Assembly: GCF_003841485.1 (NCBI RefSeq) | Contig: NZ_REFY01000007.1 | Coordinates: forward strand, 1 to 64,000 | Length of the DNA stretch: 64,000 nucleotides | Reading direction: 5' to 3' | Source of the DNA: Natrarchaeobius halalkaliphilus | GTDB lineage: Archaea > Halobacteriota > Halobacteria > Halobacteriales > Natrialbaceae | Shown: one piece after another, positions 1 to 64,000 of the stretch | Layout: every line of letters begins with the position of its first letter | Position numbering within the stretch: the first letter of the stretch is position 1 | Notes under the pieces: generated by a model | The model's database searches: none | The model's input: the letters and a program-made list of their open reading frames with translations, nothing else | Told to the model about the DNA's origin: nothing | Translations under genes and position numbers: made by a program

Positions 1-2
1 AC

Positions 3-389
3 GACGCGACCGACGAGCAGGCCCGCGCGAGCGGCCGAGTGGTGACGATGGTCGATGAGGCAACCGAGATCAGCGAGGAGACGAACGCGGAGACCGAAAC
101 CGTCGCTGCCGCGGCCGAAGAACAGACAGCGACGGTCTCGGAGGTCGCCACCGGCGCGCAGTCGCTGACCGAAATGGCCGACGACCTCCGAAACTCGCTC
201 GACGCGTTCGACGTGACCGAGGAGGATGATGCCGGTTCCGACACCGCTCTCGAGAGCGACGGCGATATCGAGACCGACGACGCTGAGACCGTCCTCGAGT
301 ACGATGACCGCGATCCGTCCACCACCGACGGTGTCGACGGGGAAGACTCCGACGGCGAGACGGCTGATTCCGAGTCGAACTCTCCGTGA
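3..389 (+). CDS. C-terminal end of a methyl-accepting chemotaxis transducer (partial)
   Basis: Only the last ~128 residues lie in the window; the reading frame is open from base 3 to the TGA at 387-389. The coiled-coil stretch with TEEQ-like repeats (MVDEATEISEETNAE, then AAAAEEQTATVSEVA) is the C-terminal arm of an MCP signalling domain, the cytoplasmic part that contacts CheA/CheW. The last ~50 residues are an acidic D/E/S/T tail typical of haloarchaeal cytoplasmic proteins. The same arm occurs in the complete transducer near the other end of the window (61157-63514), so the two are paralogues. What this transducer senses cannot be told, because its N-terminus is outside the window. Confidence 0.9.
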   Translation, partial: DATDEQARASGRVVTMVDEATEISEETNAETETVAAAAEEQTATVSEVATGAQSLTEMADDLRNSLDAFDVTEEDDAGSDTALESDGDIETDDAETVLEYDDRDPSTTDGVDGEDSDGETADSESNSP

Positions 390-453
390 CTGATACTCCA
401 ACCACCAGATGAATCCGTGTCAGTCAGTTCGTGCTGGGATGGATCAATCCGTT

Positions 454-1626
454 CTAGTATCCGAGGCCGAGCATCCGATTCACGACGACGGAGAGAAAGG
501 ATATCGCGAACAGCGCCGCCAGCGTTCCGAATGCGACGCCCCAGCCGAACAGGTCGGCGGTGAGACCCACGCCGACCGATCCGGCCGCGCCGACGACGGT
601 GTACACCGTCCGGACGAGGCCGAATCCCGACCCTCGCTCTTCGACCGAAAGGGCGTCCATGAATCGGGGATCGATCACCGCGAAGAAACTCGAGGCGACT
701 GCCACGAGTGTGATGCCGGCGGCCATCGTGACGGTTCCCGAATCCAGAATGACGAGCGGAACGCCGACCGCTCCCGCCATCATCGAACCGGCGATTGCGA
801 TGTCCCGTCCGTAGGCGTCGGAGGCGCGCCCGAGGACGATCTGACTGACCGTCCTGACGAGGAAAAAGGCGGAAAATGCGACGCCGGCTGCCGTCGGGCT
901 ATACTCGTGGAACGCAACGAGGAATGCCGGGAAGAACGATAAGAGTCCCTGAACGACGTACGTCCCGGCGATCGCGATCAGGAGCGGAAATGCGATCGCG
1001 GGCCGGGATATGAGTTCTACGACTGTGCGTAGCTCGAGGCTGTCCCGCAACGGTTTGTCCGGCTGTCGAGGCTCGGTCGGTCGGATCCACAGGAGAACCA
1101 GGACGAAAATCGGAACCCCGACGACGGCGGTCAACGCGATCGCGGGGCGCCACCCGTACCGAACCCCGACCCAAGCTGCTGCGACCGGAGCGACCAGTCC
1201 AGCCAGCGGTCCGCCGATCGAGTGAATGCCGATCGCGGTCCCGAGATCGTCGAACGTCACCGACAGCAGCGCCGATGCGACGGAGTAATGAAGGCCTGCA
1301 ACGCCACCGAGCACGACGGCGGCGACCACGAACGCGCCGAACACCGGTGACAGCGCGAGCAAAACACTCACGACGGCCGTTCCGCCCACGGCGATGAGTA
1401 TGATCGGCTTTTCGCCGTATCGATCGGAGAGGATCCCGCTCGGGAACTGTGCGAGGCCGTAAGCGAGCCACATACCGCTCAGGGCAACGCCGATCAGCGT
1501 GTTCGAAATCTCGAAATCGTCGATTATGAACGGAACCACCGGGCTAACCGCCAGCCGGGCGAAGTAGGTGACGAAGAAGGCAAGCGTACACAGGACGAGA
1601 ACGCTGTAGCGATACTGCCAGTTCAT
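454..1626 (-). CDS. MFS transporter
   Basis: A 390-residue integral membrane protein with about 12 hydrophobic segments, the usual size of a major facilitator superfamily carrier. The loop after the second segment reads GILSDRYGEKP, which fits MFS motif A (G-x-x-x-D-R-x-G-R/K). The start MNWQYRYSVLV leads directly into the first membrane segment. It probably exchanges or symports a small solute across the cytoplasmic membrane, but the substrate cannot be predicted. It is convergent with the MCP fragment on its left and divergent from the TnpB element on its right, so it is a single-gene unit. Confidence 0.88.
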   Translation of the reverse strand: MNWQYRYSVLVLCTLAFFVTYFARLAVSPVVPFIIDDFEISNTLIGVALSGMWLAYGLAQFPSGILSDRYGEKPIILIAVGGTAVVSVLLALSPVFGAFVVAAVVLGGVAGLHYSVASALLSVTFDDLGTAIGIHSIGGPLAGLVAPVAAAWVGVRYGWRPAIALTAVVGVPIFVLVLLWIRPTEPRQPDKPLRDSLELRTVVELISRPAIAFPLLIAIAGTYVVQGLLSFFPAFLVAFHEYSPTAAGVAFSAFFLVRTVSQIVLGRASDAYGRDIAIAGSMMAGAVGVPLVILDSGTVTMAAGITLVAVASSFFAVIDPRFMDALSVEERGSGFGLVRTVYTVVGAAGSVGVGLTADLFGWGVAFGTLAALFAISFLSVVVNRMLGLGY

Positions 1627-1932
1627 TCGGAATCAGTCTCCACTCACCCGACTCGAGTGAACTCGTATGTCAGTGGTGATTCCGGCGATCCGTACCTCTT
1701 CGTCGGATCGGTGCAGTGATAGGGATACGAGCGCATACCCCCGCCTTCTCGTGAGTGACGAGTGTTCCGACACTTGCTGTCGGAACCGAAGAGCGAACAG
1801 GCGGGGGTCGAGCGGCCACCGTATTGTGACAATCACCGTTCTGTTGCAGTGCAGGATTTCCCACGGTTTCACTTCCACTCTGGACGGCTGAGTTATATAT
1901 CGGTCACAGCCAACGGATATCGTACGGCGACA
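1627..1932. other. Intergenic region upstream of tnpB
   Basis: This stretch separates the divergent MFS gene and tnpB. It holds a perfect 9-bp hairpin (1764-1786) and a TATA-like sequence (ttatata, about 1893-1899) about 35 bp before the tnpB ATG at 1933. The left end of the IS element should lie here, but I could not place its boundary. I see no credible gene. Confidence 0.5.
1764..1786. repeat. Perfect inverted repeat, 9-bp arms, 5-nt loop
   Basis: GTTCCGACA (1764-1772) and TGTCGGAAC (1778-1786) are exact reverse complements separated by CTTGC. It lies upstream of tnpB. It could be a subterminal hairpin of the IS left end or an unrelated regulatory palindrome; there is no T-run to support a terminator. 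Confidence 0.5.
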
Positions 1933-3126
1933 ATGGGTGAACTCACGAAGACGCTTGAACTGAAACTCGTGGACCCAACCGTCCACAAGCGACAGAAGCT
2001 TCGTGAGACACGGGACGCCTACCAGCAGGCGCTTCAGGAGGCGTTCACCGCTGGCTGTGACACACAGTCGGCCGCCAACGATGTGGTTGTTAAGTATGAC
2101 CTGAGCGGCTACGCGAAAAACGCGCTCAAGAAGTACGTCCCGCAACTCCACAACAGCTACGACGCCGACGAACTGCACGACGACCACCCGGTACGGTTCA
2201 CCAACGAAGGATTGCAACTCGACCACCAGCCACAGAACGCTCTCGAGTGGTACGTCAAAATCCCGCACCACGAAGATTATAACCTCTGGATCCCGGTACG
2301 CGCCAACCCCCAACAGCGGGAGTGGCTCGAAGCGTTGTACGCAGATGACGCCGAGATGGGAGAAAGTCGGCTGTTCGAACGCAACGGGACGTGGTATCTC
2401 CACGTCACCGCCACCCGCGACGTGGAGGTCCAATCCGAGACGTCCGCCGACGAGCGGACGGCCATTGGCGTCGACATCGGAGAAGCGAGTCTCGTCACGG
2501 TGTGTTACCGCGACGAGAACGGTTCTCCGGTTCGCCCCGAACTGTGGGCCGACGACGGCAAAGCTGTTCGGCGGCTCCGCAAAACCTACTTCACCGCCAA
2601 AAGGCGGCTTCAGAAGCGTGGCAGTGAGCGAATCGCAGAGTCCTACGGTGACGCGCTGTGGGACCAGATCGACAACGTGTTCCACCGTGTGACCCGCGAG
2701 GTCATCGAGTACGCCGAGTCTGTCGAGAATCCGGTGCTGGTGCTAGAAGACTTGACGTACATCCGTGAGAACATGGACTACGGCGAGTACATGAACCGAC
2801 GGTTGCACGGCTGGGGATTTGCGAAGCTGCATGCACAGATTCGCTACAAAGCCGCTGAGAGGGGAATTCCCGTCGAGACGGTGAATCCCCGGAACACGTC
2901 GAAGGCGTGCCACGCCTGCAGTGAACACGGCTCCCGGCCACGACAGGCGACGTTCCGTTGCTCGAACGACGACTGCTGGCTCGGTGAGTACCAAGCTGAC
3001 GTGAACGGGACGATAAACATTGCAGACCGCTACTGTAGTGGAGAGAGTCACCACCGAAGCGATCGGGAAGAAGATCCCCGAAGAAGGCTGGTGACGATGA
3101 CTCGGCTACGGATGGGGCCTGTTTGA
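1933..3126 (+). CDS. tnpB: IS200/IS605-family TnpB RNA-guided nuclease
   Basis: A 397-residue TnpB (OrfB). The RuvC-like triad is intact: Asp181 in GVDIGEAS, Glu272 in VLVLEDLT and Asp356 in QADVNGTINIA. A zinc finger made of Cys326/Cys329 and Cys343/Cys348 lies between the last two, as in active family members. TnpB proteins cut DNA guided by an omega-RNA made from the element's right end, which helps the element persist. I chose the ATG at 1933 because family-like sequence (MGELTKTLELKL) begins there and a TATA-like box lies about 35 bp upstream; an in-frame upstream extension from 1762 does not look coding. No tnpA transposase is adjacent, so this is a tnpB-only (IS1341-type) copy that would need TnpA in trans to move. 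Confidence 0.93.
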   Translation: MGELTKTLELKLVDPTVHKRQKLRETRDAYQQALQEAFTAGCDTQSAANDVVVKYDLSGYAKNALKKYVPQLHNSYDADELHDDHPVRFTNEGLQLDHQPQNALEWYVKIPHHEDYNLWIPVRANPQQREWLEALYADDAEMGESRLFERNGTWYLHVTATRDVEVQSETSADERTAIGVDIGEASLVTVCYRDENGSPVRPELWADDGKAVRRLRKTYFTAKRRLQKRGSERIAESYGDALWDQIDNVFHRVTREVIEYAESVENPVLVLEDLTYIRENMDYGEYMNRRLHGWGFAKLHAQIRYKAAERGIPVETVNPRNTSKACHACSEHGSRPRQATFRCSNDDCWLGEYQADVNGTINIADRYCSGESHHRSDREEDPRRRLVTMTRLRMGPV

Positions 3127-3285
3127 CCGGGCCACAAGACAGCCATGTCGATGCTGAAACCCAGCAAACGACGCGTGGAACGTATGCGTCTTGAAACCAA
3201 CAGGCCGCCTCGCTCGGCCTGAAATCCCGTGGTGGGATTCCTCCGCGTTCACGCGGAGGAGGAGGTCAAGTACCGCTTGACGTCC
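3127..3285 (+). ncRNA. Putative omega-RNA / right end of the tnpB element plus guide
   Basis: Downstream of tnpB are two stacked hairpins: AATCCC (3223-3228) with GGGATT (3234-3239), and a perfect 8-bp stem CCTCCGCG (3240-3247) / CGCGGAGG (3252-3259). They are followed by GGAGGTCAA ending at 3269. A GC hairpin followed by a short purine run and TCAA is the usual right-end architecture of haloarchaeal IS200/IS605 elements and the 3' scaffold of TnpB omega-RNA. The guide would start at 3270. The 5' boundary given is approximate; in this family the RNA overlaps the end of tnpB. Confidence 0.6.
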
Positions 3286-3640
3286 TCCACACGACTGAAG
3301 TCGTGGGATTCCTCCGTGGGCAATCCGGCCAGCAGATTACCCCGGCTGTGAACTTGCGGGTTGCCGACGCTAGTTTGGTCGAACGGACTCGACTGTTCCC
3401 CAAAACGGGCGGGTGTCCAGTCGTTCCCATCCCACTCCAGTACCCCTCTCGCCGTCGAGGGGTGCGTCCCTATCGCGTTCAGCGGATAGGGCGGCGGGCC
3501 GCGCCATCACCATCTGGAATGTTGTTGAATTCGTGGAGTGCGTGGTTGTAGAGTTGTCGCACGGTGTCTCTCGTCCAGTCGAGGCTCTCTCGCTGCTCGG
3601 TCGCTCCTTGAGGACGGGGGTCCTCTTTTCCAGTAAACGT
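3266..3640 (-). pseudogene. Decayed second tnpB, opposite strand
   Basis: Two pieces on the minus strand look like haloarchaeal IS605-type orfB sequence. The first (about 3605-3480) encodes SLDWTRDTVRQLYNHALHEF then NNIPDG before a stop, resembling the TnpB N-terminus. The second (about 3450-3266) encodes GVLEWDGNDWTPARFG ... GNLLAGLPTEESHDFSR and VWRTSSGT before a TGA, resembling a TnpB C-terminal tail. The core between them, including the RuvC domain, is missing, so this is a deletion remnant. It runs tail-to-tail into the intact tnpB element. Assignment rests on recognising the peptide pattern, not on a search. Confidence 0.6.
3277..3316 (-). mobile_element. Right end of the decayed minus-strand tnpB element
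   Basis: Read on the minus strand, this is GGAGGAATCCCACGAC, TTCA, GTCGTG, then TGGAGGACGTCAA: a 6-bp hairpin (CACGAC/GTCGTG, plus-strand 3290-3305) followed by a purine run and TCAA (complement of 3277-3280). It has the same layout as the plus-strand right end ending at 3269 and shares the 14-mer GTGGGATTCCTCCG with it (3232-3245 and 3303-3316). The two TCAA ends face each other with only seven bases between. Confidence 0.55.
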
Positions 3641-3678
3641 GTATACTGCGCTGGAGATCTATCACGCTCAATCAGCCC

Positions 3679-3696
3679 GGTTTGTACGAACCAAAC
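3679..3696. promoter_or_regulatory. Operator-like overlapping palindromes upstream of the toxin-antitoxin pair
   Basis: GGTT (3679-3682) pairs with AACC (3689-3692), and GTTTG (3680-3684) pairs with CAAAC (3692-3696). The site lies 32-49 bp before the antitoxin ATG at 3728, where an archaeal core promoter would be. Type II antitoxins usually bind such palindromes to repress their own operon; that role here is inference. Confidence 0.35.
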
Positions 3697-3727
3697 GGTT
3701 ATGTGCGGCTATCACGTCAGTAGGACT

Positions 3728-4048
3728 ATGAGCCAAGGACGCGATGACGCGGGCCGGTTTGAGGAGTCTGTTACCGAACAAGATATTCTCAAGGTATTTG
3801 ACTACGAGGATGATCCAGTCCTCACAGCGCCAGAAGTTGCTGACGGTCTTCGGCGGTTTGGGAAGCAAATCACCCCTGAAGGGGTCCGAAACCGGCTCGC
3901 GGAGATGGACGAGAAAGGGCTCGTAAGCCGTAAAAAGCTCGGTGCAAGAGCTGTGGGGTGGTGGGCAGAGGTTGCCCCTGAACTGGATTCTAGCACTGCC
4001 AAAACTATTGACTCGAGAAAGGAGTCTGACGAGTGGGAGGAGTTGTAG
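3728..4048 (+). CDS. HTH antitoxin-like DNA-binding protein
   Basis: A 106-residue protein with a winged-helix or HTH core (QDILKVFDY ... TAPEVADGL ... ITPEGVRNRLAEMDEKGLVS) and an acidic, unstructured C-terminus (ESDEWEEL). The next gene starts 6 bp downstream and encodes a RelE/ParE-fold protein, so this is most simply the antitoxin and autorepressor of a type II toxin-antitoxin pair. The start is the ATG at 3728; the open frame upstream (to 3413) runs through IS remnant sequence. The N-terminal helix-turn-helix placed before a disordered toxin-neutralising tail is the usual antitoxin order. Confidence 0.72.
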   Translation: MSQGRDDAGRFEESVTEQDILKVFDYEDDPVLTAPEVADGLRRFGKQITPEGVRNRLAEMDEKGLVSRKKLGARAVGWWAEVAPELDSSTAKTIDSRKESDEWEEL

Positions 4049-4054
4049 CGATAT

Positions 4055-4303
4055 ATGGCGACAGTGTTGTTGCATCCGGATGTGGAGAAGGAGCTGCAAT
4101 CTCTTCCAAACGATATTGAGGATCGAATTCGATCGAAGTTGACTGAGACTGGAAAGAATCCAGACCGGCATCTCAAACCGCTCAAAGGACGAGATGAATA
4201 TTCTCTCCGCATTGGGAAACGACGAGCAATTATCGATTGGGTCACAGACCAGAACGAACTTCGAGTACTGGAACTCGATACTCGAGATACAGTATACCTG
4301 TAG
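4055..4303 (+). CDS. RelE/ParE-family toxin
   Basis: An 82-residue protein with the RelE-fold pattern: an N-terminal strand and helix (ATVLLHPDVEKELQSLP), a two-helix region, the core HLKPLKGRDEYSLRIGKRRA, then the strands AIIDWVTD and LRVLELDTRDTVYL. RelE toxins cleave mRNA at the ribosome and ParE toxins poison gyrase; sequence alone does not decide which. The basic residues of the central strand (K, R, R in LKGRDEYSLRIGKRR) are the usual active-site or substrate-binding region. It follows the HTH gene by 6 bp, as expected of a translationally coupled cassette, and appears intact. Confidence 0.8.
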   Translation: MATVLLHPDVEKELQSLPNDIEDRIRSKLTETGKNPDRHLKPLKGRDEYSLRIGKRRAIIDWVTDQNELRVLELDTRDTVYL

Positions 4304-4677
4304 TACAGTCAATTGGTGCCGTCAACTACCCCCCCTACTTCGCTCACCCCGGTCGTGACCGCCGGGACGTTCGTCCGCGCGGTCGGATGGTATCTTCGCG
4401 GGCTGTGGCTGAAGCTGCTGTCACGCTCCGCAGGCCGCTGGCGAGTGCAGCACTCGTACTCTCTGCGATTTTGTTTGTAACGGAAGTGGATCCCGAAAAC
4501 GTGTGGGCCCCTGCCTCCGGTCTTCGCTCACAGAAATCGAAGATATCCCGATGGAGTACAGCGTTTTCACTCATTGAGAACGCCTGGACAGTCCGTTTTG
4601 CGTCCATGAAACGACGGTTTGCGGGGACGAAATCCCCGACGTGTTTTAACCACCCCCACCAACTACGCCGTGATACC
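4304..4677. other. Intergenic region with IS-end-like remnant
   Basis: Starting at about 4318 is GTCAACTACCCCCCCTACTTCGCTCACCCC, a motif commonly seen at the left ends of haloarchaeal IS200/IS605 elements; a related copy lies at about 46668. An open frame crosses this region in phase with the following gene, but its translation has no recognisable domain and the promoter (TTTTAA at 4644-4649) lies inside it. I therefore treat it as non-coding. Confidence 0.4.
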
Positions 4678-5268
4678 GTGTCCGCGATTCCGCCCTGGGT
4701 CGACGAACGAATCGACCGGAACCTCGACAACACGCTCACTCAGGAGCACGTCGTCGAGACGATGCTCGAGTCCGACCGACCGTTCTTCTCGATCCGCCAG
4801 CTGCATGCGTGCATCAAACCCGACGTTACCCGGGCGACCGTTCGGAACCGACTCCGAGAACTTCAGGAGATCGACGTCGTTGCCACGGAGACGTATCCCG
4901 ACTCGATCACGCTGTACTACATCAACCATCCGGAGTCAGCGTGGCCGCTCTCACCCGAGGGTAAACGTGCGCTGCATGCGGAGACCCCGCTGGATCGGCT
5001 CTCCACCCGCGGATTCCTCACGTTATCGGACACGGCGGGAATCCGCACGCTCGTACTCGCCGGATTCCAGTTGAGCCTGGTTCTGTTCGCTCTCGGCGGC
5101 GTTCTCACGGTCGCCGGTACGGACGTCCGTGGCACCCAGAGCGACATCGTCCTGTGGGATACCGGGTTCGACCTGTTGTTCGTGAGCCTGCTGTTGCTCT
5201 TTGCGGAGCGAACAGCCCGCTGGGTTCGCGACAGATACGGCCCGTTGAGCCTCTTGCCGTCGACGTAA
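4678..5268 (+). CDS. HTH-domain protein with two C-terminal membrane segments
   Basis: A 196-residue protein. Residues ~1-95 look like a winged helix (LTQEHVVETMLES, IRQLHACI, VTRATVRNRLRELQEIDVV), and two hydrophobic segments near the C-terminus (TLVLAGFQLSLVLFALGGVL and DLLFVSLLLLFA) should anchor it in the membrane. This HTH-plus-two-TM layout recurs in haloarchaeal genomes, but I cannot name a function; a membrane-tethered regulator is plausible. I chose the GTG at 4678 because a TATA-like TTTTAA sits about 30 bp upstream and the HTH begins right after it. It may be co-transcribed with the DUF4870 genes that follow. Confidence 0.65.
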   Translation: MSAIPPWVDERIDRNLDNTLTQEHVVETMLESDRPFFSIRQLHACIKPDVTRATVRNRLRELQEIDVVATETYPDSITLYYINHPESAWPLSPEGKRALHAETPLDRLSTRGFLTLSDTAGIRTLVLAGFQLSLVLFALGGVLTVAGTDVRGTQSDIVLWDTGFDLLFVSLLLLFAERTARWVRDRYGPLSLLPST

Positions 5269-5316
5269 TCGAAACTGTGCATCGAAACTCACCCGACTGA
5301 CTCGTCAATCACGTTC

Positions 5317-5760
5317 ATGACATCCACATCCACTGCGTCCGGCCCCGAACTGCTCGAGGAACGATCGATCGGCGGTATACTCGTTCACCTCCTGGGCTTA
5401 CTCACCGGATTTCTCGGTCCGGCTATCGTCTATGCCGTCTCGGACGACGAGTACACCCGGACGAACGCACGGCATGCGCTGAACTGGCACGTTACCGTTT
5501 TGGCGTTGATGATCGTGTCGTTCGTAACGTTCTTTCTCGGCGCTGACGAGCTTACCGTGGGCGGGGAACAGACCGAACTGTCCCTGCTGCCGGCACCGCT
5601 CGATACGGTGTTCGCGATCGCTGGCGTACTGCTGCTGATCGTATTCATGCTCGCGATACTCCTCACCTTCGTGTACGCCGTCGTCGCGACGCTGAAGGCC
5701 GTGTTCGGCTCGATTTGGACGTATCCCGGCGCGATCGATGTCGTCAAGCGGTACCGATAA
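5317..5760 (+). CDS. DUF4870 membrane protein
   Basis: A 147-residue membrane protein matching the DUF4870 pattern: an early helix (GGILVHLLGLLTGFLGPAIVYAV), the conserved segment TRTNARHALNWHVTVLAL, and two further membrane helices, ending in YPGAIDVVKRYR. The NARHALNWH motif on the second helix is characteristic. The family's function is unknown. The next gene is a longer paralogue starting 9 bp downstream with a nearly identical N-terminus (LLEERSIGGILVH), so the pair arose by tandem duplication and is probably one transcript. Confidence 0.8.
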   Translation: MTSTSTASGPELLEERSIGGILVHLLGLLTGFLGPAIVYAVSDDEYTRTNARHALNWHVTVLALMIVSFVTFFLGADELTVGGEQTELSLLPAPLDTVFAIAGVLLLIVFMLAILLTFVYAVVATLKAVFGSIWTYPGAIDVVKRYR

Positions 5761-5769
5761 CGAGTGTCC

Positions 5770-6621
5770 ATGCCGTCCGAACACACCCCCGATACGACGT
5801 CGACGACCGATGGACCCCGGCTCCTCGAGGAACGATCGATCGGCGGGATTCTCGTCCATTTCGTGGCCATTCCGACCGGTGTCGTCGGTGCCGGTCTGGT
5901 GTACCTCGTCTCGACTCACGAGTTCACCAGACGAAACGCTCGTAACGCTCTCGATTGGCATCTCACGGTACTGGCGTTGACGATTCTCACGTTCGGATCC
6001 CTGTTCATCTACGCCGAGGGGACGGGACAGGGTGCCACCGACGTCGCGACGCTTCCCTCCCCCGTCTCCGCGACAGCTAGCGTCGTCCTTCCCGTGCTGA
6101 TATCTCTCTGGATGTTCGTGACGTTCTGGACGTTCCTCGTTGGACTCATCGCGATGGGCAAAGCGACGTTCGGGACCGCGTGGCGCTATCCGCTGTCGCC
6201 GGCGCTCGTCGACCGATTCGGTCCCCGGGTCGATCTTCCAGGTGGGTGGCCCGTTATCATCGTTGTATACGTCGCGGTGGCTCCTCTCATCGTTGGGGTC
6301 GCTTTGTTTGGACCACGGGAGGGAGCTGCGTTCTTTGCGTCTGGACTCGGACTTGTCGCTCTTATCCTGGTGCTGACACCGATCACTGGGGTAGCTCTGT
6401 ATCAACACGGCGCCCGGATTCGCCCGACGGATGCCGACTGGCAGCCACCCGTCGTCGCGTATCTCGGAGTTCCGATCGCCGTCGCCGCTGCTGGCTACCT
6501 TCTCTCGGAAGCGGTCACCGACTCGATCAATCCTGCCGGCGATGCGGTATACGTTTTCCTCGCTGCGTTCTGGGTGGCCTCGCTCGTGTACGCGGTCCGG
6601 TGGTGGACTGAGTCGAACTGA
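5770..6621 (+). CDS. DUF4870 membrane protein with extra C-terminal helices
   Basis: A 283-residue paralogue of the preceding gene. Residues ~1-140 repeat its DUF4870 layout (LLEERSIGGILVHF, then TRRNARNALDWHLTVLAL and YPLSPALVDRFG); the rest adds about four or five more membrane helices absent from the shorter protein. The ATG at 5770 is preferred; an in-frame GTG six bases upstream (5764) is possible. Its role is unknown. Fusion of a second membrane domain to DUF4870 is the notable point. Confidence 0.78.
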   Translation: MPSEHTPDTTSTTDGPRLLEERSIGGILVHFVAIPTGVVGAGLVYLVSTHEFTRRNARNALDWHLTVLALTILTFGSLFIYAEGTGQGATDVATLPSPVSATASVVLPVLISLWMFVTFWTFLVGLIAMGKATFGTAWRYPLSPALVDRFGPRVDLPGGWPVIIVVYVAVAPLIVGVALFGPREGAAFFASGLGLVALILVLTPITGVALYQHGARIRPTDADWQPPVVAYLGVPIAVAAAGYLLSEAVTDSINPAGDAVYVFLAAFWVASLVYAVRWWTESN

Positions 6622-6785
6622 CGGTGGCGGCCGCGTATACGAACGACTGCACCGATCCACACGCCTCTTGTACAGCCGTCGTACGGTCAAGTGTGCACTG
6701 ACCTGAATGACTACTGTGGCCCGCGTCGTCCCCCTCCACGGACGGCGTTGTACTGGCGGACGGCTCACCGGCTGTTCCCCGTCCG

Positions 6786-6796
6786 TTTTATATTAT
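6786..6796 (+). promoter_or_regulatory. TATA box for the hydantoinase-like gene
   Basis: TTTTATATTAT lies about 25 bp before the ATG at 6816, the spacing of a haloarchaeal leaderless promoter. This supports the chosen start. Confidence 0.55.
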
Positions 6797-6815
6797 ACGA
6801 GGTTCCTCTCTGGAT

Positions 6816-8210
6816 ATGGCGGTCGAGACCGTCGTGACGAACGGGACGCTCGTTTCGAGCACTGGCACCACCGACGCCGACGTGGCGATTTCTGACGGAA
6901 AGATCGTAGCCGTCGGTGACGAGTCTAACCTTCCCCGAGCAGCGGAGACGATAGATGCGGACGGCTGTCTCGTGATGCCGGGGATCGTCGACCCGCACGT
7001 TCACTTCGACGGCCCGAACCCACGTTTCGACGGACCGGCAGAAACGTACGAGACTGGGAGCAAAGCAGCGGCCCTGGGTGGTGTCACGACGGTTATCGAT
7101 TTTGCGTGGCAAGGTACACACCGTGGTGACGACGAGCAACCCGGAACGCTTCGTGACGGTATCACCTTTCAAAAAAACACCGCGGACGAGTCGCTGATCG
7201 ATTACGGGCTCCACGCGACGATAACGCGGGAGGATCCCGCTCTCTTCGAGGAGCTGCCGACGGTCGTCGACGGAGGTGTGACCTCGTTCAAGATGTTCAC
7301 TGCGTACGACTGGGGGGTGTCGAACGGATTCATGGGCCGCGTTTTCGAGCGACTGTCCGATCTCGGCGCCGTCGCAATTTTGCACACGGAAGACGACTCG
7401 GTCTGTACGGAGCAAGCGACGGTCCTCGAGCAAGAGCAACGAGGTGATCCGACGGATTATCCCTCGTCTCGACCCGCTTACGCCGAGGCGATGGCCGCCG
7501 ACAACGCGCTCAGAATGGCTGTGGAGTCCGATTGCAAATACTACGGTCTCCACACGAGCTGTGAGAAAGCTGCGGCGGTGATCGAACGCTACCGGCGAAA
7601 ATTTGGTGATGGGCTGGTGCGGGGCGAAACCTGTACCCACTATACCACGCTCGATCGGTCGCTCTACTCCGAGATCGGAACGCTCGCACAGCTGGCTCCG
7701 CCGCTTCGTTCGGCCGACGACGTCGAATCCGTATTCGATCACCTCGTCCGGGGAACGCTCGATGTCGTGTCTACCGATCACGTCGCCTATCACCGGAGCG
7801 CGAAGCGCGCCGATGACTGGTGGGACAGTTCCTACGGCGTAAACAGCTTACAGCACTCGCTTCCTGTCTTTTACGACGAGGCTGTAAAGAGACGAACGTG
7901 CTCGCCATCGTTCGTTGTGCGGACGATGTCGACGCAACCAGCACGACTGTTCGGACTCGAGGGCAAGGGTACGCTCGAGCCCAGGACGGACGCGGATCTC
8001 GTAGTTTTCGATCCGGATAGTCGGGACACGATATCCGCCACCGATAACGCATCCGAGGCGGATTATTCGATCTACGAGGGGAGGACGGTCGGCGGAGAGG
8101 TAATTCACACGATGGTACGCGGCGAGTTGGTCGTTCGAGACGGCCAACTCGTCGGCGAACCCGGCCACGGCGAGTTCGTTGCTCGTACGACTCCGGATTG
8201 GAGACGGTGA
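6816..8210 (+). CDS. Dihydropyrimidinase / D-hydantoinase-family amidohydrolase
   Basis: A 464-residue cytoplasmic metal-dependent hydrolase. It has the family start (VETVVTNGTLVSS), the metal-binding HVHF after PGIVDP, the Lys that becomes carboxylated (SFKMFTAYDW), further His ligands (AILHTEDD, YGLHTSCEKA), and the metal Asp in VVSTDHVAYH. The C-terminal beta-sandwich returns with LEPRTDADLVVFDPD. Members open cyclic amides such as dihydropyrimidines, hydantoins or allantoin to N-carbamoyl acids. A carbamoyl-amino-acid hydrolase lies 1.4 kb away on the other strand, which would complete such a pathway; the enolase-superfamily gene between them is unexplained. The natural substrate cannot be decided from sequence. 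Confidence 0.85.
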   Translation: MAVETVVTNGTLVSSTGTTDADVAISDGKIVAVGDESNLPRAAETIDADGCLVMPGIVDPHVHFDGPNPRFDGPAETYETGSKAAALGGVTTVIDFAWQGTHRGDDEQPGTLRDGITFQKNTADESLIDYGLHATITREDPALFEELPTVVDGGVTSFKMFTAYDWGVSNGFMGRVFERLSDLGAVAILHTEDDSVCTEQATVLEQEQRGDPTDYPSSRPAYAEAMAADNALRMAVESDCKYYGLHTSCEKAAAVIERYRRKFGDGLVRGETCTHYTTLDRSLYSEIGTLAQLAPPLRSADDVESVFDHLVRGTLDVVSTDHVAYHRSAKRADDWWDSSYGVNSLQHSLPVFYDEAVKRRTCSPSFVVRTMSTQPARLFGLEGKGTLEPRTDADLVVFDPDSRDTISATDNASEADYSIYEGRTVGGEVIHTMVRGELVVRDGQLVGEPGHGEFVARTTPDWRR

Positions 8211-8288
8211 ACCGCAAGAGACGATTTTTCACTGACGTCCAACGCGAGAGCGGAAACTATATCGTCATGTGATCGCGTGACACGCGGT

Positions 8289-9449
8289 ATGGTGATTACA
8301 GATGTCGAAGCGATTCCCGTCGAGATCGGACTCAAACCGCTCGAGGAAGATCACGGACTCGCGCCCTACATCATGGGGCGTCTGGAGTATCTGGAGTCTG
8401 CACGTCGCGTTATTGTCAAACTGACCACCAGCGAGGGGATCACCGGCTGGGGCGAGACCGCTGTCGTCCACTCCCCCTCGATAACGAAATCGATCATCGA
8501 AACGGTTGTCGCCGACATCGTCGTTGGCGAACCGGTCTGGAAGTTCGAGACGTTACACGAGTACTACGGATCTCATTACATCGATTCCAGCGTTTTTCTG
8601 AGCGGCGTCGAGATGGCGATGTGGGATGCGTTCGGCAAGCACAACGATTGTCCACTCCACCAGTTACTGGGTGGAAAGCAGACAAACAGGGTGGACTTCT
8701 CGTACTGTTACGCGATAAATACGATCGAAAAATCGACCGAGAGAATGCGCGATGTCCGGGACGCGGGCTTCGATGTCGTCAAGACAAAAGTCGGCGGCTA
8801 CGGTGCCGATACGGCCCCGGACGATTTTGCGTACGAACGAAGCATCGACTCGGACGTGGAACGGCTCATCGCGATGTACGATGCCGTGGACGGCGAGGTC
8901 GAACTTCGCGCCGACGCGAATCAGAGCTGGACCGTCTCCGATACGACACGCATCGCAGCCAGGCTCGAGGATGCCGGGGTCTATCTCGGATATATCGAAC
9001 AGCCGATTCGCACCGATAACGTCGGATCGTACAAACGACTCCGACAGCGACTTCGTACGCCGATCGCCGTGAACGAGGATCTTTATCACCCGGGCAACTT
9101 TTACGAGTTGGTTCGGGAAGACGCGATCGACGTCGGCGTTATCGATATGATTCCCGTCGGAGGTATCGTACCGATGAAGAAGATGGCCAGCCTCGCTGAG
9201 GAGGCGGACGTTTCACTCGCACACCACTGCGGGTTCGATCTCGGAGTGAAGACTGCGGCGATGCTACACGCGATCTCGACGACACCCGCAATCGACCTCC
9301 ATTCCGACACTACGTATTACGCACTGGAAGATCACATCATTGAAGATCCGTTCGAGTTCGAAGACGGGAGTCTGTCTGTTCCCTCGGCACCTGGGCTGGG
9401 CGTCACGATCGACGAGGAAAAGCTCGACACCATCCGGACGGACGAGTGA
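8289..9449 (+). CDS. Mandelate racemase / muconate lactonizing family enzyme
   Basis: A 386-residue enolase-superfamily enzyme. It has the N-terminal capping domain (MVITDVEAIPVEIGL) and the barrel motifs expected: a KTKVGG lysine pair, metal ligands in LRADANQSW, YIEQPIR and VNEDLYHP, and the late AHHCGFDLG. These enzymes abstract a proton alpha to a carboxylate to catalyse racemisation, epimerisation or dehydration. The start is the ATG at 8289; a TATA-like AACTATATC is about 30 bp upstream, making the transcript nearly leaderless, and the GTG at 8277 is less likely. Its position after the hydantoinase-like gene suggests racemisation of a hydantoin- or carbamoyl-derived acid, but this is only a guess. 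Confidence 0.82.
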   Translation: MVITDVEAIPVEIGLKPLEEDHGLAPYIMGRLEYLESARRVIVKLTTSEGITGWGETAVVHSPSITKSIIETVVADIVVGEPVWKFETLHEYYGSHYIDSSVFLSGVEMAMWDAFGKHNDCPLHQLLGGKQTNRVDFSYCYAINTIEKSTERMRDVRDAGFDVVKTKVGGYGADTAPDDFAYERSIDSDVERLIAMYDAVDGEVELRADANQSWTVSDTTRIAARLEDAGVYLGYIEQPIRTDNVGSYKRLRQRLRTPIAVNEDLYHPGNFYELVREDAIDVGVIDMIPVGGIVPMKKMASLAEEADVSLAHHCGFDLGVKTAAMLHAISTTPAIDLHSDTTYYALEDHIIEDPFEFEDGSLSVPSAPGLGVTIDEEKLDTIRTDE

Positions 9450-9620
9450 TCGTGCAGTTTCGACGGTTGTCGGAACAACGCGCACCGGACACGTCACCAG
9501 TGCTCGGTCGAACGTCTCGAGTAGTACAGATCGACGGAGAACGTCTCCGTGCGAGAACCCGAACGCCGGCTCGAGCCGCGCCGATGAAGCAATCGATGGA
9601 GACGCTCGAACTGTGGCATT

Positions 9621-10865
9621 TCAGGTGAGTTCGAGTGCGGTAGCCGCGAGGATACGCGCACTGATCGCACAGTCGTCCCAGTCCGTCCACTCGTGGGGCG
9701 AGTGGGAGATGCCATCGCGCGACGGTACGAAGAGCATCGCTGCGTCGGTCTTCGCGGCGACGTTTCCGGTATCGTGGACTGCACCGGAGTGCATAGTCGT
9801 GGACTCGACGTCGAGTCGTTCGGCCGTCAGCTCGATCGCATCGACACAGCGGTCGCTCAACTCGATCGGCGGCATATCTCGGTTGCGTTCGAAGTCGGTT
9901 TCGACCGGCCGCTCGTGTTCGAGACGTTCGAAGCGGTCCGCACTTCGCTCTACGATGGTGTCGATCGCGTCGCCGTTGACGCTCCGAACGTCCATTTCCA
10001 TCCGCACGCGACCGGGCACGATATTCCGAACGTTCGGTTCGACGTCCTGTCGGCCGACAGTCGCAACGGCAGTGGGATGATCGTTTGTCACTTCTTTGGC
10101 GATGCGCTCGACGTCGACGACGAACTCCGAAGCGGCTGATAGAGCGTCGCGTCGATCGACCATCGACGTCGCACCGGCGTGATTCGATTCACCAGCTACC
10201 GCAGCCGTGCAGTTGGTAATACCGGAGATCGAATCCACTACGCCGATCGGGATCTCCGCCGATTCCAGCTCCGTGTCTTGCTCGATGTGCACCTCGAGCC
10301 AGGCGTCCCAGGTCGCCGGATCGATTTCGGACGAACCCGCGAAACCGATGCGCTCAAGGCACTCTTCGAACGTGTCGCCGTCGTCGTTCGTCATGGAAAG
10401 GGCCTCTTCAACCGATATCTCTCCTACCGCGACGAGAGAGCCGAGCGTTCCGACGCCGAACCGGCTTCCTTCTTCTTCGGTGAACGAGACGACCTCGAGT
10501 GGACGTGACGGCGTTTCTGCCGACTCCTGGATCGCACGAACGGCCTCGAGTGCGGCGTAGACGCCCAATGGTCCGTCGAATATCCCGCCCCGTGGAACGG
10601 AGTCCAGATGACTTCCGAGCGCGATTGGTGCGGTGTCCGCGGAGACCCCGTCCGGAATCCAGCGGCCGGCGATGTTCCCCACCGGATCGACTCGCGGCTC
10701 GAGCCCGGCGTCCTCGAGACGTGTGATGAATCGCTTTCGTGCCCGTTGATCAGCGTCTGATCCCGTCAGGACGCTTCGTCCACAGCCGGAGTCCGACTCG
10801 ACCGCACCAAACTGTGCGTTCTCTTTAATGTCGACTCGAAGGCGATCCCGATCAACCGCAATCAT
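9621..10865 (-). CDS. Zn-dependent hydantoinase/carbamoylase-family amidase (M20)
   Basis: A 414-residue member of the N-carbamoyl-L-amino-acid hydrolase / allantoate amidohydrolase family. Metal and substrate motifs are in order: IALGSHLDSVPRGGIFDGP, VVSFTEEEGSRFGVG, LEVHIEQ, the dimerisation-domain ESNHAGATSM, and HSPHEWT near the C-terminus. The reaction is hydrolysis of an N-carbamoyl (ureido) group to an amine plus CO2 and NH3. It is convergent with the hydantoinase and enolase genes and is likely part of the same pathway. The start MIAVDRDRLRVDI aligns with where the family begins, and length is normal. Confidence 0.86.
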   Translation of the reverse strand: MIAVDRDRLRVDIKENAQFGAVESDSGCGRSVLTGSDADQRARKRFITRLEDAGLEPRVDPVGNIAGRWIPDGVSADTAPIALGSHLDSVPRGGIFDGPLGVYAALEAVRAIQESAETPSRPLEVVSFTEEEGSRFGVGTLGSLVAVGEISVEEALSMTNDDGDTFEECLERIGFAGSSEIDPATWDAWLEVHIEQDTELESAEIPIGVVDSISGITNCTAAVAGESNHAGATSMVDRRDALSAASEFVVDVERIAKEVTNDHPTAVATVGRQDVEPNVRNIVPGRVRMEMDVRSVNGDAIDTIVERSADRFERLEHERPVETDFERNRDMPPIELSDRCVDAIELTAERLDVESTTMHSGAVHDTGNVAAKTDAAMLFVPSRDGISHSPHEWTDWDDCAISARILAATALELT

Positions 10866-11006
10866 GCTTCTACGCTGAACCGCAGGGTCAAAAGTACTTC
10901 CGCTGGCCGTACTGACGGACGTTTGTCCCGGTGATCGATATTCAGAGTCGGCTCCTCTACTGGTTTTCAGCTTGAAGGTAGCAGTCGAGGTCGATTTCGG
11001 TCGTGT

Positions 11007-11420
11007 TTAAGCAGGATTCTCCCGAAACCGTTCTACGTCGTCTTCTAACTCGTCGAAATCGTTGTCTGCTCCAACAAGTAGCGTCCCATCGGTCGCGTCA
11101 GCCGTCGCAAGCGCGTATGCATCTCCGAGTGCCATGGTATACGCCTCTTTGAGCGCAGCGGCAATTTCCCAGCACTCTCGAGGGTCAAACACTGCAACGC
11201 CTAGTTCCTCGAGCCGGTCAAGACTCGCTCGGACATCGTCGAGGCGGAACCCGACTCGAGAGCCAGCATGCAGTACCTCCGTTTTTGTGACCGGGCTAAT
11301 GTACCCATCGACCTCTCCGGATGCTACCCTATCGATCCACGCTTCGACGACGTCACTCCCAGGTTCGTCGTCCAGATAGGCAATGAGTGGTTCTGTGTCG
11401 AAAACGATCGTATCCGTCAT
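11007..11420 (-). CDS. vapC: PIN-domain toxin, VapC-like
   Basis: A 137-residue PIN-domain ribonuclease. The acidic active-site set is present: Asp in VFDTEPLIAYL, Glu in VTKTEVLHAG, Asp in MALGDAYALATA and Asp in GADNDFDEL. VapC toxins cleave tRNA or rRNA and are neutralised by the protein encoded just upstream. Its start codon overlaps the antitoxin stop by 4 bp (ATGA at 11417-11420), so the two are translationally coupled. It appears intact. Confidence 0.85.
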   Translation of the reverse strand: MTDTIVFDTEPLIAYLDDEPGSDVVEAWIDRVASGEVDGYISPVTKTEVLHAGSRVGFRLDDVRASLDRLEELGVAVFDPRECWEIAAALKEAYTMALGDAYALATADATDGTLLVGADNDFDELEDDVERFRENPA

Positions 11421-11725
11421 TCTTCCGTTTTGCCGGAAAAGCGCTCGACTGTCTCATCGGCTCGCTGCTTTTCACGCTCGCGCTCCTCACGGAGAATAGC
11501 CGTCGCAGGACGCTCATCGTCACTTTCTCGTTCGAGGCCGCGAAATTCCCGCATCGAGCCAACCGGACGGACGACGATTTCCTCATCATCGTTCTCGACG
11601 AATTTGACTCGACCTGGGGCGGGGATGCCGTGTTTTTCTCGAAGGCGCTTTGGAATTGTCGCCTGCCCTTTTTCTGTAACTGAGACGATGCGTTCCTCAT
11701 CGTTTGGCTTTGTATTACTCGACAC
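11417..11725 (-). CDS. vapB: AbrB/MazE-fold antitoxin, VapB-like
   Basis: A 102-residue protein with a SpoVT/AbrB swapped-hairpin domain at residues ~12-60 (RIVSVTEKGQATIPKRLREK ... GRVKFVENDDEEIVVRPVG) and a charged helical tail that should wrap the toxin. AbrB-type antitoxins bind their own promoter and repress the operon. It is the first gene of a two-gene operon with vapC, overlapping by 4 bp. Confidence 0.85.
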   Translation of the reverse strand: MSSNTKPNDEERIVSVTEKGQATIPKRLREKHGIPAPGRVKFVENDDEEIVVRPVGSMREFRGLERESDDERPATAILREEREREKQRADETVERFSGKTEE

Positions 11726-11793
11726 AGGTATTACTCTTGTACCGAATTACTTAGCTCCGTTCCCGAATCACAACGGCACAGCGCAAGGCGTCG

Positions 11794-12306
11794 TCATTGA
11801 TCGAATGACTCGAGCTTGCGAACGAGCTTTGTGTACAAGTCTGGCGCACAGTACCAGCCTTCCTCGATCATTGCATCGATCGTCGCTCGCGCTTCGGAGA
11901 TGCCGATGTGTCCATACTTAGCACGCGACAGAACGATGTAGGCTGTCCCTCGAGTCTCGATTCCTTCAATTTCTGCAGCCGTCCTCCCGTAGGCTTCGTC
12001 GATGACCGCAATCGCATCACGAGATGCAGTACATCCAAGGACCGCCACATCGGCGTCGCTTAAGTTCGGATTTTGCTGTAACCGGCCGACAAGCTGAGAG
12101 TCACCGGCTGAGATGACCTCGAAAAGCCCAGTATCAATGCATTGCTCAACGCGGCGAGCATCGGTATACCCCTCTTCAAGACCGGTGGTAACGACCTCCG
12201 AGTGAATTTGCTGAGGAAGATAACACTGCCCCTCGAGAGTGGAGACTAGATGGAGTCGATCGACCTTCGCGAGGTAAATTAGTGGCGTCGCGTCGAAAAC
12301 CCACAT
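11794..12306 (-). CDS. PIN-like (DUF3368-type) putative toxin
   Basis: A 170-residue protein beginning MWVFDATPLIYLAKVDRL, the N-terminal PIN strand and helix of the DUF3368 nucleic-acid-binding group. It continues with LSDADVAVLGCTAS and AVIDEAYGRTAAEIEGI, which hold the later acidic residues of a PIN fold. The upstream partner (12307-12597) is a UPF0175 protein that ends one base before this start, the standard arrangement of a UPF0175/PIN toxin-antitoxin pair. Activity is inferred from the family; the gene looks complete. Confidence 0.78.
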   Translation of the reverse strand: MWVFDATPLIYLAKVDRLHLVSTLEGQCYLPQQIHSEVVTTGLEEGYTDARRVEQCIDTGLFEVISAGDSQLVGRLQQNPNLSDADVAVLGCTASRDAIAVIDEAYGRTAAEIEGIETRGTAYIVLSRAKYGHIGISEARATIDAMIEEGWYCAPDLYTKLVRKLESFDQ

Positions 12307-12597
12307 TCACAGTTCCTCGAGATCGGCTTCGAGGTGATCGTCCGATACCCACGTAATGTCGCGATCCTTTGCGAGCTGGGCAAACTCCCAGACGGACATC
12401 TCTGCACATCGGGCGGCCTTCGTGAACGTGATCTCGTCAGCAGCGAGCCGTTTGAGCGCTCGCTCCCGACGCCACTCCTCGAGTCCTTCCGAGAGGAGCT
12501 TTCGGACTGCTGTGCTCCGATCCAGGCGCTCTTCGTCGAGGTATTCTTCGAGTTCCCCCTCGAGATCATCCGGAACCCGCGTCGATATCGTTCCCAT
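12307..12597 (-). CDS. UPF0175-family putative antitoxin
   Basis: A 96-residue protein with a ribbon-helix-helix-like start (STRVPDDLEGELEEYLDEE, then STAVRKLLSEGLEEW) followed by the UPF0175 core (LAADEITFTKAARCAEMSVWEFAQLAKDR). It is the expected partner of the downstream PIN-like gene, whose ATG is directly adjacent. I chose the ATG at 12597; the longer upstream frame to 12807 starts in sequence with no recognisable domain. Confidence 0.78.
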   Translation of the reverse strand: MGTISTRVPDDLEGELEEYLDEERLDRSTAVRKLLSEGLEEWRRERALKRLAADEITFTKAARCAEMSVWEFAQLAKDRDITWVSDDHLEADLEEL

Positions 12598-12858
12598 GCC
12601 GTATGCTATGTTTGCAATGTATACAAGCGTTTCGCTCATTCTTGTTGTCAGCGGTTCCATCGCTCGAGACGGTTTGTGACCCTGTGAGGGATGATGGGGC
12701 AAACCAGGTAGCAAGGCGGATTCCCCGCCCCACCAGTACTCGAGACGAATTGCGCTGGGGATTCGTATCAAAAGTACTAAGACCAAACATGTGCTACACT
12801 CCGCCATGCTCCAGCAGAACCGTGCAAATCACTCTGAACGGGGTTCAGGGGGGAACTG

Positions 12859-13935
12859 ATGCCGTCGGGGTTTGGGGGACCACCGATCGTCTCGTCGAGG
12901 CCAGCACTGGATAGTAGACCCGTCAAACGAGGGTCTCGACCGGAACTCGATATCGAACAGATAACGCGTACGTTGCCATCACCGAGTGCGATCTGTGACG
13001 ACTCAACAGCCATTACGTCCGTCAACGACGAGTTCTGTGTCGCCGTCGAACGCGACCCGGAGGAACTCAGGGGGATGTCGTTCGACGACCTCGTTGCCGA
13101 ACCGTCACTCGAGGCGCTTGTCGAGGGGCCGGAAGCGACATCGGAACCCCTCTCGAACACGATCGAGTACACGACGCCCAGTGGTACCAGACGATACGCG
13201 TCCGCGACTGCACGAACGATCGAAGCCAAATCCGAGTCGGGAGTGTACACGCTCGTTATCCTCCACGACATAACCGATCTGAAAAAGCGAAGCGAGCGGC
13301 TTGCCGAGTTCGCGAGCGTCGTCTCACACGATCTCCGTAATCCCCTCCAGATCGCTACGGGCCACACACAACTGCTCGACGACGAGTACTCTCATTCTTC
13401 CATCGACGAGATCAAACGGGTCCTGTCACAGGTCGAAACGCGAGTCACGGACTTCCTCGCGATCGCACAGTACGGTGGATCCGTTCGCGAAGAGACCGCA
13501 GTCAGTCTCACGACGAGCGTTCGAAACGCCTGGACCACGGCAACGGTACCCACGGAGAGTTCGGTTTCGCTCGAGGTCGATTCGAGTCTGGACGGGGTGT
13601 CCGTGATGGCGGACCGCGAACGGCTCGAGGTGCTCTTCGAGAACCTCTTTCGGAACGCGATCGAACACGGCGGCGACGACGTGACCGTGACGGTCGAAAC
13701 ACACCACGAGGGGGTGTCGGTTATCGATGACGGCTGCGGGATCGAACCGAGTATCCGCGGCTCGCTGTTCGACGTTGGAGAGACCACTGCGAGCGGAAAC
13801 ACCGGGCTGGGACTCCACATCGTCTCGGAGATCGTCGACGCCCACGGCTGGCAGATCGACGTGACCGACGGTACGGATGGTGGGGCTCGATTCGAGATAA
13901 CCGGACTCGAGCTGTCGGTCGTACGCGACGATTGA
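12859..13935 (+). CDS. PAS-domain sensor histidine kinase
   Basis: A 358-residue cytoplasmic kinase without membrane segments. Residues ~30-140 form a PAS-like sensor ending in VILHDITDLKKR. HisKA follows with the phospho-acceptor in ASVVSHDLRNPLQ, and the HATPase_c domain has the N box LFENLFRNAIEHGG, a D-x-G-x-G (VIDDGCGIE) and GNTGLGLHIVSEI. It should autophosphorylate and pass phosphate to an unlinked response regulator, as is common in haloarchaea. No regulator gene is adjacent. The start at 12859 is uncertain because the first ~28 residues are low in recognisable structure. Confidence 0.85.
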   Translation: MPSGFGGPPIVSSRPALDSRPVKRGSRPELDIEQITRTLPSPSAICDDSTAITSVNDEFCVAVERDPEELRGMSFDDLVAEPSLEALVEGPEATSEPLSNTIEYTTPSGTRRYASATARTIEAKSESGVYTLVILHDITDLKKRSERLAEFASVVSHDLRNPLQIATGHTQLLDDEYSHSSIDEIKRVLSQVETRVTDFLAIAQYGGSVREETAVSLTTSVRNAWTTATVPTESSVSLEVDSSLDGVSVMADRERLEVLFENLFRNAIEHGGDDVTVTVETHHEGVSVIDDGCGIEPSIRGSLFDVGETTASGNTGLGLHIVSEIVDAHGWQIDVTDGTDGGARFEITGLELSVVRDD

Positions 13936-14221
13936 TCTGCTTTCTCGTCCGAGTAGCGTCTGTCAACTCATCGCACGCCGTGCTGTGAACTACCCCACCC
14001 GGATCGAGTTCGAAAACTGCCATCAAGCTTATAACCGTTCCGTGAAATGTTCAGATAGCGAGGGGGTGGGGGCATCCAGTCGTTGCCAGCGCTGACGATG
14101 CATCCGGAGGAGACAGCTTTCCCCTCGCTCGAATTACTCCGAAACCAGTACGTCGACCGGCTCGTTCTTATAAGCGAGAGCCACCGCCGTTCTGATCTCG
14201 GATCTGTTCGCTCTGCGGGCA
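13936..14221. other. Intergenic region
   Basis: About 290 bp between convergent genes. It contains GTGAACTACCCCACCC near 13985, again resembling an IS200/IS605 left-end motif. I see no convincing gene. Confidence 0.35.
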
Positions 14222-15091
14222 CTACGAGTCCTTTTGGACCCGCGTCCGCTCGCCTCGAGCGCTGACTGATCGTTTCGCACTCCCTTCGTGAAACACGCCG
14301 TAGACGAGCGCGTACACCGCGCCGAAGAGCGTGCCGTAGACGATCAGCCCGCCGAGGCTTCCCCAGTGGAGAAACGGCACGGACGGTGCGGCGTCGCTCG
14401 CGAAGCTGATCTGTAGCACCATCGGGACTCCGACGACGACGCCGCCGACCCAGCCTGCTGAACCGAGGAGACCGCCGGTTAGCGCGGCCGACAGCGGACG
14501 GGTTCGATGCTCGAGGTTCAGTACGGTCTCGAGTCCGAGTCCACAGAAGAGCCCAATGCCGATACCGATGGGGATCAACAGCGCTCCGCCGACGAGCACG
14601 CTGTCGCGTCCGACGAGTGCGCTCACCGTCGGAAATCCGTTCTGAATACTCACCGCGATACCGAGTGCGACGGTCCCATAGCCCGCTGCGACCGCCGTCG
14701 CCACCAGCGAGAGCAGACGTCGATCCGGCGTCCCGTCGCTGGCGACGGCTCGCGCTCGTAGGCGGCCCGTTTGCCAGAACACGGCAACGGATACGATAAA
14801 CAGCCCGATCGCTCCGAAGACGCTCTCTACGTATCGCACGCGAATCGCCTGACGATCGAGCGTGTAGTGGAGACCGAAGAGGTCCATCCACGCCGCGTTG
14901 TGTAGCGCATACAACTGCGTTTCGAACACCGGAGTGATGTGGTGAACGTCCGGAAGTAGCCCCCAGACGCCGCCGATGGGAATCAGCCAGATCGCGTTTT
15001 CTCGGTCGATGTCATACCGGAGCGCGATCGGCGTCACAAGAACCAATAGGAGGGACGCACCGACGAGGAAGTGTGTGATCGCGGGGGCCAT
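14222..15091 (-). CDS. Haloarchaeal multi-pass membrane protein
   Basis: A 289-residue protein with about seven hydrophobic segments. The N-terminus (MAPAITHFLVGASLLL, then WGLLPDVHHI) resembles the first helices of the membrane-bound metal-dependent hydrolase / DUF457 (YdjM-like) group, with His and Asp at positions where those proteins have them. The rest does not obviously match, and function is unknown. A shorter DUF457-like gene lies nearby on the other strand (15753-16289), which may be a distant relative. Confidence 0.6.
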   Translation of the reverse strand: MAPAITHFLVGASLLLVLVTPIALRYDIDRENAIWLIPIGGVWGLLPDVHHITPVFETQLYALHNAAWMDLFGLHYTLDRQAIRVRYVESVFGAIGLFIVSVAVFWQTGRLRARAVASDGTPDRRLLSLVATAVAAGYGTVALGIAVSIQNGFPTVSALVGRDSVLVGGALLIPIGIGIGLFCGLGLETVLNLEHRTRPLSAALTGGLLGSAGWVGGVVVGVPMVLQISFASDAAPSVPFLHWGSLGGLIVYGTLFGAVYALVYGVFHEGSAKRSVSARGERTRVQKDS

Positions 15092-15752
15092 AGCGGACGC
15101 AGGACCGTGGCGGACAAAAAACCGTTACTTCTCGAGTCGACCGCCGGTGATCGGCTCGAACGGTCCGCCGAGTCGGGGACTTCGATACGCGCAAAAAACG
15201 CGGGCCGAAAGCGGTGATCCCCCACCCCCCAGTGGAGAGCACAGCGCTGTCGACCACCCGCTCAGCCTGGCGTGTCGGGAGACCGCCTCGTCCGGGCGAA
15301 CCCGGTGGGCGAGCCGGGTCTCCGTTCATTTACCGCCGATTGAACGTTCACGCCTGCTGATATAGCTTCGGTGGAACACTGTGGCGATTGCCGACTTTTT
15401 CGTACAGACCGTTTGCGACGCCGCCACCTTCCTTGGTGGACCGCAGTAGCGGGGTAGGAGCCATCTAATGGGTGTGGCTATTGACGAACCCCCAGCCCCC
15501 GCCAGCTACCCCTTCTCGGCCGAAGTATGTAATTCTTTTGACTTTTCTCCACCATTTCCACTCCAATTTTTATTCACACAGATGTTATTACATTGGTTGC
15601 TGAATATGTGAACGCTGTGCGATCGATCGTCGATACGGCTCACTTCCGGCCGCTGTTGACGAACCGCGCTCCAGTGACCTTCTCTCTCGATGGCCCTCGT
15701 TCGAGCACCAATAGGATTGCTTATTTGGATCTGGACCGTCCTCTCCGAAAGA
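15092..15752. other. 660-bp intergenic region
   Basis: Lies between two divergently transcribed membrane-protein genes. It includes a C-rich stretch (GAACCCCCAGCCCCCGCCAGC near 15490) and an AT-rich promoter-like patch around 15530-15580 that may serve the gene at 15753. Short open frames here have shadow-like composition, and I see no supported gene. Confidence 0.4.
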
Positions 15753-16289
15753 ATGTGGCCACTTGGACACGCCGCGATCGCCTACCTCTGCTATACGGTA
15801 TCGACTCGAGCCCGTTTTGATAGTCCACCCGCACCACTGCCCGTTCTGATCGTCCTCTTCGGGAGCCAGTTTCCGGACCTCGTAGACAAGCCGCTCGCGT
15901 GGTATCTCGGCGTCCTTCCGACGGGGCGGACGCTCGCTCACTCGTTGCTCCTGTTGGTCCCGCTTTCGCTCGCCATCTACGCTCTCGCTCGGCACGCGGG
16001 ACGCGCGGAGTACGGAATCGCCTTCGCGATCGGAGCGATCTCGCACGCGCTCGTCGATGCGCTCCCGGTGCTGTGGGGTGGAACCAGCGCCGACTTTTTG
16101 TTGTGGCCCCTGATCCCGGTCGAATCCTACGAAAGCGGTGCGCCGACGATACTCGGACTCCTGTTCGACTCGCTCGGTGACCCGTACTTCCTCTCAGAGT
16201 TCGTCATCGCCGCACTCGCGTTCGTGATGTGGCGTCGAGACGGCTATCCCGGACTCGAAATATTCTCGAGGCCCCGCTCCGAGCACTGA
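15753..16289 (+). CDS. DUF457-like membrane-bound putative metal-dependent hydrolase
   Basis: A 178-residue membrane protein starting MWPLGHAAIAYLCY, a start typical of haloarchaeal DUF457-type proteins. Conserved polar residues sit at helix ends: GSQFPDLVDKP, TLAHSLLLL and ISHALVDALP. These His/Asp residues resemble the family's presumed metal site. The open frame extends upstream to 15690, but the family start is at this ATG. The biochemical role of the family is not established. Confidence 0.75.
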   Translation: MWPLGHAAIAYLCYTVSTRARFDSPPAPLPVLIVLFGSQFPDLVDKPLAWYLGVLPTGRTLAHSLLLLVPLSLAIYALARHAGRAEYGIAFAIGAISHALVDALPVLWGGTSADFLLWPLIPVESYESGAPTILGLLFDSLGDPYFLSEFVIAALAFVMWRRDGYPGLEIFSRPRSEH

Positions 16290-16320
16290 TTGGGGTTCGG
16301 ACGAAACGCTGCCACTCGAG

Positions 16321-18980
16321 TCACTGCGATACGAACTCGACGTCCGTAATCTCGATGCGTGCGCCGCCTTCGGATCCCTCGGTCACTCGAACGTCCCATC
16401 CGTGGCTGGTGGCGACTTGCTCGACGATGCTCAGGCCGAATCCGGTTCCCTCCGTTGCACTCGAGTAGCCAAACTCCAGGACGATCTGTCGATCCGACTC
16501 GGGGATACCGGGTCCATCGTCCTCGACGTAGAACCCGGTGTCAACGGTCCCGACCGAAACGGTGACGTCCGCTCCACCGTGTTCGATGGCGTTTCGCAAG
16601 AGGTTCTCGAGTAACTGCTGGAGGCGGCTTCGATCGGCCCGGACTTGACTGGTGCTTTCCGTCAGGAGCGTTGCGTTCGCGGTCTCGACCGCGTTCCAGC
16701 ACTGTTCAGTCAGGGACGCGAGTTCGACCGGCTCCGGTTCACTTATCTGCTCGCCCTCGCGGGCGAGCGTCAGCAGGTCGTCTATCAGCGCGTTCATCCG
16801 TTCGTGTGATGCGGCCACGTCCTCGAGATGCTCGCTTTCGCACTCCTCTTGTGCCAGTTTCAACCGCCCGTCCGCCACGTTCAGCGGACTTCGAAGATCG
16901 TGGCTGACGACGCTCGTAAACTCGTCGAGGCGCTCGTTCTGGCGCGTCAACTCGCGTTCGCATGCCCGTAACTGCTTGGTCCGCTCGACCTGTTCGAGGG
17001 CCGTCGCGATGTTACTCGCCAGGATCTCCCCGAGAACAAGGTCTCGCTGATCGAACGCTTCGGGTGTCGGTGATCCCGCGAGCAGAATTCCGTACACGCC
17101 GATCGGCAGGTGGAGTTCGCTTCGAACGGGCGTCTCCGGATTGTACACGTCTCGGTCGGTGTGAATCTCGTCCAGGGCGACGGCCTCACCTCGCTCGTAG
17201 ACGCGCCAGGCGATACTCTCGTCGCCGGAGAACGTCGGCAGCTGACCGACGAGTTCGTAACCGCGTCGGTCGCGGCGACGGGAACGAGCCCCGACACGGA
17301 CTCGTCGTAGAGATGAATCGCGTTCGCCTCGAGATCGAGAATATCTCGGGCGGCTTCCACACCGATTTCGGTGACTCGCTCTCGAGACTCCGTCGCCATC
17401 AACTTCTGCGAGGTCTCGTTGAGGGCCTCTAGTCGCCGTTCTCGCTCTTTCCGATCCGTAATGTCGTGATACACCCACAGGTGTCCGTTTCCGTCGAGTA
17501 ACTCGATCGGTCGATAGCTGCGAACGAACGCTCTGTCGTCCCGAAGCGCCAACTCTTCGCCATCGATGCGGTCACGGCTCTCCACGAGTTCGTCGACGCG
17601 TTCGACGAAGGCGTCGGGTTCGACGAACAGTTTGCTAACGTCCGCTGTGATCTCTTCGCAATCCGCACCGATGGCGTCCGCCGGCTCTCCGTCGATATCG
17701 AACAGGCTCAACAGCCGCCGATTGATCGACAGCACGTTCCGCGATGCGTCCTCGGCAAGGACGCCGACCGGAAGCGTCTCGAACAGCGTCGACAACAACG
17801 CGGTCGTCTGCTCGAGTTCGCGTTTTCGCTCTCGTTGTTCCGTAACGTCTCGACCGGAGATGAGTAGCGAGACGACCTCTTCGTCGCTGTTTCTAACCGG
17901 TCTGAACACCCCTTCGACGGTGTAGGGGTCGCCGTTCGGGTGAACGAGATCGACCTCGAATTCGACGTACTCTCCGCCAGCGGCGCGGTCGATCCACTCC
18001 CTGACCGTTCGCTGGGCGGCTTCGGAGTGATCGAACCACGGCGTTTCCGAGAATGAGCATCCGACCACCTCCTCGACGGCCACGTCGACGTAGTTCATCG
18101 CCGTCTGGTTGATATCGAGAACCGTCCCATCGGTTTCGATCAGACTACAAAGGATGTTCGGATCGTTGAACGTCGCCTGGTAGCGTCGTTCTTTCCGGCG
18201 AAGCTCGCGCTCGCGTTCTGCTCGCTCGGTGACGTCTTGAAACTGCGAAAAGACCGCGATGACGTCCCCATCGTCGCCGGTAATCACGCGATTGTGCCAC
18301 TCACAGATGATTCGCTCGCCGTCCTTTCGAACGTTCTCGTTGATGCTGTGGTAGCCTCCATCGTCCTCGAGTAGACCCGAGACGACGGTGTCGACTGCGT
18401 CACGATCGGATTCGGGAACGATTAGCTCCCACGATCCTCCTCGCAGCTCAGCCTCGGAATAGCCCAGAATGTCCGTGGCAGCGTCGTTCGCACGAACGAA
18501 CTCGAACCCCTCGCTCCATTCGATGACGCCGATCGGTGACCGATCGAAAAACAGCGAGTGTCGTTTCTGACTCGCCCGCAGTTCCCGTCGAGACCGGGAC
18601 TGTTCGACGACGTTGCCGATCCGGTTTGCCAGCACGGCGTACTGGCTGGACGCGGATTCTTTCTGGAGATAGTCGGTCACACCGGCCGAGATCGCGTCGC
18701 TCGCGACCTCCTCGCTGCCCTTACCCGTAAACAGGATGAACGGAAGATCCGGGTGATCCTCGCGGACGGTCTCGAGAAACTCGATTCCGTTTATCTCGGC
18801 CATATCGTAATCGGAGACCACGCAGTCGACGTCGTGAGTGGCGAGATACTCGAGGCCGTCGCATGCGCTGGCAGCGGTTTCGACGTCGAACCGTTCGTCG
18901 TTCCGCTGGAGAAAGAGCGCCGTGAGATCCGCGAAGTCCGGCTCATCGTCGACGTGCAAAACGCGGATCGTTTCGCTCAT
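16321..18980 (-). pseudogene. Hybrid sensor histidine kinase (REC-PAS-GAF-HisKA-HATPase) split by a frameshift
   Basis: One long gene appears in two reading frames. The first (18980 to about 17265) encodes an N-terminal receiver domain (HVDDEPDFADL, acceptor Asp in VVSDYDM, Lys in DYLQKES), three PAS domains and the start of a GAF domain. It then turns into nonsense after VPVAATDA. The second frame resumes exactly there with GYELVGQLPTFSGDE and carries the rest of GAF, HisKA (VVSHDLRSPLN) and HATPase (LLENLLRNAIEHGG, EDDGPGIPE, GTGFGLSIVEQ). One missing base near 17255-17270 explains the break. It could be a real recent mutation or a sequencing error. Without the shift this would be an ~885-residue soluble sensor of a common haloarchaeal type. 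Confidence 0.82.
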
Positions 18981-19160
18981 ACCGTCAATATTTGTGAAGA
19001 TTTACCATAGTCGTTATGGTAACGTCGTCCTCGCTGCCCGTGATTTGTTGCTCCACCGCCCCTCGTGTGATCGACTGTCTTCCCTGTCCAGTGATCGATC
19101 GGATCGATACGAACGGGCCGGCAATGGGGATATTTGTACGTCGATCGATCAGGTACCGGT

Positions 19161-19817
19161 ATGAGCACTGAGATTTTGCCCGACGTCTACGACATCACCG
19201 TCGAGGAGACTGATGGGCGTCGAACCCGCGCGTTCCTTCGGACTCGAGACGTGCCCACACTGATCGATACGGGCTTTGCGGAGACGACCGACGCGTTGTT
19301 TACCGAACTCGACGACCTCGGGATTGCTCCCCGACGACTCGTCATTACGCACGGTGACTCCGACCACATCGGCGGATTCGACGACGTCGTCGAACGGTAC
19401 GACGTCGAGACGTGGGTTCCCGAACAGACTACGGTCGACACTCGCGTACGCCCGGACAATCGATACGAACACGGCGATAGCATCGGGTCGTTCGAGGCCG
19501 TCCACACGCCCGGCCATCAGCCGGACAACTACGCACTCGTGGACGAGGAAGCCGGGATTCTCGTAGCCGGTGACGCCTTATTCGGTGCCGATCTCCGTGG
19601 GCTCCCCGACGGCTATCTCGTTCCGCCGCCGGCGCTCTATTCCGAGAACGTGAACCGAGCCGAACAGAGCCTGGAGACGCTGCTCGAGTACGACTTCGAT
19701 GCGGTGCTCGTCTTTCACGGCTCGTCCGTGACCAAAGACGCGTACGACCGCCTCGAGGCGTTCGTCGACTTCCCCGGGAAGCCGGACTGGGCGACGTATC
19801 TGGATAGTGGGCCCTGA
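19161..19817 (+). CDS. MBL-fold metallohydrolase
   Basis: A 218-residue metallo-beta-lactamase-fold protein. It has the metal motif THGDSDHIGG (H-x-x-x-D-H with H-G-D-S-D-H spacing), a second ligand in VHTPGHQPDN, and the Asp in LVAGDALFG, ending with VLVFHGSSV. Such proteins hydrolyse thioesters, phosphodiesters or lactones with two metal ions; the substrate is unknown. The ATG at 19161 follows a GATATTTGTA TATA-like box by about 27 bp, suggesting a leaderless transcript. Confidence 0.85.
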   Translation: MSTEILPDVYDITVEETDGRRTRAFLRTRDVPTLIDTGFAETTDALFTELDDLGIAPRRLVITHGDSDHIGGFDDVVERYDVETWVPEQTTVDTRVRPDNRYEHGDSIGSFEAVHTPGHQPDNYALVDEEAGILVAGDALFGADLRGLPDGYLVPPPALYSENVNRAEQSLETLLEYDFDAVLVFHGSSVTKDAYDRLEAFVDFPGKPDWATYLDSGP

Positions 19818-19890
19818 ATCTCTCCGTACGACCGGCGAACTCGATTCTCACGTCGCCTCTCTTTATGAGCCTCGAGTCGGAACGATACGT

Positions 19891-20130
19891 ATGGACGAGA
19901 TCGACCTCGACGAACTCGTGGCGTCGTTGACCCCTCGAGAGGAGAACCAGACGATTACGGTCTACCAGAATACGGTCGCTGTTTCGTGTCCGGCCTGTGA
20001 TACTCAGTTCGACGATCTCGTCGTCTGCAAGGAGAATCCGGCGAGCCTCAACCTCTCGAAGCAATTGGATCTCTGCGTCGGCTCCGCGGACGGCCACGCA
20101 GTTATCTTCACTCACAAACAATTGGCTTAA
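19891..20130 (+). CDS. Small haloarchaeal protein with CPxC motif
   Basis: A 79-residue acidic protein, MDEIDLDELVASL at the start, with a CPAC knuckle at mid-length (VSCPACDTQFDD) and further cysteines (VVCKENP, LDLCVG) that could complete a zinc site. It resembles a small uncharacterised family common in haloarchaea (of the DUF7385 kind). Such proteins are often nucleic-acid or protein-binding zinc ribbons, but no function can be assigned. A TATA-like CTTTATGAG lies about 30 bp before the ATG. Confidence 0.68.
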   Translation: MDEIDLDELVASLTPREENQTITVYQNTVAVSCPACDTQFDDLVVCKENPASLNLSKQLDLCVGSADGHAVIFTHKQLA

Positions 20131-20232
20131 CATCACTCTCGAGCACAAACGATCAAATGCACATATTTATAATCAAATCTCGGGGCGTTTCGCACAGAGC
20201 GAACAGGTTGGTTGCAACCCTTAATATCCCAA

Positions 20233-20273
20233 CGCCCGCGAACTTTCGTCCTTCAGGGCGGGAAGAATGTCAA
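20233..20273 (+). mobile_element. Solo IS200/IS605-type right end (omega-RNA-like)
   Basis: A hairpin CGCCC (20233-20237) / GGGCG (20256-20260) with CTTTCGTCCTTCA in the loop is followed by GGAAGAATGTCAA ending at 20273. This is the hairpin, purine run and TCAA layout seen at right ends of haloarchaeal IS200/IS605 elements and at the 3' end of TnpB omega-RNAs. No tnpB or tnpA lies next to it. A guide, if transcribed, would begin TCCCGACGTTATCAG at 20274. Confidence 0.45.
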
Positions 20274-20346
20274 TCCCGACGTTATCAGTAACTGTCTCGA
20301 GCGGATGTCCTTCCCCTGCGTCTAGGACACATACACGAGGATATAC

Positions 20347-20735
20347 TCAAACGCAGCCTTCCGGGCTACGTGCTCCTGCTTCTTGTAATTCCGAATCAAA
20401 TGAGACGAGATCAACGTCGTGCCCCTGTGCACAAGCGAGAATCAAGCAATCAAGCGGGTATAGGAGCGTTTCGCGCTGCAATCGATTGGCATCCATCATG
20501 TCAGATGCGTCAGGGATCACAACCCGGACATCAGCGGTAATTTCATCTTGAATGGCTTCCGTCTGCGAGAGTTCGAGACGTTCCTTTTTGGTCAGTACGG
20601 ACCGCACTCCATGAGATTGAGTGTTGAGGTGAGAAAATCATGTTCACCGTCAAGGACTTCTTCGGCCATCGCTCCAGTATCGGGTTCATCTGTTACTGCA
20701 GCGATGAATACGTTGGTGTCAAGAAAGAGCTTCAT
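20347..20735 (-). pseudogene. PIN-domain VapC-like toxin, frameshifted
   Basis: From the ATG at 20735 the frame reads MKLFLDTNVFIAAVTDE ... FLTSTLNLME, a typical VapC start with the first catalytic Asp (LDTN). It then runs into a stop (CGPY*). The remainder continues in another frame as RSVLTKKERLEL ... DCLILACAQG ... DLVSFDSEL with the last acidic residues. Restoring one base near 20603-20610 (GAG-TG to GAG-CTG) rejoins the two halves as LMELRSVLTKKE. The toxin is therefore inactivated by a single-base deletion, or the base call is wrong. Its antitoxin partner directly upstream is intact. Confidence 0.78.
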
Positions 20736-20890
20736 GTCCGTTCGCGTAGTTCGCGAACCTCGGCTACTGAATCGACATCAAGTTCGCTGGCCAGCCCCCG
20801 AAGCCGTTCTCCGAGTGGAGGGCGATCACTGCCCTCCTCCTCGTCGTCAGTCCGCGTGAATTCATTCACGTCGTCAGCGTAGACTCCCAT
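20732..20890 (-). CDS. Small acidic antitoxin paired with the broken PIN toxin
   Basis: A 52-residue protein (MGVYADDVNEFTRTDDEE ... GERLRGLASELDVDS ... EVRELRERT) whose TGA overlaps the toxin ATG as ATGA (20732-20735). Size, acidity and coupling are those of a haloarchaeal VapB-type antitoxin. It is too short to stand out as an open frame and was found by reading upstream of the toxin start. Confidence 0.65.
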   Translation of the reverse strand: MGVYADDVNEFTRTDDEEEGSDRPPLGERLRGLASELDVDSVAEVRELRERT

Positions 20891-21270
20891 ATTCGATTAC
20901 TAGTTCTCCGGCGGTAAAACAGTTCGCCACAAGTCATATGGTTTAATCGTATTACTCCCATTCTTGGTTGCTGAGAGCGTGTCGTAGAACACGTCTTTTG
21001 GGATGGGAGGTTGATCAAAAGCATATTAATCGCTGTCGTGAGATCTTCGATCCCTCTCCGTTTACGGCGAGGAGGAAGTCACATCTCGCGCTCTTCGCTA
21101 GTGGACGTGAACCATTCGAGCGTCTTGCGATTCTCGTCGCTGAGCGCAATAATGTACTTTTTCGCTCCTATTCCGTAAGATACGCGCTCAGAGAACCTGC
21201 CGTTATACTTCACTGTTGAAGCGACACTTGGCAGATGTGAACTGCTGTATGCCGTAAGCGATTCTAGCCA
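20891..21270. other. Intergenic region with a possible transposase remnant
   Basis: On the minus strand around 21175-21090 a short stretch reads KKYIIALSDENRKTLEWF, reminiscent of the N-terminus of IS630-family transposases, followed shortly by a stop. This is only ~25 residues and may be coincidence. Otherwise I see no gene here. Confidence 0.25.
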
Positions 21271-21711
21271 TCAGCCGTCGAGAAACCCGTAGCCGATCCC
21301 TCGCATTTCCTCGAGAAACGCCTCGTCCGTGCTGTGGAGGCCCGCACGAAGGCCGGCGAGATAGATATCCATCTTGTAAACGGACTCCTCGAACTCGTCC
21401 TCGGCCACGTCCTCGAGTTCTCGGAGACGTTTTCGATCCGATCGTGCGAGGACGAACGTTTTTTCGTCGCGTTCGTCCTTCGGACTGTCACATCGAATCC
21501 TGTGTGGGAGTTCGTCGGCCCCTCTCGCCGCGGTCTGTGACCCCGAGGAGTCTTCCGGCTCGTCGGACTGACGACGTTCGTTCGTGTCGCTTGATTCAGG
21601 ACGTTCGTCGCGTTCAGTCCGTGCTGGTGTTCGATCGTCGTCGCCCTCGTCGGTATCGAGGCCGTCATCGCCTCCACCGACGTTGTACCGCGTTCCTTTC
21701 CCGTTGCTCAT
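21271..21711 (-). CDS. Probable ParA partner (centromere-binding) protein
   Basis: A 146-residue protein, not recognised by sequence family. The first ~80 residues are low-complexity and highly charged (D/E/R/T/S). Residues ~85-146 are helical (KTFVLARSDRKRLRELEDVAE ... EESVYKMDIYLAGLRAGLHS). Its ATG overlaps the parA stop by 4 bp (21708-21711), the standard position of a ParB/centromere-binding partner. A disordered charged N-terminus that could stimulate the ParA ATPase, joined to a folded DNA-binding end, would fit. Confidence 0.6.
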   Translation of the reverse strand: MSNGKGTRYNVGGGDDGLDTDEGDDDRTPARTERDERPESSDTNERRQSDEPEDSSGSQTAARGADELPHRIRCDSPKDERDEKTFVLARSDRKRLRELEDVAEDEFEESVYKMDIYLAGLRAGLHSTDEAFLEEMRGIGYGFLDG

Positions 21712-22628
21712 GCGTTGGCCCTCGTCTCGTCGAGATCGTTGAGCACTGCTTCGGGATCTGCATCACCCATCTCGGTGTCTTTGACGGTGTCCCACCGATC
21801 GATGGCATCGTCGTAGCTGTACTCGCCGGTCATCATCCGTCCGATCACTTTGAACGCCATCGGGACGTGTTCCTCGTAGGGACGGAGATCACGTGTCTTG
21901 TCCGACTCCATGAAGGCAAAGAGATCCATCTGTTCGTCCCAGGAGTATTTGAGCAGCGAGTGCTCTGGAATCGAAAACGGCGAGACTGGTACGTCTTTCT
22001 CCTCGAACCGTTCTCGATACTCCTCGAAAATTTTCGCCTGGTCGACTCGAGAGGGGATGCATCCGGCGATCGAAATCTCCACGCCCAGATCAGCGAACCC
22101 ATCGTGCATCGCGCCGACGGTGTCTTCGAGCCCGTCCTGGGACGCCTCGCCTTTCGGCGTCAACTCGAGTGGCACCATGATATTTCGCGCAGCAAAGATG
22201 GCATTGTCGGTCAGGTCCGTCAGCGTCGCCGGACAATCGATGATGACGTAATCGTAGTCCTCTGCGAGGTCTTCGACGACGTCACGAACGACGGTAAACT
22301 GGCTGACTCCGCGCCGTCCGTCGTTGTTGAGTTCGGATTCGAAGTTCGTTAAACTCTCGTGACCCGGAACGAGATCGAAGTGCGTCGTCGGGACGATGAT
22401 TTCGCGTGGATCGACGTCGTCGAAGAAGACGTCCATCACGGTCGTTTCGACTTCGCCGTGAGTGAGATTATCGTAGCCGGCGTAGTGGGTGATCGACCCG
22501 CGCTGTGGATCGAGATCGAGCACGACCACGTCGTGACCATCTCGAGAGATGGCCGCCGAGGAGTTCATACAGTTGGTCGTCTTTCCCGGTCCGCCGCTTT
22601 CTGACCACCAGGCGTACAGGCGTGCCAT
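21708..22628 (-). CDS. parA: ParA-family partition ATPase
   Basis: A 306-residue ParA/Soj-like ATPase. The Walker A box is SESGGPGKTT, Walker A' is VVVLDLDPQRG, and Walker B is YDYVIIDCPATLTDLTDNA. The signature lysine of the deviant Walker A (K-G-G-x-x-G-K) is Ser here. ParA proteins bind DNA as ATP dimers and move plasmids or chromosome regions. The ATG at 22628 is chosen over 22634 because a TATA box (TATTTAATA, about 22651-22659) lies ~27 bp upstream. It forms an operon with the downstream 146-residue protein and sits next to iteron-like repeats, so this is a plasmid-type segregation cassette. No replication initiator is nearby. Confidence 0.85.
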   Translation of the reverse strand: MARLYAWWSESGGPGKTTNCMNSSAAISRDGHDVVVLDLDPQRGSITHYAGYDNLTHGEVETTVMDVFFDDVDPREIIVPTTHFDLVPGHESLTNFESELNNDGRRGVSQFTVVRDVVEDLAEDYDYVIIDCPATLTDLTDNAIFAARNIMVPLELTPKGEASQDGLEDTVGAMHDGFADLGVEISIAGCIPSRVDQAKIFEEYRERFEEKDVPVSPFSIPEHSLLKYSWDEQMDLFAFMESDKTRDLRPYEEHVPMAFKVIGRMMTGEYSYDDAIDRWDTVKDTEMGDADPEAVLNDLDETRANA

Positions 22629-22690
22629 ACACACCGCTTGTTAGCGGTCCATATTAAATACCCGTCAGACTGCTCGACTATTATCTAACG

Positions 22691-22772
22691 AAATGATTAA
22701 CTAAACTGCCAACTAATCATTTGACTGGTTGGTTGGCCAGTTTACTGGTTAGTTTACTAGCTGGCTGGCTAG
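22691..22772. repeat. Iteron-like repeats and palindrome upstream of parA (candidate centromere)
   Basis: An inverted repeat AAATGATTA (22691-22699) / TAATCATTT (22714-22722) leads into near-repeats of a 12-13-mer: TTTGACTGGTTGG (22720-22732), TTTACTGGTTAG (22741-22752) and TTTACTAGCTGG (22753-22764). It ends in the palindromic CTAGCTGGCTGGCTAG (22757-22772). It lies 60-145 bp before the parA start, where parC/parS-type sites occur in plasmid partition loci. Confidence 0.55.
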
Positions 22773-23283
22773 AAAACCGGCAAGACAGCCGATTATACCG
22801 AGAACCACTCAAACAACCCCCGTCGCAATCCCGTGCCACCGGAACGTCCGTAGTCGCAACTGCCCGGAACGGCGTTCTCCGGAGAAGACGATACAATCAC
22901 GTTCCTATCGGCTGAGGGCTTTCGGCTCCGATGATACCTGCCCGGCCAGGTCCATGGTCGAACCAAGCTTGATCGTGCACCTATCGCCGGTCGCCTTCAG
23001 CGCCGACCGCTACGGATTGCCTTTTGTCCGCCGGGACAGGGGTTCCCTATTGATTGATAAGGAACACGAAAACTTAAATATTTTTCAACTTCTACGAGGT
23101 ATTTTTCTCGGAAGGGGACGATGGTCTGGATCCAGACCAGCCCAGTCGTCGGGTCCGACACGGGAACAGGTACCGAGTATACCTCGAGCGATGGTCCACG
23201 CACCATCCGAACCGGGTCGTGACTGTCCCTGAGAAAAGCGTTGTCGGGGTATTTATGCGTTCGAGCCGTGGCTGGACACGGCA
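22773..23283. other. Intergenic region before the universal stress protein gene
   Basis: No recognised gene. A strong TATA-like ACTTAAATATTT (about 23073-23084) is followed by a possible 33-codon frame beginning MVWIQTSPVVG at 23130, too short to call. The box GTATTTAT (about 23249-23256) lies ~30 bp before the next ATG and is the likely promoter of the stress protein gene. Confidence 0.4.
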
Positions 23284-23715
23284 ATGCACGTCCTCGTACC
23301 ACTCGACGGATCACAACAATCGTGGGCCGCGTTCGATCACGCGCTCTCGACCGCTGAGGGTGCGATCACGGCGCTTCACGTCGTCAACCCGGCCGACGGG
23401 GTCTACAGCGATTACGACGGCGGTGGCTACTACGATCCCGAAACCCACCAGCGGACACGTGAGCGAGGTGACGAACTCCTCGCTCAGGCTCGAACCCGGG
23501 CCGAGGAGGCACGGGCTTCGGAGGCGATCGTTCTCGAGTCAGCTATCGAGACAGGACCGCCGGCTCGAACGATCGTCGAGTATGCACGCGATAACGACGT
23601 CGGCCGAATCGTGATGGGAAGCCACGGTCGTTCGGGCGTTGCGAGGATTCTGCTCGGAAGCGTCGCTGAAGCGGTCGCGAGACGAGCGCCGGTGCCGGTC
23701 ACGATCGTTCGGTGA
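23284..23715 (+). CDS. Universal stress protein (UspA family)
   Basis: A 143-residue single-domain USP. It has the first strand MHVLVPLDGS and the C-terminal nucleotide-binding signature MGSHGRSGVARILLGSVAEAV (G-x2-G-x9-G-S), followed by PVPVTIVR. The GSHGRSG...GS pattern indicates an ATP-binding type. USPs are small cytoplasmic proteins that modulate stress responses through nucleotide-dependent interactions. The promoter TATA box ~30 bp upstream supports this ATG and a leaderless transcript. It stands alone. Confidence 0.9.
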   Translation: MHVLVPLDGSQQSWAAFDHALSTAEGAITALHVVNPADGVYSDYDGGGYYDPETHQRTRERGDELLAQARTRAEEARASEAIVLESAIETGPPARTIVEYARDNDVGRIVMGSHGRSGVARILLGSVAEAVARRAPVPVTIVR

Positions 23716-24209
23716 CGTCGGCCTGGTTGGTGTCGACCGCTCCGTTCGAACCCGTCCGAATCGCCCCGTTAATCACGACCAATGTAGGCTCTTTTCACGA
23801 GTTAACGACCGATCTGAGCCTTCACCCCGACGTTTTCAGCGGAAATCCGGTGTCCGGCTAGGACGGCATCTTCAGGGAACCTTGCACGGCGGTCCCCGCC
23901 GAACGATTGTCGGTCGTGCTCGCATCGACGGTGATCTGGTCTGGTAGGCAACGATGGTCATTGCACCTCGCTGTACACCTGAGCGCACGACAGTTACACG
24001 GTCGATATCCGAACCGCTACGGCGGTACTTAACTGGGACCGATCACCGTGTTGCTCCTCGCGATCCCATCCCCTTATTCATATAATCTGATATCATCACC
24101 AAACATCAACATGTCAAAACACTCTATCTGAATTATACATAAGTATAATGTCTATTTTATAATACCGATATGTAGACCTCTCGAAACCGTACCCCGGGTT
24201 CGACTGAAC
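23716..24209. other. AT-rich intergenic region
   Basis: About 490 bp; the second half (24060-24180) is clearly AT-rich with several TATA-like runs (TTATACATAAGTATAATG and TTTTATAATAC). It separates the accessory patch from the catabolic island. I see no gene or RNA structure I can support. Confidence 0.4.
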
Positions 24210-25271
24210 TTATCTCGTGTCGAACTCGATTACGGTCTTAATCCGATTATTTCCACTAGATAACGCTTGTTCAGCATTAATTGGGGAGAAGACATCGGTA
24301 ATAATATCGTCCGTAAACCAGTCGGGAACTCGAGCGAGCGACTCCTTCGCTGACTCGAAATGTCTGAGATGAGAATTGACACTTCCGAGAATTACTTTGT
24401 TCTCGAGAACTATCTCACGGTGTAATCGACCACCGTCGATATCGAACGTCCAGTCTTCGGGAATACCGAGTAGAACGCCGACACCGTTCGGAGCCAGCGC
24501 CTCAACCGTTTCGAACGCGTGTTTTGCGTATCCAGTTGCCTCGTAAACGAAATCGACAGGTTCGTGAACGTCTGCGATCTCGGAAACGGGTGTTTCCCGC
24601 GAATCGACGTACGTCGCGCCGAGTTCGTCGATGATGTCGATCGTCGGATCGGGGCGATCACGGCGGCCGAGACAGTACGACCGCTCGACCGTCTGATCCA
24701 GCATCGCAAGCGTCAGTAGACCGAGTGGTCCGTTTCCGAGAACGAGAGCCGTCTCGGGAGACCAGTCGAACATCGAACGAGAGGCAAACGCGTGTTCGAG
24801 CGCCTTGACCGTGTTGCTCATCGGTTCGACGAGAATGCCGGTTTCTGCGAACTCGTCGGGGATCGTGACCAGGTACTCTTCCGGGCTGGTGAAATACTCC
24901 GACATAAAACCGTGAGCACCGTCGATTCCCCGTTCGAGATAGGTTCCAGGCGGTGCCATATCCGGCTCCCCACGTTCGAAGTACTCGTTCGATCCCTCCG
25001 GCGGTCGTCGAACGGTTGGGACGACGAGCTGTCCGTTCTCGAGTCCGGTCCCGTTTGGATCCTCGACGACGCCGACGGCCTCGTGACCGATGATCTGATG
25101 ATCGTCGCCCGCGGGAAACCCACCGTGGTTTCCGTTCAGAACTTCGAAGTCCGTTCCGTCGATTCCGACCCGTAGCGTTCGCACTAGTGCCTCGCCGTCC
25201 GCTGGCTCCGGAACGGGCGTTTCGATAAGGCTCGGGGTATTCTCCCCTCGCTCGACGACGATCGCTTTCAT
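24210..25271 (-). CDS. gdh: Zn-dependent glucose 1-dehydrogenase-family enzyme (NADP type)
   Basis: A 353-residue medium-chain dehydrogenase closely resembling haloarchaeal glucose dehydrogenase. Catalytic metal ligands sit where the Haloferax enzyme has them: Asp38 (GIDGTD), His63 and Glu64 (IIGHEAVG), and Glu149 (VEPMSN). The Rossmann motif is VLGNGPLGLL, and the following GRRDRPDPT arginines suit NADP. The known reaction is oxidation of glucose at C1 to gluconolactone; relatives accept other aldoses. It overlaps the ridA stop by 4 bp (ATGA), and a PLP enzyme and a deacetylase are neighbours. An amino-sugar such as glucosamine is therefore an attractive substrate (inference). Confidence 0.88.
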   Translation of the reverse strand: MKAIVVERGENTPSLIETPVPEPADGEALVRTLRVGIDGTDFEVLNGNHGGFPAGDDHQIIGHEAVGVVEDPNGTGLENGQLVVPTVRRPPEGSNEYFERGEPDMAPPGTYLERGIDGAHGFMSEYFTSPEEYLVTIPDEFAETGILVEPMSNTVKALEHAFASRSMFDWSPETALVLGNGPLGLLTLAMLDQTVERSYCLGRRDRPDPTIDIIDELGATYVDSRETPVSEIADVHEPVDFVYEATGYAKHAFETVEALAPNGVGVLLGIPEDWTFDIDGGRLHREIVLENKVILGSVNSHLRHFESAKESLARVPDWFTDDIITDVFSPINAEQALSSGNNRIKTVIEFDTR

Positions 25272-25648
25272 TGGCTGACCCGTGCGATGATTTCGATCTC
25301 GACCCCGATATCCACCGGAAGGTCTTCGACCTGGATGGCGCTTCGGGCGGGGTATGGCTCGCTCAGGTACTCCTCGTATACGCCGTTGATCGCGTCGTAA
25401 TCGTCCATATCCTGGATGAAAACGGTCGCCTTGACGACGTCGTCGAGCGAACTCCCTGCCGCTTCGAGGACTGCACCGATGTTTTTCATCGTTCGATGAG
25501 TTTCGTCCTCGATATCTTCCCCGACGATCGCTTCGGTTTCGGGATCGATCGGTCCCTGTCCTGAAACGTACACCGTTCCGTCGTCTACGAGACCCTGGGA
25601 GAACGGTCCGATACTCGGTGGCGCATTGGGTGTAGATACCTCTTTCAT
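25268..25648 (-). CDS. ridA: RidA family enamine/imine deaminase
   Basis: A 126-residue RidA/YjgF protein of normal length: MKEVSTPNAPPSIGPFSQGL at the start, SGQGPIDPETE, THRTMKNIGAVLEAAG, and the C-terminal PARSAIQVEDLPVD with the conserved substrate-binding Arg. RidA hydrolyses reactive enamine/imine intermediates released by PLP-dependent lyases and dehydratases. Here it lies between a PLP enzyme and a dehydrogenase, so it probably processes the 2-iminoacid made by the upstream SelA-like enzyme. It has its own promoter (25672-25693). Confidence 0.92.
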   Translation of the reverse strand: MKEVSTPNAPPSIGPFSQGLVDDGTVYVSGQGPIDPETEAIVGEDIEDETHRTMKNIGAVLEAAGSSLDDVVKATVFIQDMDDYDAINGVYEEYLSEPYPARSAIQVEDLPVDIGVEIEIIARVSQ

Positions 25649-25671
25649 AACCAGTTACGACCACTCTCGCA

Positions 25672-25693
25672 TGAATAAAGTATATTTCGGTTC
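25672..25693 (-). promoter_or_regulatory. Promoter of ridA-gdh, shared motif with the SelA-like gene
   Basis: The plus-strand TGAATAAA (25672-25679), 6 nt, TTCGGTTC (25686-25693) reads on the coding strand as GAACCGAA then TTTATTCA, i.e. a BRE-like block followed by a TATA-like block, ending 24 bp before the ridA ATG. The same two blocks with 4-nt spacing precede the SelA-like gene (26994-27013). Confidence 0.55.
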
Positions 25694-25702
25694 GGCCGCT
25701 TT

Positions 25703-26974
25703 TTAACCGGTCGTGTTTGCCACGTCTCGTTCGCTGACGGGCTCGTCACTCTCGGGCCCAGCGTGGGCCCAGATCCGATCCAGGACGTACCCCGGCTCCC
25801 CATCCTCGAGACACATCGGATTGATCGTCACGACGTTCTCATCCAGTCGGTCCGCTCCGACGAACACGCGCGGGTTCTCCGACCGCAACGCTCGAACGAG
25901 TTCGGATGCCGAAATACCGGCCTCGTCCGGATCGATTCGGACGATAGTTTCCGGCGCTACGGAGACGTCGTTGCCGACGGTAACCGTCGTTTTGATACCT
26001 TCGATTTTGGAGAGCTCCTCGGAGATCCGAACCGCACGTTCGTGCCAGCCGCGATTCGTTTCGGCCTGATCTTCTTCGAGGAAGGACTCGAGGGCGACGA
26101 TGAGGCCGACGAGTTCTTCCTTGCCGACTTTCATCGGCCGGCCGATTCCCTGGCGGGGAACGCCGTCGATTTCCTCGAGATCGATCAACCGTTCCGGCGG
26201 TTCCCAGACTTCACTCGCGGCGTGCATGTCGAGATGTTGGAGAGCCATCGACTGAATGAGATCTTTTCGGCCCGCGACGATCCCGGTCGTCTGCGGCCCG
26301 CGGATCGCCTTGCCGCCGCTGAAGACGACGAGGTCCGCACCGTCGTCGATGAACCGGGAGAAGTTGGTCGTCGGTGGCAACTCGGCTGCTGCGTCGACGA
26401 TGACCGGAATATCGTGTTCGTGGGCGATTTCGGTAACGACACCGAGTGGAGGGCCTGTGTACGGTTTTTCGATGTATCCGATCGCGGCCGTTTCGGCCGT
26501 GATTGCAGCTTCGATCTCCCACGGCTCGACGTTGGTTGAGCCCGTACCGAGATGTCGGTCGTTGGTCCCGACGTCGACGATCGTTGCTCCGGTCGCTCTG
26601 AACGCGTGATCGTAGCCGGTTCGATGGGTTCGTGGCATGACGATCTCGTCTGGAATTCCGGCCGTCTCCGGGAGCCGATCCATTCGCTGGATATCGTGAC
26701 CTGCCAGGGCTGCGGCCGCACCGAGTAGCAGTCCGGCAGCTGCACCGCTGGTCACGTATCCCGCCTGTGCGCCCGTTATCTCCGCAATACGTGCGCTCGC
26801 TTCGGCCTGTAGATCGGAGAGTCGAACGAACGACTCGGATGCACGGTTCATCGCATCGATCGCACCGGTACGGATCCGACTGCCACCGATGCGCGTTTTC
26901 GTTCCCGTTGCATTGATAACGGGAGGAACACCTAGCTCGTCGTAGATAGAATTGGCTTCGCCTGCCCTGTCCAT
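25703..26974 (-). CDS. SelA-like PLP-dependent enzyme (DgaE-type ammonia-lyase candidate)
   Basis: A 423-residue fold-type I PLP enzyme of the SelA-related group that includes D-glucosaminate-6-phosphate ammonia-lyase DgaE. The cofactor lysine is Lys222 in VFSGGKAIRGPQTTG and the cofactor Asp is Asp194 in VIVDAAAELPP; an early glycine-rich segment is VTSGAAAGLLLGAA. Archaea lack the bacterial SelA role, and the neighbours here are ridA, a glucose-dehydrogenase-type enzyme, an IclR regulator and a sugar deacetylase. The likely reaction is beta-elimination/deamination of an amino sugar acid to a 2-keto-3-deoxy acid (inference). A paralogue begins beyond the right edge (63540-64000). Confidence 0.8.
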   Translation of the reverse strand: MDRAGEANSIYDELGVPPVINATGTKTRIGGSRIRTGAIDAMNRASESFVRLSDLQAEASARIAEITGAQAGYVTSGAAAGLLLGAAAALAGHDIQRMDRLPETAGIPDEIVMPRTHRTGYDHAFRATGATIVDVGTNDRHLGTGSTNVEPWEIEAAITAETAAIGYIEKPYTGPPLGVVTEIAHEHDIPVIVDAAAELPPTTNFSRFIDDGADLVVFSGGKAIRGPQTTGIVAGRKDLIQSMALQHLDMHAASEVWEPPERLIDLEEIDGVPRQGIGRPMKVGKEELVGLIVALESFLEEDQAETNRGWHERAVRISEELSKIEGIKTTVTVGNDVSVAPETIVRIDPDEAGISASELVRALRSENPRVFVGADRLDENVVTINPMCLEDGEPGYVLDRIWAHAGPESDEPVSERDVANTTG

Positions 26975-26993
26975 GCACTCTCTTCCTCGATAG

Positions 26994-27013
26994 TGAATAA
27001 AAAAGTTCGGTTC
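26994..27013 (-). promoter_or_regulatory. Promoter of the SelA-like gene
   Basis: Plus-strand TGAATAAA (26994-27001), 4 nt, TTCGGTTC (27006-27013): on the coding strand GAACCGAA, then a TTTTTTATTCA TATA-like box ending ~20 bp before the start at 26974. It matches the ridA promoter block for block, suggesting common control, with the divergent IclR gene next door as candidate regulator. Confidence 0.55.
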
Positions 27014-27069
27014 CGCTCTCGTTTCTTTGTGGGAAATACTAATAACCTCTAACTCCGAATGCGTCGAGT

Positions 27070-27816
27070 ATGGCTACGGAACTGGGAGACGAAACGATCG
27101 AGGCGACGGTTCGCTCGTTTTCCGTACTCGACGTGCTCATCGATAGCGCACAGCCGGTTGGCGTTACCGAGATTGCATCGCGGACGAATATGACGAAGAG
27201 TACGGTGTACAAACACGTCAACACGCTCGTTGCGCTGGGTTACGCCGAAAAAGTCGGAAGCCAGTACGAACCGGCGATCCGGTTTCTCGACTGTGCCAGG
27301 CGAATCCGATGGGACAACGATCTCATTCGAACAGTTCGCGAACCGGTCGATGAACTCGCCGAGATGGCAAACGAGGTCGCCGGACTCGTTATCGAACGAA
27401 ACGGTGTCGCAATCGACGTCTACTGTGCCGATCAGTACTACAGCGGTACGTTTCCCGCGTACAATACTCGCCATCTCCATTGCAGCGCTGCAGGGAAAGC
27501 GATCCTCGCGGAGCTACCGGACGAACGTGTCGAGTCGCTCGCGCGGACGTCGACGGCGCTGACCGAACATACGATCACCGATCCCGACGAGTTGCTCCTG
27601 GAACTCGCCCGGATTCGAGAACGCGGGTTTTCGCTCGACAGGCAGGAGCAGTTCCCGGACGTGAACAGCGTTGCTGTCAGCGTCGAGACTGACTCGTTCG
27701 TCGCATCCGTATACGTCTCCGGACAGGCGGACGAACTGTCGGGGAAACGATTCGAGGAGAACATTCCCGGACTCCTTCTCAGTGCGAGTCGTATGCTGGC
27801 ATCGACTCTCGAGTGA
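27070..27816 (+). CDS. IclR-family transcriptional regulator
   Basis: A 248-residue IclR protein. Residues ~10-70 form the winged helix (TVRSFSVLDVLIDSA, VTEIASRTNMTKSTVYKHVNT), and residues ~85-245 the GAF-like effector domain with HLHCSAAGKAILAELPDE, the hallmark of the family. IclR regulators control sugar and aromatic-acid catabolism by binding a pathway metabolite. It is divergent from the SelA-like gene with 95 bp between, so it likely controls that promoter and perhaps the whole island. Confidence 0.9.
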   Translation: MATELGDETIEATVRSFSVLDVLIDSAQPVGVTEIASRTNMTKSTVYKHVNTLVALGYAEKVGSQYEPAIRFLDCARRIRWDNDLIRTVREPVDELAEMANEVAGLVIERNGVAIDVYCADQYYSGTFPAYNTRHLHCSAAGKAILAELPDERVESLARTSTALTEHTITDPDELLLELARIRERGFSLDRQEQFPDVNSVAVSVETDSFVASVYVSGQADELSGKRFEENIPGLLLSASRMLASTLE

Positions 27817-27952
27817 TCGCCGTCGATGGGCTGGGTTATCACAACAGATACCGCTTGCCGGGATCGGTTTCCCATCGACTTCGTTCCCTCCATGATCGAG
27901 TGGGGAATCCTGCGAGCGATTAGTTTAAAATAGGTCCGCTGCAATATCTCGG

Positions 27953-28660
27953 ATGCCAATGAAGTTGTTAGCAATCGTTGCACATCCGGACGATGCAGAT
28001 ATATTCTGTGGCGGTACGATCGCGAAACATGCAGATCGCGGTGATACCGTCACGATCGCTCACATGACCAAAGGGGAGTACGGTGGGTTCGACACCGATC
28101 GGGAAACCGTTGCCGAGACGCGAGCCGAGGAAGCTCGTCGCTCGGGTGACGAACTCGGTGCGGCCGACGTGACGTTCCTCGGATTTCCCGACGGTCGCAT
28201 CGAATACTCGCTCGAGAACCGTCTCGAAATCGTCGAGACGATCCGCGAGCACGACCCGGATCTGATCCTGACACATTACCGAGAAGACATGCATCCGGAT
28301 CACCGGGTCACGTCCCGGCTCGTCACCGACGCCTATTATATGGCATCGCTTCCGCTCGTCGAAACCGAGTACGAGCCGTGTGACCCCGACAACGTCTACT
28401 GCTTCGGAAAGCCGACGTCGACGTTCGAGCCGACGACGTACGTCGATATTTCTGGATACGAAAACAGGAAGGCCGCGGCCATCGACCACCACGAGTCACA
28501 GGTCGCTTTCCTCGAAGAACACGGCGGTATCGATGCGGAATTCGACAACCTCATCGAGGGTGTCGCCGCTGAAAATGCGACGCTCGGAAAGAAAACCGGC
28601 GTGAACAGCGCGGAGGGGTTTCTTGCGCTCCACGAGCAGGCAAACGACTATCTCGGTTGA
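27953..28660 (+). CDS. PIG-L/LmbE-family deacetylase
   Basis: A 235-residue LmbE-like protein with the zinc motif AHPDD at residues 10-14 (IVAHPDDADIFCGG) and the later His cluster YREDMHPDHR and DHHESQ. Members deacetylate N-acetylglucosamine moieties (PIG-L, BshB, MshB, archaeal chitobiose deacetylase Dac). With chitinases close by, a cytoplasmic GlcNAc or chitobiose deacetylase is the natural guess. A TATA-like GTTTAAAATAG lies ~25 bp before the ATG at 27953, giving a leaderless start; the ATG at 27959 is an alternative. Confidence 0.86.
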   Translation: MPMKLLAIVAHPDDADIFCGGTIAKHADRGDTVTIAHMTKGEYGGFDTDRETVAETRAEEARRSGDELGAADVTFLGFPDGRIEYSLENRLEIVETIREHDPDLILTHYREDMHPDHRVTSRLVTDAYYMASLPLVETEYEPCDPDNVYCFGKPTSTFEPTTYVDISGYENRKAAAIDHHESQVAFLEEHGGIDAEFDNLIEGVAAENATLGKKTGVNSAEGFLALHEQANDYLG

Positions 28661-29168
28661 GCAACGCTTCGACCACTGTTCTGACCGGTAATCGAGAAAC
28701 GCGCCGCCCGTCATCGGCGGACCGCCGTTCGATGTGGCATGTGACAGCGGCCAATTCCCACGCGTGCGATCGGTTCCCCTGGAACTCGTCGTCGACTCGA
28801 GAGCGCAATCTGCGTCGAAGCCACGGAGACTCGTTCGGCTCGTCACAGCTGTCGTTTCGCTCGAGAATACCTTCACCGAGATCTCTGATCTCGAACGGGA
28901 TGTTTCGCCCTGAGAAACACAGCTAACTATCCTCCAAAATTTACGCGTGTACTGTTGTAATTCCTGTGGAAGAACTTCCAGAAGAGTGGAATAATCGGCC
29001 TCTCTGTTTCTCTCTAAGAAACGCCGGGATGGCAGACGATCGACCGATACGAAGAGCGACCCTCCTTACTACCGGAATGATAGCAAGACACATACGCTAC
29101 GGGGAATGAAGCTCTCGACCGACTCCGGAATATTTCGTCCATCGAAACAACCGGCTACGATACCGTGT
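28661..29168. other. Intergenic region between convergent genes
   Basis: About 500 bp between the deacetylase and the dehydratase-like gene. Short open frames have shadow-like composition. I see no supported gene, repeat or RNA. Confidence 0.4.
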
Positions 29169-30320
29169 TCACCACTCTGCGATCGTTCCGTCCTCGTGTC
29201 GCCAGATCGGGTTCGACCAGTCCAGGTCCTGTCGCGATCGTTTTCGGATCGCCGACTCGTCGATCTCGAGGCCGAGCCCCGGTTTTTCGAGGAGCGAAAG
29301 ATAGCCATCGACGAATTCGAAGACCGACGAGTCGTGCAGGTAGTGATCCGCGGCGCTTTTCGGAGCCGGATAGATATCGAACCCGTGATCCTGAACCAGC
29401 AAGTTCGGAATATGCGTGCTCACCTGTAGTGACGCAGCGAGCGCGATCGGACCGAGCGGACAGTTCGGCGCGACCGCGACGTCGTGGGTCTCCGCCATCG
29501 CGGCGATCCGGACGAGCTCGGATATTCCTCCTGCGTGCGAAACGTCCGGTTGAATAACGTCGATTCCACCGCGTCGAAACAGGGGTTTGAAATCCCATCG
29601 GGAGTACAGTCGCTCACCGGTCGCCATCGGAACGTTCGTCCGACCGGCTAGCGTCGGAAGATACTCCAGATTCTCCGGAAGCAGCGGTTCTTCGACGAAC
29701 AGCAGATCGAACTCCTCGAGCGCAGCGATGACGCGTTTTGCCAGAGACTTCGAGATTCGCCCGCGGAAATCGACGACGATATCCATCTCGTCGCCGACGA
29801 CCTCGCGGACGTGCTGGACTCGATCTGTAATCTCGTCGACCGCAGCAGGCGGCTCGAGATGTCGCATCTGGTTCGAGGCGTCCATCTTCAGGGCGGTGTA
29901 TCCGGCGTCTGCCAGCTGTTTCGCTTCGGCTCCGATTTCGGTGACACGATCGCCGCCGATCCACTGGTATACGCGAATTCGATCCCGGGTTCGTCCACCG
30001 AGAAGTTCGTACACGGGAACGTCGAAGCTCTTCCCCTTGATGTCCCATAGCGCCTGATCGATCCCTGCGATCGCGCTCATCAGGACCGGGCCACCGCGGT
30101 AAAAACACCCTCGGTACATCGCCTGCCAGTGATCCTCGATAGTGTGTGGATCTTTGCCAACGAGATAGCTGTTCATCACCTCCTCGACGGCGGTTCGGAC
30201 GGTCTGTGCCCGCCCCTCGACGATCGGTTCACCCCACCCCACGACCCCGTCGTCCGTCTCAATTTTCAAGAAGAGCCAGCGCGGCGGAACTTCGAACAGT
30301 TCGTATCCGGTGATTTTCAT
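29169..30320 (-). CDS. Galactonate dehydratase-like enolase-superfamily enzyme with altered active site
   Basis: A 383-residue protein strikingly like D-galactonate dehydratase: metal ligands Asp184 (VVDFRGR), Glu210 (FVEEPLL) and Glu236 (TGERLYSRWDFK), then PDVSHAGGISE and CPLGPIALAA. In E. coli DgoD, as I recall it, the corresponding places read DFHGR and LHCPLGPIALAA, with catalytic histidines; here they are DFRGR (Arg186) and APNCPLGPIALAA (Asn286). The fold and metal site are kept but the general acid/base residues differ, so the reaction is probably not plain galactonate dehydration. It is divergent from the sugar ABC operon, and a sugar acid substrate is likely. Confidence 0.82.
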   Translation of the reverse strand: MKITGYELFEVPPRWLFLKIETDDGVVGWGEPIVEGRAQTVRTAVEEVMNSYLVGKDPHTIEDHWQAMYRGCFYRGGPVLMSAIAGIDQALWDIKGKSFDVPVYELLGGRTRDRIRVYQWIGGDRVTEIGAEAKQLADAGYTALKMDASNQMRHLEPPAAVDEITDRVQHVREVVGDEMDIVVDFRGRISKSLAKRVIAALEEFDLLFVEEPLLPENLEYLPTLAGRTNVPMATGERLYSRWDFKPLFRRGGIDVIQPDVSHAGGISELVRIAAMAETHDVAVAPNCPLGPIALAASLQVSTHIPNLLVQDHGFDIYPAPKSAADHYLHDSSVFEFVDGYLSLLEKPGLGLEIDESAIRKRSRQDLDWSNPIWRHEDGTIAEW

Positions 30321-30491
30321 ACTGAGAGCGTACGTGATGAACCATTAAATAGTCACCCGATGGGCTGCGTTCCTCGGTCTGTCGTCGCATTTCGAATCTG
30401 ATCCGTAGTAGAAGTCAGCGCGACCTATTTCCCGATAACAATTGGAAAAAGTTATGTACAACGTGTTGCTATACGAGGACGAGGCTTAGCT

Positions 30492-31772
30492 ATGAGAAAC
30501 CATACTCGCCGGAAGGTGCTTACAACGACTGGTGCAGCGACCGCGTTCAGTCTCGCGGGGTGTATCGGTGACAGTGACGGAAGCAACGGGACGACGATCG
30601 AGACGCGATACATGGACGCGCCCGGTATCGAGGACTACTTCGAAGAACACACGGCGGCGTTCGAAGAGGAGACCGGAATCCACGTCGAGTTCGAAACCGT
30701 CGGGTGGGGTGAAGCTCAGGATACGCTCATGAGCGATATCACGAGTAGAACCGGCCCGGACGTTCAAGAAATCGCTTCGACCTGGATCCCGGAACAGTAC
30801 GATGCGAACGGGTGGATGGACCTCGAGTCCGACGAGGTCGTCGATCACATCCCGGACACCGGAATGTTCGAAGACGGTGCGATGGACGTCGCGACGTTTC
30901 AGGATACGCTCGTCGGTATCCCGTGGTTCTGGGGTCCGCGCGCGTGGCAACAGGTAGACGAGGAGGTCGAAGCTGGTGACGTCGCCGGACACCCCGAAGA
31001 CTGGGACGGTCTCGTCGATCAAGCACAGGCATACGACGGCGACAATCACCTGTTCGCACTCATGGGATCCGATTACGAGCCCATGCGGAACTTCGCGATG
31101 TTCCTCTGGCAGAGCGGCGGACAGTTGCTCACCGACGACAACTCCGAGCCGGCCTTCCACAACGAAGCGGGAGTCCAGGCGCTCCAGTTTTATGCAGACC
31201 TCTACGCCGAGTACGACGTGCTCGACTCCGAAACGGTCGAGTGGGCCGCTGCAGACATCAACGGTGCGTTTGCGGGCGGACAGATGGCCAGCACCATCGA
31301 CGCCCTCGGAACCGTCGGCGCGTACGAGGAAGAGGACGGCCAGTCGCTAGACGACCTCTCGATCTCCGCTCCGCCCGTCGGCCCCGACGGCGACGGCGGC
31401 ACCTTCTTCGGCATGGAGCTGCTCGGTATCCACCCGTGGACCGACGAGCCCGAAGCAGCCGCACAGTGGATCGAATACCTGCTCCGCGCCGAACCGAACG
31501 CCGAAATCTCGAGTACGGTCGGATTCCTGCCGACCAATCCCGACGGGTTCGACACCGAGTACTTCGAACACGACGTCTACCAGACGTTCAACGATGACGT
31601 CTTCCCGGTCGCACAGACGTACCCACAGGTGCTCGGCTGGGGTGAGATCGAGGGCGAACTCAACAGATCCGTTGCCGAGGTCATCCAGAATGCCGTTACC
31701 GGTGACCTCGAGGAAGGGGATGTCCAGAACGCGCTCGACGACGCCGCGGAAGTCGCACACCAGACGTTATAG
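30492..31772 (+). CDS. Sugar ABC transporter substrate-binding lipoprotein
   Basis: A 426-residue family 1 solute-binding protein. The N-terminus has a twin-arginine motif (HTRRKVL) and a lipobox (SLAGC), so it should be exported by Tat and anchored by a lipidated Cys. The mature part shows the family's pattern: EEHTAAFEEETGIHVEF, DVQEIASTWIPEQY, FALMGSDYEPMRNF, AQWIEYLLRAEP. It binds a sugar outside the membrane and delivers it to the two permeases downstream. Substrate is unknown; amino sugars or chito-oligosaccharides are plausible given the neighbours. Confidence 0.9.
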   Translation: MRNHTRRKVLTTTGAATAFSLAGCIGDSDGSNGTTIETRYMDAPGIEDYFEEHTAAFEEETGIHVEFETVGWGEAQDTLMSDITSRTGPDVQEIASTWIPEQYDANGWMDLESDEVVDHIPDTGMFEDGAMDVATFQDTLVGIPWFWGPRAWQQVDEEVEAGDVAGHPEDWDGLVDQAQAYDGDNHLFALMGSDYEPMRNFAMFLWQSGGQLLTDDNSEPAFHNEAGVQALQFYADLYAEYDVLDSETVEWAAADINGAFAGGQMASTIDALGTVGAYEEEDGQSLDDLSISAPPVGPDGDGGTFFGMELLGIHPWTDEPEAAAQWIEYLLRAEPNAEISSTVGFLPTNPDGFDTEYFEHDVYQTFNDDVFPVAQTYPQVLGWGEIEGELNRSVAEVIQNAVTGDLEEGDVQNALDDAAEVAHQTL

Positions 31773-31950
31773 TCGATTCCGGTCGAATCAGCTATCCCCC
31801 GCGAGTTGCGATGCGTTCGCGGTGGATCAGCTCGTCGATCCCCTGCCGTATACGTCGTCTCTCGATCCACAGCCGTTGTGACGTTGACCTGTATCGCTAC
31901 CGCGTTCGAGAGAACAAAAACATTAACCCAACTCAACCCTCATAACCGTT

Positions 31951-32937
31951 ATGGTACGTACGACGAGACAGTTTCGAAGCCGACTAGCCGATCTTCACCT
32001 CGGGAGCTATCTCCCGCTGTACAATCGGCTGACCGAACAGCAGCGTTTTGCATACAAACTCCTCGCCCCGGGGCTCGCGATGATGTTTCTTATTCATTTT
32101 ATTCCGATCATCTGGGGGACGCTCATCAGTTTTCTCGGCGTCGACTCGAGTTACATCTACCGGTGGCATGCAGCCCCGTTCGTCGCGCTCGAGAACTATC
32201 AGTACGTATTGGATCCACGTACCGTGGTCGGCGGCCGGTTCTGGTTCTCGGTCCGGCAGACGGTCATCTTCGCGGTCGGAACCCTGGTGGTGACGTACGT
32301 TCTCGGGCTAACGGCAGCCCTCGTTCTCAATCAGAAGTTCAAGGGGCGATTCGTGGCGCGAACGCTGTTGTTACTGCCGTGGGTCGCGCCGGTCGTCGTC
32401 ACGCTGCTCATCTGGCGAATGATGTTCCAGCAACAGAGCGGCATCATCAACAACATTCTCATGTCGATCGGGGTCATCAACGAGCCGATCTACTGGCTCA
32501 TCGGGGACAACGCCATCTGGACGCTCGTCCTCACCCACTCGTGGACGCAGTTCCCGCTCGTGATGATCATGCTGTATGCCGGGTTGCAGTCGATTCCCGA
32601 ACAGCTCTACGAGGCCGCAGCGATCGATGGAGCTGGCCGGTGGGAGAAGTTCCGCCACATCACTTTTCCGCAGCTAAAACCGGTTTCCGCCGTGGTCGTG
32701 TTGCTGGTGATGCTGTGGACTATGATCAACTTTACCGCGCCGTACGTCCTGCTCGGCGCACAGCCGCCACGAGCAGGCCAGGTTTCGATCCTGTACATCT
32801 ATGACTTTGCGTTCTCGAACTTCCAGTTCGGCCGCGGTGCGGCGATGAGCGTCGTCCTCTTTGCGATCGCGATGACGATGGCGCTTGCGTACTACAAGTA
32901 TCTGTTTGACGAGGACTTTACGGAGGGAGACCAATGA
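31951..32937 (+). CDS. Sugar ABC transporter permease (MalF/UgpA type)
   Basis: A 328-residue inner permease with six predicted membrane segments and the EAA loop that docks the ATPase (YEAAAIDGAGRWEKFRHITF). It begins after a ~180-bp gap behind the binding-protein gene with its own AT-rich upstream stretch. Its last codons overlap the next permease (ATG within the final four bases, 32934-32937), so the two are translationally coupled. Confidence 0.9.
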   Translation: MVRTTRQFRSRLADLHLGSYLPLYNRLTEQQRFAYKLLAPGLAMMFLIHFIPIIWGTLISFLGVDSSYIYRWHAAPFVALENYQYVLDPRTVVGGRFWFSVRQTVIFAVGTLVVTYVLGLTAALVLNQKFKGRFVARTLLLLPWVAPVVVTLLIWRMMFQQQSGIINNILMSIGVINEPIYWLIGDNAIWTLVLTHSWTQFPLVMIMLYAGLQSIPEQLYEAAAIDGAGRWEKFRHITFPQLKPVSAVVVLLVMLWTMINFTAPYVLLGAQPPRAGQVSILYIYDFAFSNFQFGRGAAMSVVLFAIAMTMALAYYKYLFDEDFTEGDQ

Positions 32938-33860
32938 TTCCCACGGGACTTCAGCTGTCGTCGTCGGCCACGGAGCGCCTGTTCGATCTCTTGACGAAGG
33001 GAGTTCTCGGCACTCTATTACTGTTCGCGTTGTTTCCGATCTACTGGATGGTCATCTCGAGTTTCCGGACCCGGACCGAGATCACGGCCGCAGATCCGCA
33101 GCTCTTACCGTTCGAGCTCGCAGAGATTCCGGCCATCGTTCAGGATCCCGTTCTCCTGGCCGAGATCCTCCACTACGAGAACTACGTCACGATGTGGGGG
33201 CGGTTCCCGGTGTTGGACTACTTTATCAACAGTCTCATCATCGCGAGTACGACGACCGTCTTCGCTCTCATCGTCGGCTGTCTGGGCGGATACGCCTTCT
33301 CGAAGTACCGGTTCCCCGGGAAAGGTGCCGTTGGAGGCGCGTTGCTCGGCACGCAGATGATACCGGGAATCCTCATCTTGATCCCGATGTTCCTGCTGTT
33401 CGTCTGGATCCAGGATACCTTCGCAATTCCGCTGGTAGACACCTATCACGGAATCATCTTCGTCTACACGACGTTCACCATTCCGGTGGCGATCTGGATG
33501 CTCAGGGGATTCTTCGATACGATCCCTGACTCCGTCGAGGAGGCGGCGCGGGTCGACGGCTGTTCGCGAATACAGGCACTCGTCCGTGTCGTGCTCCCGA
33601 TGGCTGCTCCAGGCATTGCTGCCACGGGAATGTTCGTCTTCCTCGTTGCGTTCAACGAGGTGTTGTTCGCGTCGATTCTCGCCAGCGGCGACGTGACTCC
33701 GTTCGCGATCGGCATTCAGAGCTTCGAAACGCAGACGACAGCCTACTGGGGCGAAATGATGGCCGCATCGACGGTCGCAACGGCTCCCGTTTTGCTCCTG
33801 TTTGTCCTCTTCCAGAAGCCGATCGTCGAGGGACTCACTGAAGGGAGCGTCAAACAGTAA
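32934..33860 (+). CDS. Sugar ABC transporter permease (MalG/UgpE type)
   Basis: A 308-residue permease with six membrane segments. The EAA loop EEAARVDGCSRIQALVRVVLP is present near residue 200, and YWMVISSFRT at the start is typical of MalG-like proteins. It overlaps the upstream permease by 4 bp and partners it in the membrane heterodimer. Confidence 0.9.
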   Translation: MIPTGLQLSSSATERLFDLLTKGVLGTLLLFALFPIYWMVISSFRTRTEITAADPQLLPFELAEIPAIVQDPVLLAEILHYENYVTMWGRFPVLDYFINSLIIASTTTVFALIVGCLGGYAFSKYRFPGKGAVGGALLGTQMIPGILILIPMFLLFVWIQDTFAIPLVDTYHGIIFVYTTFTIPVAIWMLRGFFDTIPDSVEEAARVDGCSRIQALVRVVLPMAAPGIAATGMFVFLVAFNEVLFASILASGDVTPFAIGIQSFETQTTAYWGEMMAASTVATAPVLLLFVLFQKPIVEGLTEGSVKQ

Positions 33861-33941
33861 GTCGATCTTCACTGTTTTCGTTTGATCTGTTCATCCGTCG
33901 TTAGGTAGTTATAAATATCCTCGCGAACCACCGTAGTACAA

Positions 33942-35108
33942 ATGGCACGTGTCAACATAGATGAGCTGACCAAAGAGTACAACTCACCAGGCGGGTCGAT
34001 CGTCGCCGTCGACGATCTGAATCTCTCGATGGAAGACGGCGAGTTTGTCGTCTTCGTCGGCCCGTCCGGCTGTGGGAAATCGACGACCCTTCGGTGTGTC
34101 GCCGGCCTCGAGACGGTGACCGACGGCGCAATCCGCTTCGGACCGGAAGACGTGACTGACCAGAAACCGAAAGAGCGGGATATCGCGATGGTGTTCCAGA
34201 ACTACGCGCTGTATCCACATATGAGCGCTCGAGAGAACATGGCCTTCGGATTGAAGATGTCCACGGATCTCTCCGCGGACGAAATCAGCGAGCGCGTCGA
34301 GGAGACTGCCGACATGATGGGCATCGAATCGTTGCTCGAGGACAAGCCGAAAGCGCTTTCGGGTGGTCAACAACAGCGCGTCGCGCTCGGTCGTGCGATC
34401 GTTCGTGATCCCGAAGTGTTCCTGATGGACGAGCCCCTGTCGAATCTCGATGCCAAGCTACGTGCCCAGATGCGGACGGAGCTTCAACAGCTGCAAAAGG
34501 AACTGGACGTGACGACGGTGTACGTGACCCACGACCAGACCGAGGCGATGACGATGGGCGATCGGATCGTCGTCCTCAACGACGGTCAGCTACAGCAGGT
34601 CGGAACGCCACTGGAGTGTTATCACCGACCGGCCAACCAGTTCGTCGCCGGCTTCCTCGGCTCACCGCCGATGAACTTCCTCGATGTCGAAGCCGATCCC
34701 GAGGACGGGAGTCTCCGTCATCAGAACTTTACGCTTCCGCTATCGGATTCTGCTCCCGCCGATCTCGACGGAGACAGGTTCGTTCTCGGAATCAGACCGG
34801 AGCACATCACTCTCACGGAGACGCCACAGACCCACGCCGAGCCTGATCGACTGATCGAAACGGACGTTACCGTCACCGAACCGATGGGCGACGTGACGAA
34901 CGTCTATCTCGAGGTCGGCGGAACGTCCGTGACGGTAACGACCGACGGCCACGTCGGAGTCGCTGCCGGCGACCGGATACACATGCACGTTCCGGGTACG
35001 AAGACTCATCTCTTCGATGCCGAATCAGGGGCGGCAGTCAAACACAGCGACGAACCGATCGACTCGAAACCGGTCACGGAAACGAGCGGTCGCGCAGAGA
35101 CCGCATAA
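33942..35108 (+). CDS. Sugar ABC transporter ATPase (MalK/UgpC type)
   Basis: A 388-residue ATPase. The nucleotide domain (1-240) has Walker A GPSGCGKST, the Q-loop in VFQNYALYPHM, the signature ALSGGQQQRVALGRA, Walker B VFLMDEPLSNLD and the H-loop TVYVTHDQTEAM. The C-terminal ~140 residues form the TOBE regulatory domain of carbohydrate importers (PMNFLDV ... GIRPEHI). It closes the four-gene importer operon; a short gap of ~80 bp precedes it. Confidence 0.93.
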   Translation: MARVNIDELTKEYNSPGGSIVAVDDLNLSMEDGEFVVFVGPSGCGKSTTLRCVAGLETVTDGAIRFGPEDVTDQKPKERDIAMVFQNYALYPHMSARENMAFGLKMSTDLSADEISERVEETADMMGIESLLEDKPKALSGGQQQRVALGRAIVRDPEVFLMDEPLSNLDAKLRAQMRTELQQLQKELDVTTVYVTHDQTEAMTMGDRIVVLNDGQLQQVGTPLECYHRPANQFVAGFLGSPPMNFLDVEADPEDGSLRHQNFTLPLSDSAPADLDGDRFVLGIRPEHITLTETPQTHAEPDRLIETDVTVTEPMGDVTNVYLEVGGTSVTVTTDGHVGVAAGDRIHMHVPGTKTHLFDAESGAAVKHSDEPIDSKPVTETSGRAETA

Positions 35109-35594
35109 TCAAAGCGATATCGGTGAATAGTAGTTCGTACTCGGTACCGCTTCGATCTGAAAACCCCTCGAGTCACTGCAACCTGGATCAGCGTGTCTCG
35201 CGCTTCGACTCGGGCCCGCGTCTCGACGCATCCGGCGTTGCGCTGTCGCAGATCAACTGCTACGCTCCCGACTCGACGATGACGGTCGGTTTGGCGTCGA
35301 GTTGATCTTTTCGCCGTCTCTTTGTGACGTTCGACTGCTGGACTCCTGGTCGCACGCTTACGGTTTTGTGTAGGGGTCCGACGGCTCGCTCTCGGATTGG
35401 CTCGATCATGTTCGTATATAAACCATATCTCAGCTTCACTTTTATTGTAGAATAGTACACAATCAAAAAGCCTTCAATATAAATAACGTCTATATTTCCG
35501 ATATTATTTTATAGGAGAAAGTATAATATTATGATGGCCACGATTGTTTGTGGCTATTGGATGCGAACGAGCGAACCACCGACAAACGATATCC
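35109..35594. promoter_or_regulatory. AT-rich promoter region of the chitinase array
   Basis: No gene. From ~35400 the sequence becomes AT-rich with several TATA-like runs (TATAAATAAC, TATTTTATAGG, GTATAATATTATG) ahead of the first chitinase ATG at 35595. Similar AT-rich leaders occur only before the genes at 41924, 43795 and 46936, marking likely transcription starts. Confidence 0.5.
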
Positions 35595-37592
35595 ATGAAA
35601 CGAACACGTCGAAACGTACTGAGTAACGCAACGAAACTATCCGCCCTACTGGCTGGAATCGGTGCCAGTGGTGCAGTTTCAGCAGAGAGCTATCCCGAAT
35701 GGGATCCAGACGCCGTGTATACGGGGGGTGACCGGGTCGTCTACGAGGGCTCCGTCTGGGAGGCCCAGTGGTGGACCCAAGGGGACGAACCCGATACCGA
35801 ATCGGGTCCCTGGGAGGAACTCGAAGAGGGTGGCGACGAAAACGACAACGAGAACGACAACGACGCTGATAACGGGGAATATCCCCCGTGGGATGCAGAC
35901 ACCGTCTACACCGGTGGCGACCGCGTCGTCTACGAAGGATACGTCTGGGAGGCTACTTACTGGACCCAGGGTGACAAACCCGGTGAATCCGAATGGGGCC
36001 CCTGGGAAGAGATCGAAGAGTACGACGACGGAGACGACGAGGACGACGAGGACGACGAGGAGTTGACCGCGAGCTTTTCGATCAGCACGCAGTTCCCCGA
36101 CCCCGGCGAGGAGGTCGAGTTCGACGCCGCCGACTCGGAGGGCGAAATCGAGAGCTACGACTGGGAGTTCGGTGATGGGACCGAAGCGAGCGGTGAGGTC
36201 GTTTCGAACGCGTTCGACGAAGGGCAGTACGACGTCACGCTGACCGTCGAAAACGCCGACGGAGAGACCGATACGGACTCCGTCAGGATCACCGCCGGCC
36301 GACCGTCTTCGGACGAAAAACGCGTCGTCGCGTACTACCGACAGTGGGCACAGTACGACCGGGACTACCTCCCTCGAGACATTCCGTACGACCAGATCAC
36401 ACACGTTCAGTACGCGTTCGCACGGCCCGAAGAGGACGGCACCGTCACACTCGTCGGTGACAGCCACGGACAGGGCGCCTTCTGGGATCAGGGTGACGAC
36501 TGGCGAGGCGTCGACGGTGGCACCTTTGCGGAACACGCCGCCGAACACGACGACACCAAGTTCGTCCTTTCGATCGGCGGCTGGGGAGACTCCGAGTACT
36601 TCTCGAACGCAGCCCTGGATCAGGAGAACCGCGAGCGGTTCGCTCAAAGCTGCGTGGAGTGGGTCGATCGAGGAAACCTCGACGGCATCGATCTCGACTG
36701 GGAGTTCCCCGGCGGCGGTGGCTGTACCGACGAGGATCCGGTCTGTGACATGGATAACATCGTCCGCGAGGGCGATCAGGAGCGCTTTACGCTGCTCTGT
36801 CAGGAAGTCCGTGATCATCTCGACGATGCCGCCGAGAACGATCCCGATCGGGACGAACCGTACGAACTCACCGCCGCGGTGAGTGCGAACCCGGACGTCG
36901 CGGAAGGCGTCGAAGACGGGATGAACGGACTCGAGCACGACAAACTCTCCGACATCCTCGATTTCCTCCTCGTGATGACGTTCGACTACCGGGGCATCTG
37001 GAGCGAGACGACCGGCCACCACGCGCCGCTGATGGAAAGCTCCGACGACACCTTCGAGGATGCCGAGATCTGGAACGCAGAGTACGCACTCCAGTACTGG
37101 GAAGACCAGGGCTGGGACCCCGACCAGCTCAACATGGCTGTCCCGTTCTACGGCCGAAGCTGGACGGACGTCCAGCCGCCAGAGGGTGACTTCGGCACTG
37201 GCGAGGACGACGGTCTCTTCCAGGAGTACGAAGGCGACGGAGCAGATGCGAGCGGTGACGGCTCCTATCCGAGCTGGGATCCGGCGATGGGAAGCAGCTA
37301 CGCCGGCGTCTGGGAGTGGTTCGACCTCGGCGGAGACGGGCGCGGCAACAGTAACAACGTCAACCTCGAGAGCTCCGAGTGGGAGACGTACTTCGACGAA
37401 GAGGCCGTCATGGCTTGGAGCTGGAACGCCGAGGAGCGTACGATGATCTCCCACGAAACTGAAGAGTCGATGGAGGCCAAGATGCAGTGGCTCAGAGACG
37501 CCCCGTACGGCGGAACGATGCTGTGGGCGATCGGTGGAGACACCTACGAGGGAGATCTCATCGGAACGCTCTGGAATACGCTCAACGAGTGA
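35595..37592 (+). CDS. Secreted GH18 chitinase, two CBM5/12 plus PKD
   Basis: A 665-residue Tat-exported chitinase. Order: twin-arginine signal (MKRTRRNVL, to ~30); chitin-binding module 1 (~33-76, YPEWDPDAVYTGGDRVVYEG ... WEAQWWTQGDEP); an Asp/Asn/Glu linker; module 2 (~96-140); a second acidic linker; PKD domain (~158-235, YDWEFGDG); GH18 barrel from ~243. The barrel has SIGGW (326-330) and the catalytic DGIDLDWE (363-370, acid Glu370). It should hydrolyse chitin outside the cell by substrate-assisted catalysis. The family-like Tat start is at 35595, and the upstream frame extension is discarded. It opens the array; the next two genes follow within 190 bp and may share its transcript. Confidence 0.95.
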   Translation: MKRTRRNVLSNATKLSALLAGIGASGAVSAESYPEWDPDAVYTGGDRVVYEGSVWEAQWWTQGDEPDTESGPWEELEEGGDENDNENDNDADNGEYPPWDADTVYTGGDRVVYEGYVWEATYWTQGDKPGESEWGPWEEIEEYDDGDDEDDEDDEELTASFSISTQFPDPGEEVEFDAADSEGEIESYDWEFGDGTEASGEVVSNAFDEGQYDVTLTVENADGETDTDSVRITAGRPSSDEKRVVAYYRQWAQYDRDYLPRDIPYDQITHVQYAFARPEEDGTVTLVGDSHGQGAFWDQGDDWRGVDGGTFAEHAAEHDDTKFVLSIGGWGDSEYFSNAALDQENRERFAQSCVEWVDRGNLDGIDLDWEFPGGGGCTDEDPVCDMDNIVREGDQERFTLLCQEVRDHLDDAAENDPDRDEPYELTAAVSANPDVAEGVEDGMNGLEHDKLSDILDFLLVMTFDYRGIWSETTGHHAPLMESSDDTFEDAEIWNAEYALQYWEDQGWDPDQLNMAVPFYGRSWTDVQPPEGDFGTGEDDGLFQEYEGDGADASGDGSYPSWDPAMGSSYAGVWEWFDLGGDGRGNSNNVNLESSEWETYFDEEAVMAWSWNAEERTMISHETEESMEAKMQWLRDAPYGGTMLWAIGGDTYEGDLIGTLWNTLNE

Positions 37593-37688
37593 GATGACGA
37601 GCGAATCCAGCGGCACCGGCGTCTGTACGCCCCGTCCGATCACTGCACAGTACCGACAATCCGAAACACACACGACCAACAGAGACCC

Positions 37689-39611
37689 ATGAAACGATCA
37701 CGGCGTGACCTACTGAACGACGCATCGAAGGTACCGATCCTGTTCGCCGGACTCGGCGCGAGTTCGGTCGCAACAGCACAGGACTACCCCGAGTGGGATC
37801 CGGACGAGGTCTACAACTCGGGAGACAGAGTCGTCTACGAGGGCTCCGTCTGGGAGGCCCAGTGGTGGACGCGCGGAGACGAGCCCGCCACCGGCCCCGG
37901 CCCCTGGGAGGAAGTTGAAGAGAGTGGCGACGAGAACGACAACAGCGGCAACGATGAAGAGTATCCAGCGTGGGATGCGGACACCGTCTACACCGGCGAT
38001 GACCGGGTCACCTACGAGGGGTACGTTTGGGAGGCCAACTACTGGACCCAGGGCGACGAACCCGGCGATACCGAGTGGGGACCCTGGGAGGAAGTCGAGC
38101 CTATCGACGACGAGCCGGATCCGGACCCGCCGGAACTCGAAGCGTACATCACGACGAGTGCCACCCGAATCGAAACCGGTGACGAAATCGAGGTCGACGG
38201 CTCCGATTCGACGGGCGAAATCGAGAGCTACGAGTGGAAACTCGGTGATGACACCGAAGCGACCGGCGACGTCGTTACCCACACCTACGAAGAGACCGGC
38301 GAGTACACGGTCGAACTCACCGTTATCGACGAGGACGGTGAAACCGATACTGCAGCCCTCGAAATCACCGTCGCCGACGAAATCGAGGGTCCAGGCGACG
38401 ACTTCAAAGTCGTCGGCTACTACCCCGGCTGGAAAGCAAACGACGAACAGGACTACTATCCGAGCGACATCCCCTTCGATAAGGTAACCGACGTCCTGTA
38501 CGCGTTCATCGCACTCGACGAGGACGGCAACGTCTTCCCACCCGAGGACGACGAAACGGAGTTCGACATTCCGCGCCAGACGCACGAAGAGAACCTACAA
38601 GAGTTCGCGAATCTGGCAGACGACGTCGACTGTCGGCTTCACCTCTCTGTTGGTGGCTGGACGCTCTCGGACAATTTCCACATCATCGCTGAGGACCCGG
38701 ACGCCCGCGAGACGTTCGCGGATAACTGCGTCGAGTTGATGCGCGAGTACAACTTCGACGGCGTCGACATCGACTGGGAACACCCGGGCCCCGAGCAAGG
38801 CCAATGTCAGTGTGGGAACGCGGACGACTACGAAAACCACGTTCTGTTGCTCGAGGACCTCCGCGAGGCTCTCGATGAGGCGGCCGACGAGGACGGCCAG
38901 TACTACTACCTGTCGGTCGCCAACGGCGGCTCCGACTGGAACGCGGGTGGCCTCCGACACGGCCAGATCGGTGATGTCTGTGACTCGGTCTACGTCATGG
39001 CGTATGACTTCACCGGCGAGTGGCACGACACGGCGGGGCTGAACGCACCGATCTACGGTGACGATCACCCCCTCGACACGAGCGAATACGGTGACGATCA
39101 CCACGATCAATACTACGTCGAGTACGCCGTCGACGAGCTGTGGGCGGGCGATCACGGCGAGGAGGGCTTCTGGCCCGGTCAGTGGGAGTACCCACCGGCG
39201 GAACCCGCAGCGTACGACGAACTCGTCCTCGGCATGCCGTTCTACGGCCGTGGGTTCAACAACGCGACCGAACCCTACGACGGCATCGGCTTCGGACCGG
39301 ATGCACTTCCCGAAGGGACCTGGCACCACCTCCTTGCAGACGGCGAGGATCCGACCGGCGCGTTCGACTTCGGTGATCTGGAGGAGAACTACGAGGACGC
39401 AGACGGTTGGGAGAAGCAGCGCCACGAGCCCGGTGCGGTGCCGTATCTGGTCAACGAGGACGAAGAGACCTTCATCAGCTACGACGACGAGCAGTCGATC
39501 GCTGAAAAGGTCGAGTTCGCGAAAGAACGCGGTATGCAGGGCGTGATGTTCTGGGAACTCGCCCAGGACTGGGACGAATCGCTGCTGGATACGATCTTAC
39601 AGACGACCTAG
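37689..39611 (+). CDS. Secreted GH18 chitinase, two CBM5/12 plus PKD
   Basis: A 640-residue paralogue with the same layout: Tat signal (MKRSRRDLL, to ~30), CBM5/12 copies at ~32-75 and ~91-135, PKD at ~150-230 (YEWKLGDD), and GH18 from ~239. It contains VGGW (321-324) and the catalytic DGVDIDWE (357-364, Glu364). The barrel differs clearly from the first chitinase (HPGP rather than FPGG after the Glu, and a Cys pair CQCG at ~370), so the two probably attack chitin differently. It starts 96 bp after the first gene with no AT-rich leader, suggesting co-transcription. Confidence 0.95.
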   Translation: MKRSRRDLLNDASKVPILFAGLGASSVATAQDYPEWDPDEVYNSGDRVVYEGSVWEAQWWTRGDEPATGPGPWEEVEESGDENDNSGNDEEYPAWDADTVYTGDDRVTYEGYVWEANYWTQGDEPGDTEWGPWEEVEPIDDEPDPDPPELEAYITTSATRIETGDEIEVDGSDSTGEIESYEWKLGDDTEATGDVVTHTYEETGEYTVELTVIDEDGETDTAALEITVADEIEGPGDDFKVVGYYPGWKANDEQDYYPSDIPFDKVTDVLYAFIALDEDGNVFPPEDDETEFDIPRQTHEENLQEFANLADDVDCRLHLSVGGWTLSDNFHIIAEDPDARETFADNCVELMREYNFDGVDIDWEHPGPEQGQCQCGNADDYENHVLLLEDLREALDEAADEDGQYYYLSVANGGSDWNAGGLRHGQIGDVCDSVYVMAYDFTGEWHDTAGLNAPIYGDDHPLDTSEYGDDHHDQYYVEYAVDELWAGDHGEEGFWPGQWEYPPAEPAAYDELVLGMPFYGRGFNNATEPYDGIGFGPDALPEGTWHHLLADGEDPTGAFDFGDLEENYEDADGWEKQRHEPGAVPYLVNEDEETFISYDDEQSIAEKVEFAKERGMQGVMFWELAQDWDESLLDTILQTT

Positions 39612-39795
39612 TCGCACGACGGTCTCTCGAGGACCGTCTCGGCTTCGATGTCGGATGGAGCCGTCCGAAACCGCGAGTGACTGGATATCCACGGCCGAAC
39701 CGACGCCCGCCACGGACCTTCGTTGGCGGCGCATTTCGAGAGAGTACAAGCAGCCGGACCGACGTCCGGTATCCGAATGATTCGACACCCAACAC

Positions 39796-41625
39796 ATGAA
39801 ACGAACTCGACGAAACGTCCTCGGTACAGCATCGTCAATGACCGCACTCCTGTTCGGTGCCAGCGCGAGCACCGCTGCACGGGACTACCCCGAGTGGGAT
39901 CCGGACGAGGTCTACAATTCGGGAGACCGGGTCGTCTACGAGGGCTCCGTCTGGGAGGCCCAGTGGTGGACCCTAGGTGACGAACCCAGCGCGGGTCCTG
40001 GTCCCTGGGAACGACTCGAGGAAGACGCCAACGACGACGAAAACGACGATGAGAACGACGGTAACGGCGGCAACGACAGCGAATACCCCTCCTGGAACGC
40101 AGACACCGTCTACACCGGCGGTGATCGCGTCGTCTACGACGGCTACCTCTGGGAAGCGAACTGGTGGACGCAGGGCGACGAACCCGGCGAATCCGAGTGG
40201 GGCCCCTGGGAAGAGATCGAAGAGTACGACGACGGAGACGAGGATGATGACGATAACGGCGACGACGACGTATTGGCGGGCTTCTCCGTCAGCGACTCGA
40301 ACCCTGACCCGGGCGAGGAGGTCGAGTTCGACGCCGCCGACTCGGGGGGCGAAATCGAGAGCTACGACTGGGAACTCGGTGACGACACCGAGGCAACCGG
40401 CGAGGTCGTCATCCACACCTACGACGAGGACGGCGACTACGAGGTCGAACTGACCGTCACCGATGTCGACGGGGCGACCGACACCGATTCGACGACCGTC
40501 ACCGTCGCGGACGAGCCAGATAGCGACCTGACCGCCGACACCGCTCTCGAGGAGTTCTACGCGGAGTTCGACAGGGACTTCTATCCGGAAGAAACCGAAG
40601 GTGGCGTTCCCGGACTGCTCGAGAACGAGTTACACGAGGATGCAAGCGAGCACGGGGCCGATCTCGACGCGATCGAGAACGACGCTGGAGACGGATCGAT
40701 GGAGCTCGGCGCGCTCGGCGACCGCGGACTCGAGCTGGTCAAGCATTTCGACGACGTCGGCGTGGCACGAGCAAACACCGCGCGGCTCGTGGCGTGGCTG
40801 GCGGGGCTGGCCGAGGAGACCGAACCGATTCCGTTCAACGATGGAAGCGGACGGGGCGGTGGTCTTACGGCCGACGCGGGACCAGTAGCGGCGACGAACG
40901 ATCCGTCGGTGTTCGTCCAGAACGCGTGGCCGTTGGGCGAGGACTTCGACGACGTCTACCATCAGTCCCAACGCGAAGACTGGAGCAGTGGAGTCAGCGA
41001 CGACCAGTACACCAACGTCGAGAATCCGATCATCGACGCCGCAGTCAATAAGGTCCATCCGCTCACGGGCGAGTCCCTTGGCAACGGCTTCAGTGCGAAC
41101 GCGCCGCTCGAGGCGACCGCGGAACTCCACGGGGACGGTTGGCAGTTCGATACGGCGCTGATATTCGAGAACACCACCGACGTACCGCTGTTGATCGACG
41201 GCGCGGTCATCTGGTGGGTCGGGCCGTCGAAAGGCGGAACCGGTCTGGATCAGTTCTCCTACGACAACGCACAACGCAAGAACTTCTCGGTGGGTCACCC
41301 ACAGCGCGACGTCATCGAGGTGGCGCTGCCGGACGAGTCCAAACCGGGTTCATTCGAGGGAACCGACGCGCCGCTGTCGGCGTACGGCGTCCGGATGGCA
41401 CAGCACAACAACCCGTACATGTACCGGACGCTCTATCCCAACCAGAAGTTCTCGATGACCTACGGAAACGTCACCGGCCCCGATCAGTACGACTGGCCGC
41501 GTGAGGACCTGCTCGAGGTGATGCTCGACACCTGTCACGTCGAGTTCCGCGATGACATGGACGACATCGAGCAAAACACGGAACTGGTCGAAACGCTCGA
41601 TATGAAAAACCGCTTCGGGAACTAA
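39796..41625 (+). CDS. Secreted chitin-binding protein with unrecognised C-terminal domain
   Basis: A 609-residue protein whose first ~240 residues match the chitinases: Tat signal (MKRTRRNVL), CBM5/12 at ~31-72 and ~97-140, acidic linkers, and PKD at ~160-238 (YDWELGDD). The remaining ~365 residues contain no GH18 motif and resemble nothing I know. They include a helical first part (ALEEFYAEFDRDFYPEE ... VARANTARLVAWLAGLAEE) and a beta-rich second part (ATAELHGDGWQFDTALIFEN, LIDGAVIWWVGPSKGG, RMAQHNNPYMYRTLYPNQKF). It sits between chitinases, so a role in chitin breakdown is likely, but I assign none. It starts 184 bp after its neighbour. Confidence 0.9.
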   Translation: MKRTRRNVLGTASSMTALLFGASASTAARDYPEWDPDEVYNSGDRVVYEGSVWEAQWWTLGDEPSAGPGPWERLEEDANDDENDDENDGNGGNDSEYPSWNADTVYTGGDRVVYDGYLWEANWWTQGDEPGESEWGPWEEIEEYDDGDEDDDDNGDDDVLAGFSVSDSNPDPGEEVEFDAADSGGEIESYDWELGDDTEATGEVVIHTYDEDGDYEVELTVTDVDGATDTDSTTVTVADEPDSDLTADTALEEFYAEFDRDFYPEETEGGVPGLLENELHEDASEHGADLDAIENDAGDGSMELGALGDRGLELVKHFDDVGVARANTARLVAWLAGLAEETEPIPFNDGSGRGGGLTADAGPVAATNDPSVFVQNAWPLGEDFDDVYHQSQREDWSSGVSDDQYTNVENPIIDAAVNKVHPLTGESLGNGFSANAPLEATAELHGDGWQFDTALIFENTTDVPLLIDGAVIWWVGPSKGGTGLDQFSYDNAQRKNFSVGHPQRDVIEVALPDESKPGSFEGTDAPLSAYGVRMAQHNNPYMYRTLYPNQKFSMTYGNVTGPDQYDWPREDLLEVMLDTCHVEFRDDMDDIEQNTELVETLDMKNRFGN

Positions 41626-41923
41626 TCCGAAGTCGCCTCGATTCTTTGGCTCGAGCACCTATCGAACGCGGAGTAAAACTGCTCGCCGCCGGACCAGTAC
41701 ACGGAGTGCTTTTCGTCGGCACACGACCGATCTACGGATAGTATTCGGACGAAACGGTGAGAATGTATATTATATCCAAATAACACTAGTAGGAAATATT
41801 ATTATTGTGGGGAGATAACGTACTGAACGTCCCCGGGGTCAGACGGTCGGACTCCGAACACAGCCGAGTCCGGGGACGGCAGTCCGTCGGGGAGTCCATC
41901 GACTGCACATTCACTACCAAACC
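41626..41923. promoter_or_regulatory. AT-rich leader before the fourth array gene
   Basis: No gene. The segment 41760-41810 is AT-rich (GTATATTATATCCAAATAAC, then ATATTATTATTG) and probably carries the promoter of the gene at 41924, which would make that gene a new transcription unit. Confidence 0.45.
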
Positions 41924-43474
41924 ATGAAACGAACACGACGAGACGTACTGCGCAACGCATCGAAACTATCCGCTGTCCTGGCGAGCGTCGGCGTCGGCGC
42001 TACCGCCAGCGTCACGGCTCGAGAGTATCCCGAATGGGATTCAGAGACAGTGTATACGGGGGGTGATCGGGTCGTCTACGACGGCTCGGTCTGGGAAGCG
42101 AACTGGTGGACTCAGGGGGACGAACCCGACACCGGGCCGGGCCCCTGGGAAGAACTCGAAGAGGACGATAACGACAACGAGAACGACAACGACGCTGATA
42201 ACGGGGAGTATCCGCCGTGGGATGCAGACACCGTCTACACCGGCGACGATCGAGTCGAACACGATGGCTACGTCTGGGAGGCCCAGTGGTGGACTCAGGG
42301 CGACGAACCCGGCGAATCCGAGTGGGGTCCATGGGAAGAGATCGACGTGTACGACCCCGGACCGAGTGCTTCGTTCACCGTCAGCGATCCGAGTCCGGAA
42401 CCCGGAACGGAGATCACGCTCGATGCATCCGGTTCCGAGGGGGAAATCGACTCGTACGCGTGGAACCTCGGTGATGGTACCGAAACGACCGGTGAAGTCG
42501 TTACCCACGGCTACGACGAGGAGGGCGACTATCGGATCGAACTCACCGTCGAAGACGACGACGGCGAGACCGACAGCACCGGAACGACCGTCTACGTGGG
42601 AGATGTCGAGCCACCGACGCCGGACGGCGTCTACACGCCGTACCAGGGGACCTGGTACGACATCGTCGACGGCACCCTCGAGAGAGACGCCGATCGAATT
42701 ATCATGTCGTTCATCGGTGACGCCACCAGAGACGGCGAGATCACGCCCGGTTGGTTGGCGAACTGTAACGTCGGGTCCTGCGAACAGGAGCCACTCGACG
42801 ACTACGCCGATGAGATCCAGACGCTCCAGGACGACGGTATCGAGGTCGGCCTCTCGATCGGCGGTTGGGAGAGTCCCGTCGTCGCTCGCGATGCGGACGA
42901 TCCGGAGGAGTTGAAGGACGCCTACGCTGATCTCCTCGATGCGTTCGACGCCACGCACCTCGACATCGACGACGAGAACGCCACCGATTCGGATCGACCG
43001 GACGATCTCCACGAGATCCGAAACGAGGCCCTCGCGTTGCTCAAAGACGAACGGCCCGAGATCACCGTTGGCTTTACAGTGGCAGCTACTCCGGATGGAA
43101 TCGTCGATTGGGGTCACTCTCCTGGGAAGGTCTTCATCGAGGACGCCGTCGAGAAGGGCCTCGAACTCGACTACGTCCAGCCCATGACGATGCACTACGA
43201 CAGCGAGCCCGAGAACTTCGAGACGATCACCTCGGCGCTCGAGGGAACGGTGGAGTTCCTCGAAGAGGTGTATCCCGAACGGTCCGAAGACGAGCTGTGG
43301 GGGATGGTCGGCGTGACGCCGTATCTCGGTGAAATCACAACCGATATCGCGAGCGATCTCGTCGATTTCGCCAACGAAAGGGGCATGTACAGCATCGCGC
43401 CGTGGGTGCTTGGCGAAGACGACGGCGGCGAGTTCTCGGCCGTCTTCTCCGAGTTCGAGAGTAGCGACAGCTGA
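41924..43474 (+). CDS. Secreted compact GH18-like chitinase, two CBM5/12 plus PKD
   Basis: A 516-residue Tat-exported protein: signal (MKRTRRDVL), CBM5/12 at ~35-77 and ~96-140, PKD at ~146-226, and a ~285-residue catalytic domain. That domain begins DGVYTPYQGTWYDIV, has SIGGW (311-315) and ends with VLGEDDGGEFSAVFSEFE. The motif THLDIDDE (344-351) keeps the D-x-D-x-E of GH18 with Glu351 as likely acid, but lacks the usual DG at its start. It belongs to the shorter GH18 subgroup with chitinases such as bacterial ChiD-like enzymes. Its catalytic domain is almost a twin of the gene at 48766, with long stretches identical at DNA level. Confidence 0.9.
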   Translation: MKRTRRDVLRNASKLSAVLASVGVGATASVTAREYPEWDSETVYTGGDRVVYDGSVWEANWWTQGDEPDTGPGPWEELEEDDNDNENDNDADNGEYPPWDADTVYTGDDRVEHDGYVWEAQWWTQGDEPGESEWGPWEEIDVYDPGPSASFTVSDPSPEPGTEITLDASGSEGEIDSYAWNLGDGTETTGEVVTHGYDEEGDYRIELTVEDDDGETDSTGTTVYVGDVEPPTPDGVYTPYQGTWYDIVDGTLERDADRIIMSFIGDATRDGEITPGWLANCNVGSCEQEPLDDYADEIQTLQDDGIEVGLSIGGWESPVVARDADDPEELKDAYADLLDAFDATHLDIDDENATDSDRPDDLHEIRNEALALLKDERPEITVGFTVAATPDGIVDWGHSPGKVFIEDAVEKGLELDYVQPMTMHYDSEPENFETITSALEGTVEFLEEVYPERSEDELWGMVGVTPYLGEITTDIASDLVDFANERGMYSIAPWVLGEDDGGEFSAVFSEFESSDS

Positions 43475-43794
43475 CCTCTCGAGGCCGCTTCGCCCGGAGA
43501 ACGGTGATCAATCACGTCGTTTCATTTTTCGGTTCGAGTTTCGAACGACGACCACTCGATACGATCATCCGCCCGCTCGAACAACCAGACCGATCAGCCG
43601 CGATCGATCGGATGTTCCAGTCGGATCCGACTCCGAAGTGAGTAATACGTTCGCAGAACCCATAATTATTTAATATTATAATTCATAAGTTCATGTGTAG
43701 TCGAATCGAGAACGGTGCCGAATTCGAGCGAGTGTCGGTTCGATTCGACCACACACGAAACGCGGAACAACGATCGTAAATCGAGCGAATATCC
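43475..43794. promoter_or_regulatory. Leader before the fifth array gene
   Basis: No gene. An AT-rich patch (TAATTATTTAATATTATAATTC, about 43661-43685) lies ~110 bp before the ATG at 43795 and probably holds its promoter. Confidence 0.4.
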
Positions 43795-45219
43795 ATGAAA
43801 CGAACACGTCGAAACGTACTGCGCGATGCATCGAAGCTGTCTGCACTACTGGCCGGTCTTGGCGCGGCTGGGGCCGCCAAAGCTGATTCCGACGAGTATC
43901 CCGAATGGGATTCAGAGACAGTGTATACGGGGGATGACCGGGTCGTCTACGACGGCTCGGTCTGGGAAGCCAGCTGGTGGACTCAGGGGGACGAACCCGG
44001 CGAAAGTGAGTGGGGTCCCTGGGAGGAAGTCGACGACAGCGGCGATCCGGACCCCGAACCACCCGACGGTCCGACGGCGACTGTTTCCACGGATCCGTTG
44101 TCGCCGGAACCCGGCGACGAGGTCGAGTTCGACGCGGCTGACTCGGACGGCGAGATCGAGGATTACGGGTGGGAGTTCGGAGATGGCGAGACGGCGACCG
44201 GCGAGAACGTCACTCACGCGTACGGAGAGGAGGGAGAGTACACGGTCGAACTCACCGTCATCGACGACGGTGGTCAGACTGACAGCGAGACGGTTACGGT
44301 TTCGGTCGAACCCGAAGATGAATCTCCGCCCGTCGATCCGGGGGAGATTCCGGATCAGGTGTTCGCGCCCTATCACCATCTGACGACTGATCCCGAGACG
44401 ACACCGGTCGAGTGGTCCGGCCCTGCCGGGACGGACTACTTCCATCTGGCGTTCATTCTCGGAACCGGCGACGGAACGCCGGCCTGGGACGGTGACGTCG
44501 ATCACGTCGTCGGTGAAAGCCAGTTCGACGACGAAATCCGCGAGCTTCAAGACCAGGGCGGACAGGCGATCATCTCCTTTGGAGGTGCAGTCGGCAACTA
44601 TCTCGCGTCGGATTACGACGACCCGACCGAACTTGCCGATACGCTCGAGTTCATCGTCGACGAGTACGACTGTCCGTATCTCGACATCGACGACGAAGCC
44701 CCAGATATGGACGTCGTCGACCTGCGAAACGAGGCGATCGCGATCTTACAGGACCGACGTCCAGATGTCCACGTCGGCTACACCGTTCGGACGCGCGTCG
44801 ACGGCGTCGCAGACACCGAAATCATCACGAACGCGATCGATAACGGCGTCGACGTCGGCTACGTCAATCTGATGACGATGAACTGGGGCTGGGTGCGAAC
44901 CAGTGCGGAAAACTGCATCGAGTGTGCCGAAGGCACGCACGACCAGCTCCAGGAGTGGCTACCGGAGAAATCCGACGAGGAGTTGTACACGATGATCGGT
45001 ATCACGCCGATGATCGGCGTCCAGAACTCCGGCGGTCCGTTCTACCCCGAGGACGCTGCCGAGGTCAGGTCCTACGCCGAGGACCACGATCTTGGACTCC
45101 TCTCGTTCTGGTCGATCGAACGTGACAACCCTGGTGACGGACTCGACGCCGAACACAGCGGTATCGAGCAGGACCCTTTCGATTTCTCGGAGAACGTCAG
45201 TCCGTTTACCGCCGAGTAA
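43795..45219 (+). CDS. Secreted compact GH18-like chitinase, one CBM5/12 plus PKD
   Basis: A 474-residue Tat-exported protein: signal (MKRTRRNVL, to ~30), one CBM5/12 (~34-79), PKD (~93-171, YGWEFGDG), and a ~290-residue catalytic domain. The domain starts DQVFAPYHHLTTDPE, has SFGGA (261-265) where others have SIGGW, and CPYLDIDDE (293-301) with Glu301 as the probable acid. It is related to the catalytic domains at 41924 and 48766 but more diverged. The CBM-encoding DNA is nearly identical to that of the gene at 41924 (43897-43978 against 42026-42107), a sign of recent module exchange. Confidence 0.88.
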   Translation: MKRTRRNVLRDASKLSALLAGLGAAGAAKADSDEYPEWDSETVYTGDDRVVYDGSVWEASWWTQGDEPGESEWGPWEEVDDSGDPDPEPPDGPTATVSTDPLSPEPGDEVEFDAADSDGEIEDYGWEFGDGETATGENVTHAYGEEGEYTVELTVIDDGGQTDSETVTVSVEPEDESPPVDPGEIPDQVFAPYHHLTTDPETTPVEWSGPAGTDYFHLAFILGTGDGTPAWDGDVDHVVGESQFDDEIRELQDQGGQAIISFGGAVGNYLASDYDDPTELADTLEFIVDEYDCPYLDIDDEAPDMDVVDLRNEAIAILQDRRPDVHVGYTVRTRVDGVADTEIITNAIDNGVDVGYVNLMTMNWGWVRTSAENCIECAEGTHDQLQEWLPEKSDEELYTMIGITPMIGVQNSGGPFYPEDAAEVRSYAEDHDLGLLSFWSIERDNPGDGLDAEHSGIEQDPFDFSENVSPFTAE

Positions 45220-45395
45220 CACCACTCACCTTCGATTTTATGATTACTCGAGAGATTATGTGTAATTTCGGGAAAGATACCGCCGTTCTCTAACCGGTGA
45301 AGCTAGTTCACCAACCTTTGCCACACGAACGTATTCGATTGGCGTCCCGAAAAAGCCGATTCGGAGCGAACGGGGTGAAGTACAAGTCCGTCCGT

Positions 45396-45827
45396 CTACT
45401 GATCCATCCACAGCGTCTCGATGCGTTCCTCGACGAAATCGAAGACGAGACGACACACGTCGCGATGGTCGTCCGGCCACCGAGCGTTCTCCGCGTCGGG
45501 ACGACTGGCGTCCGGCGGCGGATGGAAGTGGTCTCGTGAGTTGTGATCGTTCGGATGTCGATCCCATCGACATTGCCACACACTGTCTCGACGCTCCTCT
45601 CGATAGTGAATATTGAGATCGTCGTTGCGGTACCAGCGGATCTCAAAGCGGACGGACGCGTCACGCGGATAGTACTCGCTGGAGAGCTCGACACGGAGTG
45701 ACAGCTTTCTTTCCTCGGCGATCTCTACCGACTCGAACATCCGACACCCGACGAACCGGGAACGCATCCGCTCCAACACCGACCGATCGATTGGCGCGGG
45801 ACTCGCGCCGTCGTTCACCGGTACCAT
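45396..45827 (-). CDS. Uncharacterised haloarchaeal protein paired with a winged-helix regulator
   Basis: A 143-residue protein I do not recognise. It has a strand-rich middle (LSLRVELSSEYYP, VRFEIRWYRNDDLNIHY, VWQCRWDRHPN) followed by HNSRDHFHPPPDA and a C-terminal helix (LVFDFVEERIETLWMD). The start is the ATG at 45827, two bases after the stop of the winged-helix gene upstream, so the pair is an operon. Such HTH-plus-small-protein pairs are scattered in haloarchaeal accessory regions and may be toxin-antitoxin-like, but I see no catalytic motif beyond the His cluster. It lies inside the chitinase array on the opposite strand. Confidence 0.6.
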   Translation of the reverse strand: MVPVNDGASPAPIDRSVLERMRSRFVGCRMFESVEIAEERKLSLRVELSSEYYPRDASVRFEIRWYRNDDLNIHYREERRDSVWQCRWDRHPNDHNSRDHFHPPPDASRPDAENARWPDDHRDVCRLVFDFVEERIETLWMDQ

Positions 45828-45829
45828 CG

Positions 45830-46345
45830 TTAGTGCGACGGAGCTGTAGAGCCGGTAGCCTTCTGCCGGGCGCGCTCGTGCAGGCGGCGCTCTTCGATGG
45901 CAGTAGCCCAATCGCCGAGATCCACGTACACGTCGTCAACCTGTGTCGCGTCGAATTCGAGGACGTCGACGTCGGCGGGCGAATCAGCACCGTACTCATC
46001 ACGGTACCGTTCGATCCTCTCGGTGAACTCCGATACGCGGGCCTGCAATTCCTCGACGGCGTGCTCCCGCGCAAGCTCGTTTACCCGCCGCCACTCGAAG
46101 TAATCGTCGTTACGCTCGTATCTAGCCGGCCGACCCTCGTGGTGGATGACGATGCCGAGGTCGGCATAAAAGGACAGGTGTGTCCGAGCCGACTCTTCCG
46201 AGCAGTCCGCCCGTTCGGCGATTTCTGCGGCCGTCATCGGCTCTCGAGCGTGCAACACCGCACCGTAGACGCGTTGCTTCGTGTCCTCGTTTTCGAATGG
46301 GCTATCGAACGGGGGCGGGCCGTCGCGGCGGGCTTCGTCTGCCAT
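45830..46345 (-). CDS. Winged-helix DNA-binding protein with coiled coil
   Basis: A 171-residue protein. Residues ~22-85 form an ArsR-like winged helix (TKQRVYGAVLHA, MTAAEIAERADCSEESARTHLSFYADLGIV). Then come the wing (HHEGRPARYERNDDYF), a helical coiled-coil region (AREHAVEELQARVSEFTERIER) and a conserved-looking strand (VDVLEFDATQ). It matches the haloarchaeal DUF7342-type layout as far as I recall. It is the first gene of a two-gene minus-strand operon and may regulate it. The start is the ATG at 46345; the frame further upstream encodes unrelated sequence. Confidence 0.7.
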   Translation of the reverse strand: MADEARRDGPPPFDSPFENEDTKQRVYGAVLHAREPMTAAEIAERADCSEESARTHLSFYADLGIVIHHEGRPARYERNDDYFEWRRVNELAREHAVEELQARVSEFTERIERYRDEYGADSPADVDVLEFDATQVDDVYVDLGDWATAIEERRLHERARQKATGSTAPSH

Positions 46346-46935
46346 ACGTCTATCTACGAGCTTGGAACACATATTTCTTCCTCCAACCAAGATATATTGT
46401 TCAGCTTCTCGGCCATTCCGTCTTTTGATCTTCCTTTCAAGACAGAATCTGGGTATGACTTCCGTGCTGACACCGATTGCTAAGATCGGTAATGACATCC
46501 TCGTCGGCGTAAACGCCGCGGTTTCCACGCGCTTGGCGTCGGACGGGCCGACACCAACGGTGGCAATATCCCCTTTCCAGGTACTCCGGTTTGCACGCGA
46601 GTCGTCAGTCCCTCGCGGGAGTGGTGTGCTTGGAGTTGTTATACTGCGTGGACCACCGGTTGAAAAACAGTGAACTACCCTACCCTAATCGCTCACGGCT
46701 GACGCCGTTCGCTCCTTGAGGAAGGGGACTTAGCGCCTCAATTCAGCTAAAAATAGCGTTGACATTTTCGCACATCTTCTAAGACATCGCTCACTTGCAT
46801 ATTAAATATTTCCTGTATGTACAGATTTATTACGATAGGATATAAGACATTCGGTAGCGCTTCACAAGAAGTGCGACGGTACGGGGCGGGTATCCACGCA
46901 TCCGGTTATGCTTTCTCGTACCAAACCTCACCACC
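46346..46935. other. Intergenic region with IS left-end-like remnant and chitinase promoter
   Basis: At 46668-46740 lies GTGAACTACCCTACCC ... GTTCGCTCCTTGAGGAAGGGG, a layout I associate with left ends of haloarchaeal IS200/IS605 elements. The GCTCCTTGAGGA part is also present at ~3604-3615. No transposase is present. An AT-rich patch at 46795-46850 with TATA-like runs precedes the chitinase gene at 46936. I see no other gene. Confidence 0.45.
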
Positions 46936-48708
46936 ATGAAAGAAACCAGACGCAACGTTCTGTGGAAGGCATCGGCGCTGTCCGCGATCGGACTCGGTGC
47001 GACCGTCACCGGCGCGACAACAGACGACTGTAGCGACTACCCCGACTGGGACGCGGACGACACCTACACCGACGGTGACCGGGTTGTCTTCGAGGGGAAC
47101 CTCTACGAGGCGGAGTGGTGGGTTCAGGGGACTGAACCCGACGATGACGAGGGTGTTTGGACGGCGGTCGGCCCCTGCGAGGGCAACGGGGCAGGTCCGC
47201 AGGCATCGTTCGAAGTCAGTCCTGCGGTTCCGGAGCCCGGCGACGAGGTTGAGTTCGATGCGGATGATTCGGCGGGTGATATCGAGGACTACGAGTGGGA
47301 GTTCGGAGATGGCGGGACGGCAACCGGCGAGAACGTCACTCACGCGTTCGACGACGACGGAGAGTACGAAGTCGAACTCACTGTCACCGACGACGACGAT
47401 GAAACTGATAGTGCTACCGACGAACTTTCGGTCGTCGATCGGGACGCCGGTGCCGCGGACAAGCGCGTCGTCTCGTACTACATGCAGTGGGCCCAGTACG
47501 AACGCGATTACTATCCCGAAGACATCCCCTACGACGACATCACTCACCTCCAGTACGCGTTCATGCGTCCAGAGGAGGACGGCTCGATCGAGATCGTCGG
47601 TGACGACCACGAGGCGCGCCTGCTGTTTCCCGACGAAGCGGGCTACGGTCACGAGGACTCGTTCGAGGGAATCGTCGACGAGCACGAAGACGTCGTCTTC
47701 CTGATCTCCATCGGTGGGTGGGGTGATTCGGAGTACTTCTCCGACGCCGCACACACCCAAGAGAACCGCGAACGGTTCGCCTCCGACGCGGTCGAGATCC
47801 TCCGGGAGACCGGTTTCGACGGTATCGACGTCGACTGGGAGTATCCGGGCTTCGAGGGCGAGGAGGGCAACGTCGTCCGACCCGACGAAGACCACGAGAA
47901 TTACGCTCTCTTGCTCGAGGAGTGTCGCAAACAACTCGACGAAGCCGAGGACGAAGACGACAAACGCTACTGGCTCACCGCGGCCCACTCGGCTAACACC
48001 GAGCACAACGAGGACTTCGATCACGAGGCGCTCCGGGATCACCTCGATTTCGTTTCGCTCATGACGTTCGACTACCACGGCGGCTTCTCCGAGTACACGG
48101 CTCACCATTCGCCGTTGCATCGGAACGAAGACGATCCACACGACTACGCCGACGACTGGTACACCTCGTACGCGATGGAGTGGTGGGTCGATCAGGGATG
48201 GGATTCCGAGAATCTCAACATGGCCGTTCCGTTCTACGGCCGGAGTTTCGCCGGGATCGACCCGCCCGAGGACGACTTCGGAACGGGCGAGGACGACGGC
48301 CTCTTCCAGGAGTTCGAGGACACCGGCGACGGCTCGTTCCCCGATCCCGATCCGGACGGTGGCTCGAGCGTCAGCGGAATCTATGAGTACTGGGATCTCG
48401 CCGGCGAGATCCGCGGGGACGGCGAAAGTCAGGTCGACCTGAGCGAAGAGGGCTGGGAGACCGCGATCGACGAGGAGGCGGTGACCGCCTGGAGCTACAA
48501 CCCCGACGAGACCGTTCCCTCCTCGCCCGGCGAAGGCTGGGGCGAGAACGAGGGACTGATGATCTCCCACGAGACGACCGAGACCGTCGAGCAGAAGATG
48601 GAGTGGATCACGGACAACGACTACGGCGGCACGATGCTGTGGGCGCTGTCGCACGACACGCCCGACCACGAACTGCTGAGCGCGATCTCCGAGACGTTGC
48701 TGGACTGA
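46936..48708 (+). CDS. Secreted GH18 chitinase, one CBM5/12 plus PKD
   Basis: A 590-residue Tat-exported chitinase: signal (MKETRRNVL, to ~28), a diverged CBM5/12 (~35-80) bounded by cysteines (Cys32 and Cys81), PKD (~88-167, YEWEFGDG), and GH18 from ~176. The barrel has SIGGW (258-262) and the catalytic DGIDVDWE (295-302, Glu302), followed by EYPGFEG. It resembles the chitinase at 35595 (both begin KRVVxYYxQWAQYxRDY and contain GGWGDSEYFS), so these two are the closest pair among the classical GH18 genes. It has its own AT-rich leader and is followed at 57 bp by another chitinase. Confidence 0.95.
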   Translation: MKETRRNVLWKASALSAIGLGATVTGATTDDCSDYPDWDADDTYTDGDRVVFEGNLYEAEWWVQGTEPDDDEGVWTAVGPCEGNGAGPQASFEVSPAVPEPGDEVEFDADDSAGDIEDYEWEFGDGGTATGENVTHAFDDDGEYEVELTVTDDDDETDSATDELSVVDRDAGAADKRVVSYYMQWAQYERDYYPEDIPYDDITHLQYAFMRPEEDGSIEIVGDDHEARLLFPDEAGYGHEDSFEGIVDEHEDVVFLISIGGWGDSEYFSDAAHTQENRERFASDAVEILRETGFDGIDVDWEYPGFEGEEGNVVRPDEDHENYALLLEECRKQLDEAEDEDDKRYWLTAAHSANTEHNEDFDHEALRDHLDFVSLMTFDYHGGFSEYTAHHSPLHRNEDDPHDYADDWYTSYAMEWWVDQGWDSENLNMAVPFYGRSFAGIDPPEDDFGTGEDDGLFQEFEDTGDGSFPDPDPDGGSSVSGIYEYWDLAGEIRGDGESQVDLSEEGWETAIDEEAVTAWSYNPDETVPSSPGEGWGENEGLMISHETTETVEQKMEWITDNDYGGTMLWALSHDTPDHELLSAISETLLD

Positions 48709-48765
48709 TCAACAGAGTGAACGACTAAACGAGCGATACACGAGACTGCGAAATACGAGACACCC

Positions 48766-50127
48766 ATGAAACAGACACGCCGAACGCTGCTTCGAAACGC
48801 ATCGAAACTATCAATCGTACTGGGAGGCCTCGGCGTCGCTGGCGCGACCGTCACCGCCGAAGAGTATCCCGAGTGGAATCCCGACGAGACGTACACCGAA
48901 GGCGACCGCGTCGTCCACGAGGGATCCGTCTGGGAAGCCCAGTGGTGGACTCAGGGCGACGAACCCGGGGAAAGCGACTGGGGCCCCTGGGAGGAAGTCG
49001 AAACGCACGATCCGGGGCCGAGCGCCTCGTTCTCCGTCAGCGACTCGAGTCCCGACCCCGGCGACGACGTCGAGTTCGACGCGAGCGAGTCGGCGGGCAA
49101 TCTCGAGAGTTACGGATGGGAGTTCGACGACGGCGAGACGGCGACCGGCGAGGCCGTCACCCACTCGTTCGACGACGACGGAGAGCACGAGGTCGAACTC
49201 ACCGTCGAAGACGTCGACGGCGAAAGCGATAGCACGGGGTCGACCGTCTACGTCGGCGACGTCGAGCCGCCGGACGCCGACGGCGTTTACTCGCCGTACC
49301 AGGGCACCTGGTACGACATCGTCGACGGTACCCTCGAGCGGGACACCGACCGAGTCATCATGTCGTTCATCGGCGACGGAACACGGGACGACGAAATTTC
49401 GCCAGCCTGGCTCGCGGACTGTCAGAACCACGAGTGTGGCGAGGAGTCACTCGACACCTACGCCGGCGAGATTCAGACGCTCCAGGACGAGGGAATCGAG
49501 GTCGGACTGACGATCGGCGGCTGGGAGAGTCCCGTCCTCGCTCGCGACGCGGACGATCCGGAGGAGCTGAAGGACGCGTATATCGATCTGCTCGACACGT
49601 TCGACGCCACCCACCTCGATATTGACGACGAAAACGCGGAGGATCCAGATCGACCGGACGGCCTCCACGAAATCCGCAACGAGGCGCTCGCGTTGCTCAA
49701 AGACGAACGGCCCGAGGTCACCGTCGGGTTCACCGTCTCGGCCAGTCCGGACGGGCTCGCCGACTCCGGACACTCTCCCGGGAAGGTGTTCATCGAGGAC
49801 GCCGTCGAGAAAGGCCTCGAGTTGGACTACGTGCAAGCGATGGCGATGCATTTCGAAGACGAACCCGAGAACTTCGAGACGATCACCTCGGCGCTCGAGA
49901 GCGCGGTCGACTTCCTCGAAGAGGTGTATCCCGAACGGTCCGAAGACGAGCTGTGGGGGATGGTCGGCGTGACGCCGTACGTCGGTGAGATTACGACGAA
50001 CGACGCCAGTGACCTCGTCGACTTCGCCGCCGAGAAAGGAATGTACAGCATCGCGCCGTGGGTGCTTGGCGAAGACGACGGCGGCGAGTTCTCGGCCGTC
50101 TTCTCCGAGTTCGAAAGCGGCGACTAG
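48766..50127 (+). CDS. Secreted compact GH18-like chitinase, one CBM5/12 plus PKD
   Basis: A 453-residue Tat-exported protein: signal (MKQTRRTLL, to ~31), one CBM5/12 (~34-78), PKD (~86-166, YGWEFDDG), and the compact GH18-like domain from ~172 with TIGGW (249-253) and THLDIDDE (282-289, Glu289). The catalytic domain is nearly the same as that at 41924 and includes identical DNA runs of 68 and 74 bp. It starts 57 bp after the preceding chitinase and has no AT-rich leader, so the two are likely co-transcribed. It ends the array, facing the GH9 operon. Confidence 0.92.
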   Translation: MKQTRRTLLRNASKLSIVLGGLGVAGATVTAEEYPEWNPDETYTEGDRVVHEGSVWEAQWWTQGDEPGESDWGPWEEVETHDPGPSASFSVSDSSPDPGDDVEFDASESAGNLESYGWEFDDGETATGEAVTHSFDDDGEHEVELTVEDVDGESDSTGSTVYVGDVEPPDADGVYSPYQGTWYDIVDGTLERDTDRVIMSFIGDGTRDDEISPAWLADCQNHECGEESLDTYAGEIQTLQDEGIEVGLTIGGWESPVLARDADDPEELKDAYIDLLDTFDATHLDIDDENAEDPDRPDGLHEIRNEALALLKDERPEVTVGFTVSASPDGLADSGHSPGKVFIEDAVEKGLELDYVQAMAMHFEDEPENFETITSALESAVDFLEEVYPERSEDELWGMVGVTPYVGEITTNDASDLVDFAAEKGMYSIAPWVLGEDDGGEFSAVFSEFESGD

Positions 50128-50307
50128 CCCGGGTTTCGAACCGTCGATTTTTGAAGCTCGGAGAGCGACGATGGTACTTGATACCGAGACTTGTATTACC
50201 CGAGGCCGAAACACCGTTAATACCGTTTTTAGCCACCCTTAGAAAATACTTCGATTATCAAAGTAATTGCATTCGATCGAGTATCGGTCTCGGAAAAGCG
50301 ATCGCTG

Positions 50308-52101
50308 TTATTCACTCGAGCGTCGCGAGGCGACGGCGACGACGAACCAGGCGGCGTGGGGGAGCCACTGTTCGGCCCACCGCCAGCGATGAGCGTGATC
50401 GTCTCCGACTCCGTCGGGGAGGAAGGCGATATCGGATTCGTCGGTCACGCCGGCGGTGATTCCGTTGGAGATTCCACCGGGGACGTTCCGAAACCGCTCG
50501 TGGTAGTGCGGCGGATTCCGTCCGGTTCCCTCCACCATCGACGTATCGAAGGGGTTCAACCCGAGTATCCAGTCCAGCTGGGCCCCGGCGAAATGGTGGA
50601 GTTCGTCGCTACTGGATTCGAACTCGTCGCCTAACGCGCGAACCGATCTCGAGGCGGCCGCCGCGAGCGAGGCGATGCGGGCGTTTTCGCCTTGCCACCA
50701 GTAGCCGGTCTCGTTCTCGTGGGGGAAGAAAAACGCTCCCCGCGGCTGGGGCTCGTCGGCCGCTTTCACGTATGCGCGGGCGTAGCCGAACGGATTGGAT
50801 ACGCCGGTCGTGATCTCGAGTTCGAACGCCCAGTAGGCCGCCAGTGCGTCCGCGATATCGTCTCGCAGGATCCCGTCGTCGGGTGACGAATCGGACTCGC
50901 CGAGCACCTCGAGGAATCGACAGAGCGAAAGCGCCGGCAGTCCCTCCTCGGCGGCGTGAAAGAACGGTCGCTCGTCGTCGTCGGCACGCCACCAGCCCGC
51001 GTATCGGCTGTCACCGGTCTGGCGCGAGAGCAACGATCGTGCCCGGTCGCTCGCGGCATCGTAAAACCGTCGCTCGCCGGTCGCGCCGTAGAGTTCCGTC
51101 GCCGCCAACAGCGCACAGTAGTCGTCGATGACGTTCTCGGTTCCGTCGTCGAGATAGGCCTCGTTGCGTTTCTCGAGGTGATCGAACGCGTCGATCGCTC
51201 TCGAGCGGTACGTCTCGAGATCGAACGCCGCTGCCTCCGCTGCCTCCGACGATTCGTCGAGTCGACTCGCCCGTGCGAGGGCCGCGACCGAGACGCCGCC
51301 ACCCTGTCGGTAGCCGGCCCGATAGTCCGCGGTTTTCGTTCCGTCCTCGCCCTCGTAGGCGCAGATCTCCCGCCGATCGGTTTCTTTCGACCACTGATCG
51401 AAGACGGTGTGGTAGAAGTACCCCTCGTCGTCGCACATTCGGACGAGAAAGTCCGCGCCGTGGAGACTCTCCTCGAGCAGTCGCTCCTCGAACAGTGCGC
51501 CGAGCGAGCGCTCGCCGGCGTACAGCTGGTCGACGGCGTCGAGCAGTCCCCAGACGACGATCGGCGTCTGCTGGGGATTGACGTAGTTCGCGTAGCTGAG
51601 GTGACTGAGATATTTGCTCGTATCACCCGATGCGTCGTACCAGCCGCCGTGGACGTCGACGGTGTCGCTTCGGTCGCCAACGAACGGAACCGTCCGGTCG
51701 GCCCGGTCGTACCGTCCGGACGCGCGTTGGGTCTTGAAATAGTAGATGACGTCGGAGAGAACGCGCTCTTCGAGGACGTTCTCGCGGATTTCGAACGCGT
51801 GCGACCGCGAACGGGTTCGGCTTTGGGTTTCGTCCGATCCGATTTCACCGTTTTCGCCGGTCTCTACGGCCACGGCGTACGAGCCCGGCTTCGAGAGCGC
51901 CGTGAACTCGAGCGACCAGAACACCCAGTCCTGCCAGTTATCGACGGTGTCGTGGCGGATTACCTCGGGTTCGGCCACGACGGCGTTCGATTCCACATCC
52001 ACGATGCTGACGGGTCCGGGTACTTCGTCGGGCGTGGCCCGGAGAATCGCGCGTTTTCGGTCGTCCGGATCGTATCCGGCCTGATTGACGAGAACGTTCA
52101 T
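50308..52101 (-). CDS. Cytoplasmic GH9 family glycosidase (chitobiose/glucosaminide-type candidate)
   Basis: A 597-residue GH9 enzyme with no signal peptide. An Ig-like N-terminal domain (MNVLVNQAGYDPDDRKRAIL, to ~105) precedes the (alpha/alpha)6 barrel. The nucleophile-side motif is GGWYDASGDTSKY (152-164). Near the C-terminus come LGLNPFDTSMVEGTGRNPP with HYHERF and the Glu-bearing RWAEQWLPHAAWFV. Intracellular GH9 enzymes with this domain order in Vibrionaceae act as exo-beta-glucosaminidases on chito-oligosaccharides. Because this gene ends a peptide-type ABC operon beside seven chitinases, that activity is more likely than cellulase. It lies 32 bp after the TIM-barrel gene. Confidence 0.85.
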   Translation of the reverse strand: MNVLVNQAGYDPDDRKRAILRATPDEVPGPVSIVDVESNAVVAEPEVIRHDTVDNWQDWVFWSLEFTALSKPGSYAVAVETGENGEIGSDETQSRTRSRSHAFEIRENVLEERVLSDVIYYFKTQRASGRYDRADRTVPFVGDRSDTVDVHGGWYDASGDTSKYLSHLSYANYVNPQQTPIVVWGLLDAVDQLYAGERSLGALFEERLLEESLHGADFLVRMCDDEGYFYHTVFDQWSKETDRREICAYEGEDGTKTADYRAGYRQGGGVSVAALARASRLDESSEAAEAAAFDLETYRSRAIDAFDHLEKRNEAYLDDGTENVIDDYCALLAATELYGATGERRFYDAASDRARSLLSRQTGDSRYAGWWRADDDERPFFHAAEEGLPALSLCRFLEVLGESDSSPDDGILRDDIADALAAYWAFELEITTGVSNPFGYARAYVKAADEPQPRGAFFFPHENETGYWWQGENARIASLAAAASRSVRALGDEFESSSDELHHFAGAQLDWILGLNPFDTSMVEGTGRNPPHYHERFRNVPGGISNGITAGVTDESDIAFLPDGVGDDHAHRWRWAEQWLPHAAWFVVAVASRRSSE

Positions 52102-52133
52102 ATGCGTGAGTCGGACGGGATAGTCGTCGATCG

Positions 52134-53135
52134 TTACTCCGCGGGTAGCTCGTCGAGATACGCGTTCCAGACTGCTTCCGGATCCTCACAGGCGATGTCC
52201 GAGATCGACCGGCAAGCGTCGTACCCCCACATGAACACGCTGTCGACGCCGCCGTCGATCGCCGCCCGCGTCGCCTTCCGGACGTCCTCGACCGTCTCCG
52301 GATCGTCGTCGAGCCGGAAGCCCTGAATCCAGATCTGGCTCCCGATGTCGTGCTCTTCGGCCAGCGAGACGACGGTATCGGTGAAATAGGAGATGAACGC
52401 CGGGCTCTCCTCGTCGAAGACGTCCCAGTACGGATCGGTGACGAGCACGTCCAGGTGGTCGTTCGCGGCGAGTCGCTCCCAGTCGCTGAGACCGTGGTCT
52501 GAGTCCTCGCTCGGGAGCAGACAGACCGCGTTCTCGAGGCCCTTTTCGGCGGTGAGTTCCATCATCTCGTCGAGAAACGAGAGCAACGACGCTTCGCGGA
52601 ACTCGTCGATTCGGTCGGTTCGGGTCGCCGGCATCTGCTCGTCGTACTCCTGTTCGTACAGCTCCTGACAGCTCTCACAGCGACAGGTCCAGGCCCCCTC
52701 GGGAACCTCGTGGTCGAACCAGTCGGGGATGTACCAGTGAGGCTCGTCCCAGAAGAGGACGTCGGCACCGACGTCCGCCGCGTCTGCGACCCAGCCACGC
52801 ATGTATTCGTTGAAACCGGGATCGTTGAAACAGGCCGTCGGAACCCGATCACCGGTCGAAAGTACCTGACAGCTCTCGGGATTCTTTCCGATAAACTCAG
52901 ACAGCGCCTCGCCCCCGAACACCCGTCCGATCGACCACGGATTCATGTAGACCCGAAAACCACGGTCGTGACTCGCCGCGACGATGTCCGACATCGACTC
53001 CGCGTAGTACTGTCGGTCACGCTCACTGAAGGTGTGGAGCACGGCGTTCAGTCCGTTCTCGCGAAATCGGTCGAGGTCCCGCTCTGCGTGATCGACATCT
53101 CGCACGCTAAAATAACTCGTTCCTTTTTCGAGCAT
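52134..53135 (-). CDS. TIM-barrel-like protein, putative glycoside hydrolase
   Basis: A 333-residue cytoplasmic protein I cannot place in a named family. The repeating strand/helix rhythm suggests a beta/alpha barrel: FRENGLNAVLHTFSE, FRVYMNPWSI, ADVLFWDEPHWYIP, LDVLVTDPYWDVF, GSQIWIQGF, VDSVFMWGYDAC. DEPHW (Asp-Glu after a strand) and the late IQGF and MWGYD resemble catalytic ends of hydrolase barrels, and a Cys cluster (CRCESCQELYEQEY) could bind metal. It sits between the ABC importer and GH9, so it probably acts on the imported oligosaccharide. I chose the ATG at 53135; a TTG at 53156 is possible. Confidence 0.65.
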   Translation of the reverse strand: MLEKGTSYFSVRDVDHAERDLDRFRENGLNAVLHTFSERDRQYYAESMSDIVAASHDRGFRVYMNPWSIGRVFGGEALSEFIGKNPESCQVLSTGDRVPTACFNDPGFNEYMRGWVADAADVGADVLFWDEPHWYIPDWFDHEVPEGAWTCRCESCQELYEQEYDEQMPATRTDRIDEFREASLLSFLDEMMELTAEKGLENAVCLLPSEDSDHGLSDWERLAANDHLDVLVTDPYWDVFDEESPAFISYFTDTVVSLAEEHDIGSQIWIQGFRLDDDPETVEDVRKATRAAIDGGVDSVFMWGYDACRSISDIACEDPEAVWNAYLDELPAE

Positions 53136-53225
53136 CGAGTACACGATTCGATGCAAGATATTTCACTCTTTGGATCAGTAACGCCGTCACTCGAAGAGCG
53201 TCAGAAATCGGACCCCGTCTCGACG

Positions 53226-54317
53226 CTACGTCGAGGGGTCCGGCGTCCGGGGCGTCGGCTCGTCGTCCGTCACCGGTGGGCTCGACCAGTAGTCGTGGTC
53301 GTCGTCCGACCGGAAACACCGAACGCGGTGGCCCGAGCCGAGATCGTATGATTCGGGCGATTGTCCCATACAGGCGTCTCTGGCCTCCGGACAGCGCGTG
53401 TGGAAGCGACAACCCGATGGCGGGTTCTTCGGATCGGGAATGTCGATGTTTCGAACCGGCGGTTCCTCGGCTTCACCGACCGTCCTCAGATCGGGCGTCG
53501 CCCACCGAAGCACCTTCGTGTAGGGGTGCTGTGGATCGTTGATGATCTGCTCGGGCGGTCCGACCTCGATGAGTTCACCGAGATACATCACGCCGATCCG
53601 TCCACCCGCGTGGGAGGCGAGATAGCGCGCGTTAGCGAGGTCGTGTGAGACGAAGACGAACGACGTGTTGAACTGGCCCTGTAGCTCCAACATCAGGTCC
53701 ATCATGTCGACGCGCAAGGAGACGTCGAGCGCGCTGATGGCTTCGTCGGCCAGGATGAGATCCGGATCCATCAACAGCGCACGGATCAGGGCGATCCGCT
53801 GTTGTTCTCCACCGGACAGCTGGTGTGGATATCGACCGGCGTAGTCCGCTGCCGGCGTCATTCCGACCGCTTCGAGCATCTTGACGATCTCCCGGCGCCG
53901 GTCGCCCGAACTCATGTCCGGCTGCCACCGTTTCAGCGGTGCCTCGAGCGTCCCCAGTACCTTTCGGTTGGGATTCAACGAGCTTCCGGGGTCCTGATGG
54001 ATGATCTGGAGCGAGCGCCGGATCTCGTTGTAGGGAATGTCGACGTCACCCGAGCCGTCCTTTGCGTCCCAGATGTCCTGCCCGCGGTAGTTGACGCTGC
54101 CCCCGGTTGGCCGCTGGAGACCAATCGCCGTCTTGCCGAGCGTCGTTTTTCCACAGCCGGACTCACCGACCAGCGCAACGACGTCCTGTTCCCCGATATC
54201 GAGCGAGACGCCGTCGACCGCACGAACGACGTCGGTATCGCTGAAGTCGAACAGTCCGCTCTCCGCTTCGAAGTGGACTTCGGCGTTCTCGAGCGACACG
54301 AGCGGCTCGTCGCTCAT
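53226..54317 (-). CDS. Peptide-type ABC transporter ATPase (DppF/OppF)
   Basis: A 363-residue ATPase: Walker A GESGCGKTT, Q-loop LQIIHQDPGSSLNPN, signature QLSGGEQQRIALIRA, Walker B LILADEAISALD. The C-terminal oligopeptide-transporter extension carries a Cys-rich motif (SGCRFHTRCPEARDAC), which binds an iron-sulfur cluster in some homologues. It overlaps the preceding ATPase gene by 4 bp. Such transporters import peptides or, in several chitin degraders, chito-oligosaccharides. Confidence 0.92.
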   Translation of the reverse strand: MSDEPLVSLENAEVHFEAESGLFDFSDTDVVRAVDGVSLDIGEQDVVALVGESGCGKTTLGKTAIGLQRPTGGSVNYRGQDIWDAKDGSGDVDIPYNEIRRSLQIIHQDPGSSLNPNRKVLGTLEAPLKRWQPDMSSGDRRREIVKMLEAVGMTPAADYAGRYPHQLSGGEQQRIALIRALLMDPDLILADEAISALDVSLRVDMMDLMLELQGQFNTSFVFVSHDLANARYLASHAGGRIGVMYLGELIEVGPPEQIINDPQHPYTKVLRWATPDLRTVGEAEEPPVRNIDIPDPKNPPSGCRFHTRCPEARDACMGQSPESYDLGSGHRVRCFRSDDDHDYWSSPPVTDDEPTPRTPDPST

Positions 54318-55477
54318 CGGTCTCCCTCCGGTGAGGTCTGGTCCTGGTGATTCATCTCAGTTCGGGTGCGTGTCCGGTCGCTGGTTTCCGGTCGTTGCTG
54401 TCGGTTCTGCGTCTCGCTTCCGACCTGTTTGCGGTGGTTGAGCGAGATCGCGTCGACGGCATCCTTCCAGTGATGACAGTCGACGGTGTGAGCGGCGGTT
54501 ATCGGCTCGCTCGCGGGCGCTTTGGCGACGCATCGGTCGGTCGCGAGCGAACACCGGGGATGGTACGAACAGCCGGTCGGAACGTCCACCGGATCGGGCG
54601 CGGAGCCGGGGATCGGCCGCATCTCCTCGAGCGGCGCGTCGAGGTTCGGCGTCGAGTTCAGGAGTGCACGGGTGTACGGATGGCCCGCGTCGTGAAGGAG
54701 CTCCTGGGTCGGTCCCTGTTCGATCAGCTCGAACGCGTACATCACGGCCAACCGGTCGGCCAGCTCAGCGACCAGCGGCAGGTCGTGCGTGATGAACACC
54801 ATCGTCAGGTCGTACTTCGACTTGAGCTCTTCGAGCAATGAGATGATCGATCGCTGCATCAACAGATCCAGCGCCGCCGTCGGCTCGTCCATCACGAGCA
54901 CGTTGGGCTGAAGGACGACCGAGAGGGCGATCAGCGTCCGCTGTTGCATCCCCCCCGACAGCTCGTGGGGATACGAATCGAGGACGCGCTCGGAATCGAG
55001 ATACAGATCGGAGAGTAACTCGTGCGCTCGGCTCATTCCATCTCGCAGGGAATAATCGTGGGCCTCGAGGGTCTCCTCGAAGTGGTCGCGGATCTTCATC
55101 GTCGGATTGAACGAACTCATCGCGCCCTGGAAGACCATCGCGATCTCCTCCCAGCGAAGCCGCCTGAGTTCGGCGGGCGTAAGGTCCAGTACGTCGACGG
55201 GATCGCCGTCCTCCGGATAGTAGGTCACCTCGCCGGTGAGTACACCGGGTTCGACGACGGCGTCGAGCGTCGACGAGGCGAGCATCGACTTTCCGCTGCC
55301 GCTCTCACCGACGACGCCGAGGATCTCTCCACGTTCGATCTCGAGCGAGACGTCGTCGAGCACTCGCGAGACGCCGCGATCCATCTCGAAGACGACCTCG
55401 GCGTTTCGGATCTCCAGAATCGGATCCGAGACACTGTGCGACTGTTCGTCCGTCACTGTCGTTTCGTGTGTACTCAT
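54314..55477 (-). CDS. Peptide-type ABC transporter ATPase (DppD/OppD)
   Basis: A 387-residue ATPase: Walker A GESGSGKSM, signature ELSGGMQQRTLIALS, Walker B VLVMDEPTAALD, and the family's C-terminal Cys motif (TGCSYHPRCSLATDRC). An extra ~45-residue polar tail follows. Overlaps of 4 bp on both sides tie it to the permease and to the second ATPase, so all three are translated as a unit. It energises import together with DppF. Confidence 0.92.
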   Translation of the reverse strand: MSTHETTVTDEQSHSVSDPILEIRNAEVVFEMDRGVSRVLDDVSLEIERGEILGVVGESGSGKSMLASSTLDAVVEPGVLTGEVTYYPEDGDPVDVLDLTPAELRRLRWEEIAMVFQGAMSSFNPTMKIRDHFEETLEAHDYSLRDGMSRAHELLSDLYLDSERVLDSYPHELSGGMQQRTLIALSVVLQPNVLVMDEPTAALDLLMQRSIISLLEELKSKYDLTMVFITHDLPLVAELADRLAVMYAFELIEQGPTQELLHDAGHPYTRALLNSTPNLDAPLEEMRPIPGSAPDPVDVPTGCSYHPRCSLATDRCVAKAPASEPITAAHTVDCHHWKDAVDAISLNHRKQVGSETQNRQQRPETSDRTRTRTEMNHQDQTSPEGDR

Positions 55478-56628
55478 AGTGCACCACCTCCGGTCGTGAT
55501 CTCCTCGTCGTCGTCCGTCTTCTTCGAATTGCTTCCGCGGGCACGGACGCGTGGGTTGAACAGTCTATCAGTTCCCTGTGAGAACAGGATCAACCCGAAC
55601 GACAGCCCCACGACGAAGATCATAGGAACGAACAGGAGGTGAGAGACCTCCGGGATGACGAGGGCGTTGTTCTCGTAGCCGATGTTCATCATCACACCCC
55701 AGTTTTCGATAGTCTGGACGGAGATCACGCCGAGGAAGTACAGCGCGACGCTGTCGTAGATGACGCGACGGGCCATGCTGGTGAAGTTGATCAGGATGTA
55801 CGGCATCAGGTTCGGCAGAACATCCTTCCTGATGATCGTCGGCGTTCCGACACCCATCGTCCGCGATGCCTCGACGTAGGAGTGTTCGCGGATCGTCAAC
55901 ACTTGTGAGTGAATCGTTCGTGCGAGCCCCGCCCAGGCGTTGACCACGATGATGATCCCGATGAGATAGGGACTGCTGGGATCGATGAGGACGATGAGGA
56001 CGATCACCAGTGGAAGACCGGGAATCGTCATCAGAACGTCCGATATCGTCATCAGCGACCGTTCGGTGAGGCCGCCTTTGTATCCGGCGAGCGTCCCGAC
56101 GACCGTTGCCAGGGCGGTAGCGAATACCGCACCGGCGAGGATCATCTGGAGCATTCGCGGGGTCGCGTGGATCATCGCCGCGAGGAGATCACGCCCGATC
56201 ATGTCCGTTCCGAGGGGGTAGCTCCAGTCCTGGAACGGCGCGAGTCGGATCGGCCCGTCCCCGCGAGCGGGTTCGATGATCGTGATCCGATCGAGAACCA
56301 GGAACTCCGATGTGGAGACCCAGGCGATCGTGCCGATCACTAGGTACAGCGAGATGATGGTCAGGCCGACCTTCGTCCGCCAGTCTTCCCAGGCGACCAC
56401 GAACGGCTCGTATATCGATTGGGTGAACACCTCGGACAGCCGCTGGCTCGTCGTGACCTCGGTGAACTCCGACTCTGCGAACATCTGTCCGCCGTCCGCA
56501 CGATACTCATCGGTGGCGTCGGATTCGCTCGTTTCGGTGCCGTACAGCGCCGATCCATCGAATCGGGATCCGTCGTCGCCGGAACCGGTTCTGTCGTCGG
56601 CCGACTCGTCAGTACGATTCACTGTCAT
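55474..56628 (-). CDS. Peptide-type ABC transporter permease (DppC/OppC)
   Basis: A 384-residue permease with a long acidic N-terminal tail (~85 residues) before the first membrane segment and five further segments. The DppC hallmarks are PLGTDMIGRDLLAAMIHATP and the ATPase-docking EASRTMGVGTPTIIRKDVLP. I chose the ATG at 56628 (MTVNRTDES), which overlaps the dppB end by 20 bp; the upstream alternative at 56670 is less likely. The C-terminus overlaps dppD by 4 bp. Confidence 0.88.
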   Translation of the reverse strand: MTVNRTDESADDRTGSGDDGSRFDGSALYGTETSESDATDEYRADGGQMFAESEFTEVTTSQRLSEVFTQSIYEPFVVAWEDWRTKVGLTIISLYLVIGTIAWVSTSEFLVLDRITIIEPARGDGPIRLAPFQDWSYPLGTDMIGRDLLAAMIHATPRMLQMILAGAVFATALATVVGTLAGYKGGLTERSLMTISDVLMTIPGLPLVIVLIVLIDPSSPYLIGIIIVVNAWAGLARTIHSQVLTIREHSYVEASRTMGVGTPTIIRKDVLPNLMPYILINFTSMARRVIYDSVALYFLGVISVQTIENWGVMMNIGYENNALVIPEVSHLLFVPMIFVVGLSFGLILFSQGTDRLFNPRVRARGSNSKKTDDDEEITTGGGAL

Positions 56629-57616
56629 CACCCGATTTGATCCGTGGATCGAGCCAGCCGTACGTCGCATCCGCGATCCACAGCGAAATAACGACGGCGA
56701 TCGTTACGATCAGGAACGTTCCCATCATGAGGTAGATGTCGTTGTGTTCGATCGATCGGAACATCAACCAGCCCATGCCCCGATACTGGAAGATCTCCTC
56801 GAGGATGATCGCCCCGCCGAACATGAACCCGATCGAGATCAGCAGGGTCGTCCACATCGGGAGAATCGCGTTCCGCCCGACGTACCGGAGAGCGATTCGC
56901 CGGTCCGGAATCCCCCGGAGTCTCGCGACGCGGATGTACTCCTCACCGAGCGTCTGGATACTGTTTCCGCGCATGGTCAACGCGATGATACCGAATCCCG
57001 TAACGACGAACGAAAGCGTCGGCAACGTCGCGTGATACAGGACATCGAAGACGAAATGCAGCGAAAGTCCCGGATCAGTCGCATCGGAGTGTGTACCCCG
57101 CGCTGGGAACACGCTCAAGCGATAGCCAAGAACCGCGATTAGTAGGACTGCCGCGACGTAGTACGGGATCGAGTTGAAGAAGATCGAAACACCGGTTAAC
57201 GCGGTATCGAACCTCGAACCCTCCTTGTACGCCATGAGTGCGCCGAGTGCGAGCCCCAGTGAGAACATCAACGCCATACTGAGCGACATGATGAGGATCG
57301 TCCACGGCAACACGGCTGCGATCTCGGGCGCTACCTCGGCCTGTCTAAACGTCGAGTAACCCAGATCACCCTGTGCGACGCTCGTGAGATACTCCCAGTA
57401 GGCGACGTGAATCGGATCGTCGTAGCTGGCCGGGATGCGCGCCTCGATCATGCGCTCGAGTGCCGACTGAGACATGCTCGGATTGTGGCGCTGGGCCTGC
57501 TCGCGGATCCGCGAGCCCGGATCGCCGGGTAGCCCTCTAATAAGTGCGAACGATATCGTGATCACTGCCCAGATGGTGAACAGTGCCTGTCCAGTCCGTT
57601 TGAGCCACCAGTTCAT
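56609..57616 (-). CDS. Peptide-type ABC transporter permease (DppB/OppB)
   Basis: A 335-residue permease with six membrane segments. It has the start NWWLKRTGQALFTIWAV and the conserved RGLPGDPG after the first segment. The docking loop is EEYIRVARLRGIPDRRIALR, and GGAIILEEIF comes late, all typical of DppB. The ATG at 57616 gives the canonical start. It follows the binding-protein gene by 63 bp and forms the channel with DppC. Confidence 0.9.
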   Translation of the reverse strand: MNWWLKRTGQALFTIWAVITISFALIRGLPGDPGSRIREQAQRHNPSMSQSALERMIEARIPASYDDPIHVAYWEYLTSVAQGDLGYSTFRQAEVAPEIAAVLPWTILIMSLSMALMFSLGLALGALMAYKEGSRFDTALTGVSIFFNSIPYYVAAVLLIAVLGYRLSVFPARGTHSDATDPGLSLHFVFDVLYHATLPTLSFVVTGFGIIALTMRGNSIQTLGEEYIRVARLRGIPDRRIALRYVGRNAILPMWTTLLISIGFMFGGAIILEEIFQYRGMGWLMFRSIEHNDIYLMMGTFLIVTIAVVISLWIADATYGWLDPRIKSGDDSESY

Positions 57617-57679
57617 GGAATATTCAACCAACTCGTGAGATAATACTCGGAAAGCAACATATATACGTGTACCTGTTCG

Positions 57680-59494
57680 CTACTCGGTCGCCCACAGCTG
57701 GCCCTGCTTGGGGAGCCAGTGGAGTGGCCACTGGTTGTGAACGTCCTCCGCGTCGGTGGAGAAGTTCCAGCCATCGTAGCTGAGGAACGACTGCTCGAAC
57801 CCCTCGGTGAGCGGAACGGCCGGGAGGATCTCGTTGTAGAGTTCCGCCAGTTCCTGAACGATCTCCTCCATCTCCTCTTGATCCTGCGTTCCAGCGAAGT
57901 CGTTGAGTCGTTCGTGGGTATCGATACCGTCGAGTTCCTGTGGCAGGTTGTTCCACGGTCGGTTCTCCTCGTCGGCGAACTCCGTATTTCGGTAGACGTG
58001 TTCGAACGAGAAGTACGGCCAGAACCCGTTCATGCCGCCCGGAATCCATCCTTCGATGACAATCTCGAAGTCACCTTCGGGCAGCCGTTCGCCCGTGATC
58101 TCCGGACGCGGCGTGACCGCCATCGACACGTCGATACCGAAGTCGTTGAGGTTGTCGATCGCGGAGTCGGCTGCGGTGATCCAGTCGGTCCAGCCACCGG
58201 GTGCGAGAATGTCCGCCTCGAGGGCGTCACCGTCGCGCTCCCAGACACCGTCGTCGTTGCGTTCGTATCCGGCGTCCTGGAGCAGCGATTCCGCCGCGTC
58301 CTCGCCGCCAGTGTAGGTGTCGAGCGGGTCCTTGTCGATCCACTCATCGACGAGCGACGTCGAGATTCCCGACGGGGTTTCGACGTGTGCCTGAGTCGTG
58401 TCTCCGACGGCCTCGACGGCTCGTTCTCGGTCGACGATGTGGGCGACCGCCTGCCGAACTTCTCGCTGTCCCCAGTGGGGGTCGTCGTGATTGAAGACGA
58501 GTCCCGGGCCGAATCCCATCGCGGTCGGAATCATCTGCCAATCGTCTCCCAGTGCATCGACCGTCTCCGGAGGAACGAAGACGCTGTGCATCGCATCGAG
58601 TTCACCGGACATCATGCTCTGGTGGTACTCGTTGTTCCCGCCTCGGAATCCCATCTCGTAGCCGGCGAAGTTGATGTTCTCGTCGGCGTCCGGGTGGGGA
58701 ACGATCTCCTGACCGTCGATTTCCACATCGGAGTGTCGCACGCGGAATGAGATATTCTGGGTCGCACGTTCGTCCTGGACGACCGTGCCGCCTGCGATGA
58801 CTTCGTCCACGTCGTCGTCGCCACCCAGACCCATCGGTGTAAACGACTGGATGTTCCCGATGTCGGGGTCGTCCATATCGACGAACTCACCCCACATCTG
58901 TCGTGGCGTATCGATGTGGTGGTGCAAGAGTGACTGTTCAACGATGAATGGGTTTGTTCCCCCCGGATACGAGATCTCGAGCGTCGTGTCGTCGACGGCT
59001 TCGTAGTCGTCGATAAACTCGAAGAGCTCTTCGCCCATCTCCTCTCCGATCCGTAGCCGGTCCTCTAGGTCGTCCGCCGTGATCGGTTCTCCGTCGCTCC
59101 AGACGAGGTCATCACGGAGCTCGACGGTGAACGTCTCCGGTTCCGCGTTCCAGTCGACGGCCGCGTGGGGCGTCCACTCCTGGGTGACGTAGTTCCACTT
59201 CGCCAGCTCCGGGAACATGGAGTTGTTGATGTGGGTCGTGCCGTCCCAGAGGTGGTTGTTATACTGAATGTCGGCGGGGTCGAAAAACGAGTTGGCGGTT
59301 CTGAGTCGGGCCTCGGAGAAATCCGGTGCCTCATCGCGTGAACTCGATCCGTTTCCGTTCCCGTTCCCGTTTCCAGTTTCTTCCCCACCGGAACAGCCCG
59401 CAAGTGCTGCTGCTCCCGCGATACCCGTTAGTTCCACGAACTTCCGTCGAGAGACTATCTCACCGTAGTCCCCATGCGATTGGCTGTCAACCAT
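57680..59494 (-). CDS. Peptide-type ABC transporter substrate-binding lipoprotein (SBP_bac_5)
   Basis: A 604-residue family 5 solute-binding protein. The N-terminus has a twin-arginine motif (IVSRRKFVELTG) and a lipobox ending in ALAGC, followed by a Gly/Asn/Ser linker, so it is exported by Tat and lipid-anchored. The mature domain shows the family signatures (WTPHAAVDWNAEPETFTVEL, LRDDLVWSDGEPITADD). Family 5 proteins bind peptides, nickel or oligosaccharides, including chitobiose in Vibrio. The ATG at 59494 is preferred because the TATA box at 59518-59528 is ~25-30 bp upstream, while an ATG at 59518 would overlap it. Confidence 0.9.
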   Translation of the reverse strand: MVDSQSHGDYGEIVSRRKFVELTGIAGAAALAGCSGGEETGNGNGNGNGSSSRDEAPDFSEARLRTANSFFDPADIQYNNHLWDGTTHINNSMFPELAKWNYVTQEWTPHAAVDWNAEPETFTVELRDDLVWSDGEPITADDLEDRLRIGEEMGEELFEFIDDYEAVDDTTLEISYPGGTNPFIVEQSLLHHHIDTPRQMWGEFVDMDDPDIGNIQSFTPMGLGGDDDVDEVIAGGTVVQDERATQNISFRVRHSDVEIDGQEIVPHPDADENINFAGYEMGFRGGNNEYHQSMMSGELDAMHSVFVPPETVDALGDDWQMIPTAMGFGPGLVFNHDDPHWGQREVRQAVAHIVDRERAVEAVGDTTQAHVETPSGISTSLVDEWIDKDPLDTYTGGEDAAESLLQDAGYERNDDGVWERDGDALEADILAPGGWTDWITAADSAIDNLNDFGIDVSMAVTPRPEITGERLPEGDFEIVIEGWIPGGMNGFWPYFSFEHVYRNTEFADEENRPWNNLPQELDGIDTHERLNDFAGTQDQEEMEEIVQELAELYNEILPAVPLTEGFEQSFLSYDGWNFSTDAEDVHNQWPLHWLPKQGQLWATE

Positions 59495-59517
59495 ACAACT
59501 TGGTGGTTGATTTGTCA

Positions 59518-59528
59518 TTATATAAAAG
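59518..59528 (-). promoter_or_regulatory. TATA box of the ABC-GH9 operon
   Basis: The coding strand reads CTTTTATATAA, centred ~30 bp before the ATG at 59494, fitting a leaderless transcript for the binding-protein gene. No other strong promoter is visible before the downstream genes, so it likely drives the whole seven-gene operon. Confidence 0.55.
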
Positions 59529-59731
59529 TTCTCATTTATTACTCAACATCTTGATATCGATGGAATCGGGACGGTTCCGACCGAGTGTACAAAATCGCTA
59601 TCGGTTACCGACTGGTTCCAAACCGATAGCGCTGACGTGAGAGTGACAGCGGGAACGAGCAGGGGTCGTCGGGTCGAGTGAATCGCTCCCAATCGAACAC
59701 CGGCCGCTGCCGTCAGGACCAGCCACGGCGC

Positions 59732-60643
59732 TTACCGGTCTGCGAGCCAGTCTGCGGTCTCGGAAGCGAGTTCGCTGACGGCCTCGTCGTCCGCTCGGTC
59801 AGCCAGCGAACGAAGGGGAGCGACCGCTTCGATCGCTTCGGCAAACCCGAGGGTCCGAACGACACGAGCCCGGGTCGTCGGCGTCCCGTCTTCGAGCAGC
59901 GCCACCAGCGAACCGATCGGGATCTCACAGTCGACGGCGTCGGCTTCTGCGACGTGTCTGAACACCTCGACCAGCGCCTGACGAACCGGATCTGCGCTTT
60001 CGTCGAGTTCATCCGTTATCGTCTCGAGTCGGTGGGCAATGGCGGCCGGATCTACGGAAGCGACGTGAACCAGAAGGTGTGCGAGTATCTCGCGAAATGC
60101 GATCGATAATCCCCTGTCTCGGGTCCGGGCCTCGTTCATCGTTCGCAGTCGATCCGGACTGAGATTGTCTCTCTCGAGCGCGTCCGATCCCATCGGGTCG
60201 ACGGCCGCGTTTTCACGGAGGAGATCGACGAGATCGTCCGCGTGCTCGACGAAGATGTCGGGATACGGTTCCGCCAGCGGAACCAGCGCTGAGGCCGCCC
60301 TGAAACGGTAGCCGGGAGACGGATCGTCGAGTCGATCGATAATTGCCGGAGCGATCGGACGGACGGCATCCGGTTCGGTCTCCCCGACGAGCGAAAGAAC
60401 CACCAGCGCCGTACTCGAGGCGATCGAGTACGAATCGTCGACGCGGTCACGAACGGAGTCGACCACTGGTCGAACCCGATCCGGATCCGCCTCACAGACG
60501 AGTGCCAGCGTTCGTAACGCGGTGTGTCGCACGTGTCCGTTTTCGTGATCGAGCAGGGGCTCGAGTTCGTCTACCTCGACGGCGACGGGGTTCGTTCCCG
60601 CCTGCTCGAGGAGTTCCATCGAGCGGGTCGTGAGATCGCTCAT
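59732..60643 (-). CDS. HEAT-repeat protein
   Basis: A 303-residue soluble alpha-helical protein made of HEAT-like repeats, for example NGHVRHTALRTLALVCE, YSIASSTALVVLSLVGE, YRFRAASALVPLAE, VRQALVEVFRHVAEA and TRARVVRTLGFAEAIEAV. HEAT repeats are scaffolds for protein-protein contacts; no enzymatic role is visible. I chose the ATG at 60643 (MSDLTTRSMELLE), although an ATG at 60652 is possible. It stands apart from the ABC operon and its function is unknown. Confidence 0.75.
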   Translation of the reverse strand: MSDLTTRSMELLEQAGTNPVAVEVDELEPLLDHENGHVRHTALRTLALVCEADPDRVRPVVDSVRDRVDDSYSIASSTALVVLSLVGETEPDAVRPIAPAIIDRLDDPSPGYRFRAASALVPLAEPYPDIFVEHADDLVDLLRENAAVDPMGSDALERDNLSPDRLRTMNEARTRDRGLSIAFREILAHLLVHVASVDPAAIAHRLETITDELDESADPVRQALVEVFRHVAEADAVDCEIPIGSLVALLEDGTPTTRARVVRTLGFAEAIEAVAPLRSLADRADDEAVSELASETADWLADR

Positions 60644-60765
60644 TGGTACCATCCTCGGTGGAAAGCCCTTAACTTTGTTCGTCACGACGCTCGCTCGAGG
60701 CGTCCCGAATCAACGTCTTCCTCACCGAGCGAGGCGAAAAATTCGAGCGACGTGGGAGAAATCGG

Positions 60766-60993
60766 TCACAGTCGGTGTTGTCGACACCGCCACAGCGTCA
60801 GTCCGGTCGCGACGAGCAATCCACCCAGGATCCCGAAGTTCAACAGCACGATTACGAACGTCTCCGCGGTTCGATCGATCGAGACGAACGCGAACGTATT
60901 CAACACGAACAACACGAGGAGAATAGCGAAGAACGTCGAGAGTATCGGCCGATACGTATTGATCACGCTCCAGAAGCTGGTTCGGGCGCTCAT
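60766..60993 (-). CDS. Small two-helix membrane protein
   Basis: A 75-residue protein with two membrane segments (PILSTFFAILLVLFVLNTFAFV and FVIVLLNFGILGGLLVATGLTL). The short MSARTSFWSVINTYR start is typical of small haloarchaeal membrane proteins. The longer frame upstream (to 61158) overlaps the transducer promoter and is discarded. Function is unknown; it is divergent from the chemotaxis transducer. Confidence 0.6.
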   Translation of the reverse strand: MSARTSFWSVINTYRPILSTFFAILLVLFVLNTFAFVSIDRTAETFVIVLLNFGILGGLLVATGLTLWRCRQHRL

Positions 60994-61156
60994 CGGCCGC
61001 CTCGATTGCGACCGCCGTCGATTCGTAATCGGTTCATATTCTGGACATGCGCACTCGGGTGCATAAAGGTACTGCGTCCTCGAGCGGATCGGCCAGTACA
61101 CATTTATAGGGGTGCTGATTAAGTACGTTCCGTAGGACAGAGTGCAAAAATAAGAC

Positions 61157-63514
61157 ATGAAAAGGAATGTTTTCTCGCGTCTCGTCCCGTCAGTTATCAG
61201 GCGACGGCTTGGTGTAAAGTTCGCCGTGTCGATTCTGATAGTGTTGCTTGCGATCGGAGCCGCCGGAATGGTCGGATACGCACAGGTCGATCAGACGCTC
61301 GAAACGGAGACACAGGAGACACTCGAGTCCGCAGCGTCCCAGCAGTCCGACGCGATGAACGAGTGGCTCCAGGTCCGCGAGTTCGAAGCACGAATGATAA
61401 GCGAGTACGAAGGAGTGACCGCCGAAGATCCGTCGGCGGTCGAAGCGGCGATCGAACCGCGCCAGGCGTCGCTCGATCGAAGCGGGATCCACGTAATCAA
61501 CGTCGAAGCGGAAACGATCGTCGCCAGCACCTCTCTCGAAAACGGCGCCTCGTTCGACGATCACGACTTCCCGTGGGCACGAGGGAATCTCGATGACGAG
61601 TTCTCCGGTCGAAGCGACGTGTGGATCTCCGATCAGTCCTATCAAGTCCCCGGCGGTGGCCAGACGCACGCCGTTGGCTTCGCTACGGACGTCTCGGGGA
61701 CCAACCGTATCGTCGTCCTGGACGCCTCGCTCGAGTTGCGAAACCAACAACTCGACGACGGGGTCCAGTGGACGTCGTTCGTCAACGCCGACGGCGATCC
61801 GGTTCTGCTCGCAGAAGACGACGCCTCCGACGACTTCGACCGAGATGCGGTCGCCGCAGCCGCCGAAACAGGCGACGGACAGTTCGTCAGGGACGATCCG
61901 GTCCAGGCGTATCAGTCGGTCGACCGGACGGACTGGGTTGCGGTCACGAGCATCCCCGAATCGGAGGCGTTTGCGGTCCAGCAGACGGTCGGAATGAACG
62001 TGCTGTTGATCGTCGCCTCTGCACTCGTCGCGCTCGTGTTCATCGGCGTCGTGCTGGGTCGACAGACCGTGTTCCCGCTCCACCGTCTCCAGTCGAAAGC
62101 TACACAGATGGGATCGGGCGACCTGAACGTCGACCTGACCACATCGCGCGTCGACGAGATTGGCCGGTTCTACGCGGCGTTCGACGATATGCGCGTCTCG
62201 CTGCGCGAGCAGATAGAAAAGACGGAGACCGCACGCGAGGATGCAGAACGCGAGCGAAAGCGCGTCGGCCGACTGAACGACGAACTCGAACACGCGGCGA
62301 CTCAGTACAGTACAGTAATGCAGTCGGCCGCCGCCGGCGATCTCACCGTCCGAATGGACGCCGAAAGCGATAACGACGCGATGGTCGCGATCGCTGCGGA
62401 GTTCAACGAGATGATTACCGAGATCGAATCCACCATCGACCGTCTCAACGCGTTCGCCGCCGAAGTCGCCACCGCATCCGAACGGGTTACCGCCTCGAGC
62501 GAAGAGGTCCGGTCCGCATCTGAACAGGTTGCGCAAGCCACCCAGGAAATCTCGACAGGAGCCGAGCGACAACACGAATCGCTGCAGACGGCAAACCAGG
62601 AGATCGAACAGCTCTCGACGACGACACAACAGATCGCCGCTTCCTCGAATCAGGTGGCCGACATCGCAGCACGGACAGCCGACACCGGCCAACGCGGACG
62701 GCGGGCCGCGACGGCTGCGATCGACGGGATGGACGAGATCGAAACCGACGTCGAGGGAACGGTCTCGGAAATCCGCCAGCTCGAAGACGAGGTTCAACAG
62801 ATCGACGAGTTGATCGACTGGATCAAAGAGATCGCAAAGCAAACGAACATGCTGGCGCTGAACGCCAACATCGAAGCGTCACGGTCCGTAACGAACGAAG
62901 AGGACGGCGGCTTCGGTGCGGTCGCAGAAGAGTTCAAAGAGCTCTCGAACGACGCCAAATACGCTGCCCAACAGGTCGAAACCCGTCTCGAAGCCATTCG
63001 GGAACAGACCGAACGATCCGCAACGGAGGTCACCGAGACCAACGCCGCCGTCGACAGCGCCAGCGAGCGGGTTCAAGACGCCGTCGACGCCCTCGAAGCG
63101 ATCGCCGAATACGCTCGAGAAACCAATGAGGGAGTCCAGGAAATTTCGGCTGCGACCGAAGAGCAAGCCGCGACGACCCAGGAAGTCGTTGCGATCGTCG
63201 ACGACGCAGCGACGATCAGCGACGAAACCACTGCCGAGGCGGAATCCGTAGCCGCTGCCGCCGAAGAACAGACCTCCGCGATGAGCGAAGTGTCGGAATC
63301 TGTCTCCGATCTCTCCGGTCAGGCGACTCAGCTCTCCGAAGCGCTCGATCGGTTCGAAACGGAAACGACGGGTGATGAGATCGAGTCGACGCTTCTGGCG
63401 GAGCCAGGTGCTGAACCCGATATCGACGAGGATCGGGGCGAAAACGGAGGGGAGGGCACGGACGACGGTCCGATGGACGATACTCGAGGAGCCTCCTTCG
63501 AATTCGACCAGTAA
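61157..63514 (+). CDS. Methyl-accepting chemotaxis transducer (Htr type)
   Basis: A 785-residue membrane transducer: TM1 (~22-42, FAVSILIVLLAIGAAGMVG), an extracellular Cache-like sensor (~43-285), TM2 (~287-307, LLIVASALVALVFIGVVLG), a HAMP domain (~308-360, HRLQSKATQMGSGDLNVDL), a second HAMP-like linker, and the MCP signalling domain. The CheA/CheW-contact hairpin EIAKQTNMLALNANIEASR is intact. A D/E-rich tail follows. The extracellular sensor should bind a ligand directly; what it is cannot be told, although chitin-derived sugars are a fair guess from the neighbourhood. A TATA-like CATTTATAG lies ~51 bp before the ATG. Confidence 0.92.
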   Translation: MKRNVFSRLVPSVIRRRLGVKFAVSILIVLLAIGAAGMVGYAQVDQTLETETQETLESAASQQSDAMNEWLQVREFEARMISEYEGVTAEDPSAVEAAIEPRQASLDRSGIHVINVEAETIVASTSLENGASFDDHDFPWARGNLDDEFSGRSDVWISDQSYQVPGGGQTHAVGFATDVSGTNRIVVLDASLELRNQQLDDGVQWTSFVNADGDPVLLAEDDASDDFDRDAVAAAAETGDGQFVRDDPVQAYQSVDRTDWVAVTSIPESEAFAVQQTVGMNVLLIVASALVALVFIGVVLGRQTVFPLHRLQSKATQMGSGDLNVDLTTSRVDEIGRFYAAFDDMRVSLREQIEKTETAREDAERERKRVGRLNDELEHAATQYSTVMQSAAAGDLTVRMDAESDNDAMVAIAAEFNEMITEIESTIDRLNAFAAEVATASERVTASSEEVRSASEQVAQATQEISTGAERQHESLQTANQEIEQLSTTTQQIAASSNQVADIAARTADTGQRGRRAATAAIDGMDEIETDVEGTVSEIRQLEDEVQQIDELIDWIKEIAKQTNMLALNANIEASRSVTNEEDGGFGAVAEEFKELSNDAKYAAQQVETRLEAIREQTERSATEVTETNAAVDSASERVQDAVDALEAIAEYARETNEGVQEISAATEEQAATTQEVVAIVDDAATISDETTAEAESVAAAAEEQTSAMSEVSESVSDLSGQATQLSEALDRFETETTGDEIESTLLAEPGAEPDIDEDRGENGGEGTDDGPMDDTRGASFEFDQ

Positions 63515-63539
63515 CCGACTTCCCAGCGGATCGGTTATT

Positions 63540-64000
63540 TCACTGACGCTCGAGGTGCGTGCGAACGCGATCGACGACGTAGTCGCGTTCGCCGTCCTCG
63601 AGACACATCGGATTGATCGTCACGACGGCTTCGTCCAGGCGGTCCGCACCGACGAATATTCGCGGGGACTCCGATCGAAGCCCGCGGACCAGTTCCGTCG
63701 CAGAGCAGGCGGCTGTATCGGAATCCACGTGCACTTCGACCTCAGATGCAACCGAGGTATCACCGCCCGCAACGAGTCTCGTCTCGACGCCATCGACGGA
63801 TTCGATCGCCTTCGAGATGTATTCGGCGTCGCTGTACCACCGGTCCCGAAGCGCGTTCGGATCACTGTCGAGGAAGGACTCGAGGGCGACGATGAGGCCG
63901 ACGAGTTCTTCCTTTCCGACTTTCATCGGCCGGCCGATTCCCTGGCGGGGCACGCCATCGATCTCCTCGAGATCGATCAACTGCTCCGGCGGTTCCCAGA
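63540..64000 (-). CDS. SelA-like PLP-dependent enzyme, C-terminal part (partial)
   Basis: The last ~153 residues of a paralogue of the PLP enzyme at 25703-26974; the N-terminal part, including the cofactor lysine, is beyond the right edge. Shared blocks include GVPRQGIGRPMKVGKEELVG, VFVGADRLDE-like IFVGADRLDEAVV and NPMCLEDGE. In the first 131 bp inside the window (63870-64000) the DNA differs from 26078-26208 at only about six positions, while the rest is well diverged. It is convergent with the chemotaxis transducer gene. As its genomic context is missing, only the family can be stated. Confidence 0.82.
   Translation of the reverse strand, partial: WEPPEQLIDLEEIDGVPRQGIGRPMKVGKEELVGLIVALESFLDSDPNALRDRWYSDAEYISKAIESVDGVETRLVAGGDTSVASEVEVHVDSDTAACSATELVRGLRSESPRIFVGADRLDEAVVTINPMCLEDGERDYVVDRVRTHLERQ

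Follow-up and report, generated by a model that had tools for sequence, protein, structure and literature searches.

The window, by which we mean the whole 64,000-nucleotide stretch of Natrarchaeobius halalkaliphilus DNA analysed here, contains a chitin locus in which one secreted protein has the delivery modules of its chitinase neighbours and a C-terminal part that resembles none of them. This raises the question of what that part does and on which substrate. The protein is encoded by an intact open reading frame on the forward strand, from an ATG at 39796 to a stop codon ending at 41625 (609 residues), and we refer to its last 365 residues as the orphan domain.

A chitinase-type secreted protein with an orphan domain

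The locus and the parts of the protein are laid out as follows.

30492-35108, + strand: sugar ABC transporter genes of the chitin locus (binding protein, two permeases, ATPase), from their translations
35589-37592, + strand: GH18 chitinase with delivery modules as in the 609-residue protein
37689-39611, + strand: GH18 chitinase with the same delivery modules
39796-41625, + strand: secreted 609-residue protein (Tat signal, two CBM5/12, PKD, orphan domain)
39796-39882, + strand: Tat-type signal peptide (MKRTRRNVLGTASSMTALLFGASASTAAR), read from the sequence as twin arginines and a hydrophobic stretch, common to the neighbours
39892-40008, + strand: first CBM5/12, residues 33-71 (PF02839)
40084-40215, + strand: second CBM5/12, about residues 97-140 (PF02839 in two stretches; extent from sequence reading)
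40294-40506, + strand: PKD domain, residues 167-237 (PF18911)
40528-41622, + strand: orphan domain, residues 245-609 (domain numbering 1-365), a 50-member family lacking a family or PDB match
41293-41310, + strand: GHPQRD motif, residues 500-505 (H501, R504, D505), invariant in 50/50 members
41311-41391, + strand: 27-residue segment from GHPQRD to RxxxHxxPYxxR (17 residues in all cellulase-locus members)
41392-41445, + strand: cluster R533, H537, P540, Y541, R544, Y547, P548, Q550, invariant in 50/50 members
41536-41544, + strand: H581 and E583 (HVE), invariant in 50/50 members
41924-43474, + strand: divergent short GH18-like protein, same delivery modules (PF00704 below cut-off; LDIDDE)
43795-45219, + strand: divergent short GH18-like protein, same delivery modules
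46936-48708, + strand: GH18 chitinase
48766-50127, + strand: divergent short GH18-like protein, same delivery modules
50308-52101, - strand: GH9 protein, Ig-like domain (CelD_N) at the N-terminus, signal peptide not evident

Sugar ABC transporter clusters of this kind in chitin loci are on record in PMC12343721. In the three short GH18-like proteins PF00704 is below cut-off or absent, and LDIDDE replaces the full DxxDxDxE motif. The GH9 protein may not be a cellulase but an exo-enzyme acting on chito-oligosaccharides. Beside it, at 52137-53144 on the reverse strand, lies a gene for a 336-residue protein that has no Pfam match and recurs next to the domain gene in four relatives' loci (L032, L033, L034, and L041).

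Pfam recognises two CBM_5_12 domains (8e-17) and one PKD domain (2e-17) in the 609-residue protein, all within residues 33-240. By blastp, residues 1-244 are 53-71% identical to the equivalent region of six adjoining secreted chitinase-type proteins, and residues 245-609 match no other protein of the window. An earlier note on this DNA had described the first 240 residues as interchangeable with those of the chitinase neighbours and the remainder as lacking a GH18 motif, and both descriptions hold. The locus GH18 chitinases share the Tat signal, CBM5/12, PKD, strand and locus with the protein, but a GH18 identity for residues 245-609 can be rejected, since they give no PF00704 match and a search for DxxDxDxE in them found none. 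The orphan domain is present in a single copy in the 3.51-Mb genome, which belongs to a congener of Natrarchaeobius chitinivorans AArcht7. It is not the product of a chance reading frame, because it recurs, stop-free and at 36-82% identity, in dozens of genomes.

A conserved haloarchaeal family outside known families

The note had also called the domain unrecognised, naming a confident match to a characterised family unrelated to polysaccharides as what would overturn its reading. Profile searches gave no such match: residues 245-609, queried singly or as a 34-row family, had no convincing counterpart in Pfam, NCBIfam, PHROGs or PDB sequences. When the 34 members were scanned individually, the top Pfam hit was to DUF1830 (E 0.002, in four members), the top PHROGs value was 0.11, and NCBIfam returned nothing. 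Pfam likewise yielded no expansin or DPBB domain and no GSDH, FAD or NAD domain. AlphaFold, run with just two close sequences, gave a mean pLDDT of 29 for the full domain and 32 for its putatively beta-rich half. The sole real match in viral, phage and plasmid collections was a Halocatena salina replicon, so the protein does not look viral. A literature search found no published expression or activity data on orphan-domain proteins.

With the further members supplied by two family-wide searches, the family comprises 50 distinct, tightly conserved members, confined to Halobacteria among the genomes sampled. It occurs in 40 of 391 Halobacteria genomes, one of the 40 being a marginal partial match, and a phylum-wide sample of 393 genomes recovered it solely in genomes already known to be positive, all of the same order. 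The profile searches covered Halobacteria and Halobacteriota; beyond that phylum, contigs were scanned with patterns from close relatives only.

All 50 members agree at 34 of the 365 domain positions, and 23 of these lie in the C-terminal half. This invariant set contains many His, Arg, Asp, Glu, Tyr, Asn and Gln residues and includes, in protein numbering, D385, H501, R504, D505, R533, H537, Y541, R544, Y547, H581, E583, R606 and N609; a fourth histidine, H445, is kept in 49 members. When the window species is compared with three relatives, the orphan domain is 77-82% identical, its own delivery part 40-54%, and the two best GH18 catalytic pairs 58-80%. Such conservation points to a functional core and would be unexpected in a spacer or a variable adhesin. 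The earlier note had left enzyme, adhesin and accessory factor on an equal footing; with its invariant polar core and enzyme-like conservation, the domain is more probably an enzyme than a structural adhesin.

One family in chitin and cellulose settings

Clustering of the neighbouring genes separates two settings. In the first, GH18 chitinases and often an S8 protease surround the domain gene, and the protein is delivered by CBM5/12 and PKD. In the second, the neighbours are GH5, GH9+CBM3 and GH10 enzymes, and delivery is by a 144-residue module that we call J (LLVNDYDGDPAWS...LYLDEVRFE). Most members carry a dedicated binding module, four consist of a signal and the orphan domain only, and four chitin-type members (L035, L036, L042, and L044) lack any neighbour with CBM5/12 up to five genes away. 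A genome usually has one domain gene, rarely two, next to many hydrolase genes; one genome (G321) has both chitin-type and cellulase-type members. GH18 is present in 22/22 sampled chitin-type genomes as against 50/391 overall (Fisher p = 2e-22, uncorrected for relatedness).

Delivery to chitin by chitinase-type modules, as the earlier note proposed, is thus strongly supported, by this GH18 association as well as by the modules themselves. Its suggestion of a chitin-active role stands as regards chitin delivery but not as a role in chitin alone, since about half of the family lies in cellulase loci, mostly with the other delivery module; the protein is better described as belonging to a haloarchaeal family that has a chitin branch and a cellulose branch.

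Module J is common to orphan-domain proteins and neighbouring haloarchaeal GH5 and GH9 cellulases, and the GH5, GH9+CBM3 and GH10 neighbours of J-type members often carry it; examples are L061:6117-8012 (last 144 residues), L051:5256-8237, L049, L058 and other cellulase loci. It has no Pfam match and no convincing PDB match, and is probably an undescribed cellulose-binding module. Small module-J proteins are encoded directly upstream of the domain gene at L058:7781-8497 and L054:11021-11785, with similar ones in L053 and L055-L057. Those of L058 and L054 end in an EF-hand/dockerin-like stretch (DxxGDGLxxDxxGDGxxxxDDVxxFFENxE) that is also found at the end of GH5 and GH10 enzymes encoded nearby, a possible sign of dockerin-like assembly. 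An S8 subtilisin-like protease adjoins or lies near the domain gene (L037, L038, L039, L040, L042, L048, and L064). The L037 protease has a terminal PKD and a CBM5/12-like module and is thus chitin-targeted; perhaps it strips protein from cuticle.

Maximum-likelihood analysis places the J-type and domain-only members together in a single group inside the chitin types, so one switch from chitin to cellulose suffices; a long branch separates the window's own clade. The spacing from GHPQRD to RxxxHxxPYxxR follows the same division, being 17 residues in every J-type member (21) and in the four domain-only ones, and 27 in all but two chitin types. This 10-residue difference beside the invariant core is a candidate specificity loop.

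Cupredoxin fusions in four members

Four of the 50 members, from two families and forming one small clade (L009/L036 and L007/L035), carry a cupredoxin between the CBM5/12 and PKD modules. PF00127 is over cut-off in L036 (26.0 against 21.2 bits) and just under it in L035 (21.1), and the ligand pattern H...C-x2-H-x3-M can be read in both sequences. Cupredoxins of this subtype are common in haloarchaea (57/145 genomes). Ten close relatives from outside the family were scanned: eight are joined to a GSDH-type sugar dehydrogenase, two lack any other enzyme domain, and the GSDH fusions gave no CBM5/12 match. These haloarchaeal cupredoxin-GSDH dehydrogenases have the cupredoxins closest to those of the four members, whereas their catalytic part is unrelated to the orphan domain. 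Cupredoxin-fused, GSDH-type (probably PQQ) sugar dehydrogenases (L113, L115-L119, and L121-L123) are widespread in Natrialbaceae and others.

In G041 and G059 the cupredoxin subtype was found solely in the orphan-domain protein, and in G135 also in a GSDH fusion; no chitinase in these genomes was therefore found to carry it. Elsewhere this electron-transfer module accompanies secreted oxidoreductases. Taken with the three invariant histidines, the fusion, which is confined to one clade, makes a metal-dependent oxidative enzyme the first, tentative choice. The cupredoxin could be a mere passenger, and three invariant histidines need not bind a metal.

A candidate module for attack on crystalline polysaccharides

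We consider it very likely that the orphan domain works directly on solid beta-1,4-polysaccharides, and probable that it does so as an enzyme. Our preferred, still tentative, reading is more specific: a substrate-targeted catalytic module for crystalline beta-1,4-polysaccharides that would act by metal-dependent oxidation, LPMO-like but distinct from AA10. The protein would then be a secreted, chitin-anchored degradation factor whose C-terminal 365 residues are the working module, for chitin here and for cellulose in its relatives. Its Tat signal would export the folded protein, and the CBM5/12 pair and PKD would dock it on chitin, as in the adjoining chitinases. The C-terminal module would attack or open the chain surface, allowing the GH18 enzymes to proceed. 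Metal-dependent oxidation is predicted to occur at a site formed by His501, His537 and His581 with Glu583/Asp505 and surrounding Arg and Tyr residues, and the cupredoxins, where present, may pass electrons to or from this putative oxidative site. Catalysis, metal binding, oxidation and action at the solid surface are all conjectural steps of this scheme.

The observations under it are the architecture, the family, its invariants, the substrate-matched context and the cupredoxin fusion in four genomes. We prefer oxidative attack because delivery matches substrate, CBM5/12 and PKD mostly accompanying GH18, and J accompanying GH5, GH9+CBM3 and GH10; because a single switch in the tree comes with a loop, lying between two invariant motifs, that differs by 10 residues; and because GH18 is found in all 22 chitin-type genomes against 50 of 391 (again uncorrected for relatedness). 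It is favoured further because 34 positions are invariant in 50 members and the domain is 77-82% conserved, because the cupredoxin fused in four members has relatives mostly on GSDH dehydrogenases, and because AA10 is rare (7/391 Halobacteria genomes) and absent from the window genome.

Several of these observations bear on other readings as well. The invariant D385, D505 and E583, kept in 50/50 members, would equally suit a hydrolase, and the domain may represent a new glycoside hydrolase family that uses these carboxylates as its catalytic pair to cut beta-1,4 bonds in chitin or cellulose. The modular layout matches that of the hydrolase neighbours, and the chitin and cellulose versions differ by one loop, as in hydrolase families of shifting specificity. 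However, sequence and profile searches gave no likeness to any hydrolase profile or solved structure, and the cupredoxin fusion has no role in hydrolysis; we regard this reading as unlikely. A soluble substrate is suggested by the usual partner of the fused cupredoxin, a GSDH-type sugar dehydrogenase: the domain would then oxidise oligosaccharides or sugars freed at the surface and, as a dehydrogenase, pass electrons to a cupredoxin, rather than act as a surface monooxygenase. This is improbable, as the domain gives no GSDH, FAD or NAD-domain match and its fixed link to modules for insoluble polymers suggests a solid substrate. A chitin deacetylase is disfavoured because half of the family lies in cellulase loci and cellulose has no acetyl groups, and a polysaccharide lyase because neither chitin nor cellulose contains uronic acids.

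The domain may instead be a non-catalytic accessory that binds or loosens crystalline polysaccharide in the manner of an expansin, or anchors cells to chitin or cellulose. One gene, rarely two, beside many hydrolases would fit such a role, as would its wealth of invariant aromatic and polar side chains. Non-catalytic cellulose-binding proteins such as tapirins are encoded beside cellulases and lack a hydrolase signature; their likeness to the orphan-domain protein is one of context only, sequence having been compared through Pfam alone. Tapirins offer a precedent as non-catalytic binding proteins in some cellulolytic bacteria, as mentioned in PMC10267330. Yet adhesins seldom show such a density of invariant polar residues or such enzyme-like conservation, most members already have a dedicated binding module, and Pfam gave no expansin match, which makes an accessory rather unlikely.

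Relation to known systems

For the preferred oxidative reading, the nearest known counterparts are the AA10 LPMOs (PF03067), including haloarchaeal AA10 proteins with CBM5/12. Like the orphan-domain proteins these are secreted, joined to CBM5/12 and found in chitinotrophic haloarchaea, and the AA10 class overall covers both chitin and cellulose, as the orphan-domain family does. The catalytic N-terminal histidine leads an AA10 protein, whereas the orphan domain is internal and C-terminal and has three internal invariant histidines. Membership of AA10 was rejected: there is no PF03067 match, the hhalign probability to haloarchaeal AA10 is 0.2%, and the mature N-terminus has no histidine, the chain past the Tat signal starting ARDYPEW before it runs into CBM5/12. 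AA9, AA11 and AA13-AA17 were rejected for lack of the N-terminal histidine and of any Pfam or PDB sequence match. That the orphan domain replaces AA10 is unsupported, as four genomes carry both.

Chitin-binding domain proteins lacking GH18 have been noted in Natrarchaeobius chitinase clusters (PMC12343721, in the portion available), and the window gene and its orthologues are very probably among them. That portion reports the absence of GH18 alone and describes no domain, family, invariants, cellulase-locus relatives or cupredoxin fusion.

A bolder proposal, which we put forward as doubtful, is that the family constitutes a new group of metal-dependent, probably copper, polysaccharide oxidisers, so far found only in Halobacteria, with neither sequence kinship to LPMOs nor an N-terminal histidine brace, divided into chitin and cellulose branches and including a version that contains its own cupredoxin as electron carrier. 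Known LPMOs are nearly absent from haloarchaea (AA10 in 7/391 genomes). As a conserved orphan module matched to the substrate of the surrounding locus, the domain is a strong candidate for a missing activity in their attack on crystalline chitin and cellulose and, if oxidative, would represent a new route of polysaccharide cleavage in saturated brine, outside the histidine-brace design.
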